64,000 nt of DNA from an uncultured Caryophanales bacterium. GTDB taxonomy: Bacteria > Bacillota_I > Bacilli_A > RFN20 > CAG-288. The notes under the pieces were generated by a model. The model was not told where the DNA came from and made no database searches. It worked only from the letters and a program-made list of their open reading frames with translations. A program made the position numbers and the translations under genes. How positions within the stretch are numbered: position 1 is the first letter of the stretch; every line of letters begins with the position of its first letter. The DNA is taken from the NCBI GenBank assembly GCA_949287425.1, contig CASEGJ010000010.1, positions 1 to 64,000 on the forward strand, written 5' to 3'. Of this stretch, positions 1-64,000 are shown piece after piece.

Positions 1-1
1 A

Positions 2-1342
2 ACTATTAATAGTATTAAGATAGATAAATCTAAGAGTTGGAATTTATCAATTAAACAGACATTTAACTTAGGTTTAAAAGTATTAAAAGGAAGTATAAAG
101 AGATTTATTTTTACATTGTTAGCTTTAAGTTTAACTTTAGCAACGTGTTTTTTGGCGACTACTTTTAGTTTTTCTAAAAATTCTCAAACTATCAATGATG
201 TTTTAGAAAAATATAAAATTAGCAATCTAAATCTTATTCCATATAGTGATTTTGCTTTTAAATCTGATGAAGTAGGAGGTATTTTAGAAACTACAAATAG
301 TTATCTACCATATTTAGCTAACATCAAATCTAAAAGTGAATTTATTCCTAGCGTTTATTATTCTAATAGCAATATTTCTTCTTATATTGTTGAATATGAT
401 AAAGATACTTTATTAAATGAATACAATTATCCTATCTATCAAAAAGATGAACTTTATACTAACGAGGTGTTAATTTCTTATAAGATTGCTATTAAGTTAT
501 TTGATTTAGATACGACTAAATCAATTGAAGAAAATGTCAATTACATCTTTTCTAATTACGATTCATCATCTTTACAACTTGTTTTTAAATATAGCTATTA
601 TGGAACTAACGATAAAATTGAAAATGTCGTTAGCAAATATTCTATAGTTGGTATAATTGATACTAAACCTGCAAAAGAAAGTTATGAAGATATATCAAAC
701 TACCAAGAAAGATATTCTATTGATAATGGGATTTTTGTATCTAAAGCTGATTTTGCTTTCTTTCAAAATCAGTTTACTACTAGCAATAAATTTTATATTG
801 CCAGTGGATATTTTTTGCCAGCTAATAGTGAAAGTATCAATTCTAAGTTTATAGATTATATTGTCGATAATCACTTAGTATTTACTTTGATGTTTCCTTT
901 TTCAAGCTATATACTTAACTATCTGTATTTTATCGATAGTATAAATCTAATCATTGTAGGGTTGTGTCTAATTTTAGGGGTTAGTTTTATCTGCTTATTT
1001 ATTTCTTTATATAAAGCTATTGCTGAAACTTATAACCAATTGATAGTAGTTTTAGCAAACATGGGAATATCTAGATTAGATCTATTTAAGATATTCTTTA
1101 TTCAATCGTTAATATGTCCATTACTAGCTATTGTATTTGGAATATCAATCTATTTGATTTTAATATCTTGCCTTAATTCATATTTTATTTCTATCACCAA
1201 TATTCCTATCAATGTAACTTTCCTAAATTTTAATTATTTATATGTTAGTTTAATTAGTATAGTTATTGTTGTTATCGCTTTATTGTTAAGTTACCTCTTA
1301 TTGTATCTATATACGTTAAAGAAAAAGGGAAGTAGTAATTAA
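2..1342 (+). CDS. FtsX-type ABC transporter permease, C-terminal part (5' truncated)
   Basis: The reading frame is already open at the left edge, so the true start lies outside the window and about 446 codons are visible. A first membrane segment lies near visible residues 33-55. A polar region of about 240 residues follows, probably extracytoplasmic, and then three strongly hydrophobic segments in the last 140 residues. This layout (one TM, large outer domain, three TMs) is that of MacB/LolE-type FtsX permeases, which act with an ATPase in lipid, peptide or cell-envelope export or in division. The basic segment just before the first TM resembles the junction seen when the ATPase is fused upstream, so the missing part may hold the ATPase; this is inference. 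No clear terminator follows. The substrate is unknown. Confidence 0.75.
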   Translation, partial: TINSIKIDKSKSWNLSIKQTFNLGLKVLKGSIKRFIFTLLALSLTLATCFLATTFSFSKNSQTINDVLEKYKISNLNLIPYSDFAFKSDEVGGILETTNSYLPYLANIKSKSEFIPSVYYSNSNISSYIVEYDKDTLLNEYNYPIYQKDELYTNEVLISYKIAIKLFDLDTTKSIEENVNYIFSNYDSSSLQLVFKYSYYGTNDKIENVVSKYSIVGIIDTKPAKESYEDISNYQERYSIDNGIFVSKADFAFFQNQFTTSNKFYIASGYFLPANSESINSKFIDYIVDNHLVFTLMFPFSSYILNYLYFIDSINLIIVGLCLILGVSFICLFISLYKAIAETYNQLIVVLANMGISRLDLFKIFFIQSLICPLLAIVFGISIYLILISCLNSYFISITNIPINVTFLNFNYLYVSLISIVIVVIALLLSYLLLYLYTLKKKGSSN

Positions 1343-1440
1343 GTATATAAATATAAGGATTATATAGCTGGCTAATATTAACTGCTAACAAATACAATTT
1401 ACTATTTCAATTATCTTATTGCAAAAAAATTGAAAATATA

Positions 1441-1470
1441 TTGACAAGTAAATAAGCCTTGTAATAAGAT
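1441..1470 (+). promoter_or_regulatory. Promoter of the S10-spc-alpha ribosomal operon
   Basis: A perfect -35 TTGACA at 1441-1446 is followed by TAAGAT at 1465-1470 (18-nt spacer). An alternative -10, TAATAA at 1462-1467, has a 15-nt spacer. Transcription would start near 1477, giving a leader of about 115 nt before rpsJ. It is the only good consensus promoter between the FtsX gene and rpsJ. Confidence 0.7.
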
Positions 1471-1474
1471 ATTA

Positions 1475-1593
1475 GAGCTGGTCTTTTGCCCAGTCGCTGT
1501 GAAGTGCGAAATTGTTGATACGCCCATAAGGGTTGTCATGATATCAAGAAAATCGTACGGAGCGAATAAGCCAAATATAAGGAGGAAAAAATC
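1475..1593 (+). promoter_or_regulatory. Structured 5' leader of the S10 operon
   Basis: Between the promoter and rpsJ lies about 115 nt of comparatively GC-rich sequence without a gene. One hairpin can be seen by eye: TGATA 1516-1520 with TATCA 1542-1546 enclosing CCC 1523-1525 / GGG 1530-1532 around an AUAA loop. Such leaders commonly serve autogenous control by a ribosomal protein (L4 in several bacteria). Which protein binds here cannot be read from the sequence. The leader ends in a strong SD, AAGGAGG, before rpsJ. Confidence 0.5.
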
Positions 1594-1905
1594 ATGGCAC
1601 AAACAAACAACATCCGTGTTCGTTTGAAAGCTTACGATCACAAAGTTCTTGACGCTGCTGTTAAGAAAATCGTACAAGCTGCAACTTCAACTGGAGCCAA
1701 GGTCGTTGGCCCAATTCCGCTTCCTACTGAGAAGCAAGTTTACACTATCTTACGTTCTCCATTCGTCCATAAGGATTCTAGAGAACAATTCGAGATTAGA
1801 ACTCACAAACGTCTTATCGATATTGTAAAACCTAGCAAGGCTACAAGAGATACTTTACAAAGATTAGATTTACCTTCAGGTGTCGATATCGAGATTAAAT
1901 TATAA
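1594..1905 (+). CDS. rpsJ: 30S ribosomal protein S10
   Basis: S10 (NusE) is a small-subunit head protein and also a component of NusB/NusG antitermination complexes. The 103-residue product has the usual family length and ends in the S10 core (residues about 38-80: [20 protein letters not shown], then EQFEIRTH). It is the first gene of the ribosomal superoperon. Its ATG follows a strong AAGGAGG SD with suitable spacing. rplC starts 14 nt after its stop. Confidence 0.98.
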
Positions 1906-1919
1906 GGAGGTAAGAAGAT

Positions 1920-2618
1920 ATGAAATCTATTATCGGAAGAAAAATTGGTATGACTTCTGTCTTCAGTGTCGATGGAACTCAATATCCAGTTTCTGTTATC
2001 GAAGTCTTACCTAACGCTGTCGTTCAAAAGAAGACTATTGAAAAAGATGGATATGAAGCTTTAGTTGTCGGATATGAAGATAAAACTAAGAATGTCAATA
2101 AAGCTTTAAAGGGAATTTTTGAAAAAGCTAAAGTTAGTCCTAAAGCTGAATTACATGAATTAAAAGGTGATGAAATCTATTCTTATGAAGTTGGTCAAGA
2201 AATCCCTTGCTCAATCTTCGCTGCTGGTGATAATGTCGATGTTACTGGTACTTCTAAAGGTAGAGGATATGCTGGTGTTATAAAAAGATATCACTATGCT
2301 ATCGGTCCTAAAGGTCATGGTTCTGGTTATCATAGACAAATCGGTTCTTTAGCTACTAATGGTAGATGTAACAATCGTGTCCATCCTGGCAAGAAGATGT
2401 CTGGTCATCATGGTAACTATACAAGAACTACTCAAAATCTTACTGTAGTTGCCGTCTATCCTGAAAAGAATGCCATTTTAATTAAAGGTAGTGTTCCTGG
2501 TCCTAATAAATCAATCGTCAAGATTAAGACCGCTGTTAAAGCTCCTAACCTCAAACACGAAGTTAAAGAGCTAGTTAACAACACTCCTAAACAAGAAGCT
2601 AGTCAGGAAGCTAAATAA
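1920..2618 (+). CDS. rplC: 50S ribosomal protein L3
   Basis: L3 is an early-assembling large-subunit protein whose long loop reaches the peptidyl-transferase centre. The product is 232 residues, slightly longer than the usual ~210 because of a polar C-terminal tail of about 20 residues (LVNNTPKQEASQEAK). The conserved loop with GHGSGYHRQIGSLATNGR lies at about residues 131-149, including the glutamine that is methylated by PrmB in some bacteria. It has an AAGGAGG SD and sits 14 nt behind rpsJ in the operon. Confidence 0.98.
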   Translation: MKSIIGRKIGMTSVFSVDGTQYPVSVIEVLPNAVVQKKTIEKDGYEALVVGYEDKTKNVNKALKGIFEKAKVSPKAELHELKGDEIYSYEVGQEIPCSIFAAGDNVDVTGTSKGRGYAGVIKRYHYAIGPKGHGSGYHRQIGSLATNGRCNNRVHPGKKMSGHHGNYTRTTQNLTVVAVYPEKNAILIKGSVPGPNKSIVKIKTAVKAPNLKHEVKELVNNTPKQEASQEAK

Positions 2619-2632
2619 GAAGGAGTATAACA

Positions 2633-3313
2633 ATGGATACAAATACTATTAAAACTATCGAGTTAGATGTCGTTGATTTTTCTAACAAGAAAGTCGGTAC
2701 TATAAATCTCACTAACGCTTTATTCAATACTGAAATAAATGAATTCTCAGTTCAAAAGGCTGTTAAAGTCGACTTAGCTAACAGAAGACAAGCCACTGCT
2801 AAAACTAAAGGCATTTCTGAAGTTAGAGGTTCTGGTAAAAAACCTTGGAGACAAAAGGGGACTGGCCGTGCTAGAGCTGGTTCAAGACGTTCTCCTATCT
2901 GGGTTGGTGGTGCTACTATCTTTGGACCTACTGGAGTTCAAAATTTCAAATTAAAAATTAATAAACAAGAACACTTTATCGCTTTAACTAGCGTCTTAAC
3001 TGAAAAAGTTAACGAAAAGAAAGTCAGTGTTATTGCCGATGAGAAGTTTACTTCTCCAAAAACAAAAGACTTCGTTAAATTCTTACAAGATATGAATTTA
3101 GCTGATAAAAAGGTCTTGTTTGTTATCGGTGAATACGATGATAACTTTGTTAAAGCTTGTAGAAATATTCCTAATTTAACTGTTGTTTCACCTGATAATG
3201 TTTCAGTCTATGATGTCTTATATGCTGATCAGTTAGTCTTTACTAAAGGTGTTATTGAAGAATATAACGAAATCTTCAACTATGAATTAGGATTTGAAGG
3301 GGAGGCTAAATAA
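2633..3313 (+). CDS. rplD: 50S ribosomal protein L4
   Basis: L4 binds 23S rRNA domain I and lines the exit tunnel with its extended loop. In several bacteria it also represses its own operon through the S10 leader. The 226-residue product shows the conserved tunnel-loop segment at about residues 61-101 (RGSGKKPWRQKGTGRARAGS, then SPIWVGG). Translation starts at ATG 2633 behind an AAGGAG SD. The next gene, rplW, starts 2 nt after the stop, suggesting coupling. A regulatory role here is possible given the structured leader, but it is not shown by the sequence. Confidence 0.98.
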   Translation: MDTNTIKTIELDVVDFSNKKVGTINLTNALFNTEINEFSVQKAVKVDLANRRQATAKTKGISEVRGSGKKPWRQKGTGRARAGSRRSPIWVGGATIFGPTGVQNFKLKINKQEHFIALTSVLTEKVNEKKVSVIADEKFTSPKTKDFVKFLQDMNLADKKVLFVIGEYDDNFVKACRNIPNLTVVSPDNVSVYDVLYADQLVFTKGVIEEYNEIFNYELGFEGEAK

Positions 3314-3315
3314 CC

Positions 3316-3981
3316 ATGGCAGAAGAAATTTTAAATCAAGAAGAAGTTAAGCCTGCTAAGGCTAAAAGAGCTTCTAGTAAAAAAGTAGATAATAAATCTG
3401 AAGAAGAAAAACCTGTTAAGAAAGCAGCTAGCAAAAGAACTAAAAAAGCTAGTGAAGATGCTTCAGAAGTAAAAGAAGTCAAAAAGACTACTAGAAAAAC
3501 TACCAAGAAAGTAAGTGAAGAAAAAGTTGAAGCTGAAGCTAAAGTTGAAAAGACTGAAGAAGTTAAACCAGCTAAAGTTAAAAAGTCAACTAAAAAAGCT
3601 GAAACAAGTGAAGAAGTTAAACCTGAAGTTGTTGAATCTAAATCCGAAGTCACTTTCAAATATAGACCAGCAACTAACAAAGATTACGATTTATTATTAA
3701 ATAACATCGTTACTGAAAAAACTCAAAATTTATCAATCAATAACAACACTATTACTTTAAAGGTTTCTAATAAAGCTACCGCTAATGAAGTTAAAGCTGC
3801 TGTTCAAGCTGTCTTCGGTGTTAAAGTTGATAAAGTAAATATTGTTAAAGTCTTACCAAGAGCTAAAAGAGTTACTAGATATCCTGGTCATGTTCCTGGT
3901 TATAAAAAAGCTTACGTTAAAATCAATAAAGACTTTAATTTAGGAGAAATAGCTAAAGCTACTTCAACTGAAAGTAATTAA
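3316..3981 (+). CDS. rplW: 50S ribosomal protein L23 with long charged N-terminal extension
   Basis: L23 sits at the mouth of the peptide exit tunnel and docks trigger factor and SRP. The normal L23 domain (about 100 residues) occupies roughly residues 113-215, with a recognisable C-terminal half (VFGVKVDKVNIVKVLPRAKR). In front of it lies an extra 110-residue Lys/Glu/Ala/Thr-rich segment with imperfect repeats of the type EEVKPAKAK/EEVKPAKVK, doubling the family's usual length of ~95-105. The segment looks intrinsically disordered. The start at ATG 3316 is 2 nt after rplD and has GGGGAGG upstream inside the end of rplD. No start codon with an SD lies directly before the core domain, so the extension is probably translated. 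Confidence 0.95.
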   Translation: MAEEILNQEEVKPAKAKRASSKKVDNKSEEEKPVKKAASKRTKKASEDASEVKEVKKTTRKTTKKVSEEKVEAEAKVEKTEEVKPAKVKKSTKKAETSEEVKPEVVESKSEVTFKYRPATNKDYDLLLNNIVTEKTQNLSINNNTITLKVSNKATANEVKAAVQAVFGVKVDKVNIVKVLPRAKRVTRYPGHVPGYKKAYVKINKDFNLGEIAKATSTESN

Positions 3982-4010
3982 CAGATTGCAAATTATAGGA
4001 GGAAAAATTA

Positions 4011-4844
4011 ATGGCTATTAAAACATACAAGCCTACTAGTGCTGGTAGTCGTCATAAAACTTCTACTGACTATAGTATGCTAACTAAAAAGGCTCCTGAA
4101 AAAGCACTGTTACGTCCATTAACTAAAAATGGCGGCCGTAACAATCAGGGCTATATTACTTGCCGTCATAGAGGTGGTGGTAATAAAAGAATGTATCGTA
4201 TCATTGACTTTAAGAGAATTAAAGACGATGTCCCTGGAAAGGTAACTGCCTTAGAATACGATCCAAATAGAAATGCTTTTATCGCTTTGGTTCAATATGA
4301 TGATGGTGTTAAAACTTATATCATCGCTCCAAGTGGATTAAAAGTTGGTGATGTCGTTGTTTCTGGAAGAAATAAGGATATTAAAACTGGTAACTGCATG
4401 CCTTTATCTGATATTCCTGAAGGTATCATGGTTCACAATATTGAATTTGAACCTGGAAAGGGCGGTCAAATCTGCCGTGCTGCTGGTACCTCTGCTCAAA
4501 TCTTAGGTAAAGAAGGTAAATATGTTACTTTGAGATTACAATCAGGTGAAGTTAGAAAAGTCTTAGCTACTTGTAGAGCTACTATCGGTGTTGTTTCTAA
4601 CGAAGATTATAACCTCGTTCACTTTGGTAAAGCTGGTAAGACTAGATATCTCGGCTTTAGACCTACTGTTAGAGGTTCTGTTATGAACCCTAACGATCAC
4701 CCTCATGGTGGTGGTGAAGGTAAATCACCTGTCGGTAGAGATGCTCCTAGAACTCCTTGGGGTAAAAGAGCTCTCGGTGTTAAAACTAGAAAACACAACA
4801 ATCGTTCTAACAGATTGATCGTTAGACGTATCAATGACAAATAA
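4011..4844 (+). CDS. rplB: 50S ribosomal protein L2
   Basis: L2 is needed for subunit association and for peptidyl-transferase activity. At 277 residues it has normal length. The highly conserved C-terminal region [19 protein letters not shown] is present near residues 227-246, including the His implicated in peptidyl transfer. The SD is AGGAGG. It lies between rplW (29-nt gap) and rpsS (14-nt gap). Confidence 0.98.
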
Positions 4845-4858
4845 TAGGAGGAAAAAAG

Positions 4859-5140
4859 ATGCATCGTTCTGTTAAAAAAGGACCTTACTGCGAAGCTAAG
4901 CTCTTATCAAGAGTAGAAGCTCAAAAGGCCTCTAATAAAAAAAGTGTCATCAAAACTTGGTCAAGAAGAAGTACCATTCTTCCTCAATTTGTCGAGATGA
5001 CTATTGCTGTTTATAACGGCAAGACTCACGTTCCTGTATATATTACTGAAGATATGGTCGGTCACAAATTAGGTGAATTTGTTCCTACTAGAACTTTCAA
5101 AGGCCATGGTGGTGATTCTACCACTAATACTGGCAAATAA
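4859..5140 (+). CDS. rpsS: 30S ribosomal protein S19
   Basis: S19 forms a complex with S13 in the 30S head that contacts the A and P sites. The 93-residue product has the family length and the conserved segments [15 protein letters not shown] and [13 protein letters not shown]-like (here [19 protein letters not shown]). SD AGGAGGAAAA precedes ATG 4859. Confidence 0.98.
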
Positions 5141-5158
5141 GATTAAGGAGTAAGTATA

Positions 5159-5545
5159 ATGGCAAAGAAACAAAAAGAAGAAAAGAAAGTTGAACCTACT
5201 CGTAATCAAGCTAAAGCCATAACTAGAAATATCGGTGTAACTCCTAGAAAAGTTCGCCTAGTTATCGATTTAGTTAGAGGTAAAGGTTTACAAGAAGCTT
5301 ATTCTATTTTAGAAAATACTAACAAAGCCGCTAGCAATGTGGTTTTAAAGACAATCAAGTCCGCTGAAGCTAATGCTGTTAACAATTTCCATATGAATCC
5401 TAGCGATTTATATATCTCAAAGATTTTTGCTGGTGATGGACCTCGTCTTAAAAGATATTTACCTAGAGCTAAAGGTAGCGCCTCTGGCTTAGTTAAAAGA
5501 ATGTCAATGTTAACAGTTGAAGTTTCTATGAAAGGAGTTAGATAA
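5159..5545 (+). CDS. rplV: 50S ribosomal protein L22
   Basis: L22 binds all 23S domains, and its beta-hairpin lines the exit tunnel, where macrolide-resistance changes occur in other bacteria. The 128-residue product carries an extra lysine-rich N-terminus of about 15 residues before the core (TRNIGVTPRKVRLVIDLVRG). The hairpin region KIFAGDGPRLKRYLPRAKG is at residues 83-101. SD AAGGAG. rpsC starts 3 nt after the stop. Confidence 0.98.
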   Translation: MAKKQKEEKKVEPTRNQAKAITRNIGVTPRKVRLVIDLVRGKGLQEAYSILENTNKAASNVVLKTIKSAEANAVNNFHMNPSDLYISKIFAGDGPRLKRYLPRAKGSASGLVKRMSMLTVEVSMKGVR

Positions 5546-5548
5546 CTT

Positions 5549-6325
5549 ATGGGTCAAAAAGTTAATCCTACTGGACTTAGAATTGGTATTACCAAAGATT
5601 GGTCTTCTAAATGGTATGCTGAGAAAAATGATTTTTCTAAGTATTTAGGTGTTGATTTAAAGATTAGAAATTTCTTATCTAGCGCCTTAGAAGCTGCTAT
5701 GTTATCTCATATTGATATTGAACGTATCAAAGATAGAATTAAGGTTTCAGTCTTTGTTGCTCGTCCTGGTGTCGTCATCGGTCAAGATGGTAGCAATATC
5801 AAAAAGATCAAAGAAGGCTTAGTTAAAATTACCGGCTTAACTGATCAAAATATTCAGTTAACTGTCGTTGAAATTAAAAATCCTGATTTAGACGCTACTT
5901 TAGTTGCTAAATCAATCGCTAAACAATTAGAAGAAAGAGCTAGCTTCCGTGTTGTTCAAAAGAAAGCTATTAAATCTGTTATTTCTAGCGGTGCTAAAGG
6001 CTGCAAAACTATGGTTAAAGGTAGAGTTGGTGGAGCTGAAATTGCTAGAACCGAACAATATAGAGAAGGAACTCTTTCCTTACAAACTTTATCTCAAAAT
6101 ATCGACTATGGTTTTGCTGAAGCTAAAACCACTTATGGTAGATTAGGTGTTAAAGTTTGGATTTCTTTACCTGAAGCTTTCAATAACGTCATAGCTTCTG
6201 GTGAAAAAGTTAGAACTAATAGAAATGATCATCGTCCTAACTTGAGAAAGAATTTCAATAGAAGCAACGCTTCTAAAAAACCAGTTGAAGCTGCTCCAGT
6301 TCCAGCTGATAAGAAAGGAGAGTAA
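5549..6325 (+). CDS. rpsC: 30S ribosomal protein S3
   Basis: S3 is a 30S protein at the mRNA entry site and has helicase-related roles. The type-2 KH motif GVVIGQDGSNIKKI is at about residues 74-87, and the S3 C-terminal domain (VKGRVGGAEIARTE...GRLGVKVW) follows. The product is 258 residues, about 40 longer than many homologues because of a basic, alanine/proline-rich tail, probably disordered. SD AAAGGAG lies inside the end of rplV. rplP starts 2 nt downstream. Confidence 0.98.
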   Translation: MGQKVNPTGLRIGITKDWSSKWYAEKNDFSKYLGVDLKIRNFLSSALEAAMLSHIDIERIKDRIKVSVFVARPGVVIGQDGSNIKKIKEGLVKITGLTDQNIQLTVVEIKNPDLDATLVAKSIAKQLEERASFRVVQKKAIKSVISSGAKGCKTMVKGRVGGAEIARTEQYREGTLSLQTLSQNIDYGFAEAKTTYGRLGVKVWISLPEAFNNVIASGEKVRTNRNDHRPNLRKNFNRSNASKKPVEAAPVPADKKGE

Positions 6326-6327
6326 GC

Positions 6328-6747
6328 ATGTTACAACCAAAACGTGTTAAATATAGAAGACCGCATGGATTATCCTACGAAGGTCTATCTAAAGGCGGTA
6401 ATACTGTTATCTATGGTAGTTATGGTTTACAAGCTACCTCTGGAAATTATGTCTCTAACCGTCAAATTGAAGCTTGCCGTATCGTTTTATCTAGATATAC
6501 TAGAAAAGGCGGCGATGTATATATCAGAATTTTCCCACAATTAGGTAAAACTAAAAAACCTGCTGAAGTTCGTATGGGTTCTGGTAAAGGTTCTATTGAT
6601 AGTTGGGTTTGTCCAGTCAAAGTCAATAAAATCTTATTCGAAATCGGTGGAATTGATGATTCTATTGCTATGGAAGCTCTCCGTCAAGCTGGATATAAAC
6701 TTCCATGTAGAACTAGAGTTGTTAAAAAAGGACAGGAGGATAGATAA
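6328..6747 (+). CDS. rplP: 50S ribosomal protein L16
   Basis: L16 organises the A-site tRNA binding region of the 50S subunit. The 139-residue product has the family length and the conserved RKGGDVYIRIFPQLGKTKKP and MGSGKGSIDSWVCPVK segments. SD AAAGGAG overlaps the end of rpsC and the gap to rpmC is 2 nt, so the three genes are probably translationally coupled. Confidence 0.98.
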   Translation: MLQPKRVKYRRPHGLSYEGLSKGGNTVIYGSYGLQATSGNYVSNRQIEACRIVLSRYTRKGGDVYIRIFPQLGKTKKPAEVRMGSGKGSIDSWVCPVKVNKILFEIGGIDDSIAMEALRQAGYKLPCRTRVVKKGQEDR

Positions 6748-6749
6748 AT

Positions 6750-6956
6750 ATGAATATTCAAGAAGTTAGAAAACTATCCGATAAGGAACTTGTCGAAAAA
6801 GTTTCTGAACTTAAAGGTAATCTTATGGTCTTAAGATTCCAACAAAAGTCTGGAAATTTAGATAATGGTAAAAAGATTACTGAAGTTAGAAAATCCATTG
6901 CTAAATGTCTAACTGTTCAGAAAGAAAGAGAAATTGCCTCTAAGGCCGCTAAATAG
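6750..6956 (+). CDS. rpmC: 50S ribosomal protein L29
   Basis: L29 is a small two-helix protein next to L23 at the tunnel exit. The 68-residue product shows the family pattern (MNIQEVRKLSDKELVEKVSE ... LMVLRFQQKSGNLDN). SD GGAGGAT overlaps the end of rplP. rpsQ follows after 14 nt. Confidence 0.97.
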   Translation: MNIQEVRKLSDKELVEKVSELKGNLMVLRFQQKSGNLDNGKKITEVRKSIAKCLTVQKEREIASKAAK

Positions 6957-6970
6957 GAAGGAGATAGGAA

Positions 6971-7228
6971 ATGGCTGAAACTAAATCAAGACGTACCTTA
7001 CAAGGTATTGTTGTCTCCGACAAAATGAACAAAACCATTACTGTCGAAGTTAAAACTTATAAAAATCATCCTATATACGGCAAAAGAGTCGAATATAGAA
7101 AGAAATACAAGGCTCACGATGAGAAAGAATTAGCTCATGTTGGTGATACTGTCGAAATCGAAGAAACCAGACATATTGCCAAAACTGTTTATTTCCGTCT
7201 TATCAAAGTAGTCAGTAAGGGGGAATAG
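6971..7228 (+). CDS. rpsQ: 30S ribosomal protein S17
   Basis: S17 is a primary 16S rRNA-binding OB-fold protein. The 85-residue product contains the conserved [20 protein letters not shown] and [19 protein letters not shown] segments. SD GAAGGAG. rplN starts 3 nt after the stop. Confidence 0.98.
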
Positions 7229-7231
7229 TAT

Positions 7232-7606
7232 ATGGTTCAAAACGAAACTAATCTCGTTGTTGCTGATAATTCTGGTGCTCAATCTGTTAGAATTTTCCGC
7301 TTATTAGGCGGTTCTAAAAGAAAGTCCAGCTCTATTGGTGATATCGTTATCTGCGCTGTTAAACAAGCTATACCTAACGCTAAAGTTAAAAAAGGTGATG
7401 TTGTTAAAGGCGTAATCATTAGAGTTAAAAAAGCTTATCAAAGAAAAGATGGTTCAACTATCAGATTCGATGATAACGCTATTGTTCTATTAAATGATGA
7501 CTTAACTCCAAAAGGCACTCGTGTCTTTGGTCCTGTCGCTAGAGAATTAAGAGATAAAGGAGAAGGCTTTATGAAGATCATCTCCTTAGCTCCTGAAGTT
7601 ATTTAA
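7232..7606 (+). CDS. rplN: 50S ribosomal protein L14
   Basis: L14 contributes to inter-subunit bridges and is the docking site of RsfS. The 124-residue product (family ~122) begins [16 protein letters not shown] and carries the conserved [15 protein letters not shown]-like C-terminus. SD AAGGGGG is at the end of rpsQ. Spacing to rplX is 15 nt. Confidence 0.98.
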
Positions 7607-7621
7607 TGGGGAGGAAAGATA

Positions 7622-7930
7622 ATGAAAATTAAAAAAGGTGATAATGTAATTGTCATTTCTGGTAAAGATAAAGGCAAAACTGGCATCGTTCAAAAAGCCT
7701 TCCCAAAAGCTGGTAAGGTCATCATTGATGGTGTTAATTTAAGAAAGAAACACGTTAAACCAACCCAAGCTAATCCTGATGGAAGTATAGTTAATATCTA
7801 TGCTCCAATCTATGCTTCTAAAGTTGCTATTGTCGATCCAAAAACTAAAAAAGCAACTAAGGTTGGATATAAATTCGTTGACAATAAGAAAGTCCGTTAC
7901 GCAAAAGATAGCGGCACTATAATTGACTAA
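7622..7930 (+). CDS. rplX: 50S ribosomal protein L24
   Basis: L24 is an assembly-initiator protein with a KOW motif ([18 protein letters not shown], residues 4-21). Length is 102 residues, typical of the family. SD GGGGAGGAAAG. The stop codon at 7928-7930 overlaps the SD region of rplE. Confidence 0.98.
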
Positions 7931-7940
7931 GGAGGTATTT

Positions 7941-8540
7941 ATGGCTGAAACTAAAAAAGTTAAAAAGACTTCTGGAAATGGTAATAAAGCTCCTAAATAC
8001 GTCTCCAGAGTTCAATTAGATTATGTTGAAAGAGTCGTTCCTAAATTGATGAAACAATTTAACTATTCATCAGTTATGGAAGTTCCTCACCTTGAAAAGA
8101 TTGTTATTAATATGGGCGTTGGAGAAGCGGCTGCTAATTCAAAAGAAATCGAAGATGCTGTTAACGATTTAACTCTTATCGCTGGTCAAAAACCAGTTGT
8201 AACTTATACTAAGAAAGCTATCGCTAATTTCAAAATTAGAGAACATCAAGCTATCGGATGTAAAGTTACCTTACGTGGAATTAGAATGTACGATTTCTAC
8301 GATAAATTAGTTAGCATCGCTTTACCTAGAGTTAGAGATTTCCGTGGTGTTTCTAAGAATTCATTCGATTCTAGAGGTAACTACGCTTTAGGTATCAAAG
8401 AACAATTGATTTTCCCAGAAATTGATTATGATAAGATTTCTCACATTCGTGGTATGGATATTATCATCGTCACTTCTGCTAAGACCGATAAAGAGGCATA
8501 TGCTTTATTAGAAGAGCTCAAGATGCCTTTCAAGAAATAA
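7941..8540 (+). CDS. rplE: 50S ribosomal protein L5
   Basis: L5 links 5S rRNA to the central protuberance. I place the start at ATG 7941, not at an in-frame TTG at 7923, because an ideal SD (AAGGAGG, 7929-7935) stands 5 nt before the ATG and the TTG would put that SD inside the gene. This gives 199 residues, about 20 longer than the usual 179, the excess being a lysine-rich N-terminal tail. The core includes [12 protein letters not shown] and the [17 protein letters not shown]-terminus. Confidence 0.97.
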
Positions 8541-8551
8541 GGAGATAACTT

Positions 8552-8737
8552 ATGGCAAAAAAATCATTAAAAGTTAAATGTGCTGGTCCTCAAAAGTTCA
8601 AGGTTAGAGAATATAACCGTTGTCAAAGATGCGGACGTCCACATGGTGTTTATCGTAAGTTCGGTCTTTGCCGTATCTGCCTAAGAGAATTAGCTTATAA
8701 AGGCGAAATCCCTGGCATGAAAAAGTCATCTTGGTAA
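8552..8737 (+). CDS. rpsN: 30S ribosomal protein S14, zinc-binding type
   Basis: This is the short 61-residue C+ (type Z) S14, with a CxxC...CxxC zinc ribbon (CQRCG and CRICL). It is the form found in Gram-positive bacteria and Mollicutes; the zinc-free form is about 100 residues. It lies at its usual place between rplE and rpsH. SD AAGGAG. Confidence 0.98.
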
Positions 8738-8755
8738 AAAAGGAGGTATAGAATA

Positions 8756-9148
8756 ATGTTAACAGATCCTATCGCAGATATGCTCACTCGTATCCGCAAC
8801 GCTAACAAAGTAAAAGATCCTACTGTCTCTATGTCTTCTTCTAACGAGAAAGTTGAAATTGCTAAAATCTTAGCTAATGAAGGCTATATTTCTAGCTATA
8901 AAGTTGAAGGCGACAAAGTTAAAACATTGACAATCACTTTAAAATATACTGCTAAAGGTGAAAGAGTCTTAACTGATTTAAAAAGGATTTCCAAACCTGG
9001 TTTAAGAGTATATTCTAACGTTGAAAAATTACCTAGAGTTTTAAATGGCTTAGGTATTGCGATCGTTTCTACTTCAAAAGGCTTATTAACTGATAAGCAA
9101 TGCCGCTTACAAAATGTCGGCGGTGAAGTTATCGCCTACGTCTATTAA
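8756..9148 (+). CDS. rpsH: 30S ribosomal protein S8
   Basis: S8 is a central-domain 16S rRNA binder and, in some bacteria, the repressor of the spc operon. The 130-residue product starts [15 protein letters not shown] and ends with the conserved [14 protein letters not shown] and [19 protein letters not shown]. The gap to rplF is 12 nt. Confidence 0.98.
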
Positions 9149-9160
9149 GGAGAATAAAAA

Positions 9161-9715
9161 ATGTCAAGAATCGGTAAAAAACCAATCGTCGTCCCTGAAG
9201 GCGTCGAAATCAGTGTCAATGGTTCTGAAGTCACTGTAAAAGGACCTAAAGGAACCTTGACCCAGAGTTTCAATGCGCACATGAGCTATGAAACTAACGG
9301 GAATGAATTCATAGTCAAGCGTCCCGATGATGCAAAAGAATCTAAGATGATTCATGGTACCACCCGTGCTCTTATTCAAAATATGGTTACTGGTGTCAAA
9401 GACGGATTTACTAAGACTCTTTCCATCATTGGTATCGGTTATGCTGCAAGTATGCAGGGTAAAAATTTAGTCTTAAGAATCGGCTTTGCCAATCCAATAA
9501 CTATCGTTCCTATGGATGGAGTTACTATCTCTTGTCCAGATGCTAACACTGTTGTTGTTACTGGTATTGATGCTCAAAAAGTCGGTCAACAAGCTGCTGT
9601 TATTCGTCAAGTTAGAAAACCTGAACCTTATCATGGAAAAGGTATTCGTTACAAAGATGAAAAAGTTGAACTCAGAGTTAGTAAGGCTAAGAAGAAAGAG
9701 TCAGCTACTAAATAA
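9161..9715 (+). CDS. rplF: 50S ribosomal protein L6
   Basis: L6 is located near the factor-binding site of the 50S subunit. The 184-residue product has the duplicated L6 fold. The N-terminal SRIGKKPIVVPEGVEISVNG and the C-terminal RKPEPYHGKGIRYKDEKVE signature are both present. SD AAGGAGA. The first 250 bases use more C-ending codons than the neighbours, which is a curiosity only. Confidence 0.98.
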   Translation: MSRIGKKPIVVPEGVEISVNGSEVTVKGPKGTLTQSFNAHMSYETNGNEFIVKRPDDAKESKMIHGTTRALIQNMVTGVKDGFTKTLSIIGIGYAASMQGKNLVLRIGFANPITIVPMDGVTISCPDANTVVVTGIDAQKVGQQAAVIRQVRKPEPYHGKGIRYKDEKVELRVSKAKKKESATK

Positions 9716-9733
9716 TAAGGAGGCAAGTGAAAT

Positions 9734-10090
9734 ATGTATAAACAAATCGATAAAAACGACGCTCGTCTTCGTAGACATTTGCGTCAAAAAGGTCATATCC
9801 AAGGCACTGCCTCTAAACCTAGAGTTTCAGTTTTTCGTTCTAACAAGCAAATCTATGCTCAGTTAGTTGACGATGAAAAACGCGTTACTCTCGCTTCTGC
9901 TAGTTCATTAGTATTAGGCTTAGAAAATGGTTCTAATATTGAAGCTGCTAGCAAAGTTGGTGAAGCTTTAGCTAAAAAAGCTAAAGAATTAAAAATTGAA
10001 GAGGTTGTTTTTGATAGATCTGGATATGTCTATCATGGTAGAGTTGCCGCTTTAGCTGAAGCCTTGAGAAAAGGCGGACTAAAGTTCTAG
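9734..10090 (+). CDS. rplR: 50S ribosomal protein L18
   Basis: L18 binds 5S rRNA together with L5 and L25. The 118-residue product has the conserved RLRRHLRQKGHIQGTASKPR start and the C-terminal FDRSGYVYHGRVAALAEALR. SD AAGGAGG. rpsE follows after 17 nt. Confidence 0.98.
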   Translation: MYKQIDKNDARLRRHLRQKGHIQGTASKPRVSVFRSNKQIYAQLVDDEKRVTLASASSLVLGLENGSNIEAASKVGEALAKKAKELKIEEVVFDRSGYVYHGRVAALAEALRKGGLKF

Positions 10091-10107
10091 TAGAAAGGGA
10101 TAAAGAA

Positions 10108-10716
10108 ATGGAAAACGAAGAAATGAAAACTCCTAGCGAAGTTAATTCTCCTGCTAGTGAAGAAAAAGTTGGCGAAACTAAACGCGCTGATAATCAAAAA
10201 CATTCTAATCCTAGACGCAATTCTAGACCTAGAAGAACACCTGTTCAAAAAGATTATGAAGAAAGAATAGTCCATATTTCTAGAATTTCCAAAACCGTTA
10301 AAGGTGGTAGAAGAATGAAATTCTCCGCTTTAGTTGTTATCGGTAATGGAAAAGGTAAATATGGATATGGAATCGGTAAATCTATCGAAGTTCCTGAAGC
10401 TATTAAAAAGGCTTTAGCTAGTGCTAAAAGAGATTTAAGAACTCTTCCAATCGTTAAAAATGATACAATCCCTCACACTGTGAATGGTCATTTCGGCGCT
10501 TGTAAAGTTTTCTTAAAACCTGCTCCTGCTGGTACTGGAATTGTCGCTGGTGGTCCTGTTAGAGCCATCTTAGAATTAGCCGGTGTTAAAAACGTCTATT
10601 CTAAAGTTTATGGTTCAAGATCATCTATCAACGTCATTAAAGCTACTGTTGATGGTTTAATGCAATTAAAGACAGTTTCTTTAGCTCAAGAGTCTTTGAA
10701 GAAAGATGAGGACTAA
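10108..10716 (+). CDS. rpsE: 30S ribosomal protein S5 with N-terminal extension
   Basis: S5 is needed for translational accuracy and mRNA unwinding. The double-stranded RNA-binding S5 domain begins around residue 48 (KDYEERIVHISRISKTVKGG), and the C-terminal domain contains PAPAGTGIVAGGPVRAILEL. Length is 202 residues, against ~166 for compact homologues. The extra N-terminus is polar and basic (residues 1-48) and probably disordered. SD AAAGGG. rplO starts 3 nt after the stop; rpmD, which usually lies here, is absent. Confidence 0.98.
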   Translation: MENEEMKTPSEVNSPASEEKVGETKRADNQKHSNPRRNSRPRRTPVQKDYEERIVHISRISKTVKGGRRMKFSALVVIGNGKGKYGYGIGKSIEVPEAIKKALASAKRDLRTLPIVKNDTIPHTVNGHFGACKVFLKPAPAGTGIVAGGPVRAILELAGVKNVYSKVYGSRSSINVIKATVDGLMQLKTVSLAQESLKKDED

Positions 10717-10719
10717 TAT

Positions 10720-11148
10720 ATGAATTTAAACGAACTTAAGATTCAAGAAGGCTCTACTCATTCTGGCAAAAGAGTTGGTAGAGGCTTAGGCTCTGGTATG
10801 GGTAAAACTTCTACTAGAGGTCAAAAAGGTGCTGGCGCTAGATCAGGTGGTGCTATCAATCCTGGATTTGAAGGTGGTCAGTTACCAATTTATAGACGTA
10901 TTCCTAAACGTGGCTTTAAAAATATCAATCGTAAGGAGTATAATGTTATTAATCTTTCGCAGATTGATGCTTTAGGCTTTGAAGATGGCACTGAAATTGA
11001 TGTTAAGGTCTTCATCAAAGATAACGGCCCTGTGAAAGTACTTGGCGATGGTGAATTAAATTGTAAAATCACTATTATCGCTGATGCTTTCTCAAAAACT
11101 GCTAAAGAGAAGATTGAGAAAGCTGGCTCTATAGCCAAGGTAAGATAA
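10720..11148 (+). CDS. rplO: 50S ribosomal protein L15
   Basis: L15 is a late-assembling 50S protein with a long glycine- and arginine-rich N-terminal arm, visible here as KRVGRGLGSGMGKTSTRG and KGAGARSGG. The C-terminal globular domain ends with the family's KIEKAGSIAKVR pattern. Length 142 residues is typical. It follows rpsE directly because rpmD is missing. secY begins 1 nt after the stop. Confidence 0.98.
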   Translation: MNLNELKIQEGSTHSGKRVGRGLGSGMGKTSTRGQKGAGARSGGAINPGFEGGQLPIYRRIPKRGFKNINRKEYNVINLSQIDALGFEDGTEIDVKVFIKDNGPVKVLGDGELNCKITIIADAFSKTAKEKIEKAGSIAKVR

Positions 11149-11149
11149 T

Positions 11150-12505
11150 ATGAAAAAAATAGCCGCCATTTTACACAATAAAGATGTTCTAAACCGTATC
11201 ATGTTTACGTTTGCCATCTTTCTGATTTTCAGAATAGGATCGGCTATAACCATACCTGGTGTTTCTATTTCATCTACTGGAATTGAATCAAGTGATATTT
11301 TATCGCTTCTTAATTTGATGGGTGGGGGAGCTTTGCAACAATTTTCATTGTTTGCGTTAGGCGTTTCCCCTTACATCACTGCTCAAATTATCGTCCAGTT
11401 ACTGCAAACTGATGTTCTACCGACATTAACTGAACTTTCTAAAGAAGGTGAATCAGGGCGTCATAAAATTGAAATGACAACTAGATATCTAACTATTTTA
11501 TTAGGTATCGTTCAGGCTTATGGTATTATTGTTACAATGCAAAATTCTCAAGGCTTAACCTTGGAAGATAGTTCCGCTTGGGGCTTTACTAAAATTATCA
11601 TCTACATGCTAGGTGGAACAATGCTACTTATGTGGTTAGGTGATCAAATAACTGAAAAAGGTATCGGTAATGGTATATCTATGATTATCTTCGCTGGTAT
11701 TGTTTCAGCTTTACCTCAGCAAATTATTGCGGCTTTCCAAGAATATTTAGGTCAAAAAATCTTAACCAATGATGCGACTTTAATTTTGGAAGGTTCAGTA
11801 CAATTGGCTTTGTATATAATTGGATTTGTAGTAATTATTATCTTTGTTACTTATATAGAGATTTCTGTAAGAAAGTTGCCAGTTTCTCATTCAGCTTCAT
11901 CTCAATCGAAGACTTCTGAAACCGCTCAATCTTCTTTCTTACCATTAAAGATAAACTCCGCTAGTGTTATTCCTGTAATTTTCGCCTCATCATTAATGAT
12001 GGCTCCTGGTATTTTAGTATCATTTATAGCTGGTAGTAACCCACCTAACTGGGCTAAACAGATGACTAATGTCTTCAACTATCAGATTTTAACTGAAATG
12101 CCTGGAATCAATGATGAAGTATGGTATATGCCATGGGGATTAATTATCTATCTAGCCTTGATTGTCTTCTTTACTTTCTTCTATGCTAACCTTCAGATTA
12201 ATCCTGAAAAGATGGCCCAAAATTTCCAAGAATCTGGAACCTATATTACTGGTTTACGTCCTGGATTAGAAACTCAGCGTTATATTAGTAAAGTATTGAA
12301 TAGAATCACTTTCCTAGGCGCTATGTCATTGATGTTAATCGCTGCTTTGCCAGTAGTATTATCGTTAACTGGTGCTGTTCCGACTTCGATGTCATTAGGC
12401 GGAACTGGTCTAATTATCGTTGTTGGTGTTACATTAGAAATTTCAAATCAAATTGATGGATTATTAGCTGGTAACAGCTATTCTCAAGGAGCAATTAGAA
12501 GATGA
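11150..12505 (+). CDS. secY: Preprotein translocase subunit SecY
   Basis: SecY is the pore-forming subunit of the Sec translocon in the cytoplasmic membrane. The 451-residue product has about ten hydrophobic segments and typical motifs: FALGVSPYITAQIIVQLLQ near residues 68-86, GDQITEKGIGNGISMIIFAG in the central region, and the cytoplasmic loop FQESGTYITGLRPGLET before TM9-10. It starts 1 nt after rplO, and its stop overlaps the ATG of adk by 4 nt, so translation is coupled. This is its usual place at the end of the spc cluster. Confidence 0.98.
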   Translation: MKKIAAILHNKDVLNRIMFTFAIFLIFRIGSAITIPGVSISSTGIESSDILSLLNLMGGGALQQFSLFALGVSPYITAQIIVQLLQTDVLPTLTELSKEGESGRHKIEMTTRYLTILLGIVQAYGIIVTMQNSQGLTLEDSSAWGFTKIIIYMLGGTMLLMWLGDQITEKGIGNGISMIIFAGIVSALPQQIIAAFQEYLGQKILTNDATLILEGSVQLALYIIGFVVIIIFVTYIEISVRKLPVSHSASSQSKTSETAQSSFLPLKINSASVIPVIFASSLMMAPGILVSFIAGSNPPNWAKQMTNVFNYQILTEMPGINDEVWYMPWGLIIYLALIVFFTFFYANLQINPEKMAQNFQESGTYITGLRPGLETQRYISKVLNRITFLGAMSLMLIAALPVVLSLTGAVPTSMSLGGTGLIIVVGVTLEISNQIDGLLAGNSYSQGAIRR

Positions 12506-13161
12506 GTGAACAAAAATTAAATATTATTCTTATGGGTCCTCCTGGTGCTGGTAAAGGTACTCAGTCTGAACTCATTGTTTCTAAATTCGGCATTAAGCAT
12601 CTATCGACGGGGGATATGTTTAGAGAAGCTATTTCTAAACAAACCCCGCTAGGGCTTGAAGCAAAGTCATATATATCAAAAGGACTTCTTGTCCCTGATA
12701 GTGTGACTATAAATCTAGTTAAGGATTCTTTAGCTAATGATGAATGTGCAAATGGTTATCTCTTAGATGGATTTCCTAGAACAATCGTTCAAGCAGACGC
12801 TTTAGATGAATTAACTAAAAAAATTCAGCGTCCAATATTTAAAGTAATAAATATTCAAGCTGATGAAAAAATCTTGATAGAGAGAATAGTTTCTAGAAGA
12901 ATCTGCCCTAATTGCGGAGCTAGTTACAATCTTAAATCTAAAAAACCTCTTGTCGATGGTGAATGTGATTTATGCCATAGTAAACTAGTCCAACGCGCTG
13001 ATGATACTGAAGCTTCTTTCAAAACAAGATTAGATGCTTATCATCAACAAACTCAACCTTTAATTGATTATTATCAAAAGAAGGGCTTATTGGTTAACGT
13101 CGATGGTTTGCAAGAAATTGATAAGGTCTTTAATGACATCTGCAAAGGATTAGGAAGGTAG
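12502..13161 (+). CDS. adk: Adenylate kinase, zinc-containing
   Basis: Catalyses ATP + AMP to 2 ADP. The P-loop GPPGAGKGTQ is at residues 12-21 and the AMP-binding DGFPRT near residue 88. A lid zinc finger, CPNCG...CDLCH, is of the Gram-positive type. Length 219 residues is normal. It overlaps secY by 4 nt and precedes map by 5 nt, the classic secY-adk-map-infA order. Confidence 0.98.
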   Translation: MSEQKLNIILMGPPGAGKGTQSELIVSKFGIKHLSTGDMFREAISKQTPLGLEAKSYISKGLLVPDSVTINLVKDSLANDECANGYLLDGFPRTIVQADALDELTKKIQRPIFKVINIQADEKILIERIVSRRICPNCGASYNLKSKKPLVDGECDLCHSKLVQRADDTEASFKTRLDAYHQQTQPLIDYYQKKGLLVNVDGLQEIDKVFNDICKGLGR

Positions 13162-13166
13162 TATTA

Positions 13167-13952
13167 ATGATATATATTAAAACTGATTCTGAAATTCAAA
13201 AGATGATAGAGGCTGGTAAAATTCTCGGTCAGTGCTTCGATTTTCTAAAAGAGCATATTAAGCCAGGAATTTCTACTTGGGAACTAGATCATCTTGCAGA
13301 AAAGTTTTTAAAGCATCACCACTGCATCCCTTCTTTCAAAAACTATGAAGGATATCCAGGGTCGATCTGTGCCTCGGTTAATGATGTATTGATTCATGGG
13401 ATTCCTTCTAAGGATATCATCCTTAAAGAAGGAGATATTATTTCAATCGATATGGGGAATATCTATCATGGTTATCAAGCAGATGCGGCGAGAACTTACG
13501 GTGTTGGTGAAATTTCAAAAGAAGCTCAAAGATTAATTGAATGTACACAAAAATGCTTCTTTGAAGCTTATCAACAAGCTAAAGTTGGAAATCATCTTTC
13601 CGATATATCCGCTAAAATTAGCGATGTGGCTAGTGAATATGGTTATTCTACTACTAAAGAATACGGCGGACATGGTATTGGAAAAGAAATGCACGAAGAT
13701 CCATTTATCTTCAACTATGGTGAAAAAGGTCATGGTGTCATATTAAGAAGAAATATGTGTCTAGCTATTGAACCTATGATTCATCAAGGTAGCGATAAGA
13801 TAAGACAACTCGATGATGGTTGGGGGGTCGCTAGTGAAGATGGCAAATTAACCTGTCATTTTGAAAATACAATATATATCGATAATGATGGGCCACATAT
13901 CACTACTATCGATTCTATTGTGGAAGGATATTTAAGTAATGTCGAGAGATAA
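13167..13952 (+). CDS. map: Methionine aminopeptidase, type I
   Basis: Removes the initiator methionine from nascent proteins. The five metal ligands of the family are visible: two Asp in [18 protein letters not shown], His in the GGHGIG motif, Glu in AIEPM and Glu in FENTIYI. At 261 residues it is about ten longer than typical, without added domains. Its 3' end overlaps infA by 14 nt. Confidence 0.97.
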
Positions 13953-14157
13953 TTTTATTGTTGTAGAGGCTACTGTTGAGGAAATTTTCCCTCAATACTA
14001 TTCATTGAAACTTGAAAACGGAACAGTGATTAAGGCTACCGTTTCCGGTAAAATGCGCATGCACAAGATCCGTATCTTACCGGGTGATCGTGTCACTGTT
14101 GAACTCTCGCCATATGATTTAACACGGGGCCGAATTACTTATCGTCATAAGAACTGA
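13939..14157 (+). CDS. infA: Translation initiation factor IF-1
   Basis: IF-1 is an S1/OB-fold protein that binds the 30S A site during initiation. The 72-residue product has the family length and ends [30 protein letters not shown] is the conserved core. The ATG lies inside the last codons of map, with GAAGGA about 11 nt upstream, so coupled translation is likely. It is followed by rpmJ. Confidence 0.98.
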
Positions 14158-14183
14158 TAATCTAGGAGGAAAAATTAAATACT

Positions 14184-14297
14184 ATGAAAGTCAGACCATC
14201 AGTTAAACCTATTTGTGATAAGTGTAGAGTTATTAGAAGAAAAGGACGCGTTATGGTCATTTGTTCTAATCCTAAACACAAACAAAGACAAGGTTAA
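14184..14297 (+). CDS. rpmJ: 50S ribosomal protein L36, zinc-binding type
   Basis: A 37-residue ORF (ATG 14184, TAA 14295-14297) reads [20 protein letters not shown] and continues to ...HKQRQG. The zinc ligands Cys11, Cys14, Cys27 and His32 are present (C+ form). It sits between infA and rpsM, the usual position, with an AGGAGG SD about 13 nt upstream. Confidence 0.97.
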
Positions 14298-14323
14298 TAT
14301 TTTTGAAAGGAATTTATTAAGAT

Positions 14324-14704
14324 ATGGCAAGAATTGCTGGGGTTGATATCCCTAATGATAAATTAGTTGAATATTCTTTAACTTATATCCATGGAATTGG
14401 CATTTCCACAGCTAAAAAGATTGTTGCTGAGGCTAAAGTCGATCCTACCAAAAGAGTTAAAGACTTATCTGAACAAGAAATCACCGCTATTAGAAACACT
14501 ATTGCTAATGGCAATTATAAAGTTGAAGGTGATTTAAGAAGAGAAGTTAATCTCAATATTAAAAGGCTTATGGAAATTGGTTGTTACCGCGGTAATAGAC
14601 ATAAGAAAAATTTACCATGCCGTGGTCAAAGAACCAAGACCAATGCTAGAACCTGTAAAGGTCCTAGAAAGACTGTAGCTAACAAGAAAGTTGCTACCAT
14701 GTAA
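14324..14704 (+). CDS. rpsM: 30S ribosomal protein S13
   Basis: S13 in the 30S head contacts the P-site tRNA and forms inter-subunit bridges. The 126-residue product has the helix-hairpin-helix N-terminus [20 protein letters not shown] and the basic C-terminal tail [19 protein letters not shown]. An SD-like AAAGGA is about 12 nt upstream. Confidence 0.98.
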
Positions 14705-14720
14705 TTAAGGAGCATGTAAA

Positions 14721-15128
14721 ATGGCAAGTACAAATAAGAAAAAGACTGGCAAGAAATTATCTAAAAAAGCCAGCAAGTTAAATTTCCAACGTGGTATAGC
14801 TCATATTCACGCTTCATTTAATAACACTATAGTATCAATTACTGATCCTAACGGTATGGTTATCGCTTGGGCATCTGCTGGTACTATCGGTTATTCCGGT
14901 TCTAAAAAATCTACTCCTTTTGCTGCTCAGGTTGCTGCTGATCAAGTTGCTAAAGCTTGTATCGATAGAGGTTTAAAGCAAGTTGATGTTAATGTTAAAG
15001 GACCTGGTTCAGGTCGTGAATCAGCTGTTAGAGCTTTGCAAGCTGCTGGCTTACAAATTCTTTCTATCTCTGATGTAACTCCTGTTCCACATAATGGATG
15101 CCGTCCACCAAAGCGCCCTAGAGGCTAA
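14721..15128 (+). CDS. rpsK: 30S ribosomal protein S11
   Basis: S11 lies on the 30S platform near the E site. The 135-residue product shows [20 protein letters not shown] and [20 protein letters not shown], plus the basic end [21 protein letters not shown]. It belongs to the alpha cluster rpsM-rpsK-rpoA-rplQ. Confidence 0.98.
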
Positions 15129-15147
15129 TAAATAAGGAGGGAAATAA

Positions 15148-16107
15148 ATGAAAACATTTCACGATAGTCGTTTTGAATTAGTCGCTTCTAAACCAGAAGA
15201 AAATTTCGCTACATATACTTTATCACCTTTAGAAGGTGGTTTTGGTATTACAATTGGTAATGCGATGAGAAGAGTCTTACTCTCTTCTATTCCTGGTGCT
15301 AGCATTTTTTCTATCCAAATTGATGGAGCTAGACATGAGTTTACTCCTCTTGATGGTGTTGAAGAAGATGTTACTGCCATCGTCTTAAATATGAAATCTT
15401 TAGTTATTTCTATCGATTCAGAAGAAGATGATGACACTCCAAGAATATTAACTGTCGATGTTAATGGACCTAAGACTGTCACTGCTGGTGATTTAGTTGT
15501 CCCTCACGATGTTAAAGTTATCAATCCTGATTTAGTTATCTGTCATGTTGCCGAAGGTGGTCATTTTAAAATGGAAGCTCAAGCTAACAAAGGTAGAGGC
15601 TATATCAGCTATGATACCAATAAAAAGATTTACAATTTCCCAAACGGGGTTATTGCTACTGATTCACTTTATTCACCTATAGTTAAAGTAAATTACACCA
15701 CTATTCCTACCCGTGTTGAACACGACACTAATTACGATACTTTACGTTTAGATGTATGGACTAATGGTGCTATTACACCTGAAGCTGCAGTCGCTCTAGC
15801 TTCTAAGATTCTCATCGAACATTTCAAAAAGTTCGAAGAATTAGATGATAAGATTGCTGATGTTACTATCTTTGATAGTCATACTGAAAATCCTGCATCT
15901 AAAGCTGACGATATGACTATTGAAGATTTGGATTTATCTGTCCGTTCTTACAACTGCTTAAAGAGAGCTTCAATTTCAACAGTTTCTGAACTTTGTTCTA
16001 AGACTGAAGAAGAGATGATTAAAGTTAGAAATCTCGGTAAGAAATCACTAAAAGAAGTCAAAGAAAGACTAGCTGCTATGGGTAAATCTTTCCGCGACTC
16101 TAAATAA
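15148..16107 (+). CDS. rpoA: RNA polymerase alpha subunit
   Basis: Alpha starts RNA polymerase assembly, and its C-terminal domain binds UP elements and activators. The N-terminal dimerisation domain (FGITIGNAMRRVLLSSIPG near residues 32-50) and the alpha-CTD helix-hairpin-helix region (IEDLDLSVRSYNCLKRASI ... VRNLGKKSLKEVKERL, about residues 260-310) are both complete. Length 319 is normal. SD AAGGAGG. rplQ follows after 13 nt. Confidence 0.98.
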   Translation: MKTFHDSRFELVASKPEENFATYTLSPLEGGFGITIGNAMRRVLLSSIPGASIFSIQIDGARHEFTPLDGVEEDVTAIVLNMKSLVISIDSEEDDDTPRILTVDVNGPKTVTAGDLVVPHDVKVINPDLVICHVAEGGHFKMEAQANKGRGYISYDTNKKIYNFPNGVIATDSLYSPIVKVNYTTIPTRVEHDTNYDTLRLDVWTNGAITPEAAVALASKILIEHFKKFEELDDKIADVTIFDSHTENPASKADDMTIEDLDLSVRSYNCLKRASISTVSELCSKTEEEMIKVRNLGKKSLKEVKERLAAMGKSFRDSK

Positions 16108-16120
16108 GGAGACTATATAA

Positions 16121-16525
16121 ATGAAAACTCAAGGTCGTAAAAACGTACATGGTAAAGGTGGTGTTCGCTTTAAGGCTGCATATACCACTTCTAAAGACAA
16201 ATCAATGTTAAGAAACGTCGTTACTCAACTTATCATTTCTGGTAAAGTTGAAGTTACATATACTGTTGCTAAACAAGTTTCACCAATCGCTGATAGATTA
16301 GTAACATACGCCAAGAAAGGTGATCTTGCTAGCATTAGACAAGCCGCTAGATTTGTTAGAGATGTCTATACTGATAAAACTGAATCAATGACCGCTTTAC
16401 AAAAGCTATTCAAAGAAATTGGTCCTAAGTTTAAAGATAGAAATGGCGGATATACTCGTATTCTTAAACTCGACAACAGAAAAGGAGATAACGCCCCTAT
16501 CTGTTTAGTTAGCTTTGTCGCTTAA
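16121..16525 (+). CDS. rplQ: 50S ribosomal protein L17
   Basis: L17 is at the rim of the tunnel exit on the 50S subunit. The 134-residue product has the family pattern (VVTQLIISGKVEVTYTVAK, RILKLDNRKGDNAP). It is the last gene of the ribosomal superoperon and is followed by a strong intrinsic terminator. SD AAGGAGA. Confidence 0.98.
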   Translation: MKTQGRKNVHGKGGVRFKAAYTTSKDKSMLRNVVTQLIISGKVEVTYTVAKQVSPIADRLVTYAKKGDLASIRQAARFVRDVYTDKTESMTALQKLFKEIGPKFKDRNGGYTRILKLDNRKGDNAPICLVSFVA

Positions 16526-16540
16526 TTAAAATCTATTTAT

Positions 16541-16572
16541 AGCTAGCATCATACTAAGGTGCTAGCTTTTTT
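16541..16572 (+). terminator. Intrinsic terminator of the ribosomal superoperon
   Basis: AGCTAGCATC (16541-16550) pairs with GGTGCTAGCT (16558-16567) with one G-U pair and a 7-nt loop. A T-run follows at 16567-16572. It lies 15 nt after rplQ. Confidence 0.9.
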
Positions 16573-16574
16573 AG

Positions 16575-16580
16575 TATAAT
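16575..16580 (+). promoter_or_regulatory. -10 box of sdaA, near-leaderless
   Basis: TATAAT stands 10 nt before ATG 16591, directly behind the superoperon terminator. Transcription would start about 3-4 nt before the ATG, so the mRNA would have almost no leader, and no SD is present. No clear -35 is seen; the terminator hairpin occupies that region. Confidence 0.55.
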
Positions 16581-16590
16581 TATTTTGTAT

Positions 16591-17811
16591 ATGAAATCGT
16601 TAAAAGAGCTTTTAATTAAAGGTCCTGGTCCTTCTTCATCTCATACTATCGGTCCATATAGAATTTGTTTAGATTTTTTATCTAAATTAGATAAATCAAA
16701 GGTTTATATTTCTTATAAGGTTACTTTATATGGATCACTAGGTTTAACAGGGAAAGGTCATTTTACAAATAAAGTAATTAAAGATGTTTTTAAAGATAAA
16801 GATATTGAAATTGTTTTTAATCCATCTTTTGAAGGATTAGTTCATCCAAATACGATGGAATTAATCGCATATGATAGTTTTCACAAGCAATTTAAGTTAA
16901 GATATATTTCTATTGGTGGAGGATCTTTTTGCTTAGAAAATCAGTCATTACAAACTAACGATTGTTATCCATTTAACAGTTTTGAAGAACTAAAAAAGAT
17001 CATGATGGATGATAAAATTGAGGATATATATAAACTTATTGAAAAATATGATGAAAAAGATATTTTTAATTATGGAAAAGAATTAATAGAATTTTCATTT
17101 CAAACAATTGAAGATGAAATAAATTCTGAAAGTGTTATTTTACCTCCGTTTGGATTAAATACTGTCGCAAATAAAATATATAAACAAGCAAATACAATCA
17201 AAAATATAGAAGAAAAAAGAAGTATGTTGTTAACTAGTTTTGCATATGCAGTTGCAGAGGCAAATTCGCAAGGAAAGCAAATTGTAACTACACCTACTTG
17301 TGGAGCTAGTGGGGTAGTGCCTAGTTTACTTTATTATGAGTATAAATATAAAAATAAATCTATCGATGAAATTACTAAAGCTTTTTTAGTCGGCGGATTA
17401 ATATGTAATTTTATAAAGACAAACGCCTCAGTTAGTGGAGCTTTATTAGGCTGTCAAGCTGAAATAGGTTCAGCCAGTTGTTTTGCTAGTGCTAGCTTAG
17501 CTTACTTAAATAAATTAAGTGTTTATCAAATTGAATATGCTAGTGAAGTAGCGATGGAACATTTTTTAGGATTAACTTGCGATCCAGTCGGTGGTTATGT
17601 TCAAATTCCGTGTATTGAAAGAAATGGAATTGCAGCAATTCACGCTTACTCTTCTTATTTATTTGCTAAAAATATTTCTTTATATAGGACAAATAAAATT
17701 TCATTTGATAATGTTATAAAAGCGATGAAAGAAACCGGTATGAAAATGGATGTCGCTTTAAAAGAAACAAGTCTAGGTGGATTAGCTAAATTATTTACAA
17801 ATAAATGTTAA
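16591..17811 (+). CDS. sdaA: L-serine dehydratase (L-serine ammonia-lyase), single-chain iron-sulfur type
   Basis: Converts L-serine to pyruvate and ammonia with a [4Fe-4S] cluster. The beta domain is N-terminal (PGPSSSHTIGPYR at about residues 12-24). The alpha domain follows with TTPTCGASGVVPSLL and GCQAEIGSASC. Candidate cluster cysteines are in GCQAE, LTCDPVGG and PCIERN. The two chains that are separate in Bacillus (SdaAB/SdaAA) are fused, giving 406 residues. ATG 16591 is preferred over an in-frame TTG at 16585, which would sit only 4 nt after the -10 box. It is a monocistronic gene pointing toward the minus-strand tRNA-Thr terminator. The neighbourhood gives no information on regulation. 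Confidence 0.92.
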   Translation: MKSLKELLIKGPGPSSSHTIGPYRICLDFLSKLDKSKVYISYKVTLYGSLGLTGKGHFTNKVIKDVFKDKDIEIVFNPSFEGLVHPNTMELIAYDSFHKQFKLRYISIGGGSFCLENQSLQTNDCYPFNSFEELKKIMMDDKIEDIYKLIEKYDEKDIFNYGKELIEFSFQTIEDEINSESVILPPFGLNTVANKIYKQANTIKNIEEKRSMLLTSFAYAVAEANSQGKQIVTTPTCGASGVVPSLLYYEYKYKNKSIDEITKAFLVGGLICNFIKTNASVSGALLGCQAEIGSASCFASASLAYLNKLSVYQIEYASEVAMEHFLGLTCDPVGGYVQIPCIERNGIAAIHAYSSYLFAKNISLYRTNKISFDNVIKAMKETGMKMDVALKETSLGGLAKLFTNKC

Positions 17812-17838
17812 TAAAAAAAGATGTTAATTATAACATCT
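17812..17838 (-). terminator. Terminator of tRNA-Thr
   Basis: An 8-bp perfect stem, AGATGTTA (17819-17826) / TAACATCT (17831-17838), has a 4-nt loop. On the minus strand it is followed by a run of T (A-run 17813-17819 on plus). The base of the stem reaches the encoded CCA end of the tRNA. Confidence 0.8.
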
Positions 17839-17911
17839 GGTGCCGCTTGGTCGAATCGAACGGCCAATGGAGGTTTACGATACCTCTGTTTTACCATTAA
17901 ACTAAAGCGGC
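17838..17911 (-). tRNA. tRNA-Thr (anticodon CGU)
   Basis: A cloverleaf can be folded on the minus strand. Acceptor GCCGCTT pairs with AAGCGGC. The D arm contains TAATGGTAAAA. Anticodon stem GAGGT/ACCTC encloses loop ATCGTAA (anticodon CGT, reading ACG). The T loop is TTCGATT and CCA is encoded. The T stem GGCCG/CGACC carries a C-A mismatch in the middle pair. G1-C72, C2-G71, G35 and U36 agree with threonine identity. Confidence 0.9.
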
Positions 17912-17925
17912 GTCTAGTTAATTTT

Positions 17926-17931
17926 ATTATA
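17926..17931 (-). promoter_or_regulatory. -10 box of tRNA-Thr
   Basis: TATAAT on the minus strand (ATTATA on plus) lies about 14 nt before the tRNA 5' end. A weak TTTATT is 16 nt further upstream. Confidence 0.45.
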
Positions 17932-17948
17932 TTGATATTACTTTTTCA

Positions 17949-17979
17949 ATAAAAAAGGAAGGCTAGTTAAACCTTCCTT
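17949..17979 (-). terminator. Terminator of mscL
   Basis: AAGGAAGG (17955-17962) pairs with CCTTCCTT (17972-17979) around a 9-nt loop. On the minus strand it is followed by a T-run. It lies just after the mscL stop. Confidence 0.85.
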
Positions 17980-17997
17980 AAATGCGATAAATTTTAA

Positions 17998-18771
17998 TTA
18001 TTTACCTTGTTTTTCTAACAACTCTTTAATAGCTTTTAAGGTATCGAGTTGCTCTTGCTTCATATTTTCTTCTTTTTCTAAAGCGAGTTTAGCTTGGTTA
18101 GCAGCTTCAGCATCTTTAGCTTGTTTTTCTAATTCAGCTTTCTTGGCATTATAAGCATCTTCATACATAAATCCAGATTTAAGTTGCATTTGAGCTTCAT
18201 AGTTCTTTCTTTTAGCTTGTAAATAAGTGAAGACTTTTAAAATGACAAATAAAGTTAAAGCAATAATTAAGAAGGAAATTACAGCGTTGATAAATGCACC
18301 CCAATTAATGGTGGCAGATTGATTGTAGACATAGGTAGTTCCATAAAGAGAATATTTAGATAAAATAGTAGTCTTCATAGATTCAATGATAGCAGCAGTA
18401 GGATTAGCATCACCATATAAAGAAACAGCGTAGGCTTTAGCTAAATCTTGTAAGTCGGCAGCTTGGAAAGTTTGACCTAAACCAGTAGCAGCGCTTAAAC
18501 CTTTTTGAGAATTATTTAAAGCAGGTAAGACAGTAATTAATCCAGATAAACCACCTGGGACAGACCAAGTACAAACAGAAAGTAAGATGTTAGTAACAGA
18601 AGTAACAATGCTACCAAAGGCAGCACCCATGATAACACCAACAGCCATGTCAACGACGTTACCTCTAGTAATAAAACTCTTAAATTCTTTTACTAGTTTT
18701 GATTGCTTTTTAATTTTTAGATTGTTAGGATTAGCAGGATCATTAACAACTTCAGTTTTCTTTTCTTCCAT
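17998..18771 (-). CDS. mscL: Large-conductance mechanosensitive channel MscL, enlarged
   Basis: MscL is a membrane channel that releases solutes on hypo-osmotic shock. The signature TM1 segment ([20 protein letters not shown], residues 33-52) is well conserved. TM2 ([20 protein letters not shown]) is at about residues 149-168. The protein is 257 residues, whereas usual MscL is 120-150. The loop between TM1 and TM2 has grown to ~90 residues (normally ~25-40). The C-terminal helix is replaced by an ~80-residue charged, heptad-like tail that looks like a coiled coil. There is also an N-terminal cytoplasmic extension of ~28 residues. Start at ATG 18771, chosen because GAAAGGA stands 8 nt upstream; an earlier in-frame start lacks an SD. 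It is monocistronic with its own terminator. Confidence 0.9.
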
Positions 18772-18812
18772 AAAAAAATCCTTTCGATAATATATCAACA
18801 AAAAATATTATA

Positions 18813-19763
18813 TCAATAAATGAATTTATTTATAAAGGAAATAAGAAATTCCTTATATTTTTTTTCGCTGACAATTATTCCCATACCATGATAAGCGTTT
18901 TGCAATATCAATTTAGATTTGAAAATATTTTCATTGATGGAATTATAATTTTCATCAAGCATATAGAAAGGGACTATTTTATCTATGGTACCATGTATTA
19001 ATAAAACAGGTAATTTAGACGATTTAAGCGATTTTTTTGGATAAATTTTGCTAATGGGAATTTTATGTAGAAAGCATTGAAACAATATTGAAAAATATAT
19101 GAAATGAATAGCGATGGATGAATGAAATTTTTTGGAGATGGAATATTTTAAGATTTCTTTAGTTGATGAATAAGCAGAATCGGCAATTAAACACTTTACG
19201 TTTTTGGGTAAATTGAAACTTGCGATATTTAGGCAAGTTGCAGCCCCCATTGAAAAGCCAAAGACAGCAATTTTAGATAAAGGATCATATTCGATTATTT
19301 TGTTAATCCACTTTTGCAAATCAAAAGATTCATAATAACCAAAGCTCGTATATTTAGCTTTTGATAGATTATGAGCTCGTTGCTCAATCATAAGAATGTT
19401 AAATCCATTATCATACATGTACTTTGCATGCAAAGATACTTCTTTGTAAGTACCTTTATAACCATGTAAGCACACAAAATATTTATGTGAGTTATTTTTT
19501 AAAAAATGAGCATAGAAATTAGTGCTTTTGTTGATTTTTAGTTCCCATAGTTCAAAATTAGGATTATTTAAGAAATATTTGTCGTATTTTAAAACCTGTT
19601 TTTTATCTGGTGAAGTAAGTTCGTGAATGTTTCTATTTGGATTTATTTTAAAAATTAAATTGAACATTTTCAAAGAAAAAGCCAAAAAGATAGCAATAAG
19701 TATTATTAATAAAATCGATATAACGATAATTATGTAAGTGACTATATCCATGTTAATAAGCAT
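18813..19763 (-). CDS. Membrane-anchored alpha/beta hydrolase
   Basis: A hydrophobic segment at about residues 8-32 is followed by a hydrolase domain. HG near KYFVCLHGYKGTYKE forms the oxyanion-hole region. The nucleophile elbow is GFSMGAA, the acidic residue is probably Asp in HGTIDKIVP, and the catalytic His is in NAYHGMG. This matches the serine aminopeptidase S33/BAAT-like hydrolases often annotated YqkD/FrsA-like; the substrate is unknown. The start is uncertain. ATG 19763 gives 316 residues and ATG 19751 gives 312. An earlier TTG would lie inside the tRNA-Gly gene and is rejected. No SD is visible for either start. The gene lies just after the tRNA-Gly terminator hairpin. Confidence 0.8.
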   Translation of the reverse strand: MLINMDIVTYIIIVISILLIILIAIFLAFSLKMFNLIFKINPNRNIHELTSPDKKQVLKYDKYFLNNPNFELWELKINKSTNFYAHFLKNNSHKYFVCLHGYKGTYKEVSLHAKYMYDNGFNILMIEQRAHNLSKAKYTSFGYYESFDLQKWINKIIEYDPLSKIAVFGFSMGAATCLNIASFNLPKNVKCLIADSAYSSTKEILKYSISKKFHSSIAIHFIYFSILFQCFLHKIPISKIYPKKSLKSSKLPVLLIHGTIDKIVPFYMLDENYNSINENIFKSKLILQNAYHGMGIIVSEKKYKEFLISFINKFIY

Positions 19764-19787
19764 TAATAAAACCGACATATTGTCGGT
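19763..19787 (-). terminator. Hairpin after tRNA-Gly(CCC)
   Basis: ACCGACA (19771-19777) and TGTCGGT (19781-19787) form a 7-bp stem with a 3-nt loop. On the minus strand it is followed by TTTATTAA, and a T-run of seven also precedes it. It probably terminates the tRNA transcript just before the hydrolase start. Confidence 0.65.
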
Positions 19788-19794
19788 AAAAAAA

Positions 19795-19868
19795 TGGAGC
19801 AACCAACGGGAATCGAACCCGCATCAAATGCTTGGGAAGCATTAGTTTTACCACTAAACTATGGCTGC
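19795..19868 (-). tRNA. tRNA-Gly (anticodon CCC)
   Basis: On the minus strand, acceptor GCAGCCA pairs with TGGTTGC (one G-U). The D arm contains TTTAGTGGTAAAA. Anticodon stem AATGC/GCATT encloses loop TTCCCAA, giving anticodon CCC. The T arm is CGGG-TTCGATT-CCCG and CCA is encoded. It reads GGG, a rare codon here. Confidence 0.92.
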
Positions 19869-19876
19869 GTAACTAA

Positions 19877-19904
19877 ATTTTACCATAAAAATTGACAATT
19901 GCAA
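19877..19904 (-). promoter_or_regulatory. Promoter of tRNA-Gly(CCC)
   Basis: On the minus strand, TTGCAA (19904-19899) and TAAAAT (19882-19877) are separated by 16 nt, and the -10 lies 8 nt before the tRNA 5' end. Confidence 0.7.
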
Positions 19905-20065
19905 AAAAACATAATTTAGAAAGAGCAATTTTGTGTAAAAAAAGTTAGAAAAATATTAAAAACGATGTTAATTTTTATTGTAAATATGTTATATTTATTA
20001 TAGATGGTGATAGCCATTTTTCGATGTTTATTCATTAGTTTATTTAAGAAAGATTTTAGTATAAT

Positions 20066-20842
20066 ATGCCAAATATTCAGTTTTATATAGATTTAGGTTT
20101 TTCAGTAGCAATAGCTGCGTTATTTATGTTCTTAATCATATACAAAGTCAAGAAAAAGTTCGTTTGGTTGACTTTTGGAATTGAACTTGTTCTTATGATT
20201 ATTTTTGGGTTTACTGGTTTAACTATTTCCACGTTCATTGTCTTAGGCGTTTTTATAGTTACAGGTTGTTTAGTCGTTTTTGTTAATCTTGGTGAATTGA
20301 GAACTTATTTTTCAAATTCTATATCTCACGCTAGAGTTAATTCCAAAGAATTGAGTCAGGTATCACGTGAAAAGTTGGCTAAAAATATCACTACAGCGGT
20401 CAAATGGCTTTCTGATACTAGAACAGGGGCTTTAATAACTTTTGAAAGAAGCGATTCATTAAATAAATATATTGATTCAGGAACAATCATTAATTGTCCA
20501 GTAACTCCTGAAATTATTGAAACTATATTTTATGAAGGGACCCGTCTTCATGATGGTGCTATTATAATTAGAGGTAATATTATTGTCGCAGCTAGTGTAT
20601 TTTTTACAGCAACTACTAGAAATTTAGTCGGTAAATATGGTGCTAGACATCGTGCTGCATTAGGAGTAAGTGAAGCTACTGATTCAATTACTATTGTTGT
20701 TTCTGAAGAAACTGGAAGAATTTCAATCGCTTATGCTGGAATTTTAGAGTCAGTTAAATACGATGAATTTGAAAAGGTCTTTTCCACATTTATGCTTTCA
20801 CCTTCGATTGAGTCTAAAAAGAAGGATATCGATTCTTTATAA
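20066..20842 (+). CDS. cdaA: Diadenylate cyclase CdaA (c-di-AMP synthase)
   Basis: Makes cyclic di-AMP from two ATP; in Bacillota this controls potassium and osmolyte transport. The N-terminus has three hydrophobic segments within residues ~5-80. The DAC domain follows with the conserved RLHDGAIII and GARHRAALG motifs and TDSITIVVSEETG. Length 258 is close to the family's ~270. ATG 20066 has an in-frame stop directly before it, and a TATAAT is immediately adjacent (20060-20065), so the start signals are odd: no SD, and the -10-like box touches the ATG. The partner genes cdaR and glmM, usually next to cdaA, are not here. The gene end overlaps the promoter of the Nudix gene. Confidence 0.93.
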   Translation: MPNIQFYIDLGFSVAIAALFMFLIIYKVKKKFVWLTFGIELVLMIIFGFTGLTISTFIVLGVFIVTGCLVVFVNLGELRTYFSNSISHARVNSKELSQVSREKLAKNITTAVKWLSDTRTGALITFERSDSLNKYIDSGTIINCPVTPEIIETIFYEGTRLHDGAIIIRGNIIVAASVFFTATTRNLVGKYGARHRAALGVSEATDSITIVVSEETGRISIAYAGILESVKYDEFEKVFSTFMLSPSIESKKKDIDSL

Positions 20843-20843
20843 T
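20838..20843 (+). promoter_or_regulatory. -10 box of the Nudix gene, leaderless
   Basis: TATAAT overlaps the cdaA stop codon (TAA 20840-20842) and ends 6 nt before ATG 20850. A start site 7 nt downstream of the box would be the A of the ATG itself. There is no SD before the ATG. Confidence 0.6.
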
Positions 20844-20849
20844 AGTCTT

Positions 20850-21458
20850 ATGATTAAAAATGATATTGTAGATTTTTTAATTAAAGTAGAAGAAATTTCT
20901 AAAATTGGTTTAAAGTATTCTAAAGATCCATATGCTATTGATAATTATACGCAGCTAGAAAAATTAACTTGCGATTTTATTAATAACAAATTTTCAATAA
21001 AATTAAATAGACCTAACTTTTTTTCAAGGGATATATATCCTACACCATCAGTTAGCGTGAGAAGTGTTATCTTTTCAAAAGATAGAAAAAAAGTGCTTCT
21101 CGTTCAAGAAAGAGCAGATGGAGGATATTCTTTTCCAGGAGGATGGACTGAACTTGGATTATCACCAAGTCAATCTGCTTTAAAGGAATTAAGAGAAGAA
21201 GCAGGATTAGAATGTAAACTCGTTAGACTAGTTGGTATTTTAGATCGTTATAATAATATTCCAACTACAGGAGTTCCTGAATATATAGTCGTTTTTGAAG
21301 CTGAGCCGATTAAAAAGCTAGGTCCATTTTGTTATGAGATTACTGATGTTAATTATTTCGATATTGATAATTTGCCAAATTGGTCAATAAAAAACAATCC
21401 TGAACAAATGAAAAAAATTATTCAAGCGTGTTTAAATGGTACAACTATATTTGATTAA
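20850..21458 (+). CDS. Nudix hydrolase with Nudix_N-type N-terminus
   Basis: Nudix proteins hydrolyse nucleoside diphosphates linked to another moiety. The box GGWTELGLSPSQSALKELRE (then EAGLE) lies at about residues 97-121, with Lys where the consensus REUxEE has Arg, a form I recall as common in the Bacillota subgroup that has an extra N-terminal domain. The first ~65 residues here fit that helical domain. Members are often annotated as ADP-ribose pyrophosphatases; the substrate is not proven. I chose ATG 20850, not an upstream start inside cdaA, because residues before it do not match the family and a -10 box lies 6 nt upstream. 202 residues. Confidence 0.88.
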   Translation: MIKNDIVDFLIKVEEISKIGLKYSKDPYAIDNYTQLEKLTCDFINNKFSIKLNRPNFFSRDIYPTPSVSVRSVIFSKDRKKVLLVQERADGGYSFPGGWTELGLSPSQSALKELREEAGLECKLVRLVGILDRYNNIPTTGVPEYIVVFEAEPIKKLGPFCYEITDVNYFDIDNLPNWSIKNNPEQMKKIIQACLNGTTIFD

Positions 21459-21472
21459 GAAAGGAGAAAATT

Positions 21473-22174
21473 ATGTCTACACCACACAATCAAGCAAAAT
21501 TAGGAGAAATCGCTAAAACTGTTCTATTGCCAGGAGATCCATTAAGAGCTAAATTTATCGCTGATACTTTTTTAAAGGATGTCAAGCAATTTAATACTGT
21601 TAGAAATATGTATGGTTATACTGGAACTTACAATGGAAAATTGGTTTCTGTTATGGGTTCAGGTATGGGAATGCCTTCTTTAGGAATATATGTTAATGAA
21701 CTATACAAGTTTTATGGTGTTGAAAAAGTTATTAGAGTAGGTTCAACCGGTTCATATTCACCTGATTGTAAACTTTTTGATGTTATTATTGCTCAAGGAG
21801 CATGTACAGATTCAAATTTTGCATATCAATTTAAATTACCTGGTACATTTTCTGCAATCGGCAATTTTGACTTATTGTTAAAAGCGTATCAAACCGCTAA
21901 TAAGATGAATGTACCCGCTCATGTTGGAAATGTCTTTTCTAGTGATTTATTTTATTCTGCTAGTCCAGATGAATGGAAGAAATGGGCAGATATGGGATGT
22001 TTATGCGTTGAAATGGAAACTTACGCTTTATATTGTTTAGCCAGCTATTATAAAAAACAAGCTTTAACTATTTTAACGGTTTCTGATTCATTTATTACTA
22101 AACAAGAAACAACTCCTGAAGAAAGACAAACAGGTTTCATCAACATGATGAAAATCGCTTTAGAACTCATTTAA
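21473..22174 (+). CDS. deoD: Purine nucleoside phosphorylase, DeoD type
   Basis: Cleaves purine (deoxy)nucleosides to base and (deoxy)ribose-1-phosphate for salvage. The start STPHNQAKLGEIAKTVLLPG, DPLRAKFIADTFL, GSGMGMPSLGIY and the nucleoside-binding EMETYALY are all conserved. Length 233 is typical of hexameric DeoD. SD AAGGAG. It follows the Nudix gene by 14 nt, and a membrane protein gene follows by 3 nt, so an operon is likely. Confidence 0.96.
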   Translation: MSTPHNQAKLGEIAKTVLLPGDPLRAKFIADTFLKDVKQFNTVRNMYGYTGTYNGKLVSVMGSGMGMPSLGIYVNELYKFYGVEKVIRVGSTGSYSPDCKLFDVIIAQGACTDSNFAYQFKLPGTFSAIGNFDLLLKAYQTANKMNVPAHVGNVFSSDLFYSASPDEWKKWADMGCLCVEMETYALYCLASYYKKQALTILTVSDSFITKQETTPEERQTGFINMMKIALELI

Positions 22175-22177
22175 TAT

Positions 22178-22858
22178 ATGCAGACTTTTATTTATGTGTT
22201 AATAGGAACCTTGGCTATTATTTTTGTCGTGGCCTTAATTTTAGGTTTCCTATTATCACATAAATATGCTGATAGTATTTTTAAGTATTTGCTTTGGAGA
22301 AAATTATATTCTTTAGTTCAAGATAAAGATTATTTTTTAATAAATAATTTAAATATTTCTATTGATAAAAACCAAGCGCCACTAAAAATATCTCATTTAA
22401 TTATTGGCGATAAATATATATATGTTATTGCCAGTAGATATTATGAATCGGATTTAAAAGGCGAATCTTATTCCTCTCAAAATTGGGAAGTTGTTAGCAA
22501 TGATGTCAGTTTAAGAAAAATATCTAACCCAATGTGGTTTAATGAACAAAGAACCATAATGTTAGCTAAATATCTCGGCTGGGATGAAACTAAGCCGCCG
22601 TTATTTGTTTCTATTGTAGTAACTAACAATAAAATAGATTATAAAATTAGAAAAGATGACAATATTAAATTTTCTTATATTTGTCATAAGTCTGAAGTTA
22701 AGAAATTGATTAAAAACATTGAAAAAATGGATAATCATGTAGTCTTTGATAATTCTAGAATGGAACATATAGTAAATCAGTTGTACGATTTATCAAAAGT
22801 AAATAATTATTACGATGAAAAAAACAAGTATTCTATTATGAATAAAAAAGGAAAATAG
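22178..22858 (+). CDS. Membrane-anchored protein with a NERD-like domain (unassigned)
   Basis: One N-terminal membrane segment (about residues 4-27) is followed by a cytoplasmic-type domain of ~200 residues. The segment LKISHLIIGDKYIYVIAS, then NWEV and NPMWFNEQRTIMLAKYLG resembles the order of motifs in NERD (nuclease-related) domains: hydrophobic strand, Trp, then NP..Q. The catalytic ExK strand of active NERD nucleases seems to be replaced by ASRY, so activity is doubtful. It starts 3 nt after deoD without an SD and is followed by another membrane protein. Function unknown; the family assignment is tentative. Confidence 0.6.
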   Translation: MQTFIYVLIGTLAIIFVVALILGFLLSHKYADSIFKYLLWRKLYSLVQDKDYFLINNLNISIDKNQAPLKISHLIIGDKYIYVIASRYYESDLKGESYSSQNWEVVSNDVSLRKISNPMWFNEQRTIMLAKYLGWDETKPPLFVSIVVTNNKIDYKIRKDDNIKFSYICHKSEVKKLIKNIEKMDNHVVFDNSRMEHIVNQLYDLSKVNNYYDEKNKYSIMNKKGK

Positions 22859-22888
22859 AGTATTATATTCTTATCGTGCGGAGGTAAA

Positions 22889-24103
22889 ATGAATCAAAAT
22901 CTTTTAAAAGTTATAAAGCAAAATTTAAATACTTATTTAAAATCGACACCGATAACTTCATTTTTATATGTTTTGTTAGCCTTTGTATTGTTTTCTGCAG
23001 TGTTGTTAGTTAACACTATAAATTTCAATATTAGCAATTATTTTTTAAATTTGTTTCTTTCTTTCGTTTTAACTTTTATCTTTATCTTTGCAATTTTTTA
23101 TGTCGTTTGTCCTATTTTATATGCTTGCAGCTTACAAAATAGTGAAGTGTCTCGTTTTTCTAATAAGAAAATATCATTAAAAGCAGCTTTTATTAATTAT
23201 TATAATTTCAACAAGAATCCATTTAGAATTTTTAATGTTTTTTTATTTGCTATACTTTTTTCATTGTTAGGTAGTATTGTTAGTAATTTGATTATTATTT
23301 TACTAGAAGTTAGTATTTCTCCTGATATGTATTCAGCTTATTTAAATTTGACTAATGATATTTCAAGCCAGGAAGCTTTTTTAGAAACTTACGGAGATTT
23401 ATTTTATAGATATAATTCGCTATATATGTCTTTATCTTTTGTTGCTCCTGCAATCTATGTTTTATATTCACTTAGAAAAAATGAATCTACCTTTTATGTC
23501 AGCAATATTTTGTTAACTGATAATAAAATTAATACACTTTCTAGCCAATTTACTGTACTTTTAAGAAAAGGTGTCATTTCTAATGTCAGCAAAGAACATT
23601 TTCAATTAGATATATCTGTTAACTATATAGGATATATCGTTTTGTTTGTCGTTTATTTTGGGTTGTCAATAGGCTTGTTATTCATTCAAGGTATGGCTTA
23701 TGAATTTATTCCGTTTATTGCTGTTATAGCTAGTTTATTGTTATACGTGCCTTTTTATGTAAAAGAAAGGTTGTTTGATATTTTATTTTATACCGCTTAC
23801 TCTGATTTGATGTTAAAAAGAGTTTCTCCGAGTTTGAAAATTATTTTAGCTCAAGCCAAAACAGCCTATTATGCTAAATATGATTTAAATAGAGAAAACG
23901 ACGAGGATGAAAAAGCTACTTATCAAGAAGTTAAAGAAAATGAAAGTAGTGCTAAAGATGATTCAAATAATTCGTCTCAAAGCCAAGTAGAAAGTAAACC
24001 TTTAGATAAGGATGCTCCTAAAAAAGGTGAATTAGATCAAGAAGGTATTATTGATTTTACTAAATCTGAAGATGAAGACGATTCTTCTAATAATAAAAAG
24101 TAA
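22889..24103 (+). CDS. Polytopic membrane protein with acidic C-terminal tail (unknown)
   Basis: A 404-residue protein with about six hydrophobic segments (near residues 24-45, 50-75, 112-138, 180-195, 250-270 and 275-292). An amphipathic region follows, then a ~65-residue tail of Glu, Asp, Ser and Lys (from about NRENDEDEKAT). It has a good SD (GGAGG). I recognise no family. The layout (multi-TM plus charged cytoplasmic tail) suggests an integral membrane scaffold or a YihY/DUF975-like protein, but no decisive motif is seen. It lies downstream of the NERD-like gene and may be co-transcribed with it. Confidence 0.7.
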   Translation: MNQNLLKVIKQNLNTYLKSTPITSFLYVLLAFVLFSAVLLVNTINFNISNYFLNLFLSFVLTFIFIFAIFYVVCPILYACSLQNSEVSRFSNKKISLKAAFINYYNFNKNPFRIFNVFLFAILFSLLGSIVSNLIIILLEVSISPDMYSAYLNLTNDISSQEAFLETYGDLFYRYNSLYMSLSFVAPAIYVLYSLRKNESTFYVSNILLTDNKINTLSSQFTVLLRKGVISNVSKEHFQLDISVNYIGYIVLFVVYFGLSIGLLFIQGMAYEFIPFIAVIASLLLYVPFYVKERLFDILFYTAYSDLMLKRVSPSLKIILAQAKTAYYAKYDLNRENDEDEKATYQEVKENESSAKDDSNNSSQSQVESKPLDKDAPKKGELDQEGIIDFTKSEDEDDSSNNKK

Positions 24104-24105
24104 AC

Positions 24106-24134
24106 TTGTTTATATTAGTAAATAATATTAAAAT
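24106..24134 (+). promoter_or_regulatory. Promoter of spx
   Basis: TTGTTT (24106-24111), a 17-nt spacer and TAAAAT (24129-24134) stand about 35 nt before the spx start. Confidence 0.6.
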
Positions 24135-24170
24135 AATTAATAGTGCTAATAGAACGGAAGTGGTTATTAT

Positions 24171-24611
24171 ATGATTAAAATATTTGTTTCGCCATCGTGT
24201 TCATCTTGTCGAAAGGTTAAAGAGTGGTTTGATAATGAAAAAATCCCTTATAGGCTGATTAATATACTTTCCCCGATGTTAACTAAAGATGATATTAAAG
24301 AGATGATATCTAAATCTCTAGATGGAACAGATGAAGTTATTTCTAAACGTTCAAATGTTATTAAAGAGAATAAAATTGATCTAGACACTTTGACTTTTTC
24401 AGAACTTATAGATTTTATATATAAAAATCCTACCTGTTTGAAACGCCCGATTATTGTCGATGATAATAGAATACAAGTTGGATATAATTCAGAAGAAATT
24501 CGCGTATTTATTCCAAGAGAAAAAAGGATATTGTTATATAAAACAAAAACTAATTTTGATGTTAAACCACTCAAGTTAGTTAGTAAAGAGAAAAACAAAA
24601 TAGCTAGTTGA
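24171..24611 (+). CDS. spx: Spx/ArsC-family transcriptional regulator
   Basis: Spx binds the RNA polymerase alpha-CTD and reprograms transcription under thiol stress. The N-terminal CSSC redox switch is at residues 9-12 within a thioredoxin-like fold. The C-terminal segment KRPIIVDDNRIQVGYNSEEI is typical of Spx rather than of arsenate reductase. Length 146 (Spx about 131-140). The TGA stop lies inside the -35 box of the ileS promoter. A weak SD (GGAAG) stands about 12 nt before the ATG. Confidence 0.88.
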   Translation: MIKIFVSPSCSSCRKVKEWFDNEKIPYRLINILSPMLTKDDIKEMISKSLDGTDEVISKRSNVIKENKIDLDTLTFSELIDFIYKNPTCLKRPIIVDDNRIQVGYNSEEIRVFIPREKRILLYKTKTNFDVKPLKLVSKEKNKIAS

Positions 24612-24636
24612 AGAGAGGAAATTATTATTTTATAAT
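24608..24636 (+). promoter_or_regulatory. Promoter of the ileS T-box operon
   Basis: TTGAAG (24608-24613), spacer 17, TATAAT (24631-24636). Transcription would start near 24643. The -35 overlaps the spx stop codon. Confidence 0.8.
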
Positions 24637-24642
24637 AAATCG

Positions 24643-24830
24643 ATGTGGCGTTGAGAAGACAGACGCATCTTTACTTTTATCTAAGCGAGTCATAGTTGGT
24701 GAAAGATGATATAAAAGGAAGATAAACGGATCACTTCGAGCTGAAATAAATTAAGTGCAAAGAAACATATAGTCTTTGAAAAAGGGTGGTAACGCGGTAA
24801 CTCGTCCCTTTGTAGAAGACTTTTTATTTA
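24643..24830 (+). promoter_or_regulatory. T-box leader controlling ileS (isoleucine)
   Basis: The T-box signature AAAAAGGGTGGTAACGCGG begins at about 24779. Stem I contains the GGTGAAAG distal element and a probable specifier codon ATC at 24730-24732, matching isoleucine. The terminator stem AGTCTT (24771-24776) / AAGACT (24816-24821) is followed by TTTTTATTT. The alternative antiterminator would form with uncharged tRNA-Ile bound, raising ileS expression when isoleucine is scarce. Confidence 0.9.
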
Positions 24831-24839
24831 GGAGGAAAT

Positions 24840-27563
24840 ATGGAATTAAAAAAGACATTATTAATGCCAAAAGGCAAGTTTCAGATGAGAGCTAATTTAC
24901 CTCAAAATGAACCATTAAGATTAAAACAATGGGATGATATGCACCTATATGAAAAAATGGTTGAAAAAAATAAAGGACAAATGAAATTTTATCTTCACGA
25001 TGGTCCTCCATACGCTAATGGTCCAATTCATACTGGACATGCACTAAATAAAATTATCAAAGATGTCATTAATCGTTATAAATCATTAAAAGGTTATCAA
25101 ATTAAGTTTATTCCAGGTTGGGATACTCATGGTTTACCTATTGAAAATGCTGTTACTAAACAAGGAGTCGATAGGAAAAATATACCTGTTTCAGAATTTA
25201 GGAAAGCTTGTATGAAATATGCATATAAGCAAGTAGAGGGTCAAAAGAAAGGCTTCAAAAGGCTAGGTGTTGTCGCTGATTGGCAACATCCATATATTAC
25301 TATGGATAAAGAATATGAAGCTTATGAAGTTGAAATTTTTGCTGAGATGGCTTTAAAAGGTTATATATATAAAGGATTAAAACCAGTTGCTTGGTCACCT
25401 TCAAGTGAGTGTGCATTAGCGGAAGCAGAAATTGAATATCAAAATGATGACGCCACAACTTTATATGTTAAAATGCCAGTTAAAAAGGGAAATTCTTTAA
25501 TTTCTCAAGGTGATAGTTTTGTAATTTGGACTACTACTCCTTGGACAATTCCAGCTGATACAGCTGTTAGTTTAAATCCAAATATGGAATATGGATTATA
25601 TTCGACAGATAAAGGTAATTTAATCTTTTTAAAAGATTTAAAAGACAAGGTAGTTAGTGAGTGCAATTTATCTAAATGCGAATTATTAAAATCGTTTTTA
25701 GGTAAAGAAGTAGAATATTGTGTGGTTCAACATCCTTTATATGAAGAAAAAGAATCTTTAGTAATTGTTGGTGAACATGTTACTAGTGATTCAGGTACAG
25801 GATGTGTTCATACTGCTGGTGGTCATGGTTTAGATGACTATAAAGTGTGTTTAAAATATAATATTCCTCCGTTTTGTCCAGTTGATGAAAAAGGTTATAT
25901 GACTAAAGAGGCTGGTTCAAGATTGCAAGGCTTATTTTATGAAGATGCTAATAAGGAAGTAATTAAAATTCTCGAAGAAAATAACTACTTGTTAGCTAGC
26001 AAAGTTATTAATCACTCTTATCCTCATGATTGGCGTACTAAAAAGCCTATTATCTTTAGAGCTACTCCTCAGTGGTTTTGTTCAATTTCTAAGATTAGAA
26101 ACGATATATTAAATGAGGTTGATCAAATTAAATATAAACCAAGTTGGGGTAAAATTCGACTTCAAAAAATGATAGAAGGTAGAGAAGATTGGTGCATTTC
26201 TCGTCAAAGAGCTTGGGGAGTTCCTCTTCCTATTATCTATAATGAAGATGGTTCACCTATTATCGAAAAGAAAGTTTTTGATCATATTATTGAATTAATT
26301 AGACAATACGGTTCAAATATTTGGTTTGAAAAAGATGCTAAAGATCTTTTGCCTGAAAATTATTCTAATCCTAAATCCCCAAATGGAAGGTTCACTAAGG
26401 AAAAAGACATAATGGATGTTTGGTTTGATTCTGGCTCTTCTTGGCTATCAGCTCAAAAAGCTTTAAATAGTAAATATCCAGCAGATTTGATTTTTGAAGG
26501 AACAGATCAATATCGCGGTTGGTATAATTCTTCTTTGACATTAGCAGTTGCAACTGGCAATAAAACACCATATAAGATGATTTTGACACATGGATTTATC
26601 GTCGATCAAAATGGTGAAAAATTTTCTAAATCTAAAGGTAATGGAATTTCTCCAGAAGAAATTTGCAATACTTATGGAGCAGATATTTTAAGACTGTGGA
26701 CTGCTTCTATCGATTTTACTATGGCTGAAATTAAATTATCTAACGATTTAATTAAAGTTGTAAGTGATTCTTATAGAAAAATTAGAAACACTTTCAAATT
26801 TATGCTTTCAAATTTATATGATTCTGATGAAGAATTGATAGATATGTCTAAGCCATATAAATATTCACCATTAGATGATTTAATATTAAATAAACTTTAT
26901 CAATTAGAAGAAAAAGTTGATAAAGAATATGCTGATTTCGATTTATTAGGTGTTACATCATTAATTGAAAACTTTATGATTAATGATTTATCTAGTTTTT
27001 ATCTAGACCTTTCTAAAGATATTTTATATTGTGAAGATAAAGATTCTTTACTTAGAAAAGGATGTCAGCATACTATTTTAGAAATTAGCAAAAAACTTGC
27101 TATTATGCTTTCTCCTATATTGCCGTTTACTATGGATGAAGTTAACGATAATTTACCTTCAAAAGTAGAAGGAAATATAGCTTTAGCTAGTTTCCCTAAC
27201 GATAAATACGATCTTGATAAGATCAATTATTACGATACTTTCTTAACAATTAGACAAAAGATATTCCGCCAATTAGAAAAAGATAGAACTGCAAATAAGT
27301 TTGACTCTAATTTACAAGTTGAAGTTAATTTTTCAACTTTAGATGAAAATGAAATTAAATCCATTAAATTTATCGGATTAGAAAATGTCAAAGATTATTT
27401 GATGATTGCTAAATTTAATTTGATTGAAGCAGAAGAGAAAATTGAAACTTGTAAAACGAGTTATTGCAAATGCGAAAGATGCTGGAATTATAGAGAAGAT
27501 GTTAGTGATTATAATGAACATAAAGTATGTTCACGTTGTCAAAAGGTTTTAAATCATGAATAA
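24840..27563 (+). CDS. ileS: Isoleucyl-tRNA synthetase
   Basis: Charges tRNA-Ile. The class I HIGH-type motif is GPIHTGHALNK (about residues 61-71) and the KMSKS loop is KFSKSKG (near residue 597). The editing domain (TTTPWTIPADTAV) lies between them. The C-terminus has a zinc ribbon, CKCERCWN...CSRCQKV. Length 907 is typical. SD AGGAGG. The stop overlaps lspA by 8 nt, so ileS, lspA and rluD form a T-box-led operon. Confidence 0.98.
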   Translation: MELKKTLLMPKGKFQMRANLPQNEPLRLKQWDDMHLYEKMVEKNKGQMKFYLHDGPPYANGPIHTGHALNKIIKDVINRYKSLKGYQIKFIPGWDTHGLPIENAVTKQGVDRKNIPVSEFRKACMKYAYKQVEGQKKGFKRLGVVADWQHPYITMDKEYEAYEVEIFAEMALKGYIYKGLKPVAWSPSSECALAEAEIEYQNDDATTLYVKMPVKKGNSLISQGDSFVIWTTTPWTIPADTAVSLNPNMEYGLYSTDKGNLIFLKDLKDKVVSECNLSKCELLKSFLGKEVEYCVVQHPLYEEKESLVIVGEHVTSDSGTGCVHTAGGHGLDDYKVCLKYNIPPFCPVDEKGYMTKEAGSRLQGLFYEDANKEVIKILEENNYLLASKVINHSYPHDWRTKKPIIFRATPQWFCSISKIRNDILNEVDQIKYKPSWGKIRLQKMIEGREDWCISRQRAWGVPLPIIYNEDGSPIIEKKVFDHIIELIRQYGSNIWFEKDAKDLLPENYSNPKSPNGRFTKEKDIMDVWFDSGSSWLSAQKALNSKYPADLIFEGTDQYRGWYNSSLTLAVATGNKTPYKMILTHGFIVDQNGEKFSKSKGNGISPEEICNTYGADILRLWTASIDFTMAEIKLSNDLIKVVSDSYRKIRNTFKFMLSNLYDSDEELIDMSKPYKYSPLDDLILNKLYQLEEKVDKEYADFDLLGVTSLIENFMINDLSSFYLDLSKDILYCEDKDSLLRKGCQHTILEISKKLAIMLSPILPFTMDEVNDNLPSKVEGNIALASFPNDKYDLDKINYYDTFLTIRQKIFRQLEKDRTANKFDSNLQVEVNFSTLDENEIKSIKFIGLENVKDYLMIAKFNLIEAEEKIETCKTSYCKCERCWNYREDVSDYNEHKVCSRCQKVLNHE

Positions 27564-28167
27564 AAATATAGATTCAAAGTTAGTAATTGAAAAGTTAAAA
27601 TGGTTTTTTAAATCGTTAATTTGGTTAGTGCCTATTTTAATAGGTCTAGATCAAATGACAAAATGGCTGTTTGAAATATATGTTCCTATGGGAACTTCAA
27701 TTACTGTAATTCCTAATTTCTTTTATTTTGATGTTATTCATAATACTGGTGCTGCATGGGGTTCATTAGCAGGGAATAAAGCACTGTTAATTTCCATTTC
27801 AAGTATCGCTTCTATTTTATTAATTGCTATGCTAGTATGGAAATGGAAAAAGTTATTAACTATTTATCGTATCTCTTTATTGTTGATGCTATCAGGATGT
27901 GTTGGTAACTTAATCGATAGAGCATTTTATCCTTTTGGGGTTATTGATTTTATTCGCTTCCAATTTGGCAATTACAATTTTCCTACTTTTAATTTAGCAG
28001 ATTCATATTTAGTTATCGGATGTATTATTTTATTAGTTGCTATTATATTTGAGGATTACTTTTCAAATAAGAAAGTAAGAAAAAGCAAAAATAATTTAAC
28101 TAACGATACGATTAATGAAGTTAAAAAAGAAGATAATTTAGGAGATAGTAATGAAAATAAAGATTGA
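27556..28167 (+). CDS. lspA: Lipoprotein signal peptidase (signal peptidase II)
   Basis: Cleaves the signal peptide of diacylglyceryl-modified prolipoproteins; the two lipoprotein genes found elsewhere in this window fit its presence. Four hydrophobic segments are visible, with the catalytic Asp pair in GNLIDRAF and FNLADS and the conserved HNTGAAWG. Length 203 is longer than the usual ~160 because of a charged C-terminal tail of ~35 residues. It overlaps ileS by 8 nt and rluD by 17 nt. Confidence 0.96.
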   Translation: MNKNIDSKLVIEKLKWFFKSLIWLVPILIGLDQMTKWLFEIYVPMGTSITVIPNFFYFDVIHNTGAAWGSLAGNKALLISISSIASILLIAMLVWKWKKLLTIYRISLLLMLSGCVGNLIDRAFYPFGVIDFIRFQFGNYNFPTFNLADSYLVIGCIILLVAIIFEDYFSNKKVRKSKNNLTNDTINEVKKEDNLGDSNENKD

Positions 28168-29047
28168 GTTTGAAGGTCGACTTGATCAAGTTTTATCTAA
28201 TCAACTAAATCTTTCCCGTAGTAAAATAAGTCAGATTATTAAAGAAGGTATTTTACTTAATTCTAAAAAAATTGATAAACCATCAACTAAAGTTAAAATC
28301 GGCGATCTTGTTGAATTTGAATATACCGAAGTTGATCTAAGTAAAATTACTCCAGTTAAAATAGACTTTAATATTTTATATGAAGATGAATATCTTATGG
28401 TTGTAAATAAACCACGCGGTTTAGTTGTTCATCCTTCTAGTGGACATTATCAAGATAGTTTAGCTAATGGATTAGCTTATTATTTTAACAAAGATAATGA
28501 AAGTATGGATGATGAATTTCGTATGGGGATAGTTCATAGAATTGATAAAGATACTTCAGGATTATTGATTGTCGCAAAAACTTTATTAGCGAAACAGAAG
28601 CTTTCTGAAATGATAAGTAAACATTTAGTTGATAGACAATATTTTGCTCTAGCTTATGGCTTTTTTAGCAACAAAAAGTTTAAAGTTGATGCTCCTATTG
28701 GTAGAGATAAATCAAATAGATTAAAGATGGCTGTAACTGACGATGGAAGACCAAGTGTTACACATTTTAAACTTATCAGGCAATTTAATGGTGCAGGCTT
28801 ATTATCTTGTCAGTTAGAAACTGGTAGAACTCATCAAATTAGAGTTCATCTTTCATATATTAAACATCCTATTGTCGGTGATGAATTATACACAAATAGG
28901 AAATGCGATTTTGCTAATTGTGGTCAATTACTTCACGCATATAAAATTAAATTCATCCATCCTTTTACGAATAAGGAAATGGTGTTTTATGCTGATTTAG
29001 ATGATTATTTTAAAAAGGCGATTGTTAAATTTGGATTAGCTATCTAA
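28151..29047 (+). CDS. rluD: 23S rRNA pseudouridine synthase, RluD/RluA family
   Basis: An S4 RNA-binding domain (about residues 5-60) precedes the catalytic domain. The catalytic motif HRIDKDTSG carries the nucleophilic Asp near residue 133. Other motifs are VNKPRGLVVHPSSGH and ETGRTHQIRVH. Length 298 is typical. SD AGGAGA. Its 3' end overlaps the convergent rnhC by 12 nt. Confidence 0.95.
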   Translation: MKIKIEFEGRLDQVLSNQLNLSRSKISQIIKEGILLNSKKIDKPSTKVKIGDLVEFEYTEVDLSKITPVKIDFNILYEDEYLMVVNKPRGLVVHPSSGHYQDSLANGLAYYFNKDNESMDDEFRMGIVHRIDKDTSGLLIVAKTLLAKQKLSEMISKHLVDRQYFALAYGFFSNKKFKVDAPIGRDKSNRLKMAVTDDGRPSVTHFKLIRQFNGAGLLSCQLETGRTHQIRVHLSYIKHPIVGDELYTNRKCDFANCGQLLHAYKIKFIHPFTNKEMVFYADLDDYFKKAIVKFGLAI

Positions 29048-29947
29048 CTTGTAATTTCTAAAAAAGTGTTTAACATATGGGTCAACTTCTTGTTGACCAT
29101 ATTTTTTTACTAATGCTTTATATGTTTTATCGACTTCACTAGAGGCACCTTTAGGAATTTCCATATTGAAATGTTCGTTCATTTTTTTCCAATCTTCTAA
29201 GAAAAAATATCTCGCTAGACAGCTGCTTGTTGCAATAGATGGATAAAATGATTCACCTTTAGTTTTAAAAATAAGTGGATTTTTAAGACGAGGATTAGCG
29301 TATTTAATGTAGTTATTTTCCATTTCAAATTGGTCTATATATATTGGGATATCACTAGATAACTTATATTTTTTTATAAGTTCTTCATGGCAAAAATTGT
29401 GAGCTTTAGCTAAAATAACATGAGTAGAGAAATTTTTAGCTTTATATTCATCTAGTTTAGTGGGTGAAATACAAATGGCGTGTTTTTTTATTCTTTTTAA
29501 TAAAATTGGCGCAATTTCTTCAATTTTTGAATCAGATAATTTTTTTGAATCTTTTACGCCTAAAGAATCTATAAACTGAATATCTTGATTATCTAAATAA
29601 CAAGAACAAATATAAAAACCAAGGAAAAAATCACCGATACCGACTTCATCAGATCCGATTTGAAAAGAATTATCTTCCCATTCACCATTAATAGCATTTT
29701 CACTTTGAGTAATTTTAATGGCATTTTTAAAAAATATCTCCACTTCAGATTTAACAGCGTCTTTTTCTCCTGAAAAAACAATTGTATATTGATTTTTAGA
29801 TCGATAACAAGCAATATGGACTTTATCGTAAGTGGTTATATCAAAAACATCATACGGCCTTTTACTAGACTCGATTAATTCCGCATTATAAAAATCGCGT
29901 ATTTCTTCCATTTTTGATTCGTCTATTTTAAATTTATAATAATCCAT
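29036..29947 (-). CDS. rnhC: Ribonuclease HIII
   Basis: Degrades RNA in RNA-DNA hybrids; HIII is a Bacillota-type enzyme. The N-terminal TBP-like substrate-binding domain spans about residues 1-85. The catalytic domain has GSDEVGIGDFFLG (DE pair near residue 99) and a further conserved Asp in VKDSKKLSD. Length 303 is typical. Start ATG 29947: TATAAT ends 8 nt upstream and no SD is seen, so the mRNA is probably leaderless. It is divergent from mutS2 and shares a short intergenic region of 62 nt. Confidence 0.94.
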   Translation of the reverse strand: MDYYKFKIDESKMEEIRDFYNAELIESSKRPYDVFDITTYDKVHIACYRSKNQYTIVFSGEKDAVKSEVEIFFKNAIKITQSENAINGEWEDNSFQIGSDEVGIGDFFLGFYICSCYLDNQDIQFIDSLGVKDSKKLSDSKIEEIAPILLKRIKKHAICISPTKLDEYKAKNFSTHVILAKAHNFCHEELIKKYKLSSDIPIYIDQFEMENNYIKYANPRLKNPLIFKTKGESFYPSIATSSCLARYFFLEDWKKMNEHFNMEIPKGASSEVDKTYKALVKKYGQQEVDPYVKHFFRNYKLDS

Positions 29948-29955
29948 CGCCTTTT

Positions 29956-29961
29956 ATTATA
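29956..29961 (-). promoter_or_regulatory. -10 box of rnhC, leaderless
   Basis: On the minus strand TATAAT ends 8 nt before ATG 29947, and no SD lies between. This is the same arrangement as at the Nudix gene and the lipoprotein gene at 34100. Confidence 0.55.
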
Positions 29962-30009
29962 ACATGATAATTTAGATTAATCTTTGTGATAATATATTAT
30001 TGTTAACTT

Positions 30010-32322
30010 ATGTCAAATTTTACAAGTTTAGAAATCAATAGAATCGAAGAAATGGTTAAACCGTATTTCAATTTTGAAGATGCATTGACTCAATATGAAA
30101 AGTTAGGTTTAATATATCGACAATCTGAAATTGAAAAAGAACATGCATTTATGGAAGAAATGTTAGAGTTTTTCAATTTAGGAAATACAATTAATTTTAA
30201 AAGAGTAAACAGTTTGCATGATAGTTTTGACTATGTAAAAAAAGGTGGAATTCTTTCGAGTGAGCTTTTGTATAATTACGCTAATTTCTTTGCAAATTTA
30301 CATGAATTAAAAAGAGGATTTATATCATTAAATAACAATAAATTCGATAAAATTTTAGATATTGTATATGATTTTCAAGATTATTCATCTTTGGAAAATA
30401 GACTATATGAATCTATATTGGCTGATTTTACTATTTCATCTAATGCATCTATTAAATTATCGACAATTCGTAAAAGTCTAGAGCAACTGAAAAATTCATA
30501 TTCATCAATTATTAAAAACTGCGTTAATAGGTATGCAAATTATCTTTCTGAGGAAAAAGAGGTCATTAAAAATGGTTTACCTAGTTTAGCGGTAAAATCT
30601 ATGTATAAAAATAAAATTAATGGAATAGTAAGTGATGTTTCTAATACTGGAAATACAATATTTATAATTCCTATTGAAATATTGAATTTAGAAAATAAAA
30701 TTTTGGAATTAAAAAAAGAAGAAGAAATTGAAATTCAGCGCATATTAGAAGAATTTACTAAAATTATTTCTAGTAGACTTGATGAAATTGAATTTGATTA
30801 TAAATATTGTTTAAAGCTTGATTCATTATATGCGAGAGTTAGTTTTGGCTTATCATATAAAGGTAGTATCGCTAAAGTAAGTGAAGATATTTATTTGCCT
30901 GAATTAGGAATATTGATGATTGAAGAATCAAAATTGGTCAGGAACAGTTTATATTTAGGTGGTAATAATTCAAAAATTCTAGTAATTTCCGGGCCTAATG
31001 CTGGTGGTAAGACAGTCTTTATAAAAGCGATAGCATTAGCGTGTTATATGAATCAAAGATTACTGATGGTAGATTGCTTGCAGCAAGCAAGATTAAAAGT
31101 TTTTGACAACATATTTTTTATTTCAGGGGATAACCAATCTATTATTGATAATTTATCGACATTTTCTTCCCACATCGCAATGATAAATGATTCGCTAAAT
31201 AACATTACTAAAAATTCTTTATTGATTATTGATGAAATAGGGCAAGGAACTTCTCCAAATGATGGTGAAGCTATAGGTGTTGGTGTTATTAAATTAGTTG
31301 AAAAAATTGGATTATTTTCAATATTAACTTCACATTATGAAGGTATAAAAAATTTGGCTTTAAGCGATAGTAAAATTCTTACAGGAGCAATGATTTTTGA
31401 TGAAAATACAATAGCGCCAACCTTTAAATTTAAAGAGGGATTAATTGGAAAATCGTACGCTTTAGAAGTTGCTAAAAATATCGGATTTAATAATGATGTA
31501 TTGGCGTATGCTAAAAAATATTTATCAGATGTAAATTCTTCAAAACAAAATTTAGCAATGGATAAGCTTTCTAAATTGCAATTGCAAAATGAAAAGTTAA
31601 AAGAAAAATACAATTTAAAATTACAAGAGCTTGAAAAATTGTCAAATAGAAGAAAGGAAGCGATACTTGCTTTGTCAAAAGAAAAAGAAAATATCGCTGA
31701 AAAAGCCAACAAAAAAATCGAAAGTTTAGTTGACCAAGAACTTGAAAAAATCGAATTGGCTTATAAGGCTAATAAGATAAATTTAAATCAATTAGCGCAA
31801 ATTAAAAATATTTTGCATAATATTACCAAAAAGAAAGAAGAGAATAAGTCAAAGCCAAAAAGCAATCATGTTTTTTTAATAGGTGATAAAGTTAAAGTGA
31901 TTTCAATGGATAATATCGGATATATAACTAGTCTAAATTTATCTAAGAAGACGTTAGTAGTTAATTTAGAAGGTGTTTCTATTAAAACAAAATTTGACGA
32001 TGTTATTTATATTCCTAATATTGAAAAAGTTGAAAAACCACTTTCAAATCTCGATAAGATGATTGTTAGAAAATCTTCTGTGCCTTTAGAATGTAATTTG
32101 ATAGGATTATATGAAAAAGAAGCATATGACAAACTTGATAAATATATGGATGATGTAATTTTGGCTAAATATCATCAAGTTAGAATTATTCATGGTTTTG
32201 GCTCAGGAATACTAAGAAAAATGGTTCAAAACTACTTATCTAAAAATAAAAATGTAGAATCATTTAGACCTGGTGGTGAACATGAAGGCGGATTAGGAGC
32301 AACTGTTGTATATTTGAAATGA
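30010..32322 (+). CDS. mutS2: Endonuclease MutS2
   Basis: MutS2 suppresses homologous recombination and in some Bacillota acts on collided ribosomes. The Walker A is GPNAGGKT (about residues 328-335) and Walker B is LLIIDEIGQGTSPNDG. A coiled-coil region lies near residues 510-610. The C-terminal Smr domain (LIGLYEKEAYDKLDKYMDD ... RIIHGFGSGILR) starts near residue 695. Length 770 is normal. The TGA stop overlaps the ATG of uvrC (ATGA), so the two are coupled. No SD lies before ATG 30010; TATATT stands 11 nt upstream. Confidence 0.96.
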   Translation: MSNFTSLEINRIEEMVKPYFNFEDALTQYEKLGLIYRQSEIEKEHAFMEEMLEFFNLGNTINFKRVNSLHDSFDYVKKGGILSSELLYNYANFFANLHELKRGFISLNNNKFDKILDIVYDFQDYSSLENRLYESILADFTISSNASIKLSTIRKSLEQLKNSYSSIIKNCVNRYANYLSEEKEVIKNGLPSLAVKSMYKNKINGIVSDVSNTGNTIFIIPIEILNLENKILELKKEEEIEIQRILEEFTKIISSRLDEIEFDYKYCLKLDSLYARVSFGLSYKGSIAKVSEDIYLPELGILMIEESKLVRNSLYLGGNNSKILVISGPNAGGKTVFIKAIALACYMNQRLLMVDCLQQARLKVFDNIFFISGDNQSIIDNLSTFSSHIAMINDSLNNITKNSLLIIDEIGQGTSPNDGEAIGVGVIKLVEKIGLFSILTSHYEGIKNLALSDSKILTGAMIFDENTIAPTFKFKEGLIGKSYALEVAKNIGFNNDVLAYAKKYLSDVNSSKQNLAMDKLSKLQLQNEKLKEKYNLKLQELEKLSNRRKEAILALSKEKENIAEKANKKIESLVDQELEKIELAYKANKINLNQLAQIKNILHNITKKKEENKSKPKSNHVFLIGDKVKVISMDNIGYITSLNLSKKTLVVNLEGVSIKTKFDDVIYIPNIEKVEKPLSNLDKMIVRKSSVPLECNLIGLYEKEAYDKLDKYMDDVILAKYHQVRIIHGFGSGILRKMVQNYLSKNKNVESFRPGGEHEGGLGATVVYLK

Positions 32323-34091
32323 ATTTAATTTTGCAATCAAAAATTGATCTTTTGCCTGATAAGCCAGGTTCTTATCAAATGAAAGATAAAAATGGAAAGA
32401 TTATCTATGTTGGAAAGGCAAAATCACTCTTAAAAAGAGTGAAACAATATTTCACGCGTCCTCAAGAAGGTAAGGTCCAAAGGATGGTCCATGAAATAGA
32501 TGATTTTGATATTATTGAAACTAATACTGAAAAAGAAGCATTTTTATTGGAAATTAATCTTATTCATAAATATTATCCAAAATATAATATCATGCTTAAA
32601 GATGGAAAAATGTATCCATATATCGCTTTAAAAAAAGATAATGATCCGTTTTTAAAAATATCTTATAAGGATAAAGAAAAAGGATATTATTATTTTGGAC
32701 CATTTCCATCTTCTAAATCATGTTATACAATGGTTAATTTATTAAATAAAATCTTCCCGCTAAGAAAATGTAAACATATTCCCAATAAACCTTGTTTGTA
32801 TTATTATCTTGGTCAATGTTTAGGCCCATGCATTAATAAAATAAATAAGAATGAATATAAAGACATCGTAGAAGGTATAACAAAGCTTTTAAATGGCGAT
32901 ACTTCTGAAATGATTTCTAATTTGAAACAAAAAATGAAAGATTGTTCAGAAAAACTAGAATTTGAACGCGCTTTAGAATATAAGCAGCAAATTGAAGCTA
33001 TCAATCACATTGTTTCTCAACAAAAGATAATGATGCAAGATCACATTGATAGAGATATTGTCGGATATTCAATTCGCGAAGGTTATGTTTCAATTGTTTT
33101 TTTCTTATATAGAAGAGGAATTTTACTAGGTAAAAATTTGTTTGTAATCGAACTATATTCAGATATTAATGAAGTTTTATCTACAGCTATAATGCAATTT
33201 TATGAATCTCATCCTAAACCTAAAGAACTAATTATATCAGCAAAAGATATAGCTAACTTGTTAGAAGAAACATTGTCAATTAAAGTAGTTGTTCCAGAAC
33301 GAGGATTTAAAAAAGATCTTTTGTTTATGGCTTTAGAAAACGCTAAACAGGGATTAGATCAGCATTTTCAAACTGCGAGGCTTGAAGATGATAAGCTTGC
33401 TTTGTTAGAAGAACTAGGAGAAAAACTCGAATTAAATACTACACCTTTAGATATTGAATTATATGATAATTCACATTTACAAGGATCTGATGCAATTGGT
33501 GCTATGGTTAAATTTATCAATGGTGAAAAGGTTCCTTCATTATATAGAAAATATAATATCAAAGGTGAGAATAAAAAAGACGATTTGGCATCTATGCAAG
33601 AAGTTTTAACGCGTAGATTAACTAGACTAATTAACGAAAATCAAAAAAAACCGGATTTAATTATTCTCGATGGTGGCGAAAATCAAATTAACATCGCTTT
33701 AGATGTTGAAACAAAGTTAAACCTATTTATACCATTATGCGGTTTAAAAAAGAACGAAAAACATGAGACAGATGCATTAATCAATGGAATGACTGGTGTT
33801 GAGATTCCTCTTGATAGAAAATCCCCTTTATTTTTCTTTTTAATGCGTATGCAAGATGAAGTTCATAGATTTGCAATAACATCATTTAGAAGTAGACACA
33901 CTAGAGATCTTTATCAGACAATTTATGATAATGTTCCTGGTATTGGTAAAAAAAGAAAGAATATGCTTTTAGAAGCATATCCGACAATTGAATCATTAAA
34001 ACAAGCTTCAATTGAAGAATTGAGTCAATTAATAAATAAGAAATCGGCTGAAATATTAAAAGCAAAATTGAATCAAAAAATTGACAAATAA
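32319..34091 (+). CDS. uvrC: Excinuclease ABC subunit C
   Basis: UvrC makes both incisions in nucleotide-excision repair. The N-terminal GIY-YIG nuclease contains GSYQMKDKNGKIIYVGKAKS (residues 15-34). A UvrB-binding segment lies near residues 200-235, followed by the RNase H-like domain (IELYDNSHLQGSDAIGAMV). The C-terminal helix-hairpin-helix is VPGIGKKRKNMLL. Length 590 is typical. It is coupled to mutS2 by a 4-nt overlap and converges on the lipoprotein gene with 8 nt between stops. Confidence 0.97.
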   Translation: MNLILQSKIDLLPDKPGSYQMKDKNGKIIYVGKAKSLLKRVKQYFTRPQEGKVQRMVHEIDDFDIIETNTEKEAFLLEINLIHKYYPKYNIMLKDGKMYPYIALKKDNDPFLKISYKDKEKGYYYFGPFPSSKSCYTMVNLLNKIFPLRKCKHIPNKPCLYYYLGQCLGPCINKINKNEYKDIVEGITKLLNGDTSEMISNLKQKMKDCSEKLEFERALEYKQQIEAINHIVSQQKIMMQDHIDRDIVGYSIREGYVSIVFFLYRRGILLGKNLFVIELYSDINEVLSTAIMQFYESHPKPKELIISAKDIANLLEETLSIKVVVPERGFKKDLLFMALENAKQGLDQHFQTARLEDDKLALLEELGEKLELNTTPLDIELYDNSHLQGSDAIGAMVKFINGEKVPSLYRKYNIKGENKKDDLASMQEVLTRRLTRLINENQKKPDLIILDGGENQINIALDVETKLNLFIPLCGLKKNEKHETDALINGMTGVEIPLDRKSPLFFFLMRMQDEVHRFAITSFRSRHTRDLYQTIYDNVPGIGKKRKNMLLEAYPTIESLKQASIEELSQLINKKSAEILKAKLNQKIDK

Positions 34092-34099
34092 TATTAAAT

Positions 34100-35968
34100 T
34101 TATTTAATTACTGATATGTAAATGTCGATATTTAAGTCTTCACTAGGGCAAATGGTAGGAAGATTGATAATTTGTGATTCACTTTTTACTAGATTTAATT
34201 GATAATCTTTAGCGTTTTCTAAATTATATGATTGACCATAAATGATTATATTTGAATCAGTGAATGAAATTGTATCTTCTAAAATAGTTTCATTTTGATA
34301 ATTTGAATATGTTCCAGAAGCGATAAATTCAGTTTCATCGGTATCTATATTAGCAATATATAAAGAATAATTGATATTTATTTTTTTGCTAATTACACAA
34401 GCAAATGAATTAGAAGGATTGATTTCACATGAAATTGGGTAATTGAAATACACTTTTTGATTATTTTCATTTAAATAATATTGATTTGTAACTTTATATA
34501 AATCAGGAGAAGTTACGTTTAATGTACTATTAACATAATTATTAATTTCAGTTTCAACATCAGTACTAACTGTATTAAAAGCTTTAGTTTGATAATTTGA
34601 TATTAAATTAGAAAGAGAATTGTCGTAAGGATCTTCAAATGAAAAAGTTAAATCTAAATAATTTTCAAAATCGAGATATATTTTTAAATCTGAATTAATT
34701 TGATAATTAGAGTAGTTATCTATTGGTACAACGTTATCATCTGCATCGTAAAAATAGAAATAATTGAAATGTCTATTTGATAATTGTTGTTGTTCGATGT
34801 AATTAGATATTGTTAAATTATTATCAATAAATACATCCATTAAATTAAATGTTTGCTCAGGTTTAGAGTAAAAAAATGTAATTAATGTATCATTATCGTA
34901 GATTTCAACGCAATATTTATTACCTAATTTTGGATAGAGAGTAATATCGCCATCTCCTTTTGGCATTATATGATTATTTTCAAAAAATGGAGTATCTAAA
35001 AATTCGCCATTTTCGTCATGTTCATACCATGAGATAAAATAGTGAAAATTAGTGTCTAACAAGGTAGATGAAGATAGACTAGGAGCTTGAATACTATCAC
35101 CAGGGAAACAAGTTATATCGTCTATATAAATATCATTATCGTAGATAGATGTATCAAAATGAATAGTGCGCTTTGATACAAAATCGGCGTATAAAGTAAA
35201 TGAAGTCTCAGGCATAGTAGTATCTAAATTAAATGTGTCTGTATATTCATCGGAAGTAGACCAACCATAAAATTTAAAATCTTCACCTTTATCTAATTTA
35301 GAATCATCAATAATTTGTTTTTCTATAAGAGTATTTAATATATTATCGCCAGGTCTAATTGAAACATCGGGAATTTGGTATGATTCAATATTAGTAACAA
35401 AGCTAATTGTTGGATATAAAGTAAAAGAAGGAATCAATGTAATGTCTTCACTAGGATAAAATTTAGTAGAGAATTTTTCACCAGTATCTTTATTAACCCA
35501 GCCTGAAAATGAATAACCTGGTTTATCAGGGATGGGGAATTCACCATCAATTTCTTCTCCTTCAACACCTTCAAAAAAATAAATATCGTTTTCAGAACTA
35601 GGATAGCTAGCATCATTATCTGATTTTTCCAAACTTATGCTTACGTGATTTGCAAAAAAACCATAGAATATTTTTTCATCTTCCATTGGATAATATTTGA
35701 TATTGACTTTTTTTGTATAATCGATATCAGAATACCAACCTTTAAAAGTAGTGTTGTCTTTAGATTGATAACTAGTTAATTTAGTTAGGTTTTCACCATC
35801 GATTTTACTGCCTTTATTACCTGAAATTTCACCGATAGTAGTTTCTTCATCTTTTAAAATAATTTTAGATTGTTCGCTAAAAACATTTGGATTTTGGTTA
35901 CAGGAAACTAAGCAAAATAAACTGATAATAGCAAATGATAAAAAGGACAGCTTAGAAATTCGTTTCAT
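34100..35968 (-). CDS. Lipoprotein with InlB-type (Listeria-Bacteroides) repeats
   Basis: A signal peptide ends in the lipobox LVSC at residues 20-23, so the protein is probably lipid-anchored outside the cytoplasm. Four repeats of the beta-grasp InlB B/Flg_new type lie within about residues 50-370. Each has F.GW or a similar Trp core (FKGWYSDIDY, FSGWVNKDTG, FYGWSTSDEY, FISWYEHDEN). The remaining ~250 residues show no recognised domain. Length 622. The start ATG 35968 has TATACT ending 7 nt upstream and no SD. The role is unknown; similar repeats occur in surface adhesins of gut bacteria. Confidence 0.82.
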   Translation of the reverse strand: MKRISKLSFLSFAIISLFCLVSCNQNPNVFSEQSKIILKDEETTIGEISGNKGSKIDGENLTKLTSYQSKDNTTFKGWYSDIDYTKKVNIKYYPMEDEKIFYGFFANHVSISLEKSDNDASYPSSENDIYFFEGVEGEEIDGEFPIPDKPGYSFSGWVNKDTGEKFSTKFYPSEDITLIPSFTLYPTISFVTNIESYQIPDVSIRPGDNILNTLIEKQIIDDSKLDKGEDFKFYGWSTSDEYTDTFNLDTTMPETSFTLYADFVSKRTIHFDTSIYDNDIYIDDITCFPGDSIQAPSLSSSTLLDTNFHYFISWYEHDENGEFLDTPFFENNHIMPKGDGDITLYPKLGNKYCVEIYDNDTLITFFYSKPEQTFNLMDVFIDNNLTISNYIEQQQLSNRHFNYFYFYDADDNVVPIDNYSNYQINSDLKIYLDFENYLDLTFSFEDPYDNSLSNLISNYQTKAFNTVSTDVETEINNYVNSTLNVTSPDLYKVTNQYYLNENNQKVYFNYPISCEINPSNSFACVISKKININYSLYIANIDTDETEFIASGTYSNYQNETILEDTISFTDSNIIIYGQSYNLENAKDYQLNLVKSESQIINLPTICPSEDLNIDIYISVIK

Positions 35969-35975
35969 AATTTAT

Positions 35976-35981
35976 AGTATA
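35976..35981 (-). promoter_or_regulatory. -10 box of the InlB-repeat lipoprotein gene, leaderless
   Basis: On the minus strand TATACT ends 7 nt before ATG 35968. The short spacer has no SD, consistent with transcription starting at the start codon. Confidence 0.55.
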
Positions 35982-35993
35982 GCGAAAAACAAC

Positions 35994-36036
35994 AAAAATA
36001 AAAAGTACCTCATTTATATCAATTTATTGAGGTACT
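35994..36036 (-). terminator. Terminator of the DUF2188-type gene
   Basis: AGTACCTCA (36004-36012) pairs with TGAGGTACT (36028-36036), a 9-bp stem. On the minus strand it is followed by TTTTTATTTTT. It lies 14 nt after the stop. Confidence 0.85.
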
Positions 36037-36050
36037 AATAACACAATCGG

Positions 36051-36278
36051 CTATTTGTTTTTTACAAATTTACCAGCGCTTTTGCCTTTAGATGCTTTTA
36101 ATTTAATTGACGCATCATTACGTTCAGCTAAGCCATTAACATAATCTACGGCTTCGACTTTAGTAGAGAAGGTTTTAATAACCTTATCACTTCCTTCTAA
36201 TTTAATACACCATTTTCCATCTTTGGGTCTTTTATGAACGTGATAAATTTTGTTTTTTAAGGTTCTTTCTTCTGCCAT
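36051..36278 (-). CDS. DUF2188-family small basic protein
   Basis: A 75-residue basic protein with the DUF2188 pattern: KIYHVHKRPKDGKWCIKLEG, then S.VIKTFSTKVEAVDYVNGLA. The lysine-rich C-terminus (LKASKGKSAGKFVKNK) could contact nucleic acid, but the family function is unknown. It has a good SD (AAAGGGG), its own promoter and its own terminator, so it is a monocistronic gene. Confidence 0.85.
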   Translation of the reverse strand: MAEERTLKNKIYHVHKRPKDGKWCIKLEGSDKVIKTFSTKVEAVDYVNGLAERNDASIKLKASKGKSAGKFVKNK

Positions 36279-36303
36279 AGTAAATAGCCCCTTTCTTAAT
36301 TAA

Positions 36304-36332
36304 ATTATATATAAATATTTTTTAATTGTAAA
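36304..36332 (-). promoter_or_regulatory. Promoter of the DUF2188-type gene
   Basis: On the minus strand, TTTACA (36332-36327), spacer 17, TATAAT (36309-36304). The leader is about 20 nt and carries a normal SD. Confidence 0.8.
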
Positions 36333-36423
36333 CGCTTTAGAATGCGAGAAATCAAATTTATATTTTGATAAAAATTGATAAAAAGTTCGAAATTACAGCA
36401 AAATTTTAGAAAATAATTCAAAG

Positions 36424-36446
36424 AAAAAAAGTTTGAATAATCAAAC
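36424..36446 (-). terminator. Terminator of tRNA-Gly(UCC)
   Basis: GTTTGA (36431-36436) pairs with TCAAAC (36441-36446) around a 4-nt loop. On the minus strand it is followed by a run of seven T. Confidence 0.8.
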
Positions 36447-36453
36447 TTATTAG

Positions 36454-36527
36454 TGGAGCAGGCGACGGGAATCGAACCCGCGTGATCAGCTTGGAAGGCT
36501 GAAGTTCTACCATTGAACTACGCCTGC
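36454..36527 (-). tRNA. tRNA-Gly (anticodon UCC)
   Basis: On the minus strand, acceptor GCAGGCG pairs with CGCCTGC. The D arm contains TTCAATGGTAGAA. Anticodon stem TCAGC/GCTGA encloses loop CTTCCAA, giving anticodon TCC. The T arm is GCGGG-TTCGATT-CCCGT and CCA is encoded. It is the second glycine tRNA in the window and reads GGA/GGG. Confidence 0.95.
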
Positions 36528-36589
36528 AAATATAAGCGTTAAACTTAACGCCTATATATAATTGCACATTTATAGATAAAATGCAAGAG

Positions 36590-36901
36590 TTATTTGTTTT
36601 GATCGATGATTTCTTGTAATTCTTGACTTCCTCTATATCCGATAAATTTATCGACTTCTTGACCACTTTTGAAGATGTTAACCTGAGGAATAGAATAAAC
36701 ACCATATTTACTGGCTAATTCTGGAAAAGTATCAACATTTACTTTTAATACTTTTAAATCGGGATTTTTTTCATCTAATTCTTCAAAAATTTGTCCAAGC
36801 ATTCTACATGGATTACACCAATCGGCATAAAAATCGACATATGTTGTACCTGTTGAAATTTCATTTTGAAAGTCGTTAATATTTTTTAAATAAACAATCA
36901 T
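36590..36901 (-). CDS. trxA: Thioredoxin
   Basis: A 103-residue thioredoxin with the active site WCNPC (about residues 28-32) and the cis-Pro loop YGVYSIPQVNIFKSG. It reduces disulfides in cytoplasmic proteins. It has an SD (GGAGG) and its own promoter at 36923-36951. A GCGTTAA/TTAACGC palindrome at about 36536-36551 lies between its stop and tRNA-Gly. It could be a weak terminator, but the T-run is poor. Confidence 0.96.
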   Translation of the reverse strand: MIVYLKNINDFQNEISTGTTYVDFYADWCNPCRMLGQIFEELDEKNPDLKVLKVNVDTFPELASKYGVYSIPQVNIFKSGQEVDKFIGYRGSQELQEIIDQNK

Positions 36902-36922
36902 TTTCTTACCTCCTACTTAATA

Positions 36923-36951
36923 AGTATAATTGAGAATTTTTATTTAAACAA
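36923..36951 (-). promoter_or_regulatory. Promoter of trxA
   Basis: On the minus strand, TTGTTT (36951-36946), spacer 17, TATACT (36928-36923). The SD AGGAGG follows within the short leader. Confidence 0.75.
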
Positions 36952-36962
36952 ATTATATGCTT

Positions 36963-37793
36963 TTAAATAAAATATGAAATTATATAAAAGATTAAAATAT
37001 GCAATGGATAATATATGTAGAAAGAATATTTTAATATCTTGTTACTATAGCCTAATTTTCCATTATATAAAAGGATAAAAACAGCTGATAATACACCATA
37101 TGATTGAATTGCAAAAGATAAAGTGTTCTCAACTGGATATTGATTTAGTTGATACATATCTATAAGCATCAAAATTAAATATGAAGTTAACATAAATATG
37201 CAGGCGAGGATATTTATTTTGCTTTGAAGATAATTCGCTTTATACAATTGGATAGTTTCATTAGAAAATCCCGAGCTTTTCCCGACGTATTCTGCATATT
37301 TTTCCGCGACTAATTGAGCTAAAAAGAAAGAGACAAATAGCAAAGCAGATAATAAGCCATCATCCATTCTTATTGGAAAAAATGAAAAGCTAGAAAGAGC
37401 TAAAATCGATAGTGGAATAATAGAAACAAGTGAAAGTAAATTTCTTTTATTTAAAAAATAAACAGCAAAAACACCTAACGATAAACTAGTTAATGCGTTT
37501 CCATAATACATGTTTCTATCATAAATAACCATGCAAGCATCGATTAAAACACCAACAATAAGCAATCTTATCGCATAGATAATCGGTTTATGCGATTTTA
37601 AAGCACCCTGTGTGCTTAAAAAGCAAAATATAGGCATTGCTAAACGTCCAATTATTCGAAGAATTTCATATGCAAAAGTAGGCTCAGGAATAAAAAATAA
37701 ACCTATGTGATCTATTGTCATTAAAATTATTGCAATAATCTTTAGTGAAAAATTATCCAAAATTTTTAAATTGATATTTTTAATATTAGACAT
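36963..37793 (-). CDS. TraX-family membrane protein
   Basis: A 276-residue protein with about eight hydrophobic segments. The N-terminal LKIIAIILMTIDHIGLFFIP and RIIGRLAMPIFCFLSTQG are characteristic of the TraX family (named for F-pilin acetylation). In Bacillota these proteins are found without conjugation genes and are probably membrane acyltransferases of unknown substrate. The start overlaps the CPBP gene by 8 nt, so the two form an operon on the minus strand. No conjugation genes are near. Confidence 0.85.
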   Translation of the reverse strand: MSNIKNINLKILDNFSLKIIAIILMTIDHIGLFFIPEPTFAYEILRIIGRLAMPIFCFLSTQGALKSHKPIIYAIRLLIVGVLIDACMVIYDRNMYYGNALTSLSLGVFAVYFLNKRNLLSLVSIIPLSILALSSFSFFPIRMDDGLLSALLFVSFFLAQLVAEKYAEYVGKSSGFSNETIQLYKANYLQSKINILACIFMLTSYLILMLIDMYQLNQYPVENTLSFAIQSYGVLSAVFILLYNGKLGYSNKILKYSFYIYYPLHILIFYIISYFI

Positions 37794-38607
37794 TAATTAA
37801 ATTCTCCAATAGCAAAATAATTGTACTAATTAAATTAACCATGAAATGCATGCTGATTGATTCAGTGACTAAATGGTGCTTTTTATATGCTAAAGATAGT
37901 GCGATGCCCGCTAATAAATAAGCGGGGAAATTTAATAGTTCATTAATTAGTAAGTCAGTAGAAAAATCCAGGCATATTCCTATAATATCAACATGAATTA
38001 AGCTAAAAATTAACGCGGTTAAAATAATAGCGAGATTTTCATTTTTTCGAGAAAGGACTTCATATAATCCTTGGCGATAAGTTAATTCTTCACAAATTGG
38101 GGCGAGAATTACTGTAGTTATCACTATGGGAATTGGATTAACTGATAAAAGAGTTTCAATTGTCGATTGATTGTTATTAGGACTTAATTGAATATTTCCA
38201 AGATTAATAATTACTTGTTGGAGTATTGAATATGCAAAATTTAATAGATAATATAACCCAAGAAAAATAATCGCAGTTTGGAAAGTCGATGCCTGTTTAA
38301 ACGTTTTGATTTTTCTAATAAAACCATCGCGATCAAATAAATAAAAACAAGAGACAATTATCGCAAATAAAACTAGATAAACTGCCATTTGAAAGTAAGC
38401 CTGTAAAGAAATATTAGCATTAAATTCTTCAATACCGACAAACGATAGAAAAATAAGCTCAACTAAATAGCCAATAGCTTGGAAACCTAGCCAACCAATT
38501 AAAAATAAAATAATACAAGAAGTGTTTGATAAAGAATATAGAGTTTTATGTTTATCAGGTGGTAAATTGAATTTATCTTTTCCGTATATTTGCATAATTG
38601 ATTCCAA
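37786..38607 (-). CDS. CPBP-family intramembrane protease
   Basis: A 273-residue polytopic membrane protein with the CPBP/ABI motifs: EELTYR (EExxxR) in ICEELTYRQGLYEVL, FSLIHVD, and HFMVN (HxxxN-like). These form the presumed glutamyl/metal protease site of the Rce1 family. The start is uncertain. TTG 38607 lies 8 nt after a TATAAT (38616-38621, minus strand), which would fit a leaderless mRNA. ATG 38595 in the same frame would give 269 residues. Target unknown. Confidence 0.82.
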   Translation of the reverse strand: MESIMQIYGKDKFNLPPDKHKTLYSLSNTSCIILFLIGWLGFQAIGYLVELIFLSFVGIEEFNANISLQAYFQMAVYLVLFAIIVSCFYLFDRDGFIRKIKTFKQASTFQTAIIFLGLYYLLNFAYSILQQVIINLGNIQLSPNNNQSTIETLLSVNPIPIVITTVILAPICEELTYRQGLYEVLSRKNENLAIILTALIFSLIHVDIIGICLDFSTDLLINELLNFPAYLLAGIALSLAYKKHHLVTESISMHFMVNLISTIILLLENLINV

Positions 38608-38731
38608 TAATCATGATTATAATAATTTATCGACTTAAAAGAAAGTTAAAATTTATGTTTATTATTTCTAGATAGTATTATATATATAATATGTTTTTTT
38701 GTATAATAAAATAAGCTACAGGGAGGAGAAA

Positions 38732-41700
38732 ATGATGTTGATACTTGCTGATTTACAACAAATATTAAATTACGTCAATTGGAACTACCTTTTCTTGTTT
38801 TTGCTATTAGGTACGCTAATAGGAGGGATTTGGGCCTTATTTAGAGGTATTTATAGGACTACCTGTAAATATATCGTTGAAGGTATTTTAATCGTCATAC
38901 TTGTTTTATGTATGCCTGGAATTGTTAATCAACTCACTTCATTAGATTTTAGTCAGTGGTTCAATTATTCAATACAAATTCAACCAGCACAAGGTGAATT
39001 AGTCAGTGTTCAATTTACAAGTGTCGATAAGACTATTGTCGATATAATAAACGCTTTAGGTTTAATTGAATCAACATCTAATCCTGCTTTATATCAAACG
39101 GCTATAGGATTAGTTCATTCTGCTCTCGGCTTAGTTTTATTGATAGTCGGCATGATTTTGGTAGTAATTATTACACCAGTATTAACTTGGCTAATCTATT
39201 TAGTGACTTTTGTTGTTTTTGTTTCGAAAGATAGAAGAAAAAATAAAAAACACAGATTGTTATCTGGACTTGAAGGAGCGATATGTGGAACTTTAATTGC
39301 GGCAATGTTTATTTCGCCATTATCTTCAATGCTATCACTTGCGTCACAAGCAGCAGATGAAATTAATAAGTCAACTACTCAAGATGGAACTTCGACAATT
39401 GAAAATAAAGATTTCCAAGCCATTTTGAATTTATTGGCTTCATATAATGATTCTGCCTATTATTCAACTATTTCATTTGGCAATTCTGATCCATCTTCTG
39501 TATTAGATAATAAGTTAATGACTCAAGTTACTGAAACGACGATTAATGGAGTAAATACATCAATATATGATGAATTAGGTTCTTTAATTAATTTGTTAAC
39601 TTCACTTTCCGATGCTTTTACTTTTAGTGATGAAACTGGTAATTTAACTGTTTCTATCGATTATGATAAATTAGTTTTGCCCGAAACTATTTCTAGTGCT
39701 TTAGATAGCATTACAACGTGGAAAACAATCATGTATATTGTTCCTGCTTTAGCAGAAATTGGTTTTAATATTTTAGATGGTCAAACATCTACTGATATGT
39801 TGGATTCAGTTGATTTATCTAACGTTAATTGGAATGACACTATTTCTAATATAAAAGAAATTTATTATCAATTGTATCAAACTGGTTTAATTGATTCATA
39901 TTTAGTTCCGATGTTAGAAGGAGATAAAAATTCTAGTTTTAAAATTGATTTTACTAAGAGAGAAAATTATAAAAAAGCAGTTTTATTGGTTGTAAATAGC
40001 GATTTAATAAAGAATAATCTGCCAAATATTTTAGCTAATGCAGCTCGTTCGATGAATGTAGATTACATATCTAGTTTGTCATATAAGTATGCCAATTTAA
40101 ATTACGATAATCTCTTTTCAAATATAATTGATTTCATTTTTTATAGTTTAGAGTTTTTAGATATTGATACATTATCTAACGATGTTTCATGGTCATCTAT
40201 TATCGATACTATATTTGAAAGATTATCTAATCCAGATAATACAAATAATGTTAAAGTGTTAATTTGTGGCGGACAATTAATTCTAAATAATTCGCAGACT
40301 GGAGAAGTTGATACATATGATTATGACGGTTTGTTATCAATTGATTTGTTTTCGAAAGAAAAAGGCATTGTTGATGTTTCTCAAATGCTAGTTGATGTTG
40401 CTGCTCAAATAGAAGGTATTAACGAATATATTAGTGATGACGATTTAGTTTATATCGGTAATTTTATTTCTGATTCTGATAAGTTGAAAGATGAAATTGG
40501 TTATGTTATCGATGTTTCTTCATCGATTTTAACACTTAATGATTTAATTGAACAAAATGGTAATAAGATTGATTTTTCTAATCAAGAAGTAATCGATTGC
40601 ATGAATGAATTATTAGATCAAGCTCAAAAGACTCAATTAATTTCGAAGATAATGCCAAATGTAATTGAAAATTTGCTTTCCAATCAATTAGAATTGAACC
40701 AAACTTTGTTTGGCTTAAAAATTTATGATTTAGATTTTGAACCAGTTGATAGTTCAAATAACCCAATTTTTATAACTGAAATGAAAAAAATCATTGAAAT
40801 TTTACCAGACATTGATGAATTGTCTAAATTAGTAAATGATAGTGATTCTTCAACAAGTGAGCTTTTAAAGAAGTTAGATTTAGTTAAATTGGAAAATATA
40901 TTAAATGTTATTTTAGAAAATAAAATACTTAACCCAGTTAAAAATCTTTCAGGTGGTAATGGGGAAGTTTATCAAGTTAATAATTACAATTTTAATACTT
41001 TGTTAAAAGGTATATTTAACTCTTCTAATTTTTCAAATTCAGGATTTTATTTACCTGAAGATTTATCTAATATAACTTGGTTAGGCGAGAATGGAGAAGT
41101 TAAAAATTTAATTAGGGTTTTGGAATTTGCTAAAGAAAATTCCTACTTGTTTGAAAATAAGAATTTGACAATTAACGATATTCCAGCTGGGGCAATAAGT
41201 ACACTCTTTTCATTAGTTAATTCTTCATCGCTTTTAAAAAGTAGCTTACCAAGCATTTTACAAACTAATTTATCCAGTAGTTTATCTGGATTAGGTGTTA
41301 GCGTTAATTTTTATGCTATTACTAATTGGGAAAAAGAAGGGCAAGCATTTGAGGAAGTTATCGCTAATTTAAAAAATTTACCGAGCACTGATTTTTCACA
41401 AATAGATTGGTTCTCACTCGATGCTAATCAAGTTAATAACTTATTAGTATCTTTAGCAAAGATGGAATTGTTTGGTATTCAAAAAGATAATTCTGGTCGC
41501 ACTATTGATAAGTTTGGAAATTTGGTTTATTACATATTATCTAAATCCAACGATATTAAAGAGATTCTTGGCGATGGTTTTTCTATTGATAATTTTTCTA
41601 GAGTAGATCAAAATGGTCAAATTAAATCAGGTTTTGAAAATTGGTATGGTCAATTAGTCGATGGCGAATATAGTTTAGTTGACGAAGATGGTGAGATAAC

Positions 41701-43885
41701 TATCATTAATTCTCAAATTGATAGCGATGGTGAAATTTCAAAAATCGCTAATTTATTTGACTTAGTTAAGCAGACTAGAATTAACGAATTTGATTTTGAT
41801 TATTCTAAAGATTTAACACCAGCAATATTTGACGAAATGTTAACTTGTATAAATTCATCTAAAGTATTAAATACTTGTCTAGCTTCTATTATTAACTATG
41901 CTAGTGAAAAAGTCGGAAGTGTTTATATAGGTACTATCGATAATGAAGATCAATATATGGATTTTGATTCTTTAGATTCTAGTTTGTTATATCAAATGAC
42001 TCAGCAAGAAAGAGAAAAAGAAATTGATTGTTTAGTTGAAATATATGAATTTATTTATAATAGACAAGTTGAGACATTTAAAAACATTTTAAGAAGTGAT
42101 GGTACTATCGGAGTAAGTCAAGCGCAAATTGGTATTATTGAAAATCTTTTAAACTCTTTAGTTAATTTAAAAATGGCAAATAGTATAAAACAAGGGTATT
42201 CAATTTCGCTATTTGACGATTGTATTTCTAAATTGCTAAATCTTTCAAGTATCGATCAAATTATTACTAATGCGAGTGATGCTAAAACTGCAAAGATTAT
42301 GATGCTACCATATATCAATCAGATAAGTCGCAATACTTCGCTAGAATTTACTTGGAAATTTTCGTGTTCAAGTCAAGATGTAGATGATTCAGCAACTTCT
42401 GAAAGATACAATTATGTAATTAGCAATAAAACTTCTCAAATTTTAGCAATCACAAAACTAATTAGATATGCTAGAGCCAACAATTTAAAGATTGACTTTA
42501 CTTCAAATTTAAGTGATATAAATAGTATTACAGGTGATAATTTGCATTTTATCTTAACTAGTTTTAATGAGTCTTATTTATTTCACAGCGGAGTTTCTAG
42601 ATTATTTAAAGTCATGTTTGAAAATTTATCTTTTGATAAGTATTTAGTTGATGGGTATGGTAATCAATTAGTCTTAGATTTTAACACTCATACTAAATTT
42701 GATGCTAATTTAGTTGATAGCAATCAAATAGAAGGTGAAAATATTGAGTATTGGCAAAGAAATATAGATTCTTTGGTTGATTTATATTCTTCATTGATTG
42801 ATTTAATAGAGGAAGGGGAATTAAACTTAGATAATATTCAAATTGGTATTGGAGAAGGTAAAATAGCTAGTTATGATATAATTTCACCTTTATCTAAGAT
42901 GCCATTATTCAATCAAAAACGCGAATATTTAATTTATAATTTATTAATTAATAATCAGAGTGTTGACTTTAATATTCAATCGTATATTAGACCATATCCA
43001 AATATTGTTAGTGATGATGAAGCTGTGATATTTGAAATGAAAGTTGCTAGAATTAGAAATCTCTTATTTAAAGACGGCATAGATGATAGTGAGGTTAAGA
43101 TACAATGTAATATTTTAGATAATATGGTAACTTATGCTGATAAATTAACTAACGTTAGTTTTGAAGGTGATTCTATATTAAATATTGATAATCAGGAAGT
43201 TAATTTATCTGATTATATTTACGATATTATTATGTCAAGTTTTAGTTATCAAGTAAGTAATAATCAACTTGTTTCATATCAAAGAGGATATTTATCTCAA
43301 GAAATTCTATCTAATATTATCGTCGATACTTTAAGTAAAATATTGCCTGATAATTTAGAATTACAATCGTTATTTTTCAAACAAGAAGGCTCAGTATTTG
43401 ATGTGGATTATCGTTATTTAAATCCAATTGAAGCTAACGGAATTAAAGGTTTAATTAAATTGTCTTCTTTCGATAGTGAATATTTTGCTGATTCTAATAA
43501 TAAATCTAATAATTATAAAGAATTTGCTGACGCAATATCATTACTAGGCCGCAATATAGAAAAGGAAGATAAATTCGTTTATCCAGGAACTAGTAATGAT
43601 GATATAGTTTTCTTAGGAAATTTTGAAAATGATTTAACTTTGAAAAAATATTTTGCTAAAAATCAGCCAAATCAACGATTAGTTAATTCGCGTTTAGCCA
43701 TTATTTTATTTGAAAATTATGCTAGTAAAGTTATTTTAGGTGAATATCAAGGTCAACAGATTAATTTATCTCAAGCGATAGATGTTATTAATAGTCTTTC
43801 ATCTAGTAAAATTGATTTTGAAAATACGCCATTTGAAGATTCAGCAGATGCTATAGTTCAATTTATCATTTCAATTAATAGTTAA
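38732..43885 (+). CDS. Giant membrane-anchored protein: CvpA-like N-terminus plus degenerate ~200-residue repeats
   Basis: A 1717-residue protein with an SD GGAGG at 38722-38726; ATG 38735 is an equally good start. The first ~200 residues hold four hydrophobic segments (about 12-33, 40-62, 122-160 and 170-195). A loop of basic residues before the last one, KHRLLSGLEGAICGTLIA, recalls the CvpA/colicin V production fold. The remaining ~1500 residues are polar, acidic, rich in Asn, Ser, Asp, Ile and Leu, and have no membrane segment. By eye they contain at least six copies of a short helix motif about 200-240 residues apart, at roughly 423 (SDLIKNNLPNILANAAR), 634 (TQLISKIMPNVIENLLS), 831 (SSLLKSSLPSILQTNLS), 1043 (SKVLNTCLASIINYASE), 1280 (SYLFHSGVSRLFKVMFE) and 1522. 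Function unknown. The next gene starts 1 nt after its stop. Confidence 0.8.
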   Translation: MMLILADLQQILNYVNWNYLFLFLLLGTLIGGIWALFRGIYRTTCKYIVEGILIVILVLCMPGIVNQLTSLDFSQWFNYSIQIQPAQGELVSVQFTSVDKTIVDIINALGLIESTSNPALYQTAIGLVHSALGLVLLIVGMILVVIITPVLTWLIYLVTFVVFVSKDRRKNKKHRLLSGLEGAICGTLIAAMFISPLSSMLSLASQAADEINKSTTQDGTSTIENKDFQAILNLLASYNDSAYYSTISFGNSDPSSVLDNKLMTQVTETTINGVNTSIYDELGSLINLLTSLSDAFTFSDETGNLTVSIDYDKLVLPETISSALDSITTWKTIMYIVPALAEIGFNILDGQTSTDMLDSVDLSNVNWNDTISNIKEIYYQLYQTGLIDSYLVPMLEGDKNSSFKIDFTKRENYKKAVLLVVNSDLIKNNLPNILANAARSMNVDYISSLSYKYANLNYDNLFSNIIDFIFYSLEFLDIDTLSNDVSWSSIIDTIFERLSNPDNTNNVKVLICGGQLILNNSQTGEVDTYDYDGLLSIDLFSKEKGIVDVSQMLVDVAAQIEGINEYISDDDLVYIGNFISDSDKLKDEIGYVIDVSSSILTLNDLIEQNGNKIDFSNQEVIDCMNELLDQAQKTQLISKIMPNVIENLLSNQLELNQTLFGLKIYDLDFEPVDSSNNPIFITEMKKIIEILPDIDELSKLVNDSDSSTSELLKKLDLVKLENILNVILENKILNPVKNLSGGNGEVYQVNNYNFNTLLKGIFNSSNFSNSGFYLPEDLSNITWLGENGEVKNLIRVLEFAKENSYLFENKNLTINDIPAGAISTLFSLVNSSSLLKSSLPSILQTNLSSSLSGLGVSVNFYAITNWEKEGQAFEEVIANLKNLPSTDFSQIDWFSLDANQVNNLLVSLAKMELFGIQKDNSGRTIDKFGNLVYYILSKSNDIKEILGDGFSIDNFSRVDQNGQIKSGFENWYGQLVDGEYSLVDEDGEITIINSQIDSDGEISKIANLFDLVKQTRINEFDFDYSKDLTPAIFDEMLTCINSSKVLNTCLASIINYASEKVGSVYIGTIDNEDQYMDFDSLDSSLLYQMTQQEREKEIDCLVEIYEFIYNRQVETFKNILRSDGTIGVSQAQIGIIENLLNSLVNLKMANSIKQGYSISLFDDCISKLLNLSSIDQIITNASDAKTAKIMMLPYINQISRNTSLEFTWKFSCSSQDVDDSATSERYNYVISNKTSQILAITKLIRYARANNLKIDFTSNLSDINSITGDNLHFILTSFNESYLFHSGVSRLFKVMFENLSFDKYLVDGYGNQLVLDFNTHTKFDANLVDSNQIEGENIEYWQRNIDSLVDLYSSLIDLIEEGELNLDNIQIGIGEGKIASYDIISPLSKMPLFNQKREYLIYNLLINNQSVDFNIQSYIRPYPNIVSDDEAVIFEMKVARIRNLLFKDGIDDSEVKIQCNILDNMVTYADKLTNVSFEGDSILNIDNQEVNLSDYIYDIIMSSFSYQVSNNQLVSYQRGYLSQEILSNIIVDTLSKILPDNLELQSLFFKQEGSVFDVDYRYLNPIEANGIKGLIKLSSFDSEYFADSNNKSNNYKEFADAISLLGRNIEKEDKFVYPGTSNDDIVFLGNFENDLTLKKYFAKNQPNQRLVNSRLAIILFENYASKVILGEYQGQQINLSQAIDVINSLSSSKIDFENTPFEDSADAIVQFIISINS

Positions 43886-43886
43886 T

Positions 43887-44453
43887 ATGTATGTAATTAA
43901 AAGAAATTTAACTTCGCAAATTGAAGTTAAAAAAAGCAAATTTATAACGTATATCTTTCAAGTTGATTCTAAAAATGTTGTAAAAGAGAAATTAAATTTT
44001 ATTAAACAAGAGCATTTACAGGCTAAACATATTTTATATTGTTATTTATTGAAAGATAATTCCATGGAAGCAAGTGAAAATAAAGAACCGATATCAAGCA
44101 TGCATAAATGTTTAGATTTATTGACTAAGAAAGACTTAAAAAACATTTTGTGTATAGTTGTTAGATATTTTGGCGGAATTGAATTAGGCGCTAGCAATTT
44201 AGATAGGACTTATATTAATTGCATTTTCAATTTGCTAACAGATGATAATATTCAACAAGAGGTAGTTTACTATGAATATTATATAAAGTTTAAAAACAGT
44301 TATTATGCTTTAATTAAAAAAAGATTGGAAGTTGCTAATGCTAAAATTTTAGAAAGGGAATTTAATTTAGATTTAGTCAATATAAAATTAAAAATTTCAC
44401 ATTTACCTGATGATATTTTGCCGTATTTAATTCAGGTAAAAAAGATATTGTAG
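43887..44453 (+). CDS. IMPACT/YigZ-family protein, divergent
   Basis: A 188-residue product with the YigZ-IMPACT fold pattern: SKFITYIFQVDS, then HLQAKHILYCYLL, then the landmark VVRYFGGIELGASNLDRTY. In typical members the corresponding segments read DGEP and RYFGGxxLGxGGLxRAY; here they are ENKEP and ASNLDRTY. IMPACT proteins are linked to translation under stress; the bacterial function is unknown. It starts 1 nt after the giant protein gene without a clear SD, suggesting coupled translation. Confidence 0.82.
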   Translation: MYVIKRNLTSQIEVKKSKFITYIFQVDSKNVVKEKLNFIKQEHLQAKHILYCYLLKDNSMEASENKEPISSMHKCLDLLTKKDLKNILCIVVRYFGGIELGASNLDRTYINCIFNLLTDDNIQQEVVYYEYYIKFKNSYYALIKKRLEVANAKILEREFNLDLVNIKLKISHLPDDILPYLIQVKKIL

Positions 44454-44459
44454 CTGTGG

Positions 44460-44465
44460 TATAAT
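44460..44465 (+). promoter_or_regulatory. Extended -10 promoter of mrp
   Basis: TGG-TATAAT (TG at 44457-44458) forms an extended -10 box 18 nt before the mrp ATG. A clear -35 is not seen. GAGGG between box and ATG serves as SD. Confidence 0.5.
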
Positions 44466-44482
44466 TTTACGAGGGATTTTTT

Positions 44483-45331
44483 ATGGAAAAAGATGAAAAA
44501 TTAAGTGAAAATTGCGACGAAAAATGTTCTTCTTGTCCGCTTCATGGAAAATGTGCCAAAGAAGAAATAAAAAAAGAAAAGATGGAGCAACATTCTTCTG
44601 CTAAAAAGATTATCGGTATCTTGTCTGGAAAAGGTGGAGTAGGCAAGTCTTTTGTCAGTTCTTATCTAGCTGTTTTACTAGCGAGAAAAGGTTATAAAGT
44701 CGGTATTTTGGATGCAGATATTACTGGCCCTAGTATTCCTTATGCATTTGATTTAAAATATCAAGCATTAGCTAATAACGAAGGAATAATTTTACCTGGT
44801 TTATCAAATAAATATAAAATTAGAATAATATCTTCCAATATGCTTTTAGCTAATCAAGATGATCCAATAATGTGGAAAGGACCACTAATTGGGGATTTGG
44901 TTATTCAATTTTTTACCAAGGTCTATTTTGGAGAATTAGATTATCTATTAATCGATATGCCTCCTGGGACTAGTGATGTAGCTTTAAGTGTCTTCCAACA
45001 AATTCCATTAGATGGTATTGTTACTGTTACTACTCCTCAATCATTAGTATCTTTAATTGTTGAAAAAGCTAGTAATATGTCAGTTAAAATGAATGTTCCT
45101 ATTTTAGCTTTAGTTAATAATATGGCTTATATTAAATGTCCTAAATGCTCAGAAAAAATTTATATGTATGGGCAAGCTAATAGTGATATTGCTAGTCAAT
45201 ATAATATTCCTATTAGTATCGATGTTCCTTTTGATAGAGATATTTCATCATTTATAGATGCGGGGAGAGTAGAAGACCTAAGTGTCGATTATTTAGATAG
45301 GTTAGCTGCTTATTTAATTGGAGAAAATTAA
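44483..45331 (+). CDS. mrp: Mrp/NBP35-family iron-sulfur carrier ATPase
   Basis: Members bind a [4Fe-4S] cluster and pass it to apoproteins. The deviant Walker A GKGGVGKS is at about residues 50-57, with DADITGPSIP and the switch DMPPGTSD downstream. A C-terminal CPKC pair (about residues 213-216) is the usual bridging cluster ligand. The N-terminus has an extra cysteine set (C-x3-C-x2-C-x5-C within residues 10-24), as in NBP35-type proteins. Length 282. SD GAGGG. The CBS-domain gene begins 1 nt after its stop. Confidence 0.93.
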   Translation: MEKDEKLSENCDEKCSSCPLHGKCAKEEIKKEKMEQHSSAKKIIGILSGKGGVGKSFVSSYLAVLLARKGYKVGILDADITGPSIPYAFDLKYQALANNEGIILPGLSNKYKIRIISSNMLLANQDDPIMWKGPLIGDLVIQFFTKVYFGELDYLLIDMPPGTSDVALSVFQQIPLDGIVTVTTPQSLVSLIVEKASNMSVKMNVPILALVNNMAYIKCPKCSEKIYMYGQANSDIASQYNIPISIDVPFDRDISSFIDAGRVEDLSVDYLDRLAAYLIGEN

Positions 45332-45332
45332 T

Positions 45333-46064
45333 ATGTCAAATGATTATGCTAATAAGTTTTTAAATCGTTTTAAAGATTTAGAAGAGAAATTAGTTTCATT
45401 ATCTAATTTAAAAGGAGGATATATCGGTTATTCTCGCGCTTTAGATGAATGTAGGAAAAGACAAAAAATACCTCTTTTAAAATCAAATGATATATATCAG
45501 TTTTTACGTACTGCTTCTGATTTAAGAAATATTCTTTCACATCAAAATAATGTATGTATTCCAACCGAAGGATTTTATAAAAAATTTGATGATATTGCTG
45601 AAGAAATAATTAATCCTTTGGATGCGTATGATATTTGTGTTCCTAAAAATAAAATTGTCTATGCACAATTAGGTTCAAATGTGAATGATATTATAGAAAT
45701 GATGATTGAATCTCACCTTTCACATGTCCCAGTTATGGAAAAAGGAAGAGTAATTGGCGTTTTTTCTCAATCGACTTTTTTTCAATATGCTTATTTACAT
45801 AAGTCTTTAAAATTAGATGATACTTTTACTATAAGAGATTTCATTAACGTTGGAGAATATAATGGAATTAACGATAATTTCTTATTCGTCGATAGAAATT
45901 TAAAAGCGTATAAATTAGTTCAATATCTCTATAAGAAAAATCCATCTGAAAAAAGGACAAGTGTTTTATTTATTACTGAGCATGGTAAACCAGATGAAGA
46001 ATTATTAGGTTTAATTACGCCTGTTGATATATTAAAGATTTCGCTATATAAAGAAAATATATAA
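45333..46064 (+). CDS. HEPN-like domain plus CBS pair protein
   Basis: The C-terminal half (about residues 105-240) is a tandem CBS pair: SHLSHVPVMEKGRVIGVFSQ and then VLFITEHGKPDEELLGLITP, a module that usually binds adenine nucleotides. The N-terminal ~90 residues are helical and contain DLRNILSH, which fits the R-x4-H motif (with the polar Asn after Arg) of HEPN domains, many of which are RNases. Similar N-terminal regions occur in a Bacillota family of CBS proteins. I chose ATG 45333 over an upstream in-frame TTG because GGAG lies 9 nt before it. 243 residues. It is probably co-transcribed with mrp. Confidence 0.82.
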   Translation: MSNDYANKFLNRFKDLEEKLVSLSNLKGGYIGYSRALDECRKRQKIPLLKSNDIYQFLRTASDLRNILSHQNNVCIPTEGFYKKFDDIAEEIINPLDAYDICVPKNKIVYAQLGSNVNDIIEMMIESHLSHVPVMEKGRVIGVFSQSTFFQYAYLHKSLKLDDTFTIRDFINVGEYNGINDNFLFVDRNLKAYKLVQYLYKKNPSEKRTSVLFITEHGKPDEELLGLITPVDILKISLYKENI

Positions 46065-46073
46065 TGATTTCAT

Positions 46074-46103
46074 AAAAAAATTTCTAGCAGTTGCTAGAAA
46101 TTT
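46074..46103 (-). terminator. Terminator between the CBS gene and the superoxide reductase gene
   Basis: AAATTTCTAGC (46078-46088) pairs with GCTAGAAATTT (46093-46103), an 11-bp stem with a 4-nt loop. On the minus strand it is followed by a T-run, so it ends the superoxide reductase mRNA. It may also act for the convergent mrp-CBS mRNA. Confidence 0.85.
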
Positions 46104-46106
46104 AAT

Positions 46107-46466
46107 TTAGAATTTTTTGTTCCACAAACCGTGCAAATTGCAATATTCATACGCTGCAATAACTTTTTCATCGTCATCAATAGTAAATATCGCTATTGGT
46201 TTTTCATTAGCAGTTAAATGTTTATGCAAAATTCTTTTATCAGTTTCTAAGAAAATATCTTGAATTAAATGTTCTTCAGTCATCGGATGTAAGATTGAAC
46301 CAACTGTAACATTGATTTCATTTTGGTTAGCAGTAATTACAGGGACGTGTTTTTCACCTTTTTCTTCTTTTTCATCGTGACAAACTAATAATTCAGCTTT
46401 TCTATTTGTGTCTTCGTTTTTAAATGCTTCTAAAATGTTTTTAGAATTTTTGTAGATATATAGCAT
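46107..46466 (-). CDS. Superoxide reductase (desulfoferrodoxin family, no Dx centre)
   Basis: Reduces superoxide to peroxide without making oxygen, a defence typical of anaerobes. The five Fe ligands of the SOR domain are visible: His in EKHVPVI, two His in HPMTEEHLI, and Cys and His in EYCNLHGLW. The glutamate-lysine loop EKHVP is also conserved. The N-terminal ~40 residues do not contain the Cys4 desulforedoxin site of two-iron enzymes, so this is a one-iron type with an unusual N-terminus. Start ATG 46466 behind a strong SD (TGGAGGT); a longer reading frame from 46559 would run into the tRNA-Arg terminator and is rejected. 119 residues. Confidence 0.92.
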   Translation of the reverse strand: MLYIYKNSKNILEAFKNEDTNRKAELLVCHDEKEEKGEKHVPVITANQNEINVTVGSILHPMTEEHLIQDIFLETDKRILHKHLTANEKPIAIFTIDDDEKVIAAYEYCNLHGLWNKKF

Positions 46467-46539
46467 GTTTTTAACCTCCAAAAATATTATTGCACGAAAA
46501 AAGCTTTGCTGCAAATTATTTGCATTATAAATAAATCCT

Positions 46540-46571
46540 AAAAAATAAAAAGTTTGCAATGAGTTGCAAAC
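46540..46571 (-). terminator. Terminator of tRNA-Arg
   Basis: GTTTGCAA (46552-46559) pairs with TTGCAAAC (46564-46571) around a 4-nt loop. On the minus strand TTTTTATTTTTT follows. Confidence 0.85.
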
Positions 46572-46586
46572 ATAGAATCAATATAG

Positions 46587-46663
46587 TGGTGACCCAGGGG
46601 GGACTCGAACCTCCGACCCACAGCTTAGAAGGCTGTTGCTCTATCCAACTGAGCTACTGGGCC
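46587..46663 (-). tRNA. tRNA-Arg (anticodon UCU)
   Basis: On the minus strand, acceptor GGCCCAG pairs with CTGGGTC (one G-U). The D arm contains CTCAGTTGGATAGAG. Anticodon stem ACAGC/GCTGT encloses loop CTTCTAA, giving anticodon TCT. The T arm is GGAGG-TTCGAGT-CCCCC-like and CCA is encoded. It reads AGA, the main arginine codon in this window. Confidence 0.95.
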
Positions 46664-46749
46664 ATACATTTAGACTGCTTAATTAGTCTATATAATCCGA
46701 TGCAAAAAATCAAGAAAAAAATCATTTTTTCAAAAAAATTTGTATATGG

Positions 46750-46755
46750 TATACT
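46750..46755 (+). promoter_or_regulatory. Extended -10 promoter of nrnA
   Basis: TGG-TATACT gives an extended -10 box 34 nt before the nrnA ATG. An AT-rich stretch with long A and T runs lies upstream. Confidence 0.45.
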
Positions 46756-46789
46756 TTATAGTAACGATTTTATAGATATGGAGGAAAAC

Positions 46790-47803
46790 ATGATAGTTAG
46801 AAATGATGAATATTACATTCAATTAAAGCGTGAATTTAAAGCGATATTTAAACAAATAAAATTAGCTGAAAGAATAGTTATTTTTCGTCATGAGTCACCT
46901 GATTTTGATGCTTTAGGAACTCAAATGGGACTATATGAATATATTAAAAAGTGGTGGCCCGAAAAGGAAGTTCACTATGTGGGAGATAATTCTAAAACAT
47001 ACATGCCAAGAATCTTTCCATATAGTGAGATATTGGATGAATCTTTTTATACTAAGCCGTATTTAGCTATTGTTGTAGATGTTGGTGATACTAAAAGAAT
47101 ATCGATGAAAAATTTTAAAAATGCCACGTGTATTATTAAAATTGATCATCATCCTGAAGTTGAAAGATTTGCTAATATTTCATGTGTTCATCCTGAAATG
47201 TGTGCTGCTAGTGAACTAACTTGTTTATTATTAGAATCTATGGGTGGAAGAAGATATCCATTAAATAAAGAAGCCGCAAGATATTTCTATATAGGTATTG
47301 TTGGAGATTCAGGTAGATTTATGTATCCTGAAGTTTCTTCAATGTCTATGCGTTTAGCTGCTGATTTACTCGATACTGGTATAAACAAAGAGGAAATTTA
47401 TCACCAAATGTATTTGACTAGCCAAGATGAATTTAATATGAAAAAGCACATATTGACTAGCTATAAAATTACTCAAGGTGGAACGTGTTATTATATTGTT
47501 AATGATGAACAACTTAAACAATTTAATTTAGAAGTAAGCGATACAAAAGTTGGAATTGAATTGTTTAGAAATCTCGAGGGAATAAAAGCTATCGTTACTA
47601 TTACTCAAGATATAAGTAAAAACGAATATAGAGTATCATTGCGTTCTAATCAAAAGCCAGTTAATAAGGTCGCTAGTATGTATAATGGTGGTGGGCATGT
47701 TTTTGCGGCTGGTTGTAGATTAAAATCTCTTGAACAGCTTCCAGGATTATTAAAAGCTGTCGACGAATTAAATGAGGTGGATGCTAATGCTACAGATTTC
47801 TAA
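46790..47803 (+). CDS. nrnA: DHH-family phosphoesterase NrnA (oligoribonuclease/PAP phosphatase)
   Basis: Degrades short RNA oligonucleotides and dephosphorylates pAp. The DHH motifs are visible: RHESPDFDALGTQMGL (motif I), VDVGDT (II) and KIDHHPEVE (III). The DHHA1 domain ends with GGGHVFAAGCRL. I chose ATG 46790 (337 residues) because GGAGG stands 5 nt before it; an upstream TTG-initiated extension would overlap tRNA-Arg and is rejected. The 3' end overlaps the ABC-F gene by 17 nt. Confidence 0.92.
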   Translation: MIVRNDEYYIQLKREFKAIFKQIKLAERIVIFRHESPDFDALGTQMGLYEYIKKWWPEKEVHYVGDNSKTYMPRIFPYSEILDESFYTKPYLAIVVDVGDTKRISMKNFKNATCIIKIDHHPEVERFANISCVHPEMCAASELTCLLLESMGGRRYPLNKEAARYFYIGIVGDSGRFMYPEVSSMSMRLAADLLDTGINKEEIYHQMYLTSQDEFNMKKHILTSYKITQGGTCYYIVNDEQLKQFNLEVSDTKVGIELFRNLEGIKAIVTITQDISKNEYRVSLRSNQKPVNKVASMYNGGGHVFAAGCRLKSLEQLPGLLKAVDELNEVDANATDF

Positions 47804-49382
47804 TCTTTCAATGCAATTTGGTGGTAGAGTCTTATTTAAAGATGTAAACATCAATTTTACTAGTGGTGAATGTTATGGAATAATTGGCGCAAATGGTGCT
47901 GGAAAATCAACTTTATTAAAAATTATATCTGGTGAAATAGAACCGACTAGTGGTCAAGTTGTTATTTCTGATAAAGAGAGAATGTCAGTTTTAAAGCAAG
48001 ACCATAACGCCTATGATAATCAGGAAGTTTTAAGAACGGTCTTATTAGGTCACAAACGTCTAGTAGAAATAATGGATCAAAAAGAAGAATTGTATTCTAA
48101 ACTTGACTTTAATGAAGAAGATGGTGAATTGGCAGGTCAATTAGAAAATGAATTTGCTGAATTAAATGGCTGGAATGCTGAATCAGATGCCGAGACATTA
48201 TTAAATTCTCTAGGTGTTGATTCTTCATATCATCATTTAAAAATGAAAGAACTCGATTCTAGGTTAAAAGTTAAAGTTTTGTTAGCTCAAGCTTTGTTTG
48301 GTAATCCAGATATTCTAGTTTTGGATGAACCAACTAACAATCTCGACGCTCATGCTTGTCACTGGTTGGAAGAATTTTTAATTGATTTTCCAAATACAAT
48401 TTTGATAGTTTCTCACGATAGATATTTCTTAAATAGAGTTTGCACCCGAATTTTGGATGTAGATTACAATCAGATTAATCAATTTATAGGCAATTATGAT
48501 TTTTGGTATTCTTCATCTCAATTAATTCAAAGACAAATGAAAGAGCAAAATAAGAAAAAGGAAGAAAAAATTAAAGAATTAAAAGAATTTATCGCTAGGT
48601 TTTCAGCTAACGCTTCAAAATCTAGGCAAGCAACTTCTAGAAAAAAGGCTCTTGAAAAGATTGAATTAGATGATTTAAGACCATCATCTAGACGCTATCC
48701 ATTTATCGATTTTAAATCCGAATATAACATCGGTAATGATGTTTTAAAATTAGAAGATATTTCTATTACTGGATTTATAAGAGATTTAAACATCAATTTT
48801 GTCAATACTGATAAAGTAGCTATAATTGCTGAAAATAATTTAGCAGTTAGCAAATTTATGGATTGTTTAATGGAAAAAAGCAATTTTGACAAGGGAAAAT
48901 ATAAATTTGGGATTACTATTCATAAAAGTTATATTCCTTCATCATTAGAAGAATTTAATGATGTGGATTTGAGTTTAGTTGATTACTTGCGACCATATGC
49001 TAAGGTTAAAACAGATTCTTATATTCGTTCATATTTAGGTAGAATGTTATTTTCAGGTGAAGAAGCTTTAAAACCAGTTAAAGTTCTTTCTGGTGGAGAA
49101 AAAGTCAGGTTGAGATTTGTAAAAATTATGTTAGATCCTGGTAATTTAATTATGTTAGATGATCCAACTAATCACCTTGATCTAGAATCTATTGAATCTT
49201 TAAATAGAGCGATGAGCGAAACTAAAAGCGTACTGCTATTTTCTTCTCACGATAGACAGTTATTAAATTCTATTGCTAATAGAATTTTATATATTAAGGA
49301 AGATGGAACTTGTATTGATAAATATATGAGTTATGATGAATTTGAAGAAGATTACTATTCTAAAACAGGTAAATCAATCTAA
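47787..49382 (+). CDS. ABC-F ATPase with one degenerate ATP site
   Basis: ABC-F proteins act on ribosomes in translation or antibiotic protection. The 531-residue product has two ABC domains joined by a lysine-rich linker (about residues 245-300). NBD1 has an intact Walker A (GANGAGKST, residues 34-42) and Walker B (LVLDEPTNNLD), but where the LSGGE signature is expected it reads LDSRLKVK. NBD2 has no Walker A (IIAENNLAVSKF near residue 345), but it has an intact signature (LSGGEKVRLR) and LMLDDPTNHLD. The degenerate motifs fall in the same composite site. Close relatives (the YbiT-like group), as I recall them, keep an NBD1 signature. Start ATG 47787: GAGGTGG lies 6 nt upstream. It overlaps nrnA by 17 nt. 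Confidence 0.9.
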   Translation: MLQISNLSMQFGGRVLFKDVNINFTSGECYGIIGANGAGKSTLLKIISGEIEPTSGQVVISDKERMSVLKQDHNAYDNQEVLRTVLLGHKRLVEIMDQKEELYSKLDFNEEDGELAGQLENEFAELNGWNAESDAETLLNSLGVDSSYHHLKMKELDSRLKVKVLLAQALFGNPDILVLDEPTNNLDAHACHWLEEFLIDFPNTILIVSHDRYFLNRVCTRILDVDYNQINQFIGNYDFWYSSSQLIQRQMKEQNKKKEEKIKELKEFIARFSANASKSRQATSRKKALEKIELDDLRPSSRRYPFIDFKSEYNIGNDVLKLEDISITGFIRDLNINFVNTDKVAIIAENNLAVSKFMDCLMEKSNFDKGKYKFGITIHKSYIPSSLEEFNDVDLSLVDYLRPYAKVKTDSYIRSYLGRMLFSGEEALKPVKVLSGGEKVRLRFVKIMLDPGNLIMLDDPTNHLDLESIESLNRAMSETKSVLLFSSHDRQLLNSIANRILYIKEDGTCIDKYMSYDEFEEDYYSKTGKSI

Positions 49383-49384
49383 TT

Positions 49385-50344
49385 TTAATCTAGTAATAAA
49401 GAATATATATTAGTTATTTCATCTATTTCTTCTTGGCTATTATGTTCATATCTAATAGCCTTTTTAATTTGGCTATTTTCATAGTAGATTAAACTTGGGA
49501 CCCAGCCATTAATGTTTTCTGAGTTTAGTCCAAATTCGGATTGAAATTCATTCCATATACTGGGATTTTCATTTTTTTGTTGTCTAAAATATGAAGTTTC
49601 AAAGCAATATATTTCACCAGAGTAATTTTTAGAAAATTCAAAAAGGAAATTGGAATAAAGGTTTGCACAATCAATACAGCGATTCCAAACAAAAAAGACG
49701 GCAATTTTTCTTTTGGAATTGATAAATTCTTTTAATTGTGAATAGCTGGTGTAATCGATAGATACAAAATTAGAATCGTTATTAGTTGATGAAGTTATAT
49801 TGTTTAAATAGTAGATTCTTTCATCAGAAAAAAAGCGATGTAATGCAATGGTAAAATAGTCTAACGATTGATAATATGAATCGACTAATGGATTAACTTG
49901 GGCATTAACCTTACCATCTTTATTTGAATAATAAATAAAAGTTGGATAACTAGCTATATATGGGAAATAGCTGTTGTAGTTTGAGTCTTTAGAATATATA
50001 TCATAAAGTTCATTTTTATAAGTAGTATAGTTAATTCCATAAATTAAAACATTATCCTGTTTAGCTAATTGAGCGATATAATATTCAACATTTTGACAAG
50101 TTTGACAATCCAATGAATAAATCATAACTAAAAAATTATTGCTACTTGAATGATTTGATGATAAAAGGGTAACTTTATCTAGATATTCTTGGCTAGTTAG
50201 ATTAACTAAGCTAGTTACAAATTTATTTCTAGGTAAAAAATTTTTACCAACATAGCTTTCAACTTCGCTGATACTACATGAATTTAAAGCAAGTAAACTT
50301 GTGCTAATTAAAGATAATTTTAATGATTTTTTAATTAATTTCAC
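49385..50344 (-). CDS. Lipoprotein with two thioredoxin-like CxxC domains
   Basis: The signal peptide ends with the lipobox LNSC at residues 20-23, so the protein is probably anchored outside the membrane. Two separate thioredoxin-type segments follow: YSLDCQTCQNVEYYI (CQTC, about residues 76-79) and FVWNRCIDCANLYSNF (CIDC, about residues 223-226). Each is preceded by a beta-strand-like hydrophobic stretch. It may handle disulfides of exported proteins, but no partner is seen nearby. Start GTG 50344: TAAAAT ends 6 nt upstream and there is no SD, suggesting a leaderless mRNA. It converges on the ABC-F gene with 2 nt between. Confidence 0.72.
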   Translation of the reverse strand: MKLIKKSLKLSLISTSLLALNSCSISEVESYVGKNFLPRNKFVTSLVNLTSQEYLDKVTLLSSNHSSSNNFLVMIYSLDCQTCQNVEYYIAQLAKQDNVLIYGINYTTYKNELYDIYSKDSNYNSYFPYIASYPTFIYYSNKDGKVNAQVNPLVDSYYQSLDYFTIALHRFFSDERIYYLNNITSSTNNDSNFVSIDYTSYSQLKEFINSKRKIAVFFVWNRCIDCANLYSNFLFEFSKNYSGEIYCFETSYFRQQKNENPSIWNEFQSEFGLNSENINGWVPSLIYYENSQIKKAIRYEHNSQEEIDEITNIYSLLLD

Positions 50345-50350
50345 ATTTAT

Positions 50351-50356
50351 ATTTTA
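50351..50356 (-). promoter_or_regulatory. -10 box of the double-thioredoxin lipoprotein gene, leaderless
   Basis: On the minus strand TAAAAT ends 6 nt before GTG 50344, with a weak -35 (TTGTTT) 16 nt further upstream overlapping the T-run of the ackA terminator. Confidence 0.5.
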
Positions 50357-50365
50357 AAAAAACAG

Positions 50366-50396
50366 TTAAAAAAAACAAGAGGGAAAGTCCCTCTTG
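50366..50396 (-). terminator. Terminator of ackA
   Basis: CAAGAGGGA (50376-50384) pairs with TCCCTCTTG (50388-50396) around a 3-nt loop. On the minus strand it is followed by TTTTTTTT. Confidence 0.9.
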
Positions 50397-50425
50397 AATG
50401 ATTTTAGGATAAATTATGATTGAAA

Positions 50426-51628
50426 TTAAAGCTTTAATAATCTAACAGTATCGCGGCAAATCATAATTTCTTCATCGGTAGGAATAACTACCATTGGGAT
50501 AGAAGAATCTTTGCTAGAGATAATACCTTCTTTGCCGAGGACGATTTCTTTATTGAGATTTTCATCGAGTTTTAAGCCTAAGAATTCGCTGCATTCTTCA
50601 ATGACTTTAGTTCTGTAGAATGGGGCGTTTTCACCAATTCCAGCAGACCAAACTATTAAATCGACATGACCTAATCTACAAGCGTAACTTGCAATAAATT
50701 GAGCGAGTTTTCTCGACCACATAGTAACTGCTAAAATGGCATTTTTATCGCCTTTATGATATCCAGCTTCAATATCTCTAGTATCGTTAGAAATTTCAGA
50801 GACGGCAAGTAAGCCAGATTGTTTGTTAAATTCGTTGTAGAGGTCTTCGCATGTTCTACCAGTTTGAGTAACTAAATAATTTAATACAGAAGGATCTAAA
50901 TCGCCTGTTCTTGTACCCATCATAATTCCACCAAGAGGGGTTAATCCCATAGAAGTGAGAATTGATTTACCATCTTTAATAGCGGTTAAAGAAGCACCTG
51001 AACCGATATGTAAAGTTATGATTCTAGAATCTTTTTTATCGTGAAGATATTTGTGAATAGCAACTTCAGAAAGATATTTATGAGAAGTACCATGAGCACC
51101 ATATCTTCTGCATTTATACTTTTCATAATATTCGTGTTTAATCGGGAAAAGGTAATCGGCTTCTTCCATTGTTTGATGGAAAGCAGTATCGAAAACGGCA
51201 ATTTGACCTACGTTAGGTAAAGCTTCTTTAAAAGCGTGATATCCAATTAAATGAGGACGATTGTGAAGAGGAGCAAGAGGAATTAACGATTCGATTTTCG
51301 CTTCGACATCAGGAGTAAATATAGCTGAATCAGAGAAGTAAGGTCCACCTTGAACTACTCTATGACCGATACCTTTAATTTCATCAAGCGAGGAAATGAT
51401 GTGTTCATTTAACATGCCATCAATAATCAATTTAACAGCGACTGAATGATCTTTGATAGGTAAAATTTGAGTGTGTTTTTTACCATCTAAACCTTTAATA
51501 GTAAAAATACCATCATCATGACCTATTCTTTCGCAAATACCAGAAGTTATTGCTTTTTCTTCAGGCATTTCATAGAGTTTGAATTTCATACTGGATGAAC
51601 CAGCGTTGACTGCCATTACTTTATACAT
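50426..51628 (-). CDS. ackA: Acetate kinase
   Basis: Makes ATP and acetate from acetyl phosphate in fermentation. The N-terminus VMAVNAGSSSMKFKLYEMP, the catalytic-region motifs GHRVVQGG, FDTAFHQTM, RRYGAHGTSHKYL and HIGSGASLTAIKDG, and the C-terminal GIGENAPFYR are all conserved. Start ATG 51628 gives 400 residues (typical); AAAGGAGA lies 9 nt before it, so an upstream in-frame start is rejected. pta is not adjacent. It is divergent from glgB. Confidence 0.97.
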   Translation of the reverse strand: MYKVMAVNAGSSSMKFKLYEMPEEKAITSGICERIGHDDGIFTIKGLDGKKHTQILPIKDHSVAVKLIIDGMLNEHIISSLDEIKGIGHRVVQGGPYFSDSAIFTPDVEAKIESLIPLAPLHNRPHLIGYHAFKEALPNVGQIAVFDTAFHQTMEEADYLFPIKHEYYEKYKCRRYGAHGTSHKYLSEVAIHKYLHDKKDSRIITLHIGSGASLTAIKDGKSILTSMGLTPLGGIMMGTRTGDLDPSVLNYLVTQTGRTCEDLYNEFNKQSGLLAVSEISNDTRDIEAGYHKGDKNAILAVTMWSRKLAQFIASYACRLGHVDLIVWSAGIGENAPFYRTKVIEECSEFLGLKLDENLNKEIVLGKEGIISSKDSSIPMVVIPTDEEIMICRDTVRLLKL

Positions 51629-51655
51629 TAAAAAAATCTCCTTTTTCAATATTTT

Positions 51656-51684
51656 ATTTTAATTCCTAATAGATATATTTTCAA
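51656..51684 (-). promoter_or_regulatory. Promoter of ackA
   Basis: On the minus strand, TTGAAA (51684-51679), spacer 17, TAAAAT (51661-51656). No catabolite (cre) box was recognised. Confidence 0.75.
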
Positions 51685-51692
51685 TAAAACTT

Positions 51693-51698
51693 TATAAT
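51693..51698 (+). promoter_or_regulatory. -10 box of glgB
   Basis: TATAAT stands 25 nt before glgB, close to the divergent ackA -35. A weak -35 cannot be fixed with confidence. GGTGGAG before ATG 51724 is the SD. Confidence 0.5.
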
Positions 51699-51723
51699 TG
51701 AAGTATAAAAGGTGGAGTAGTTT

Positions 51724-53655
51724 ATGGATTTAAAATGGTTTGATGACTATCTTATGGGTAATTCACATGATGCTTATAAGCATTTTGGCGCCCATTTTGC
51801 TAAAGATGCTGATGGCAATTCTGGAGTTGAATTTTTAGTTTATGCTCCTAGAGCTAGACAAATCAATGTGTTAGGTGATTTTAACAATTTTTCTATTTAT
51901 GGTTCTTTGATGGAGAAAATTGATTATCGCGGATTGTTTAGATATTTTGCTAAAGGTGCTAAAAATTATCAATCATATAAATTACATATTCAAAAAGCAG
52001 ATGGTCATTGGGTTGAAAAATCTGATCCATTTGCCTTTTTTAATGAACTTAGACCATCGATGTATTCACGCGTCTTTGATTTGAATGACTTTGTTTTTCA
52101 CGATGATGAATTTATGAGTAATCGCGATAGGGGATTTGATAAGCCAATTAGTATATATGAGCTCCATCTTGGTTCCTGGAAAGGCAGAAAAGCAGATGGG
52201 ACTTTCTATTCATATGAAGAAATGGCTGATATGCTAATTCCATATTTGTTAGAAAATGAATTTACTCATATTGAGTTAATGCCAGTAACTCAATATCCTT
52301 ACGATGGTTCTTGGGGCTATCAACCAACAGGTTATTTTTCAATCGATTCTCGTTATGGTAATCCAAAACAACTTATGTCGTTTGTCGATAGAATGCATCA
52401 AGCGGGAATTTCAGTTTTGTTAGATTTCGTTCCTGTTCATTTTGCAACTGATAATTATGGCTTAGGCGATTTTGATGGCTCTAAAGTCTATGAATATGAT
52501 AATGAAAATGAATATTCTCAGTGGGGAACTAAGAACTTCGATTTAGGTAAAGATCCTGTTAGAAGTTTTCTAATTTCTTCAATGTGTTACTTTTTAGAAG
52601 TTTACCATTTTGATGGGGTTAGATTTGATGCAGTTAGCAATATCATTTACTATGATGGAAATTCTTCTAGAGGAACTAATCAAGGTGGTATTGATTTTTT
52701 AAAAAGAGCTAACTGGACTGTCCATGAGTTTTATAAAGGTGCGATAACTATCGCTGAAGATTCTTCTTCATATGGTTTAGTTACTAAAGGCTTTTCAAAT
52801 CAAGGGTTAGGTTTTGACTATAAATGGGATTTAGGTTGGATGAACGACACTTTAAAATATTATAAACTCGATCCTGTTTATAAGCGCTTTAATCATAACT
52901 TAATTACATTTTCTATGATGTATTTTTATTCTGAAAACTTTATCTTGCCGTTATCTCACGATGAAGTTGTTCACATGAAAGGCTCAATTTTGAATAAGAT
53001 GTGGGGAGATCAATATCAAAAATTCGCCCTAGTTAGAAATCTTTACGCCTATCAGTTTGCCCATCCTGGGAAAAAACTTAACTTTATGGGAAATGAATTA
53101 GCTACTTGGGATGAATGGTCTGAAAAGAAGTCGTTGTCTTGGAATTTAACTTCTTTTCCAAGTCACGATTCTGTCAAACGCTTATTTAGAGATTTAAATA
53201 GAGTTTATAAAAACCACAGGTGTATGTATTATCAAGAATATAATCCAGATCATTTTAAATGGATTAAAGTTGATGACGCCGATCAATCTGTCTTTGTTTT
53301 TAAAAGAGAAGTTGAAGATGAAGTCATGTTGTTTGTTTTTAATATGACACCTAATTTTTATCCGGAATTTAGAATTGGTGTACCATATCGAGGTATCTAT
53401 GAAGAAGTTTTAAATACTGATAAAGATGTTTATGGTGGTTCGAATCAATATAATGGTGGAGAAATAATTAGTGATGATACTTTAGCTGATTATTGCTATA
53501 ATTCAATAGTGATTAAATTAGCTAGCTTTGCAGCTTGTTATTTAAAGTTGGTTAAAAAGGTGCCTTATGTCGAGCCTAAAAAGAAGAAAATCACAAAAAA
53601 GAAGGTGGAAAAAGTTACTGCTAAGCAAGTTAAAACTAAGAAAGGTGGAAAATAA
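51724..53655 (+). CDS. glgB: 1,4-alpha-glucan branching enzyme
   Basis: Introduces alpha-1,6 branches into glycogen. An N-terminal CBM48-type domain (about residues 25-110) precedes the GH13 catalytic barrel. The nucleophile is Asp in VRFDAVSN, the acid/base Glu is in TIAEDSS, and the third acidic residue is in LPLSHDEVVH. The C-terminal ~35 residues are lysine-rich and probably disordered. Length 643. glgP follows after 4 nt. The synthase (glgA) and pyrophosphorylase (glgC) genes are not in the window. Confidence 0.95.
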   Translation: MDLKWFDDYLMGNSHDAYKHFGAHFAKDADGNSGVEFLVYAPRARQINVLGDFNNFSIYGSLMEKIDYRGLFRYFAKGAKNYQSYKLHIQKADGHWVEKSDPFAFFNELRPSMYSRVFDLNDFVFHDDEFMSNRDRGFDKPISIYELHLGSWKGRKADGTFYSYEEMADMLIPYLLENEFTHIELMPVTQYPYDGSWGYQPTGYFSIDSRYGNPKQLMSFVDRMHQAGISVLLDFVPVHFATDNYGLGDFDGSKVYEYDNENEYSQWGTKNFDLGKDPVRSFLISSMCYFLEVYHFDGVRFDAVSNIIYYDGNSSRGTNQGGIDFLKRANWTVHEFYKGAITIAEDSSSYGLVTKGFSNQGLGFDYKWDLGWMNDTLKYYKLDPVYKRFNHNLITFSMMYFYSENFILPLSHDEVVHMKGSILNKMWGDQYQKFALVRNLYAYQFAHPGKKLNFMGNELATWDEWSEKKSLSWNLTSFPSHDSVKRLFRDLNRVYKNHRCMYYQEYNPDHFKWIKVDDADQSVFVFKREVEDEVMLFVFNMTPNFYPEFRIGVPYRGIYEEVLNTDKDVYGGSNQYNGGEIISDDTLADYCYNSIVIKLASFAACYLKLVKKVPYVEPKKKKITKKKVEKVTAKQVKTKKGGK

Positions 53656-53659
53656 AAAG

Positions 53660-56077
53660 ATGCTATTTGATAACAAAAAGACATTTATTAAGGAATTTAC
53701 AACACGCGCTCAAGAAAAATTTGCTCATGAGCCTAGTGAAATGGATTCATTAGAAATCTATGATATCTTAGGTGGAATGGTTCGCGACTATATGACTAGT
53801 CAGCAAATGGTATGTAAAAAAGCTATCGTCAAAGAAAACACTAAGCAACTTATATATTTCTCAATGGAATTTTTAGTCGGTAGACTTTTACAAGCTAATA
53901 TGGTTAATTTAGGTATTAACGAAGTTGTTGAAAAAGGTCTAAAGGATTTAAATATCGATTTAGCAAATATAGTTGAACAAGAACCTGATGCTGGTTTAGG
54001 AAATGGTGGCTTAGGTAGATTAGCTGCCTGCTTTATGGATTCAATCGCTTCTAATGGCTTAGTTGGACACGGAAATTGTTTAAGATACGACTATGGTTTC
54101 TTTAGACAAAAAATCAATCAGTATGGCGAACAAGAAGAATATCCAGATAACTGGTTATTAAATGGTTGCGTTTGGGAAATTAGAAAGCCTCAATTAGCGC
54201 AAAAAATTAAATTTTACGGTAGAGAAGAGACATATACCGATGTCGATGGTAATATTAAAAGAAGAACTGCCGATGCTATTAATGTATTAGCTATTCCATG
54301 TGATGTTTCTATCCCTGGTTATAAAAATGGCGTTGTCAACACTTTAAGATTATGGACAGCTGAACCATCTGTCGATGATTTGCCAAAAGGCGTTTCTTTT
54401 GATGATTATCTTCAATTTGTAAGAAACATCACTCATGGTCTTTATCCTGATGATAGAACTGAACAAGGAAAGATGCTTCGTTTACGTCAGCAATATTTCT
54501 TAGTTTCTGCTGGATTACAATCGACTTTGTTTTCTCATTATAAGCAGTTCCATACTTTTGATAATTTATCTGATTTTTACGTTTTCCATTTAAATGATAC
54601 TCATCCTATTTTAGCTATTCCTGAATTGATGAGATTGCTTATGGATGACTATTCATATACATGGGAAAAAGCTTATTCTATTTGTCAAAAATGCTTTGCT
54701 TTTACTAATCATACTATTATGCCAGAAGCTTTGGAAAAATGGCCTACTCAATATATTTCTTCTTTATTCCCACGCGTATATATGATTATTGAAGAAATCA
54801 ATAGAAGATTGTTAATCCAATATCGTGAAAATAATATTCCTCAAGAACAAATCGATAACGATATCATAATTAAAGATGGCATGATTAGAATGTGTCAATT
54901 AGCTATTAATGTCTGCTATTCTGTTAATGGTGTTGCTAAGATACATACTGAAATTTTAAAAGATCAAACTTTTAAAGATCTTTATACTATGTATCCAAAT
55001 AAATTTAATAATAAGACAAATGGAATTTCACATCGTCGTTTCTTATTGGTCGCTAATCCTGAATTAGGTAAATTTATTTCTGACCGCGTATCTGAAAATT
55101 GGGTTTTAGATCCCCAAACTTATTTACCTAAATTGCTCGATTATGTCGATGATGAAAAGTCATTAAAGAAACTTATTGAAATTAAAAAGCACAATAAGCA
55201 AAATCTCGTTAAATTTATCGAGAAGCACAACCATATAACTATCGATTCGAATTCAATTATCGATACACAAATTAAACGTCTTCACGCTTATAAACGTCAG
55301 TTAATGAACATTTTTAGAATTATTTATCTTTCTAAAAAATTAAAATCTGATCCTGATTTTACAATGCAGCCTCACACTTACATTTTTGGCGCTAAAGCTG
55401 CTCCAAGCTACTTATTAGCTAAAAAGATTATTGAATTGATAAATTGCGTTGCTAAGAAAATCAATTCTGATAAAAAATTATCTAAATATATTAAAGTAAT
55501 TTTTATTGAGAATTACGATGTTTCTAAAGCTATGAAAATCATTCCTGCCAGTGATGTTTCTGAACAGATTTCTCTTGCTGGTAAAGAAGCTAGTGGTACA
55601 TCAAATATGAAGTTTATGATGAATGGCGCTTTGACTTTAGGTACTTTAGATGGTGCTAACGTTGAAATTGCTGATTTAGTTGGACAAGAAAATTGCGTTA
55701 TTTTTGGTATGACTGAACCTGAAGTCAATCAATTGAGATATTCTAATTCATATTCTGCTATGGAAATTTATAATAGCGATAGTGAAATTAAAGAAGTTAT
55801 GGATTCATTAATTGATGGAAGCTTTGATCCTGATATAAATAGATTTAGAATGATATTCGATGATATCTATTATAAAGATGAGTTCTTTGTCTTAGCTGAT
55901 TTAAAGAGTTATATTCAAGCATCTTATAAAATTGACGAACTTTATAAAGATAAATTATCATGGGCTAAAAAGTGCTTAATTAATATTGCTAAATCTGGCT
56001 ATTTTAGTTCAGATCGTACTATTGATGAATATAATAAAGACATTTGGCATCTTCAAAAGCTCGATTTATCTAAATAA
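53660..56077 (+). CDS. glgP: Glycogen phosphorylase
   Basis: Releases glucose-1-phosphate from glycogen with PLP. The PLP-lysine motif is in EASGTSNMKFMMNGALTLGT (then LDGANVEI), near residues 639-666. The N-terminal GLGNGGLGRLAACFMDS and the glucan-binding IHTEILK are conserved. ATG 53660 gives 805 residues, the family length; an upstream extension inside glgB is spurious. GGTGG in the end of glgB may serve as SD. It is in an operon with glgB. Confidence 0.95.
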   Translation: MLFDNKKTFIKEFTTRAQEKFAHEPSEMDSLEIYDILGGMVRDYMTSQQMVCKKAIVKENTKQLIYFSMEFLVGRLLQANMVNLGINEVVEKGLKDLNIDLANIVEQEPDAGLGNGGLGRLAACFMDSIASNGLVGHGNCLRYDYGFFRQKINQYGEQEEYPDNWLLNGCVWEIRKPQLAQKIKFYGREETYTDVDGNIKRRTADAINVLAIPCDVSIPGYKNGVVNTLRLWTAEPSVDDLPKGVSFDDYLQFVRNITHGLYPDDRTEQGKMLRLRQQYFLVSAGLQSTLFSHYKQFHTFDNLSDFYVFHLNDTHPILAIPELMRLLMDDYSYTWEKAYSICQKCFAFTNHTIMPEALEKWPTQYISSLFPRVYMIIEEINRRLLIQYRENNIPQEQIDNDIIIKDGMIRMCQLAINVCYSVNGVAKIHTEILKDQTFKDLYTMYPNKFNNKTNGISHRRFLLVANPELGKFISDRVSENWVLDPQTYLPKLLDYVDDEKSLKKLIEIKKHNKQNLVKFIEKHNHITIDSNSIIDTQIKRLHAYKRQLMNIFRIIYLSKKLKSDPDFTMQPHTYIFGAKAAPSYLLAKKIIELINCVAKKINSDKKLSKYIKVIFIENYDVSKAMKIIPASDVSEQISLAGKEASGTSNMKFMMNGALTLGTLDGANVEIADLVGQENCVIFGMTEPEVNQLRYSNSYSAMEIYNSDSEIKEVMDSLIDGSFDPDINRFRMIFDDIYYKDEFFVLADLKSYIQASYKIDELYKDKLSWAKKCLINIAKSGYFSSDRTIDEYNKDIWHLQKLDLSK

Positions 56078-56100
56078 CAGGGTATAATTTATTATCTTTA

Positions 56101-56129
56101 TTGCTAAATTTTAATTCTTGTTATAAAAT
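56101..56129 (+). promoter_or_regulatory. Promoter of tig
   Basis: TTGCTA (56101-56106), spacer 17, TAAAAT (56124-56129), followed by a short leader with SD GGAGGA (56149-56154). Another TATAAT at 56083-56088 lacks a partner -35. Confidence 0.55.
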
Positions 56130-56157
56130 TAAAAAGGTTTTTACTTACGGAGGAATT

Positions 56158-57462
56158 ATGGAAAAAGTATTTAAAAATAACAACGATGGAACACTTAGTG
56201 TAACTTGTACTTATCAAAAGGAAGAATATGCTCCTATTGCTAGTAAAGTACAAATTAATCTTTGCAAAAATGTCACTGTCAAAGGTTTTAGAAAAGGTAA
56301 GGCTCCAATTGAAACTGCTATTAGATATATCAAACCTGAAGATGTTTATAATGGAATGATCAATAAGCTTATAGATAAGGATTTTGCTAGTCTATTAGAT
56401 GGCTATGACGCTTCAACTGTCGCCAATATTCACCCTTCATTAAAAGTAGATTACGATGATAAAAAGAAAGAATATAAATTAGCTTATACTTTCTATTTAT
56501 TACCTACTAGTGAAGTTAAAAAATCCACTGATTTAAAAGTTAAAGCTACTAAGAAAAAAGTTACTGATGAAGAAATAAATAGCAAGATTGACGCTTTGTT
56601 AGTTGATAATGCCGAACTTGTTCCTAGTGAAGATAAAGCTAGCGAAAATGGCGATCATGTCATCATTGATTTTACTGGCTATGTCGATGGCAAAGAATTT
56701 GATGGTGGTTCTGCTAACGATTATGAATTAGTATTAGGTTCTAATTCATTTGTTCCTGGTTTTGAAAGTCAATTAATTGGGATGAAAGAAGATGAAAAGC
56801 GCACTATTGAAGTTACTTTCCCAGAAAATTATGTCGCTTCATTAGCTGGTAAAAAGGCTAAGTTCTCAGTTAAATGTAAAGCTGTTAAAAAGGTAGTTAA
56901 ACCTGAGTTAAATGATGATTTTGCTAGTAGCTTAGATTCTTATAAGGTTAAAACTGTCGAAGAATTAAAAGCTAAGATTAAAGAAGATTTAGGTAAGCAA
57001 CACGAGCAAGAAGCTAGAGACGAAAAATTAAATAAAGTCTTACAAGCTATTGCTAAAGATACTAAAGCTATTTATTCTCAACATTATTTAGATGTAATGA
57101 GCAAACAAATTCAAAACAATCAAGTTAATCAAATTAAGCAATATGGTCTCGATTTAGATTCCTATTTGAAATTGATTGGCTTATCTAAAGAACAATTTGA
57201 AACTAATTGCAAGAATCAAGCTGTTCAAGAAGCTAATTCGTTTGCTATTTTGCAAGGTGTTGCTAAAGCTAACAAATTAGAAGTTTCACAAGAAGAATTA
57301 GAAAATTACTTTGGCGGTAAAGAAAAGTTTGATCAACTTATGGATACTGCTAAAAAACAACAAGGTAAAAATCCTAACTTCTCAATTGAAGCTTACCTTG
57401 ATAATGTTAAGCAATCCTTATTAGATCAAAAGGTCAAAAACTTCTTGATTGATAATAACTAA
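56158..57462 (+). CDS. tig: Trigger factor
   Basis: A ribosome-bound chaperone and peptidyl-prolyl isomerase that docks at L23. The N-terminal ribosome-binding segment includes GFRKGKAP (the tail-binding loop, about residues 43-50). The FKBP-type domain (DHVIIDFTGYVDGKEFDGGS) is near residues 160-250, and the helical C-terminal domain follows. Length 434 is typical. I chose ATG 56158 over an upstream TTG because of the SD. The ribosome-contact partner L23 carries a long tail in this organism. Confidence 0.96.
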   Translation: MEKVFKNNNDGTLSVTCTYQKEEYAPIASKVQINLCKNVTVKGFRKGKAPIETAIRYIKPEDVYNGMINKLIDKDFASLLDGYDASTVANIHPSLKVDYDDKKKEYKLAYTFYLLPTSEVKKSTDLKVKATKKKVTDEEINSKIDALLVDNAELVPSEDKASENGDHVIIDFTGYVDGKEFDGGSANDYELVLGSNSFVPGFESQLIGMKEDEKRTIEVTFPENYVASLAGKKAKFSVKCKAVKKVVKPELNDDFASSLDSYKVKTVEELKAKIKEDLGKQHEQEARDEKLNKVLQAIAKDTKAIYSQHYLDVMSKQIQNNQVNQIKQYGLDLDSYLKLIGLSKEQFETNCKNQAVQEANSFAILQGVAKANKLEVSQEELENYFGGKEKFDQLMDTAKKQQGKNPNFSIEAYLDNVKQSLLDQKVKNFLIDNN

Positions 57463-57475
57463 ACGCGATTTGACT

Positions 57476-57505
57476 AAGGTGGGAAAAAATCCCACCTTTA
57501 TTCTT
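57476..57505 (+). terminator. Terminator of tig
   Basis: AAGGTGGGA (57476-57484) pairs with TCCCACCTT (57490-57498) around a 5-nt loop, followed by TATTCTT. Confidence 0.85.
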
Positions 57506-57593
57506 GATGTAAATAACTAGCATTGTTAATAGAAATATAGTAAATTATTTTTTATAGCTTATTTTAAATGATATTAAGTAAGCTAACAGATAA

Positions 57594-57620
57594 TTAGCAA
57601 TCACATCTTGACATTGCTAA
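57594..57620 (+). promoter_or_regulatory. CIRCE-like box 1 (degenerate) overlapping the lon -35
   Basis: TTAGCAATC (57594-57602), 9 nt, CATTGCTAA (57612-57620): 15 of 18 arm positions match the CIRCE consensus TTAGCACTC-N9-GAGTGCTAA. Read as a plain palindrome, AATTAGCAAT (57592-57601) and ATTGCTAATT (57613-57622) are perfect 10-bp arms. It covers the -35 box. Confidence 0.55.
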
Positions 57621-57635
57621 TTTGCTATGTATAAT
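57608..57635 (+). promoter_or_regulatory. Promoter of lon
   Basis: TTGACA (57608-57613), spacer 16, TATAAT (57630-57635), a near-perfect housekeeping promoter. Transcription would start near 57642, inside the second CIRCE box. Confidence 0.85.
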
Positions 57636-57639
57636 ATTA

Positions 57640-57666
57640 TTAGCACTTATTAGCTTTGAGTGCTAA
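57640..57666 (+). promoter_or_regulatory. CIRCE operator (HrcA site) of lon
   Basis: TTAGCACTT (57640-57648), 9 nt, GAGTGCTAA (57658-57666): 17 of 18 arm positions match the consensus bound by the heat-shock repressor HrcA. It covers the start site of the lon promoter, so lon is probably derepressed on heat shock. hrcA itself is not in the window. Confidence 0.9.
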
Positions 57667-57696
57667 TAATTCAATCTAAATAAAGGAGGAATTAAT

Positions 57697-60132
57697 ATGG
57701 ATCAAAATTTCATACTACCTATTTATCCTGATTCTCAAGATGTACCTTTACCATCTATTTCATACAAGATTAGAGTTTATGATAGTTATGGCAAACGTTT
57801 ATTTGATTATTTAAATAACGGCGATCATTTTGTGTTGACTTCCACTAACATGGATTTTGCTTTTAATAATTTATCCGATGCTAATTTAAGTCAAATTTTA
57901 AATACTATTGAACCGGTTGCTACAATCTGTGAAATTGATAAAATTACTAAGAATAAAGCCAGTTATACTATTGAATTTACTGCTGTTGATGCTTGTAGCT
58001 TGCAAGGAATCCGCTTAATGGATGATCAAGCTATTGTTTTAGGTACAGGTAGATTTATTAAATCAGCTACCACTGATAAATTTATGCTGATGCCTTTTAT
58101 TAATGATATAAGAAATAAATACGCTCAAATTAGTAAGAAGATATCTGGTTTTCCTGAGTTTCCAAATGATGATGTTTTTGAAAAATATGAACCTTCTTTC
58201 TATTTAGCTTATTTTTTAAATCTCTCAAGAGAAGTTAAGTTAACCTTACTTAACGAAGTCGATCCTACTAAAAGATTGCAAATTGTCTTGAAAAACATGA
58301 GCCTTTTAGCTAGTGATCCTCAAATTGAAAATACCATTAATGCCAAAGTTGAACGCGCTATTGAAAAGAATCAAAAAGAATTCATTTTGCGTGAAAAAAT
58401 GAAGGCTATTAAAGATGAATTAAAGCCATATGATGGTCCTAGCGATGAAGATAAATATCAAGCAGTTATTGATGATAAAACTGATAAATATCCTCAAAAA
58501 GTCAAAGATAAGGTTAAACAAGAGTTATCAAGAATGCAAGCTATGCCAGCTGGTTCGCAAGAATTTGCTGTAATTAAGACATATCTTGATTTGTTAATTT
58601 CTATGCCATGGAAAAATGCTACTCAAGATAATGAAAATATGGCAGAAGTTAAAAAAGTCCTTGACGATGATCATTATGGACTTGAAAAGCAAAAGGCTAG
58701 AATCAGTGAATATTTAGCTGTTAAATCTTTAACTCATTCTTTAAAAAGCCCTATTTTATGCTTATATGGCCCACCTGGAACCGGTAAAACTTCCTTAGCG
58801 ATTTCTATTGCTAAAGCTTTAGGTAGGAAATTTGTAAAGATTTCTTTAGGTGGTGTTTCTGATGAATCAGAAATTAGAGGCCATAGAAAGACATATGTCG
58901 GTGCTATGCCTGGCAAGATTATTTCTAATTTAAATAAAGTTAAAGTTAATAATCCGGTTATGCTACTTGATGAAATTGATAAGTTGAAAGATGGCGGCTA
59001 TCATGGAGATCCCGCTTCTGCTTTATTAGAAGTTCTCGATCCTGAACAAAACGTCAATTTCCAAGATAATTATCTTGAAGAGACTTTTGATTTGTCCAAT
59101 GTCTTATTTATTTGTACTGCTAATAATATTAGAGATATTCCTGCTCCATTATTAGATAGATTAGAGCTAATTGAATTAAATACTTATACTACAATTGAAA
59201 AGTTCCATATCGCTATGGGGCATTTGATTCCTTTAGAATTAGAAGCTAATGGCCTAAATAAAGAAAACATTACTTTTAAAGATGAAGCTATCTACTATAT
59301 TATTGAAAATTACACTAGAGAAGCTGGTGTTAGAGGCTTAAGAAGATGTATCGGCTCGATTATGAGAAAATTTGCCGTTGAATTTTTAACTGAAGGCAAA
59401 TCTATTTCTGAAGCTCATATCGATATCGGAGTTAAAGAAGTTGAGAAATATTTAGGTAAACCTATATTCGTTCATACTAAATCTGTATTAGCTCCTCAAG
59501 TCGGTGTTGTTAATGGACTTGCCTATACTGACTTTGGTGGGGAAATTTTACAGATTGAAGTTAATTATTACGGCGGTAGTGGTCAGCTTCTTTTAACTGG
59601 TAATTTAGGAAAAGTTATGGAAGAATCTGCTCGTACAGCTTTCTCGTTTGTCAAATCAATTTCCGATAAACTTCACATTAAAGATGATTTTTGGAAAACA
59701 CACGATTTCCATATTCACGCTCCCGAAGGTGCTACTCCTAAAGATGGACCTTCAGCTGGTGTCGCTTTAACTATGGCTATTATGTCTGCTGCTTGCAATA
59801 TTCCTTTAAGAAACGATGTTGGAATGACTGGTGAAGTCGATTTACGCGGTAATTCAATGCAAATTGGTGGCTTAAGAGAAAAATCATTAGCGGCCTTACG
59901 TGAAGGGTTAAAATTAATCCTAGTTCCAAAAGAAAATCACAACGATGTTCTTGAATTACCAGAAGAAGTTAAAAAAGGACTTCAAATTGTTGAAGTTAGC
60001 ACTGCTTTAGAAGTAGTTAAATACTTATTTACAAAAGATCCTTTCGATGAAAACAATTCAAATCAAATCGGCGGGAATGAAAAAATATTAAATATTAACG
60101 ATGATAAACCTAGCGAACAGTCAATTTGTTAA
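57697..60132 (+). CDS. lon: ATP-dependent protease Lon
   Basis: Degrades misfolded and regulatory proteins. An N-terminal substrate domain (about residues 1-200) is followed by a coiled region, an AAA+ module with Walker A GPPGTGKTS (about residues 353-361) and Walker B MLLDEIDKL, and the serine-lysine protease domain. The catalytic Ser is in KDGPSAGVA (about residue 688) and the Lys in LREKSLAALREG. Length 811 is typical. SD AAAGGAGG. The gene overlaps engB by 32 nt. Confidence 0.97.
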   Translation: MDQNFILPIYPDSQDVPLPSISYKIRVYDSYGKRLFDYLNNGDHFVLTSTNMDFAFNNLSDANLSQILNTIEPVATICEIDKITKNKASYTIEFTAVDACSLQGIRLMDDQAIVLGTGRFIKSATTDKFMLMPFINDIRNKYAQISKKISGFPEFPNDDVFEKYEPSFYLAYFLNLSREVKLTLLNEVDPTKRLQIVLKNMSLLASDPQIENTINAKVERAIEKNQKEFILREKMKAIKDELKPYDGPSDEDKYQAVIDDKTDKYPQKVKDKVKQELSRMQAMPAGSQEFAVIKTYLDLLISMPWKNATQDNENMAEVKKVLDDDHYGLEKQKARISEYLAVKSLTHSLKSPILCLYGPPGTGKTSLAISIAKALGRKFVKISLGGVSDESEIRGHRKTYVGAMPGKIISNLNKVKVNNPVMLLDEIDKLKDGGYHGDPASALLEVLDPEQNVNFQDNYLEETFDLSNVLFICTANNIRDIPAPLLDRLELIELNTYTTIEKFHIAMGHLIPLELEANGLNKENITFKDEAIYYIIENYTREAGVRGLRRCIGSIMRKFAVEFLTEGKSISEAHIDIGVKEVEKYLGKPIFVHTKSVLAPQVGVVNGLAYTDFGGEILQIEVNYYGGSGQLLLTGNLGKVMEESARTAFSFVKSISDKLHIKDDFWKTHDFHIHAPEGATPKDGPSAGVALTMAIMSAACNIPLRNDVGMTGEVDLRGNSMQIGGLREKSLAALREGLKLILVPKENHNDVLELPEEVKKGLQIVEVSTALEVVKYLFTKDPFDENNSNQIGGNEKILNINDDKPSEQSIC

Positions 60133-60679
60133 ATCGTGTGCGAGTAAAAAAGACTTTTTAACTGATAAAAAGCAAGTCGTCTTTTTGGGTCGCTCTAATG
60201 TTGGTAAATCTTCTTTAATTAACGCTTTAACTAACAATAAGAAATTGGTTTATGTTTCTTCTACTCCTGGAAGAACTAAACTGATTTCTTATTTTTCTAT
60301 AGGTGAATTAGCATACTTAGTCGATGCACCAGGTTATGGTTATTTTAAAGATGGTTCATTGGATTTTGAAGATATGATTTTGGATTATTTTTCCTTGGGA
60401 CCAAAATATATTAAAAGGGTATATTTATTGCTAGATTCAAGACGAGAATTAACTGACGATGATAAAAAGGCAATAGAATTAATTTCTTCATACGGATTAA
60501 AGATTAGATTTGTCTTTACGAAATTAGATAAATTAAACATGTCTGAGAAAGCAAAATTAATGAAACGAATTGAGGATAATTTCCCAGATATTTCTATTTA
60601 TCTAACTTCTTCAAGTAAAAAAATTGGTTTAGATAAAATAATTAGCGATATAAATGCCGCCATCAAAGAAAGGGATTAA
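60101..60679 (+). CDS. engB: Ribosome biogenesis GTPase EngB/YsxC
   Basis: A GTPase for late 50S assembly. G1 is GRSNVGKSS (about residues 30-38), G3 is DAPGYGY and G4 is TKLDKL. Length 192 is typical. Its ATG lies inside the last codons of lon in another frame (32-nt overlap). The lon-engB neighbourhood is conserved in many Bacillota. Confidence 0.95.
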   Translation: MINLANSQFVKSCASKKDFLTDKKQVVFLGRSNVGKSSLINALTNNKKLVYVSSTPGRTKLISYFSIGELAYLVDAPGYGYFKDGSLDFEDMILDYFSLGPKYIKRVYLLLDSRRELTDDDKKAIELISSYGLKIRFVFTKLDKLNMSEKAKLMKRIEDNFPDISIYLTSSSKKIGLDKIISDINAAIKERD

Positions 60680-60680
60680 T

Positions 60681-62030
60681 ATGGAAGATACAAAAGCGAT
60701 TAGTTTAGAGGAATTATCGAATTTAAATACTAATTATTTAAGTGATAAATCTCATACAGCTATTAGACATAGTTTAGCTAAAAACAAATTAAAAGATGTT
60801 GTTTATTCTTTAGATGATGCGATAAATCAGCAATTTACTTTTTCAATAGATCTTCCTAGCTTACCAGTAACTAATCAAAAGCAATCTGGTCGCTGTTGGA
60901 TTTTTTCCGCCTTGAATTTACTTAGAGAAAAAATTGCTAAGGAATTAAATATTAAAGGTCAATTTGAAATTTCACAAAACTATATTGCTTTTTACGATAA
61001 GCTTGAAAAAATTAATTATACGTTAGAAACTATCATTTCTTTATTAAATGAAGGAGCTAATTCGTATTACAGGATGTTTATTTTGCAAAATGGAATTAGC
61101 GATGGCGGGCAATGGGATATGTTTGTTAGCTTAGTTAAAAAATATGGAATTTGTCCAAAAGCAAGCATGGTTGAAACTTGCCAATCTTCATATACTATTG
61201 AGATGAATAGGCTTATCAATTCTTCTATTAGAAAATTCGCTTATGAAGTTAATAATTTATATAAATCTGGATCTACTTACAAAGCTATAGAAATATTGAA
61301 AAAAGAATATTTAACTAGATTCTATAACTTATTAGTTGATTGTTTTGGTATTCCACCTAAACATTTTGATTTTGAATATATAGATAAGGATAATAATTAT
61401 CATATTGAAAAAGAGTTAACCCCTGTTTCCTTTTTTAAAAAATATATTGGCGATTCAATTTTAGATTACGTTTCTGCTATTAACGCTCCAACTGATGATA
61501 AAAAATATAATACTTCATATACTGTTAAATATTTAGGTAACGTTATTGAAGGAAGAAAAGTTACACATTTGAATTTAGAGATGTCTAGAATGAAGCAGCT
61601 TATTATCAATCAACTAAAAGATGGAAATATGGTTTGGTTTGGTAGTGACGTTTCTAGATATAATATTAGAGAAAACGAACTTGGGCTTTGGGATGATAAG
61701 CATTTTGACTATCAATCTTGTTTTGAATTAGATGTATCTTTTGATAAAAAAGCTATGTTAGATTACTTTGATTCAGCTATGAATCACGCAATGGTTATAA
61801 CTGGTGTCGATATTAAAAATGGCAAACCAATTAGATGGAAGATACAAAATTCTTGGGGAAATGATACTGCTAACAAAGGTTATTTTGTTATGTCAGATAC
61901 TTTCTTTGATAAATTTGTATATCAAGCAGCTATCTTGAAAAAATATTTATCTAAAAATGAGCTTGAAGCATATAATAAAACGCCAATTGAGCTTGAACCT
62001 TGGGATCCATTTGGCACATTGGCTGATTAA
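60681..62030 (+). CDS. pepC: C1-family cysteine aminopeptidase (PepC/bleomycin hydrolase)
   Basis: An intracellular papain-fold aminopeptidase. The catalytic Cys is in NQKQSGRCWIFSALNLLR (about residue 72). The His is in NHAMVITG (about residue 372) and the Asn in IQNSWGND. Length 449 matches PepC. ATG 60681 was chosen for its GAAAGGG SD; it starts 1 nt after the engB stop. The T-box leader of valS follows. Confidence 0.95.
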   Translation: MEDTKAISLEELSNLNTNYLSDKSHTAIRHSLAKNKLKDVVYSLDDAINQQFTFSIDLPSLPVTNQKQSGRCWIFSALNLLREKIAKELNIKGQFEISQNYIAFYDKLEKINYTLETIISLLNEGANSYYRMFILQNGISDGGQWDMFVSLVKKYGICPKASMVETCQSSYTIEMNRLINSSIRKFAYEVNNLYKSGSTYKAIEILKKEYLTRFYNLLVDCFGIPPKHFDFEYIDKDNNYHIEKELTPVSFFKKYIGDSILDYVSAINAPTDDKKYNTSYTVKYLGNVIEGRKVTHLNLEMSRMKQLIINQLKDGNMVWFGSDVSRYNIRENELGLWDDKHFDYQSCFELDVSFDKKAMLDYFDSAMNHAMVITGVDIKNGKPIRWKIQNSWGNDTANKGYFVMSDTFFDKFVYQAAILKKYLSKNELEAYNKTPIELEPWDPFGTLAD

Positions 62031-62034
62031 TTTC

Positions 62035-62063
62035 TTGAATAATAATTTACATGCTGATATTAT
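62035..62063 (+). promoter_or_regulatory. Promoter of the valS T-box transcript
   Basis: TTGAAT (62035-62040), spacer 17, TATTAT (62058-62063). Transcription would start near 62070. Confidence 0.75.
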
Positions 62064-62069
62064 TTTAAT

Positions 62070-62268
62070 GTCTAGAGTTGTTTACCGATATTTAAATTAA
62101 ATAGAGAGTCTTCGTTAGGTGAAAGTAAGACAATTTAAATGGAAACTTGTCGCTAGAATATTCTATATTTAAAAATTAAGCTAAAGTGTGGAGAGAAATC
62201 TCTGAACTGAGGTGGTACCGCGTTAATTATGACGTCCTCAGATAACTGAAGACGTTTTTTATTTTGGA
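62070..62268 (+). promoter_or_regulatory. T-box leader controlling valS (valine)
   Basis: The T-box motif AACTGAGGTGGTACCGCG is at 62205-62222. Stem I contains AGAGAG and GGTGAAAG, with a probable specifier GTC at 62149-62151, a valine codon. The terminator stem ACGTCCTCAG (62232-62241) / CTGAAGACGT (62246-62255) is followed by TTTTTTATTTT. The antiterminator would form on binding uncharged tRNA-Val. Confidence 0.9.
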
Positions 62269-62278
62269 GGTTGAAAAT

Positions 62279-64000
62279 ATGTTAATGGAAAAAAATTACA
62301 ATCACAAGCAAGTAGAAGAGGGAAAATTTGAAAAATGGAAAAAAGATGGATATTTTGATTCATCTAATGATTTATCTAATAAAAAAGAGAAATTTTCAAT
62401 GATTGTTCCACCTCCTAATATTACTGGTGTATTGCATATTGGCCATGCATTAGATACTTCCATATATGATATCTTTGCTAGATATAAAAAACTTCACGGC
62501 TATGACGTATTCTTTTGTCCAGGCACTGATCATGCTGGAATTGCTACTCAAGCTAAAGTTGAAGCTAATCTTGCTAAACAAGGATTAACTAGATACGATT
62601 TAGGTAGAGAAAACTTTGTAAAAGAAGTTTATAAATGGAAAGAAACTACTTCTTCAACAATTCATAAACAATGGGCTAGTTTAGGAATTGGTATGGATTA
62701 TAAAAAAGAGCGCTTTACTATGGATGAAAAAACAAGTAAGGCAGTTATGGTGGTTTTTAAACAGCTTTATGATGAAGGATTAATCTATCAAGGTGAAAGG
62801 ATAATTAACTGGGATGTCGAACTTCAAACAGCTTTATCTAATATTGAAGTTGAACATAAAGATATACCGGGAAAATTCTATTATTTTAAATATAGATTAG
62901 CTGATGATTTAGATAAGTATTTTGTAATTGCAACCACTCGTCCTGAAACTATGTTTGGCGATGTTTGCGTCGTATTTAATCCTAAAGATGAAAGATATAA
63001 AAAATATGAAGGTAAATATGTAATAAATCCAGCTAATGGTGAAAAATTAATCATGATTTCTGATTATTATGTCGATAAAGATTTTGGAACAGGCTTAATG
63101 AAATGTACTCCTGCTCATGATCCTAACGATTTTAATATTGCTAAAAGGCATAATTTAGCTATGCCAGTTTGTATGAATAAAGATGGAACTATGAATGAAC
63201 TTGCTAAAGAATTTAACAAGTTAGATAGATTTGAATGCCGCGATAGATTAGTAGAAAAAATTAAAGCTAACGGCGATTTAGAAAAAATTGAAGATATCGT
63301 TCATTCTGTCGGTCATTCTGAAAGAAGTCACAGCATAGTTGAGCCTAGATTATCTAAACAGTGGTTTATTAAAATGAGACCATTAGCTGATAAAGTTTTA
63401 GAATTACAAAAAAACAAAGAAACAAAGATCAATTTCTTTCCAAAGCGTTTTGAAAGATTATTTGAACAATGGTTAGTCAATACAGAAGATTGGTGTATTT
63501 CTCGTCAATTGTGGTGGGGACATAGAATACCTATCTATACCAATAAAAAGACTGGTGAAATTGTTTGTTCTATTGAAAAATTAGATGAGAATGAATACGT
63601 TCAAGATGAAGATGTTTTAGATACTTGGTTTTCGTCTGGATTATCTCCATTTGCTTTAAATGATTGGCCAGATGTTGAATCTAGTTTATATAAGAGATAT
63701 TATCCGTTAGATTTGATGATTACCGGTTATGACATTTTATTTTTCTGGGTTGCTAGAATGGCTTTTATGGGAGCTCATTTTACCTCTAAATTGCCATTTA
63801 AGAACTGCTTTTTGCACGGACTAGTTCGCGATGAACAAGGTAGAAAGATGTCTAAATCATTAGGTAATGGTATCGACCCGATTAAAGTTATAGATGAATA
63901 TGGCGCTGATTCACTTAGATATGCTTTAGCAACTAGTGTAACTCCTGGTCTTGATATGTCATTTGGTTATGATAAGATCAAACAGGCTCATATTTTCTTA
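62279..64000 (+). CDS. valS: Valyl-tRNA synthetase (3' truncated by the window)
   Basis: Charges tRNA-Val. 574 codons are visible and the frame is open to the right edge. The HIGH-type motif NITGVLHIGHALDTS is near residues 45-59. The editing domain includes TTRPETMFGD, the tryptophan motif WWGHRIP lies downstream, and the KMSKS loop GRKMSKSLGNG is near residue 525. Start ATG 62279 has GGAGG 8 nt upstream; a second ATG at 62285 in frame is possible. It is controlled by the T-box leader just before it. Confidence 0.97.
   Translation, partial: MLMEKNYNHKQVEEGKFEKWKKDGYFDSSNDLSNKKEKFSMIVPPPNITGVLHIGHALDTSIYDIFARYKKLHGYDVFFCPGTDHAGIATQAKVEANLAKQGLTRYDLGRENFVKEVYKWKETTSSTIHKQWASLGIGMDYKKERFTMDEKTSKAVMVVFKQLYDEGLIYQGERIINWDVELQTALSNIEVEHKDIPGKFYYFKYRLADDLDKYFVIATTRPETMFGDVCVVFNPKDERYKKYEGKYVINPANGEKLIMISDYYVDKDFGTGLMKCTPAHDPNDFNIAKRHNLAMPVCMNKDGTMNELAKEFNKLDRFECRDRLVEKIKANGDLEKIEDIVHSVGHSERSHSIVEPRLSKQWFIKMRPLADKVLELQKNKETKINFFPKRFERLFEQWLVNTEDWCISRQLWWGHRIPIYTNKKTGEIVCSIEKLDENEYVQDEDVLDTWFSSGLSPFALNDWPDVESSLYKRYYPLDLMITGYDILFFWVARMAFMGAHFTSKLPFKNCFLHGLVRDEQGRKMSKSLGNGIDPIKVIDEYGADSLRYALATSVTPGLDMSFGYDKIKQAHIFL

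What the first reader, a model, noticed from the sequence alone, without database searches (positions are those of the whole stretch)
38732..43885. Giant CvpA-like anchor with at least six degenerate ~200-residue repeats
The 1717-residue product has four N-terminal membrane segments with a basic loop and a small-residue segment like CvpA, then ~1500 residues without any membrane segment. I see a short helix motif of the type S-x-L-(I/L)-x3-L-(P)-x-I-(I/L) recurring at about residues 423, 634, 831, 1043, 1280 and 1522, each followed some 60-90 residues later by an amphipathic stretch such as EIxxLVxIxxxI. The even spacing points to an old tandem duplication. I know of no family with this layout. 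Coupling to an IMPACT-type gene 1 nt downstream and closeness to mrp may hint at a role, but function is open. A large cell-envelope tether or surface rod is one possibility.
Basis: partly seen in the sequence, partly recalled or inferred. Interest (0 to 1): 0.78.

Follow-up and report, generated by a model that had tools for sequence, protein, structure and literature searches.

The report
Giant CvpA-anchored repeat protein, gut bacterium
A gut bacterium that probably has no cell wall carries a conserved gene for a very large protein that seems to be held in its membrane by a four-helix anchor of the CvpA type and to extend outside the cell as a long chain of repeated helical units; it belongs to a widespread family that no public domain library describes, with relatives in culturable Acholeplasma species where its role could be tested.

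Summary
The 1717-residue ORF is real, is preceded by a good ribosome-binding site and ends 1 nt before an IMPACT/YigZ gene. Its N-terminus is CvpA-like: the family profile matches genuine CvpA proteins at 93% probability (E 3e-7), against 0.1% and 1.8% for two unrelated membrane families, with four membrane segments. The positive-inside pattern (73 of 73 homologues scored) places the acidic tail outside the cell. The repeats are real: 122 of 946 profile-profile window comparisons reach E<1e-4, against none for reversed decoys. AlphaFold2 gives a confident, mostly helical chain; no solved structure matches significantly, but the best hits to the tail are alpha-solenoids (CRM1, CAND1). The gene is syntenic, is in all 23 genomes of its family and 149 of 279 of its order, and occurs elsewhere in the Bacilli, including two chromosomes whose lengths equal Acholeplasma brassicae and A. 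palmae. The window genome shows no peptidoglycan synthesis genes. Best reading: a CvpA-anchored extracytoplasmic surface scaffold. Function is untested.

The parts
38732..43885 (+). Complete gene of the giant CvpA-anchored repeat protein, 1717 aa
38721..38728 (+). Ribosome-binding site GGGAGGAG, 3 nt before the ATG
   Evidence: read directly
38732..39346 (+). CvpA-like membrane anchor, residues 1-205, four membrane segments with basic cytoplasmic loops
39554..39787 (+). Repeat unit 1, residues 275-352
39821..40057 (+). Repeat unit 2, residues 364-442
40478..40687 (+). Repeat unit 3, residues 583-652
40769..40954 (+). Repeat unit 4, residues 680-741
41090..41287 (+). Repeat unit 5, residues 787-852, type A
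41327..41557 (+). Repeat unit 6, residues 866-942, type B
41726..41914 (+). Repeat unit 7, residues 999-1061, type A
42014..42256 (+). Repeat unit 8, residues 1095-1175, type B
42431..42628 (+). Repeat unit 9, residues 1234-1299, type A
42749..42958 (+). Repeat unit 10, residues 1340-1409, type B
42959..43882 (+). C-terminal ~300 residues, helical, no significant repeat match
43887..44453 (+). IMPACT/YigZ (UPF0029) gene, 1 nt downstream; conserved neighbour
37786..38607 (-). CPBP (Rce1-like) membrane protease gene, divergent; conserved neighbour
36963..37793 (-). TraX-family membrane protein gene; conserved neighbour
36590..36901 (-). Thioredoxin gene; conserved neighbour

Best explanation
The gene encodes a membrane-anchored giant of the cell surface. 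A CvpA-type four-helix domain (N-out, C-out) holds it in the cytoplasmic membrane, and about 1500 residues of acidic, mostly helical sequence, made of at least ten ~100-residue units in alternating A/B types, project outward as an extended alpha-solenoid. In the window organism, which shows no peptidoglycan synthesis genes, this tail would lie directly on the cell surface. Its most likely job is structural: a surface scaffold, coat or tether that spaces, binds or organises other envelope or environmental partners, with length tuned by gain and loss of repeat units. Shown by computation: anchor similarity, repeats, helical model, vertical conservation. Inferred: extracytoplasmic side (positive-inside rule plus the MarP precedent), solenoid shape (non-significant fold matches), structural role (no enzyme family recognised).
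For: CvpA profile match at 93% probability, E 2.8e-7, against 0.1% and 1.8% for control membrane families. Loop charges: loop 1 net charge above loop 2 in 73/73 homologues; tail 7% K+R against 16% D+E on average; window tail net charge -110. Repeats 122/946 against 0/946 decoys. AlphaFold2 pLDDT 87.3 (residues 1-800) and 78.9 (570-1717), mostly helices. Best PDB fold matches of the tail are alpha-solenoids: CRM1, CAND1, neurofibromin. Longer homologues carry extra alternating units, e.g. 16 in a 2591-aa member. No PBP transpeptidase, MraY-type, Mur ligase or FtsW/RodA match in the 94%-complete genome. Gene in 23/23 genomes of the family. Tail diverges faster than neighbouring genes: mean identity 19-24% against 33-52%.
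Against: Fold matches are not significant (best E 2.6e-3, TM about 0.1), so the solenoid reading rests on helix content and the character of weak hits; pTM is only 0.59 for the C-terminal model. Topology is predicted, not measured. The gene does not track peptidoglycan loss in a consistent direction, so a wall-replacing role is not supported; 16 FtsW-positive genomes of the order have it too. No partner or ligand is known.
Confidence: 0.5

Rival explanations
1. The tail serves the CvpA domain: CvpA forms or regulates a membrane transport or stress-resistance unit (as for bile-salt resistance in enterics), and the helical tail is a receptor or filter that captures hydrophobic compounds such as bile acids or lipids outside the cell.
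For: cvpA is needed for deoxycholate resistance in EHEC, V. cholerae and V. parahaemolyticus (PMC6705877). The named close relatives are metagenome-assembled genomes, one of them called Scatoplasma merdavium; a gut host, where bile is present, is likely.
Against: The molecular role of CvpA is unknown. The window genome has a separate ordinary CvpA of 246 aa. Relatives in genomes that match Acholeplasma brassicae and A. palmae by length, named after plants, argue against a bile-specific role. No pocket analysis was possible.
Confidence: 0.15
2. The tail is an adhesin or interaction rod that binds host mucus or other cells, with repeats providing reach and the C-terminal ~300 residues binding.
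For: Acidic, fast-diverging, long, repeat number varies; distinct C-terminal segment without repeats.
Against: Single-copy, syntenic and present in all 23 genomes of the family, which is unusual for variable adhesins; no known adhesion domain in Pfam.
Confidence: 0.2
3. The topology is reversed and the tail is a cytoplasmic scaffold under the membrane.
For: Known HEAT-like solenoids are mostly cytoplasmic (own knowledge); there is no cleavable signal peptide to force export.
Against: Positive-inside pattern in 73/73 homologues; the similar MarP layout has its C-terminal domain in the periplasm (PMC4992679); acidic tail with few basic residues.
Confidence: 0.1

Closest known systems
CvpA / Colicin V production protein family (PF02674)
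   Same: Four membrane segments, glycine/basic motif (GLxxGxxK) between segments 1 and 2, basic cytoplasmic loop, small-residue last segment; profile match E 2.8e-7; 3 of 25 homologues hit PF02674.
   Different: CvpA proteins found here are 174-246 aa without a tail; the giant adds ~1500 residues and has a longer loop 2. The window protein alone is below Pfam's cut-off.
MarP (Rv3671c) of Mycobacterium tuberculosis
   Same: Four N-terminal membrane helices followed by an extracytoplasmic C-terminal domain (PMC4992679); the CvpA relationship of its N-terminus is from own knowledge.
   Different: MarP's C-terminal domain is a trypsin-like protease in a ~400-aa protein; here it is a ~1500-aa helical repeat array with no protease match.
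HEAT/ARM-type alpha-solenoids (CRM1, CAND1, neurofibromin)
   Same: Long helical arrays; best though non-significant Foldseek matches.
   Different: No sequence match to any HEAT/ARM Pfam family at E<=0.1 in 25 members; units of ~100 aa with beta hairpins; predicted extracytoplasmic; fold match E 2.6e-3, TM about 0.1.

Membership tests
CvpA / Colicin_V (PF02674) | Profile match over Pfam's gathering score | tested here: not met
   Window protein: no PF02674 match at E<=1. Some homologues do match, best 3e-6; the giant of relative G006 passes the cut-off with its neighbouring matches in the frame.
CvpA / Colicin_V (PF02674) | Homology of the four-helix domain by profile-profile comparison | tested here: met
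   hhalign 93.3%, E 2.8e-7 against CvpA proteins of the same order; control families 0.1% and 1.8%.
CvpA / Colicin_V (PF02674) | Four membrane segments with basic cytoplasmic loops | tested here: met
CvpA / Colicin_V (PF02674) | Small stand-alone protein | tested here: not met
   1717 aa; open frames in the wider family run from about 1000 to over 6000 aa.
MarP-type CvpA-anchored enzyme | C-terminal protease domain | tested here: not met
   No protease family in Pfam for the window protein or 24 homologues.
HEAT/ARM alpha-solenoid | Recognisable HEAT/ARM sequence repeats | tested here: not met
   No HEAT or ARM Pfam match at E<=0.1.
HEAT/ARM alpha-solenoid | Superhelical array of antiparallel helix pairs | tested here: inconclusive

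The most novel reading that the evidence does not exclude
This is an undescribed class of giant bacterial surface protein: CvpA-anchored extracytoplasmic alpha-solenoids, 1000 to over 6000 residues long, grown by duplication of a ~100-residue unit, that form a protein coat or exoskeleton-like scaffold on reduced, often wall-less Bacilli.
Probability: 0.3. Interest if true: 0.8.

Novelty: new variant of a known kind. Interest (0 to 1): 0.62.

Why it matters
CvpA is widespread, yet its molecular role is unknown. A family in which a CvpA-type domain carries a huge repeat tail gives a new handle on what that domain does, and suggests that gut Bacilli with no detectable peptidoglycan genes display a large protein array at the surface. 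Because relatives occur in genomes that match cultured Acholeplasma species, location and role can be tested directly. The repeat unit and its anchor are candidates for new Pfam entries.

Tried and rejected
1) Wall replacement: tested by comparing giants with FtsW/RodA. Outside the order giants are commoner in FtsW-negative genomes (44 of 67 giant-positive genomes lack FtsW against 84 of 189 giant-negative ones, Fisher p 0.004); inside the order the trend is reversed (p 0.04). Related genomes are not independent, so this is rejected as a specific claim. The 256 genomes outside the order are counted from handle numbers. 2) Functional operon with IMPACT/mrp: the block is conserved, but the neighbours are housekeeping or divergent, and in some genomes YigZ or Mrp lie further away. 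3) Known fold: no PDB hit at E<0.001 for either model and none among viral models. 4) Phage origin: no PHROG match. 5) Upstream TTG start at 38699: rejected in favour of the ATG at 38732 with its ribosome-binding site. 6) Promoter scan of the intergenic region: no more sites than in shuffles. 7) Literature searches for giant CvpA proteins found none. 8) MASE2 (E 0.07) and ExbB (E 0.09) hits are chance-level.

Full report
What was checked. The ORF at 38732-43885 is open for 1717 codons. The ATG at 38732 follows GGGAGGAG at 38721-38728, so the TTG at 38699 that makes the mechanical ORF longer is not needed. The stop ends at 43885 and the IMPACT/YigZ gene starts at 43887.

Anchor. Hydropathy gives four segments in residues 1-200 and none later. 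The window protein alone has no Pfam, NCBIfam or PDB match above chance, but 3 of 25 homologues match Colicin_V (PF02674), best 3e-6. A profile of residues 1-210 from 76 sequences against 13 ordinary CvpA proteins from the same order gives 93.3% probability and E 2.8e-7, while two unrelated membrane families from the same loci (TraX, CPBP) give 0.1% and 1.8%. The confident part of that alignment is segments 1-2; forced over the whole domain it pairs the later segments too. The window genome also has an ordinary 246-aa CvpA on another contig.

Topology. In 73 homologues with four clean segments, loop 1 always has a higher net charge than loop 2, loop 3 carries on average 9 K+R, and the tail averages 7% K+R and 16% D+E. 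This predicts N-out/C-out, with the tail outside. MarP has the same order of parts, with its C-terminal protease domain in the periplasm (PMC4992679).

Repeats. Profile windows of the tail compared with each other by hhalign give 122 of 946 pairs at E<1e-4; the same windows reversed give none, best 0.0032. Longer windows reach 1.3e-11 and line up residues 583, 787, 999 and 1234. Unit HMMs find ten to eleven units in the window protein; against 1091 domain hits at E<1e-3 in the real proteins, reversed sequences give 1 and shuffled ones 0. These counts include hits of each HMM to its own position; hits of one unit's HMM to a different unit of the window protein reach 3e-8. Longer homologues have more units, up to 16 in a 2591-aa member, still alternating.

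Structure. AlphaFold2 with 76 sequences gives mean pLDDT 87.3 and pTM 0.73 for residues 1-800, and with 26 sequences 78.9 and 0.59 for 570-1717. Both are mostly helical with a few beta hairpins. No PDB or viral fold match reaches E 0.001. The best tail hits are alpha-solenoids (CRM1, CAND1, neurofibromin), which suggests but does not prove that shape.

Distribution. The family is in all 23 genomes of the window's family, 149 of 279 genomes of the order and 67 of about 256 sampled genomes elsewhere in the class, with open frames up to 6056 aa. Not all weak matches outside the order cover the tail, and a few lie in short frames. The same-genus genome G001 is Candidatus Scatoplasma merdavium by contig. 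Two single-contig genomes have lengths 1,877,792 and 1,554,229 bp, exactly those published for Acholeplasma brassicae O502 and A. palmae J233 (PMC4221730); the first has 1215-aa and 3683-aa members and the second a 1629-aa member. The 1215-aa protein matches the window's unit HMMs (down to 4e-5), and the 3683-aa one has strong repeats of its own (2e-21). The naming rests on chromosome length alone.

Neighbourhood. In most of the order the gene sits between divergent CPBP, TraX and thioredoxin genes and a downstream YigZ gene. The tail is more divergent than these neighbours (mean identity 19-24% against 33-52%), as is common for exposed proteins.

Cell wall. The 94%-complete window genome has no match to FtsW/RodA, PBP transpeptidase, MraY-type or Mur ligase families, all of which ring in control genomes. 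Only 21 of 279 genomes of the order have FtsW/RodA over the cut-off. Published work predicts several related uncultured lineages of the Bacilli to lack peptidoglycan (PMC10868615). The giant, however, occurs in walled relatives too and shows no consistent link with wall loss.

Judgement. A CvpA-type membrane anchor carrying a long, acidic, extracytoplasmic array of helical repeats is well supported. That it is an alpha-solenoid is likely. That it is a surface scaffold or coat is the best single guess, held at about even odds against receptor, adhesin and other roles.

Noticed in passing
window genome, whole assembly (G000): No FtsW/RodA, PBP transpeptidase, MraY-type or Mur ligase matches in a 94%-complete genome: the organism probably makes no peptidoglycan.
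   Followed up: partly
34100-35968, - strand: 622-aa probable lipoprotein with Listeria-Bacteroides (InlB-type) repeats, another surface protein close to the giant gene.
   Followed up: no
49385-50344, - strand: 319-aa probable lipoprotein with CxxC motifs resembling a thioredoxin-like protein; no Pfam match at E<=1e-4.
   Followed up: no
116-1342 and 22889-24103, + strand: Two ORFs of 408 and 404 aa without any Pfam match at E<=1e-4.
   Followed up: no
L121 (G387:C7), 1-18147: Relative with an open frame of over 6000 aa in a genome that has FtsW; only three tail units recognised by the window's unit HMMs.
   Followed up: partly
L126:1044-12095 (genome matching A. brassicae by length): 3683-aa relative with its own strongly conserved internal repeats (self-hits down to 2e-21), possibly a recent expansion.
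   Followed up: partly
51724-56077, + strand: Glycogen branching enzyme-like and glycogen phosphorylase genes side by side, overlapping, pointing to glycogen use in this small genome.
   Followed up: no
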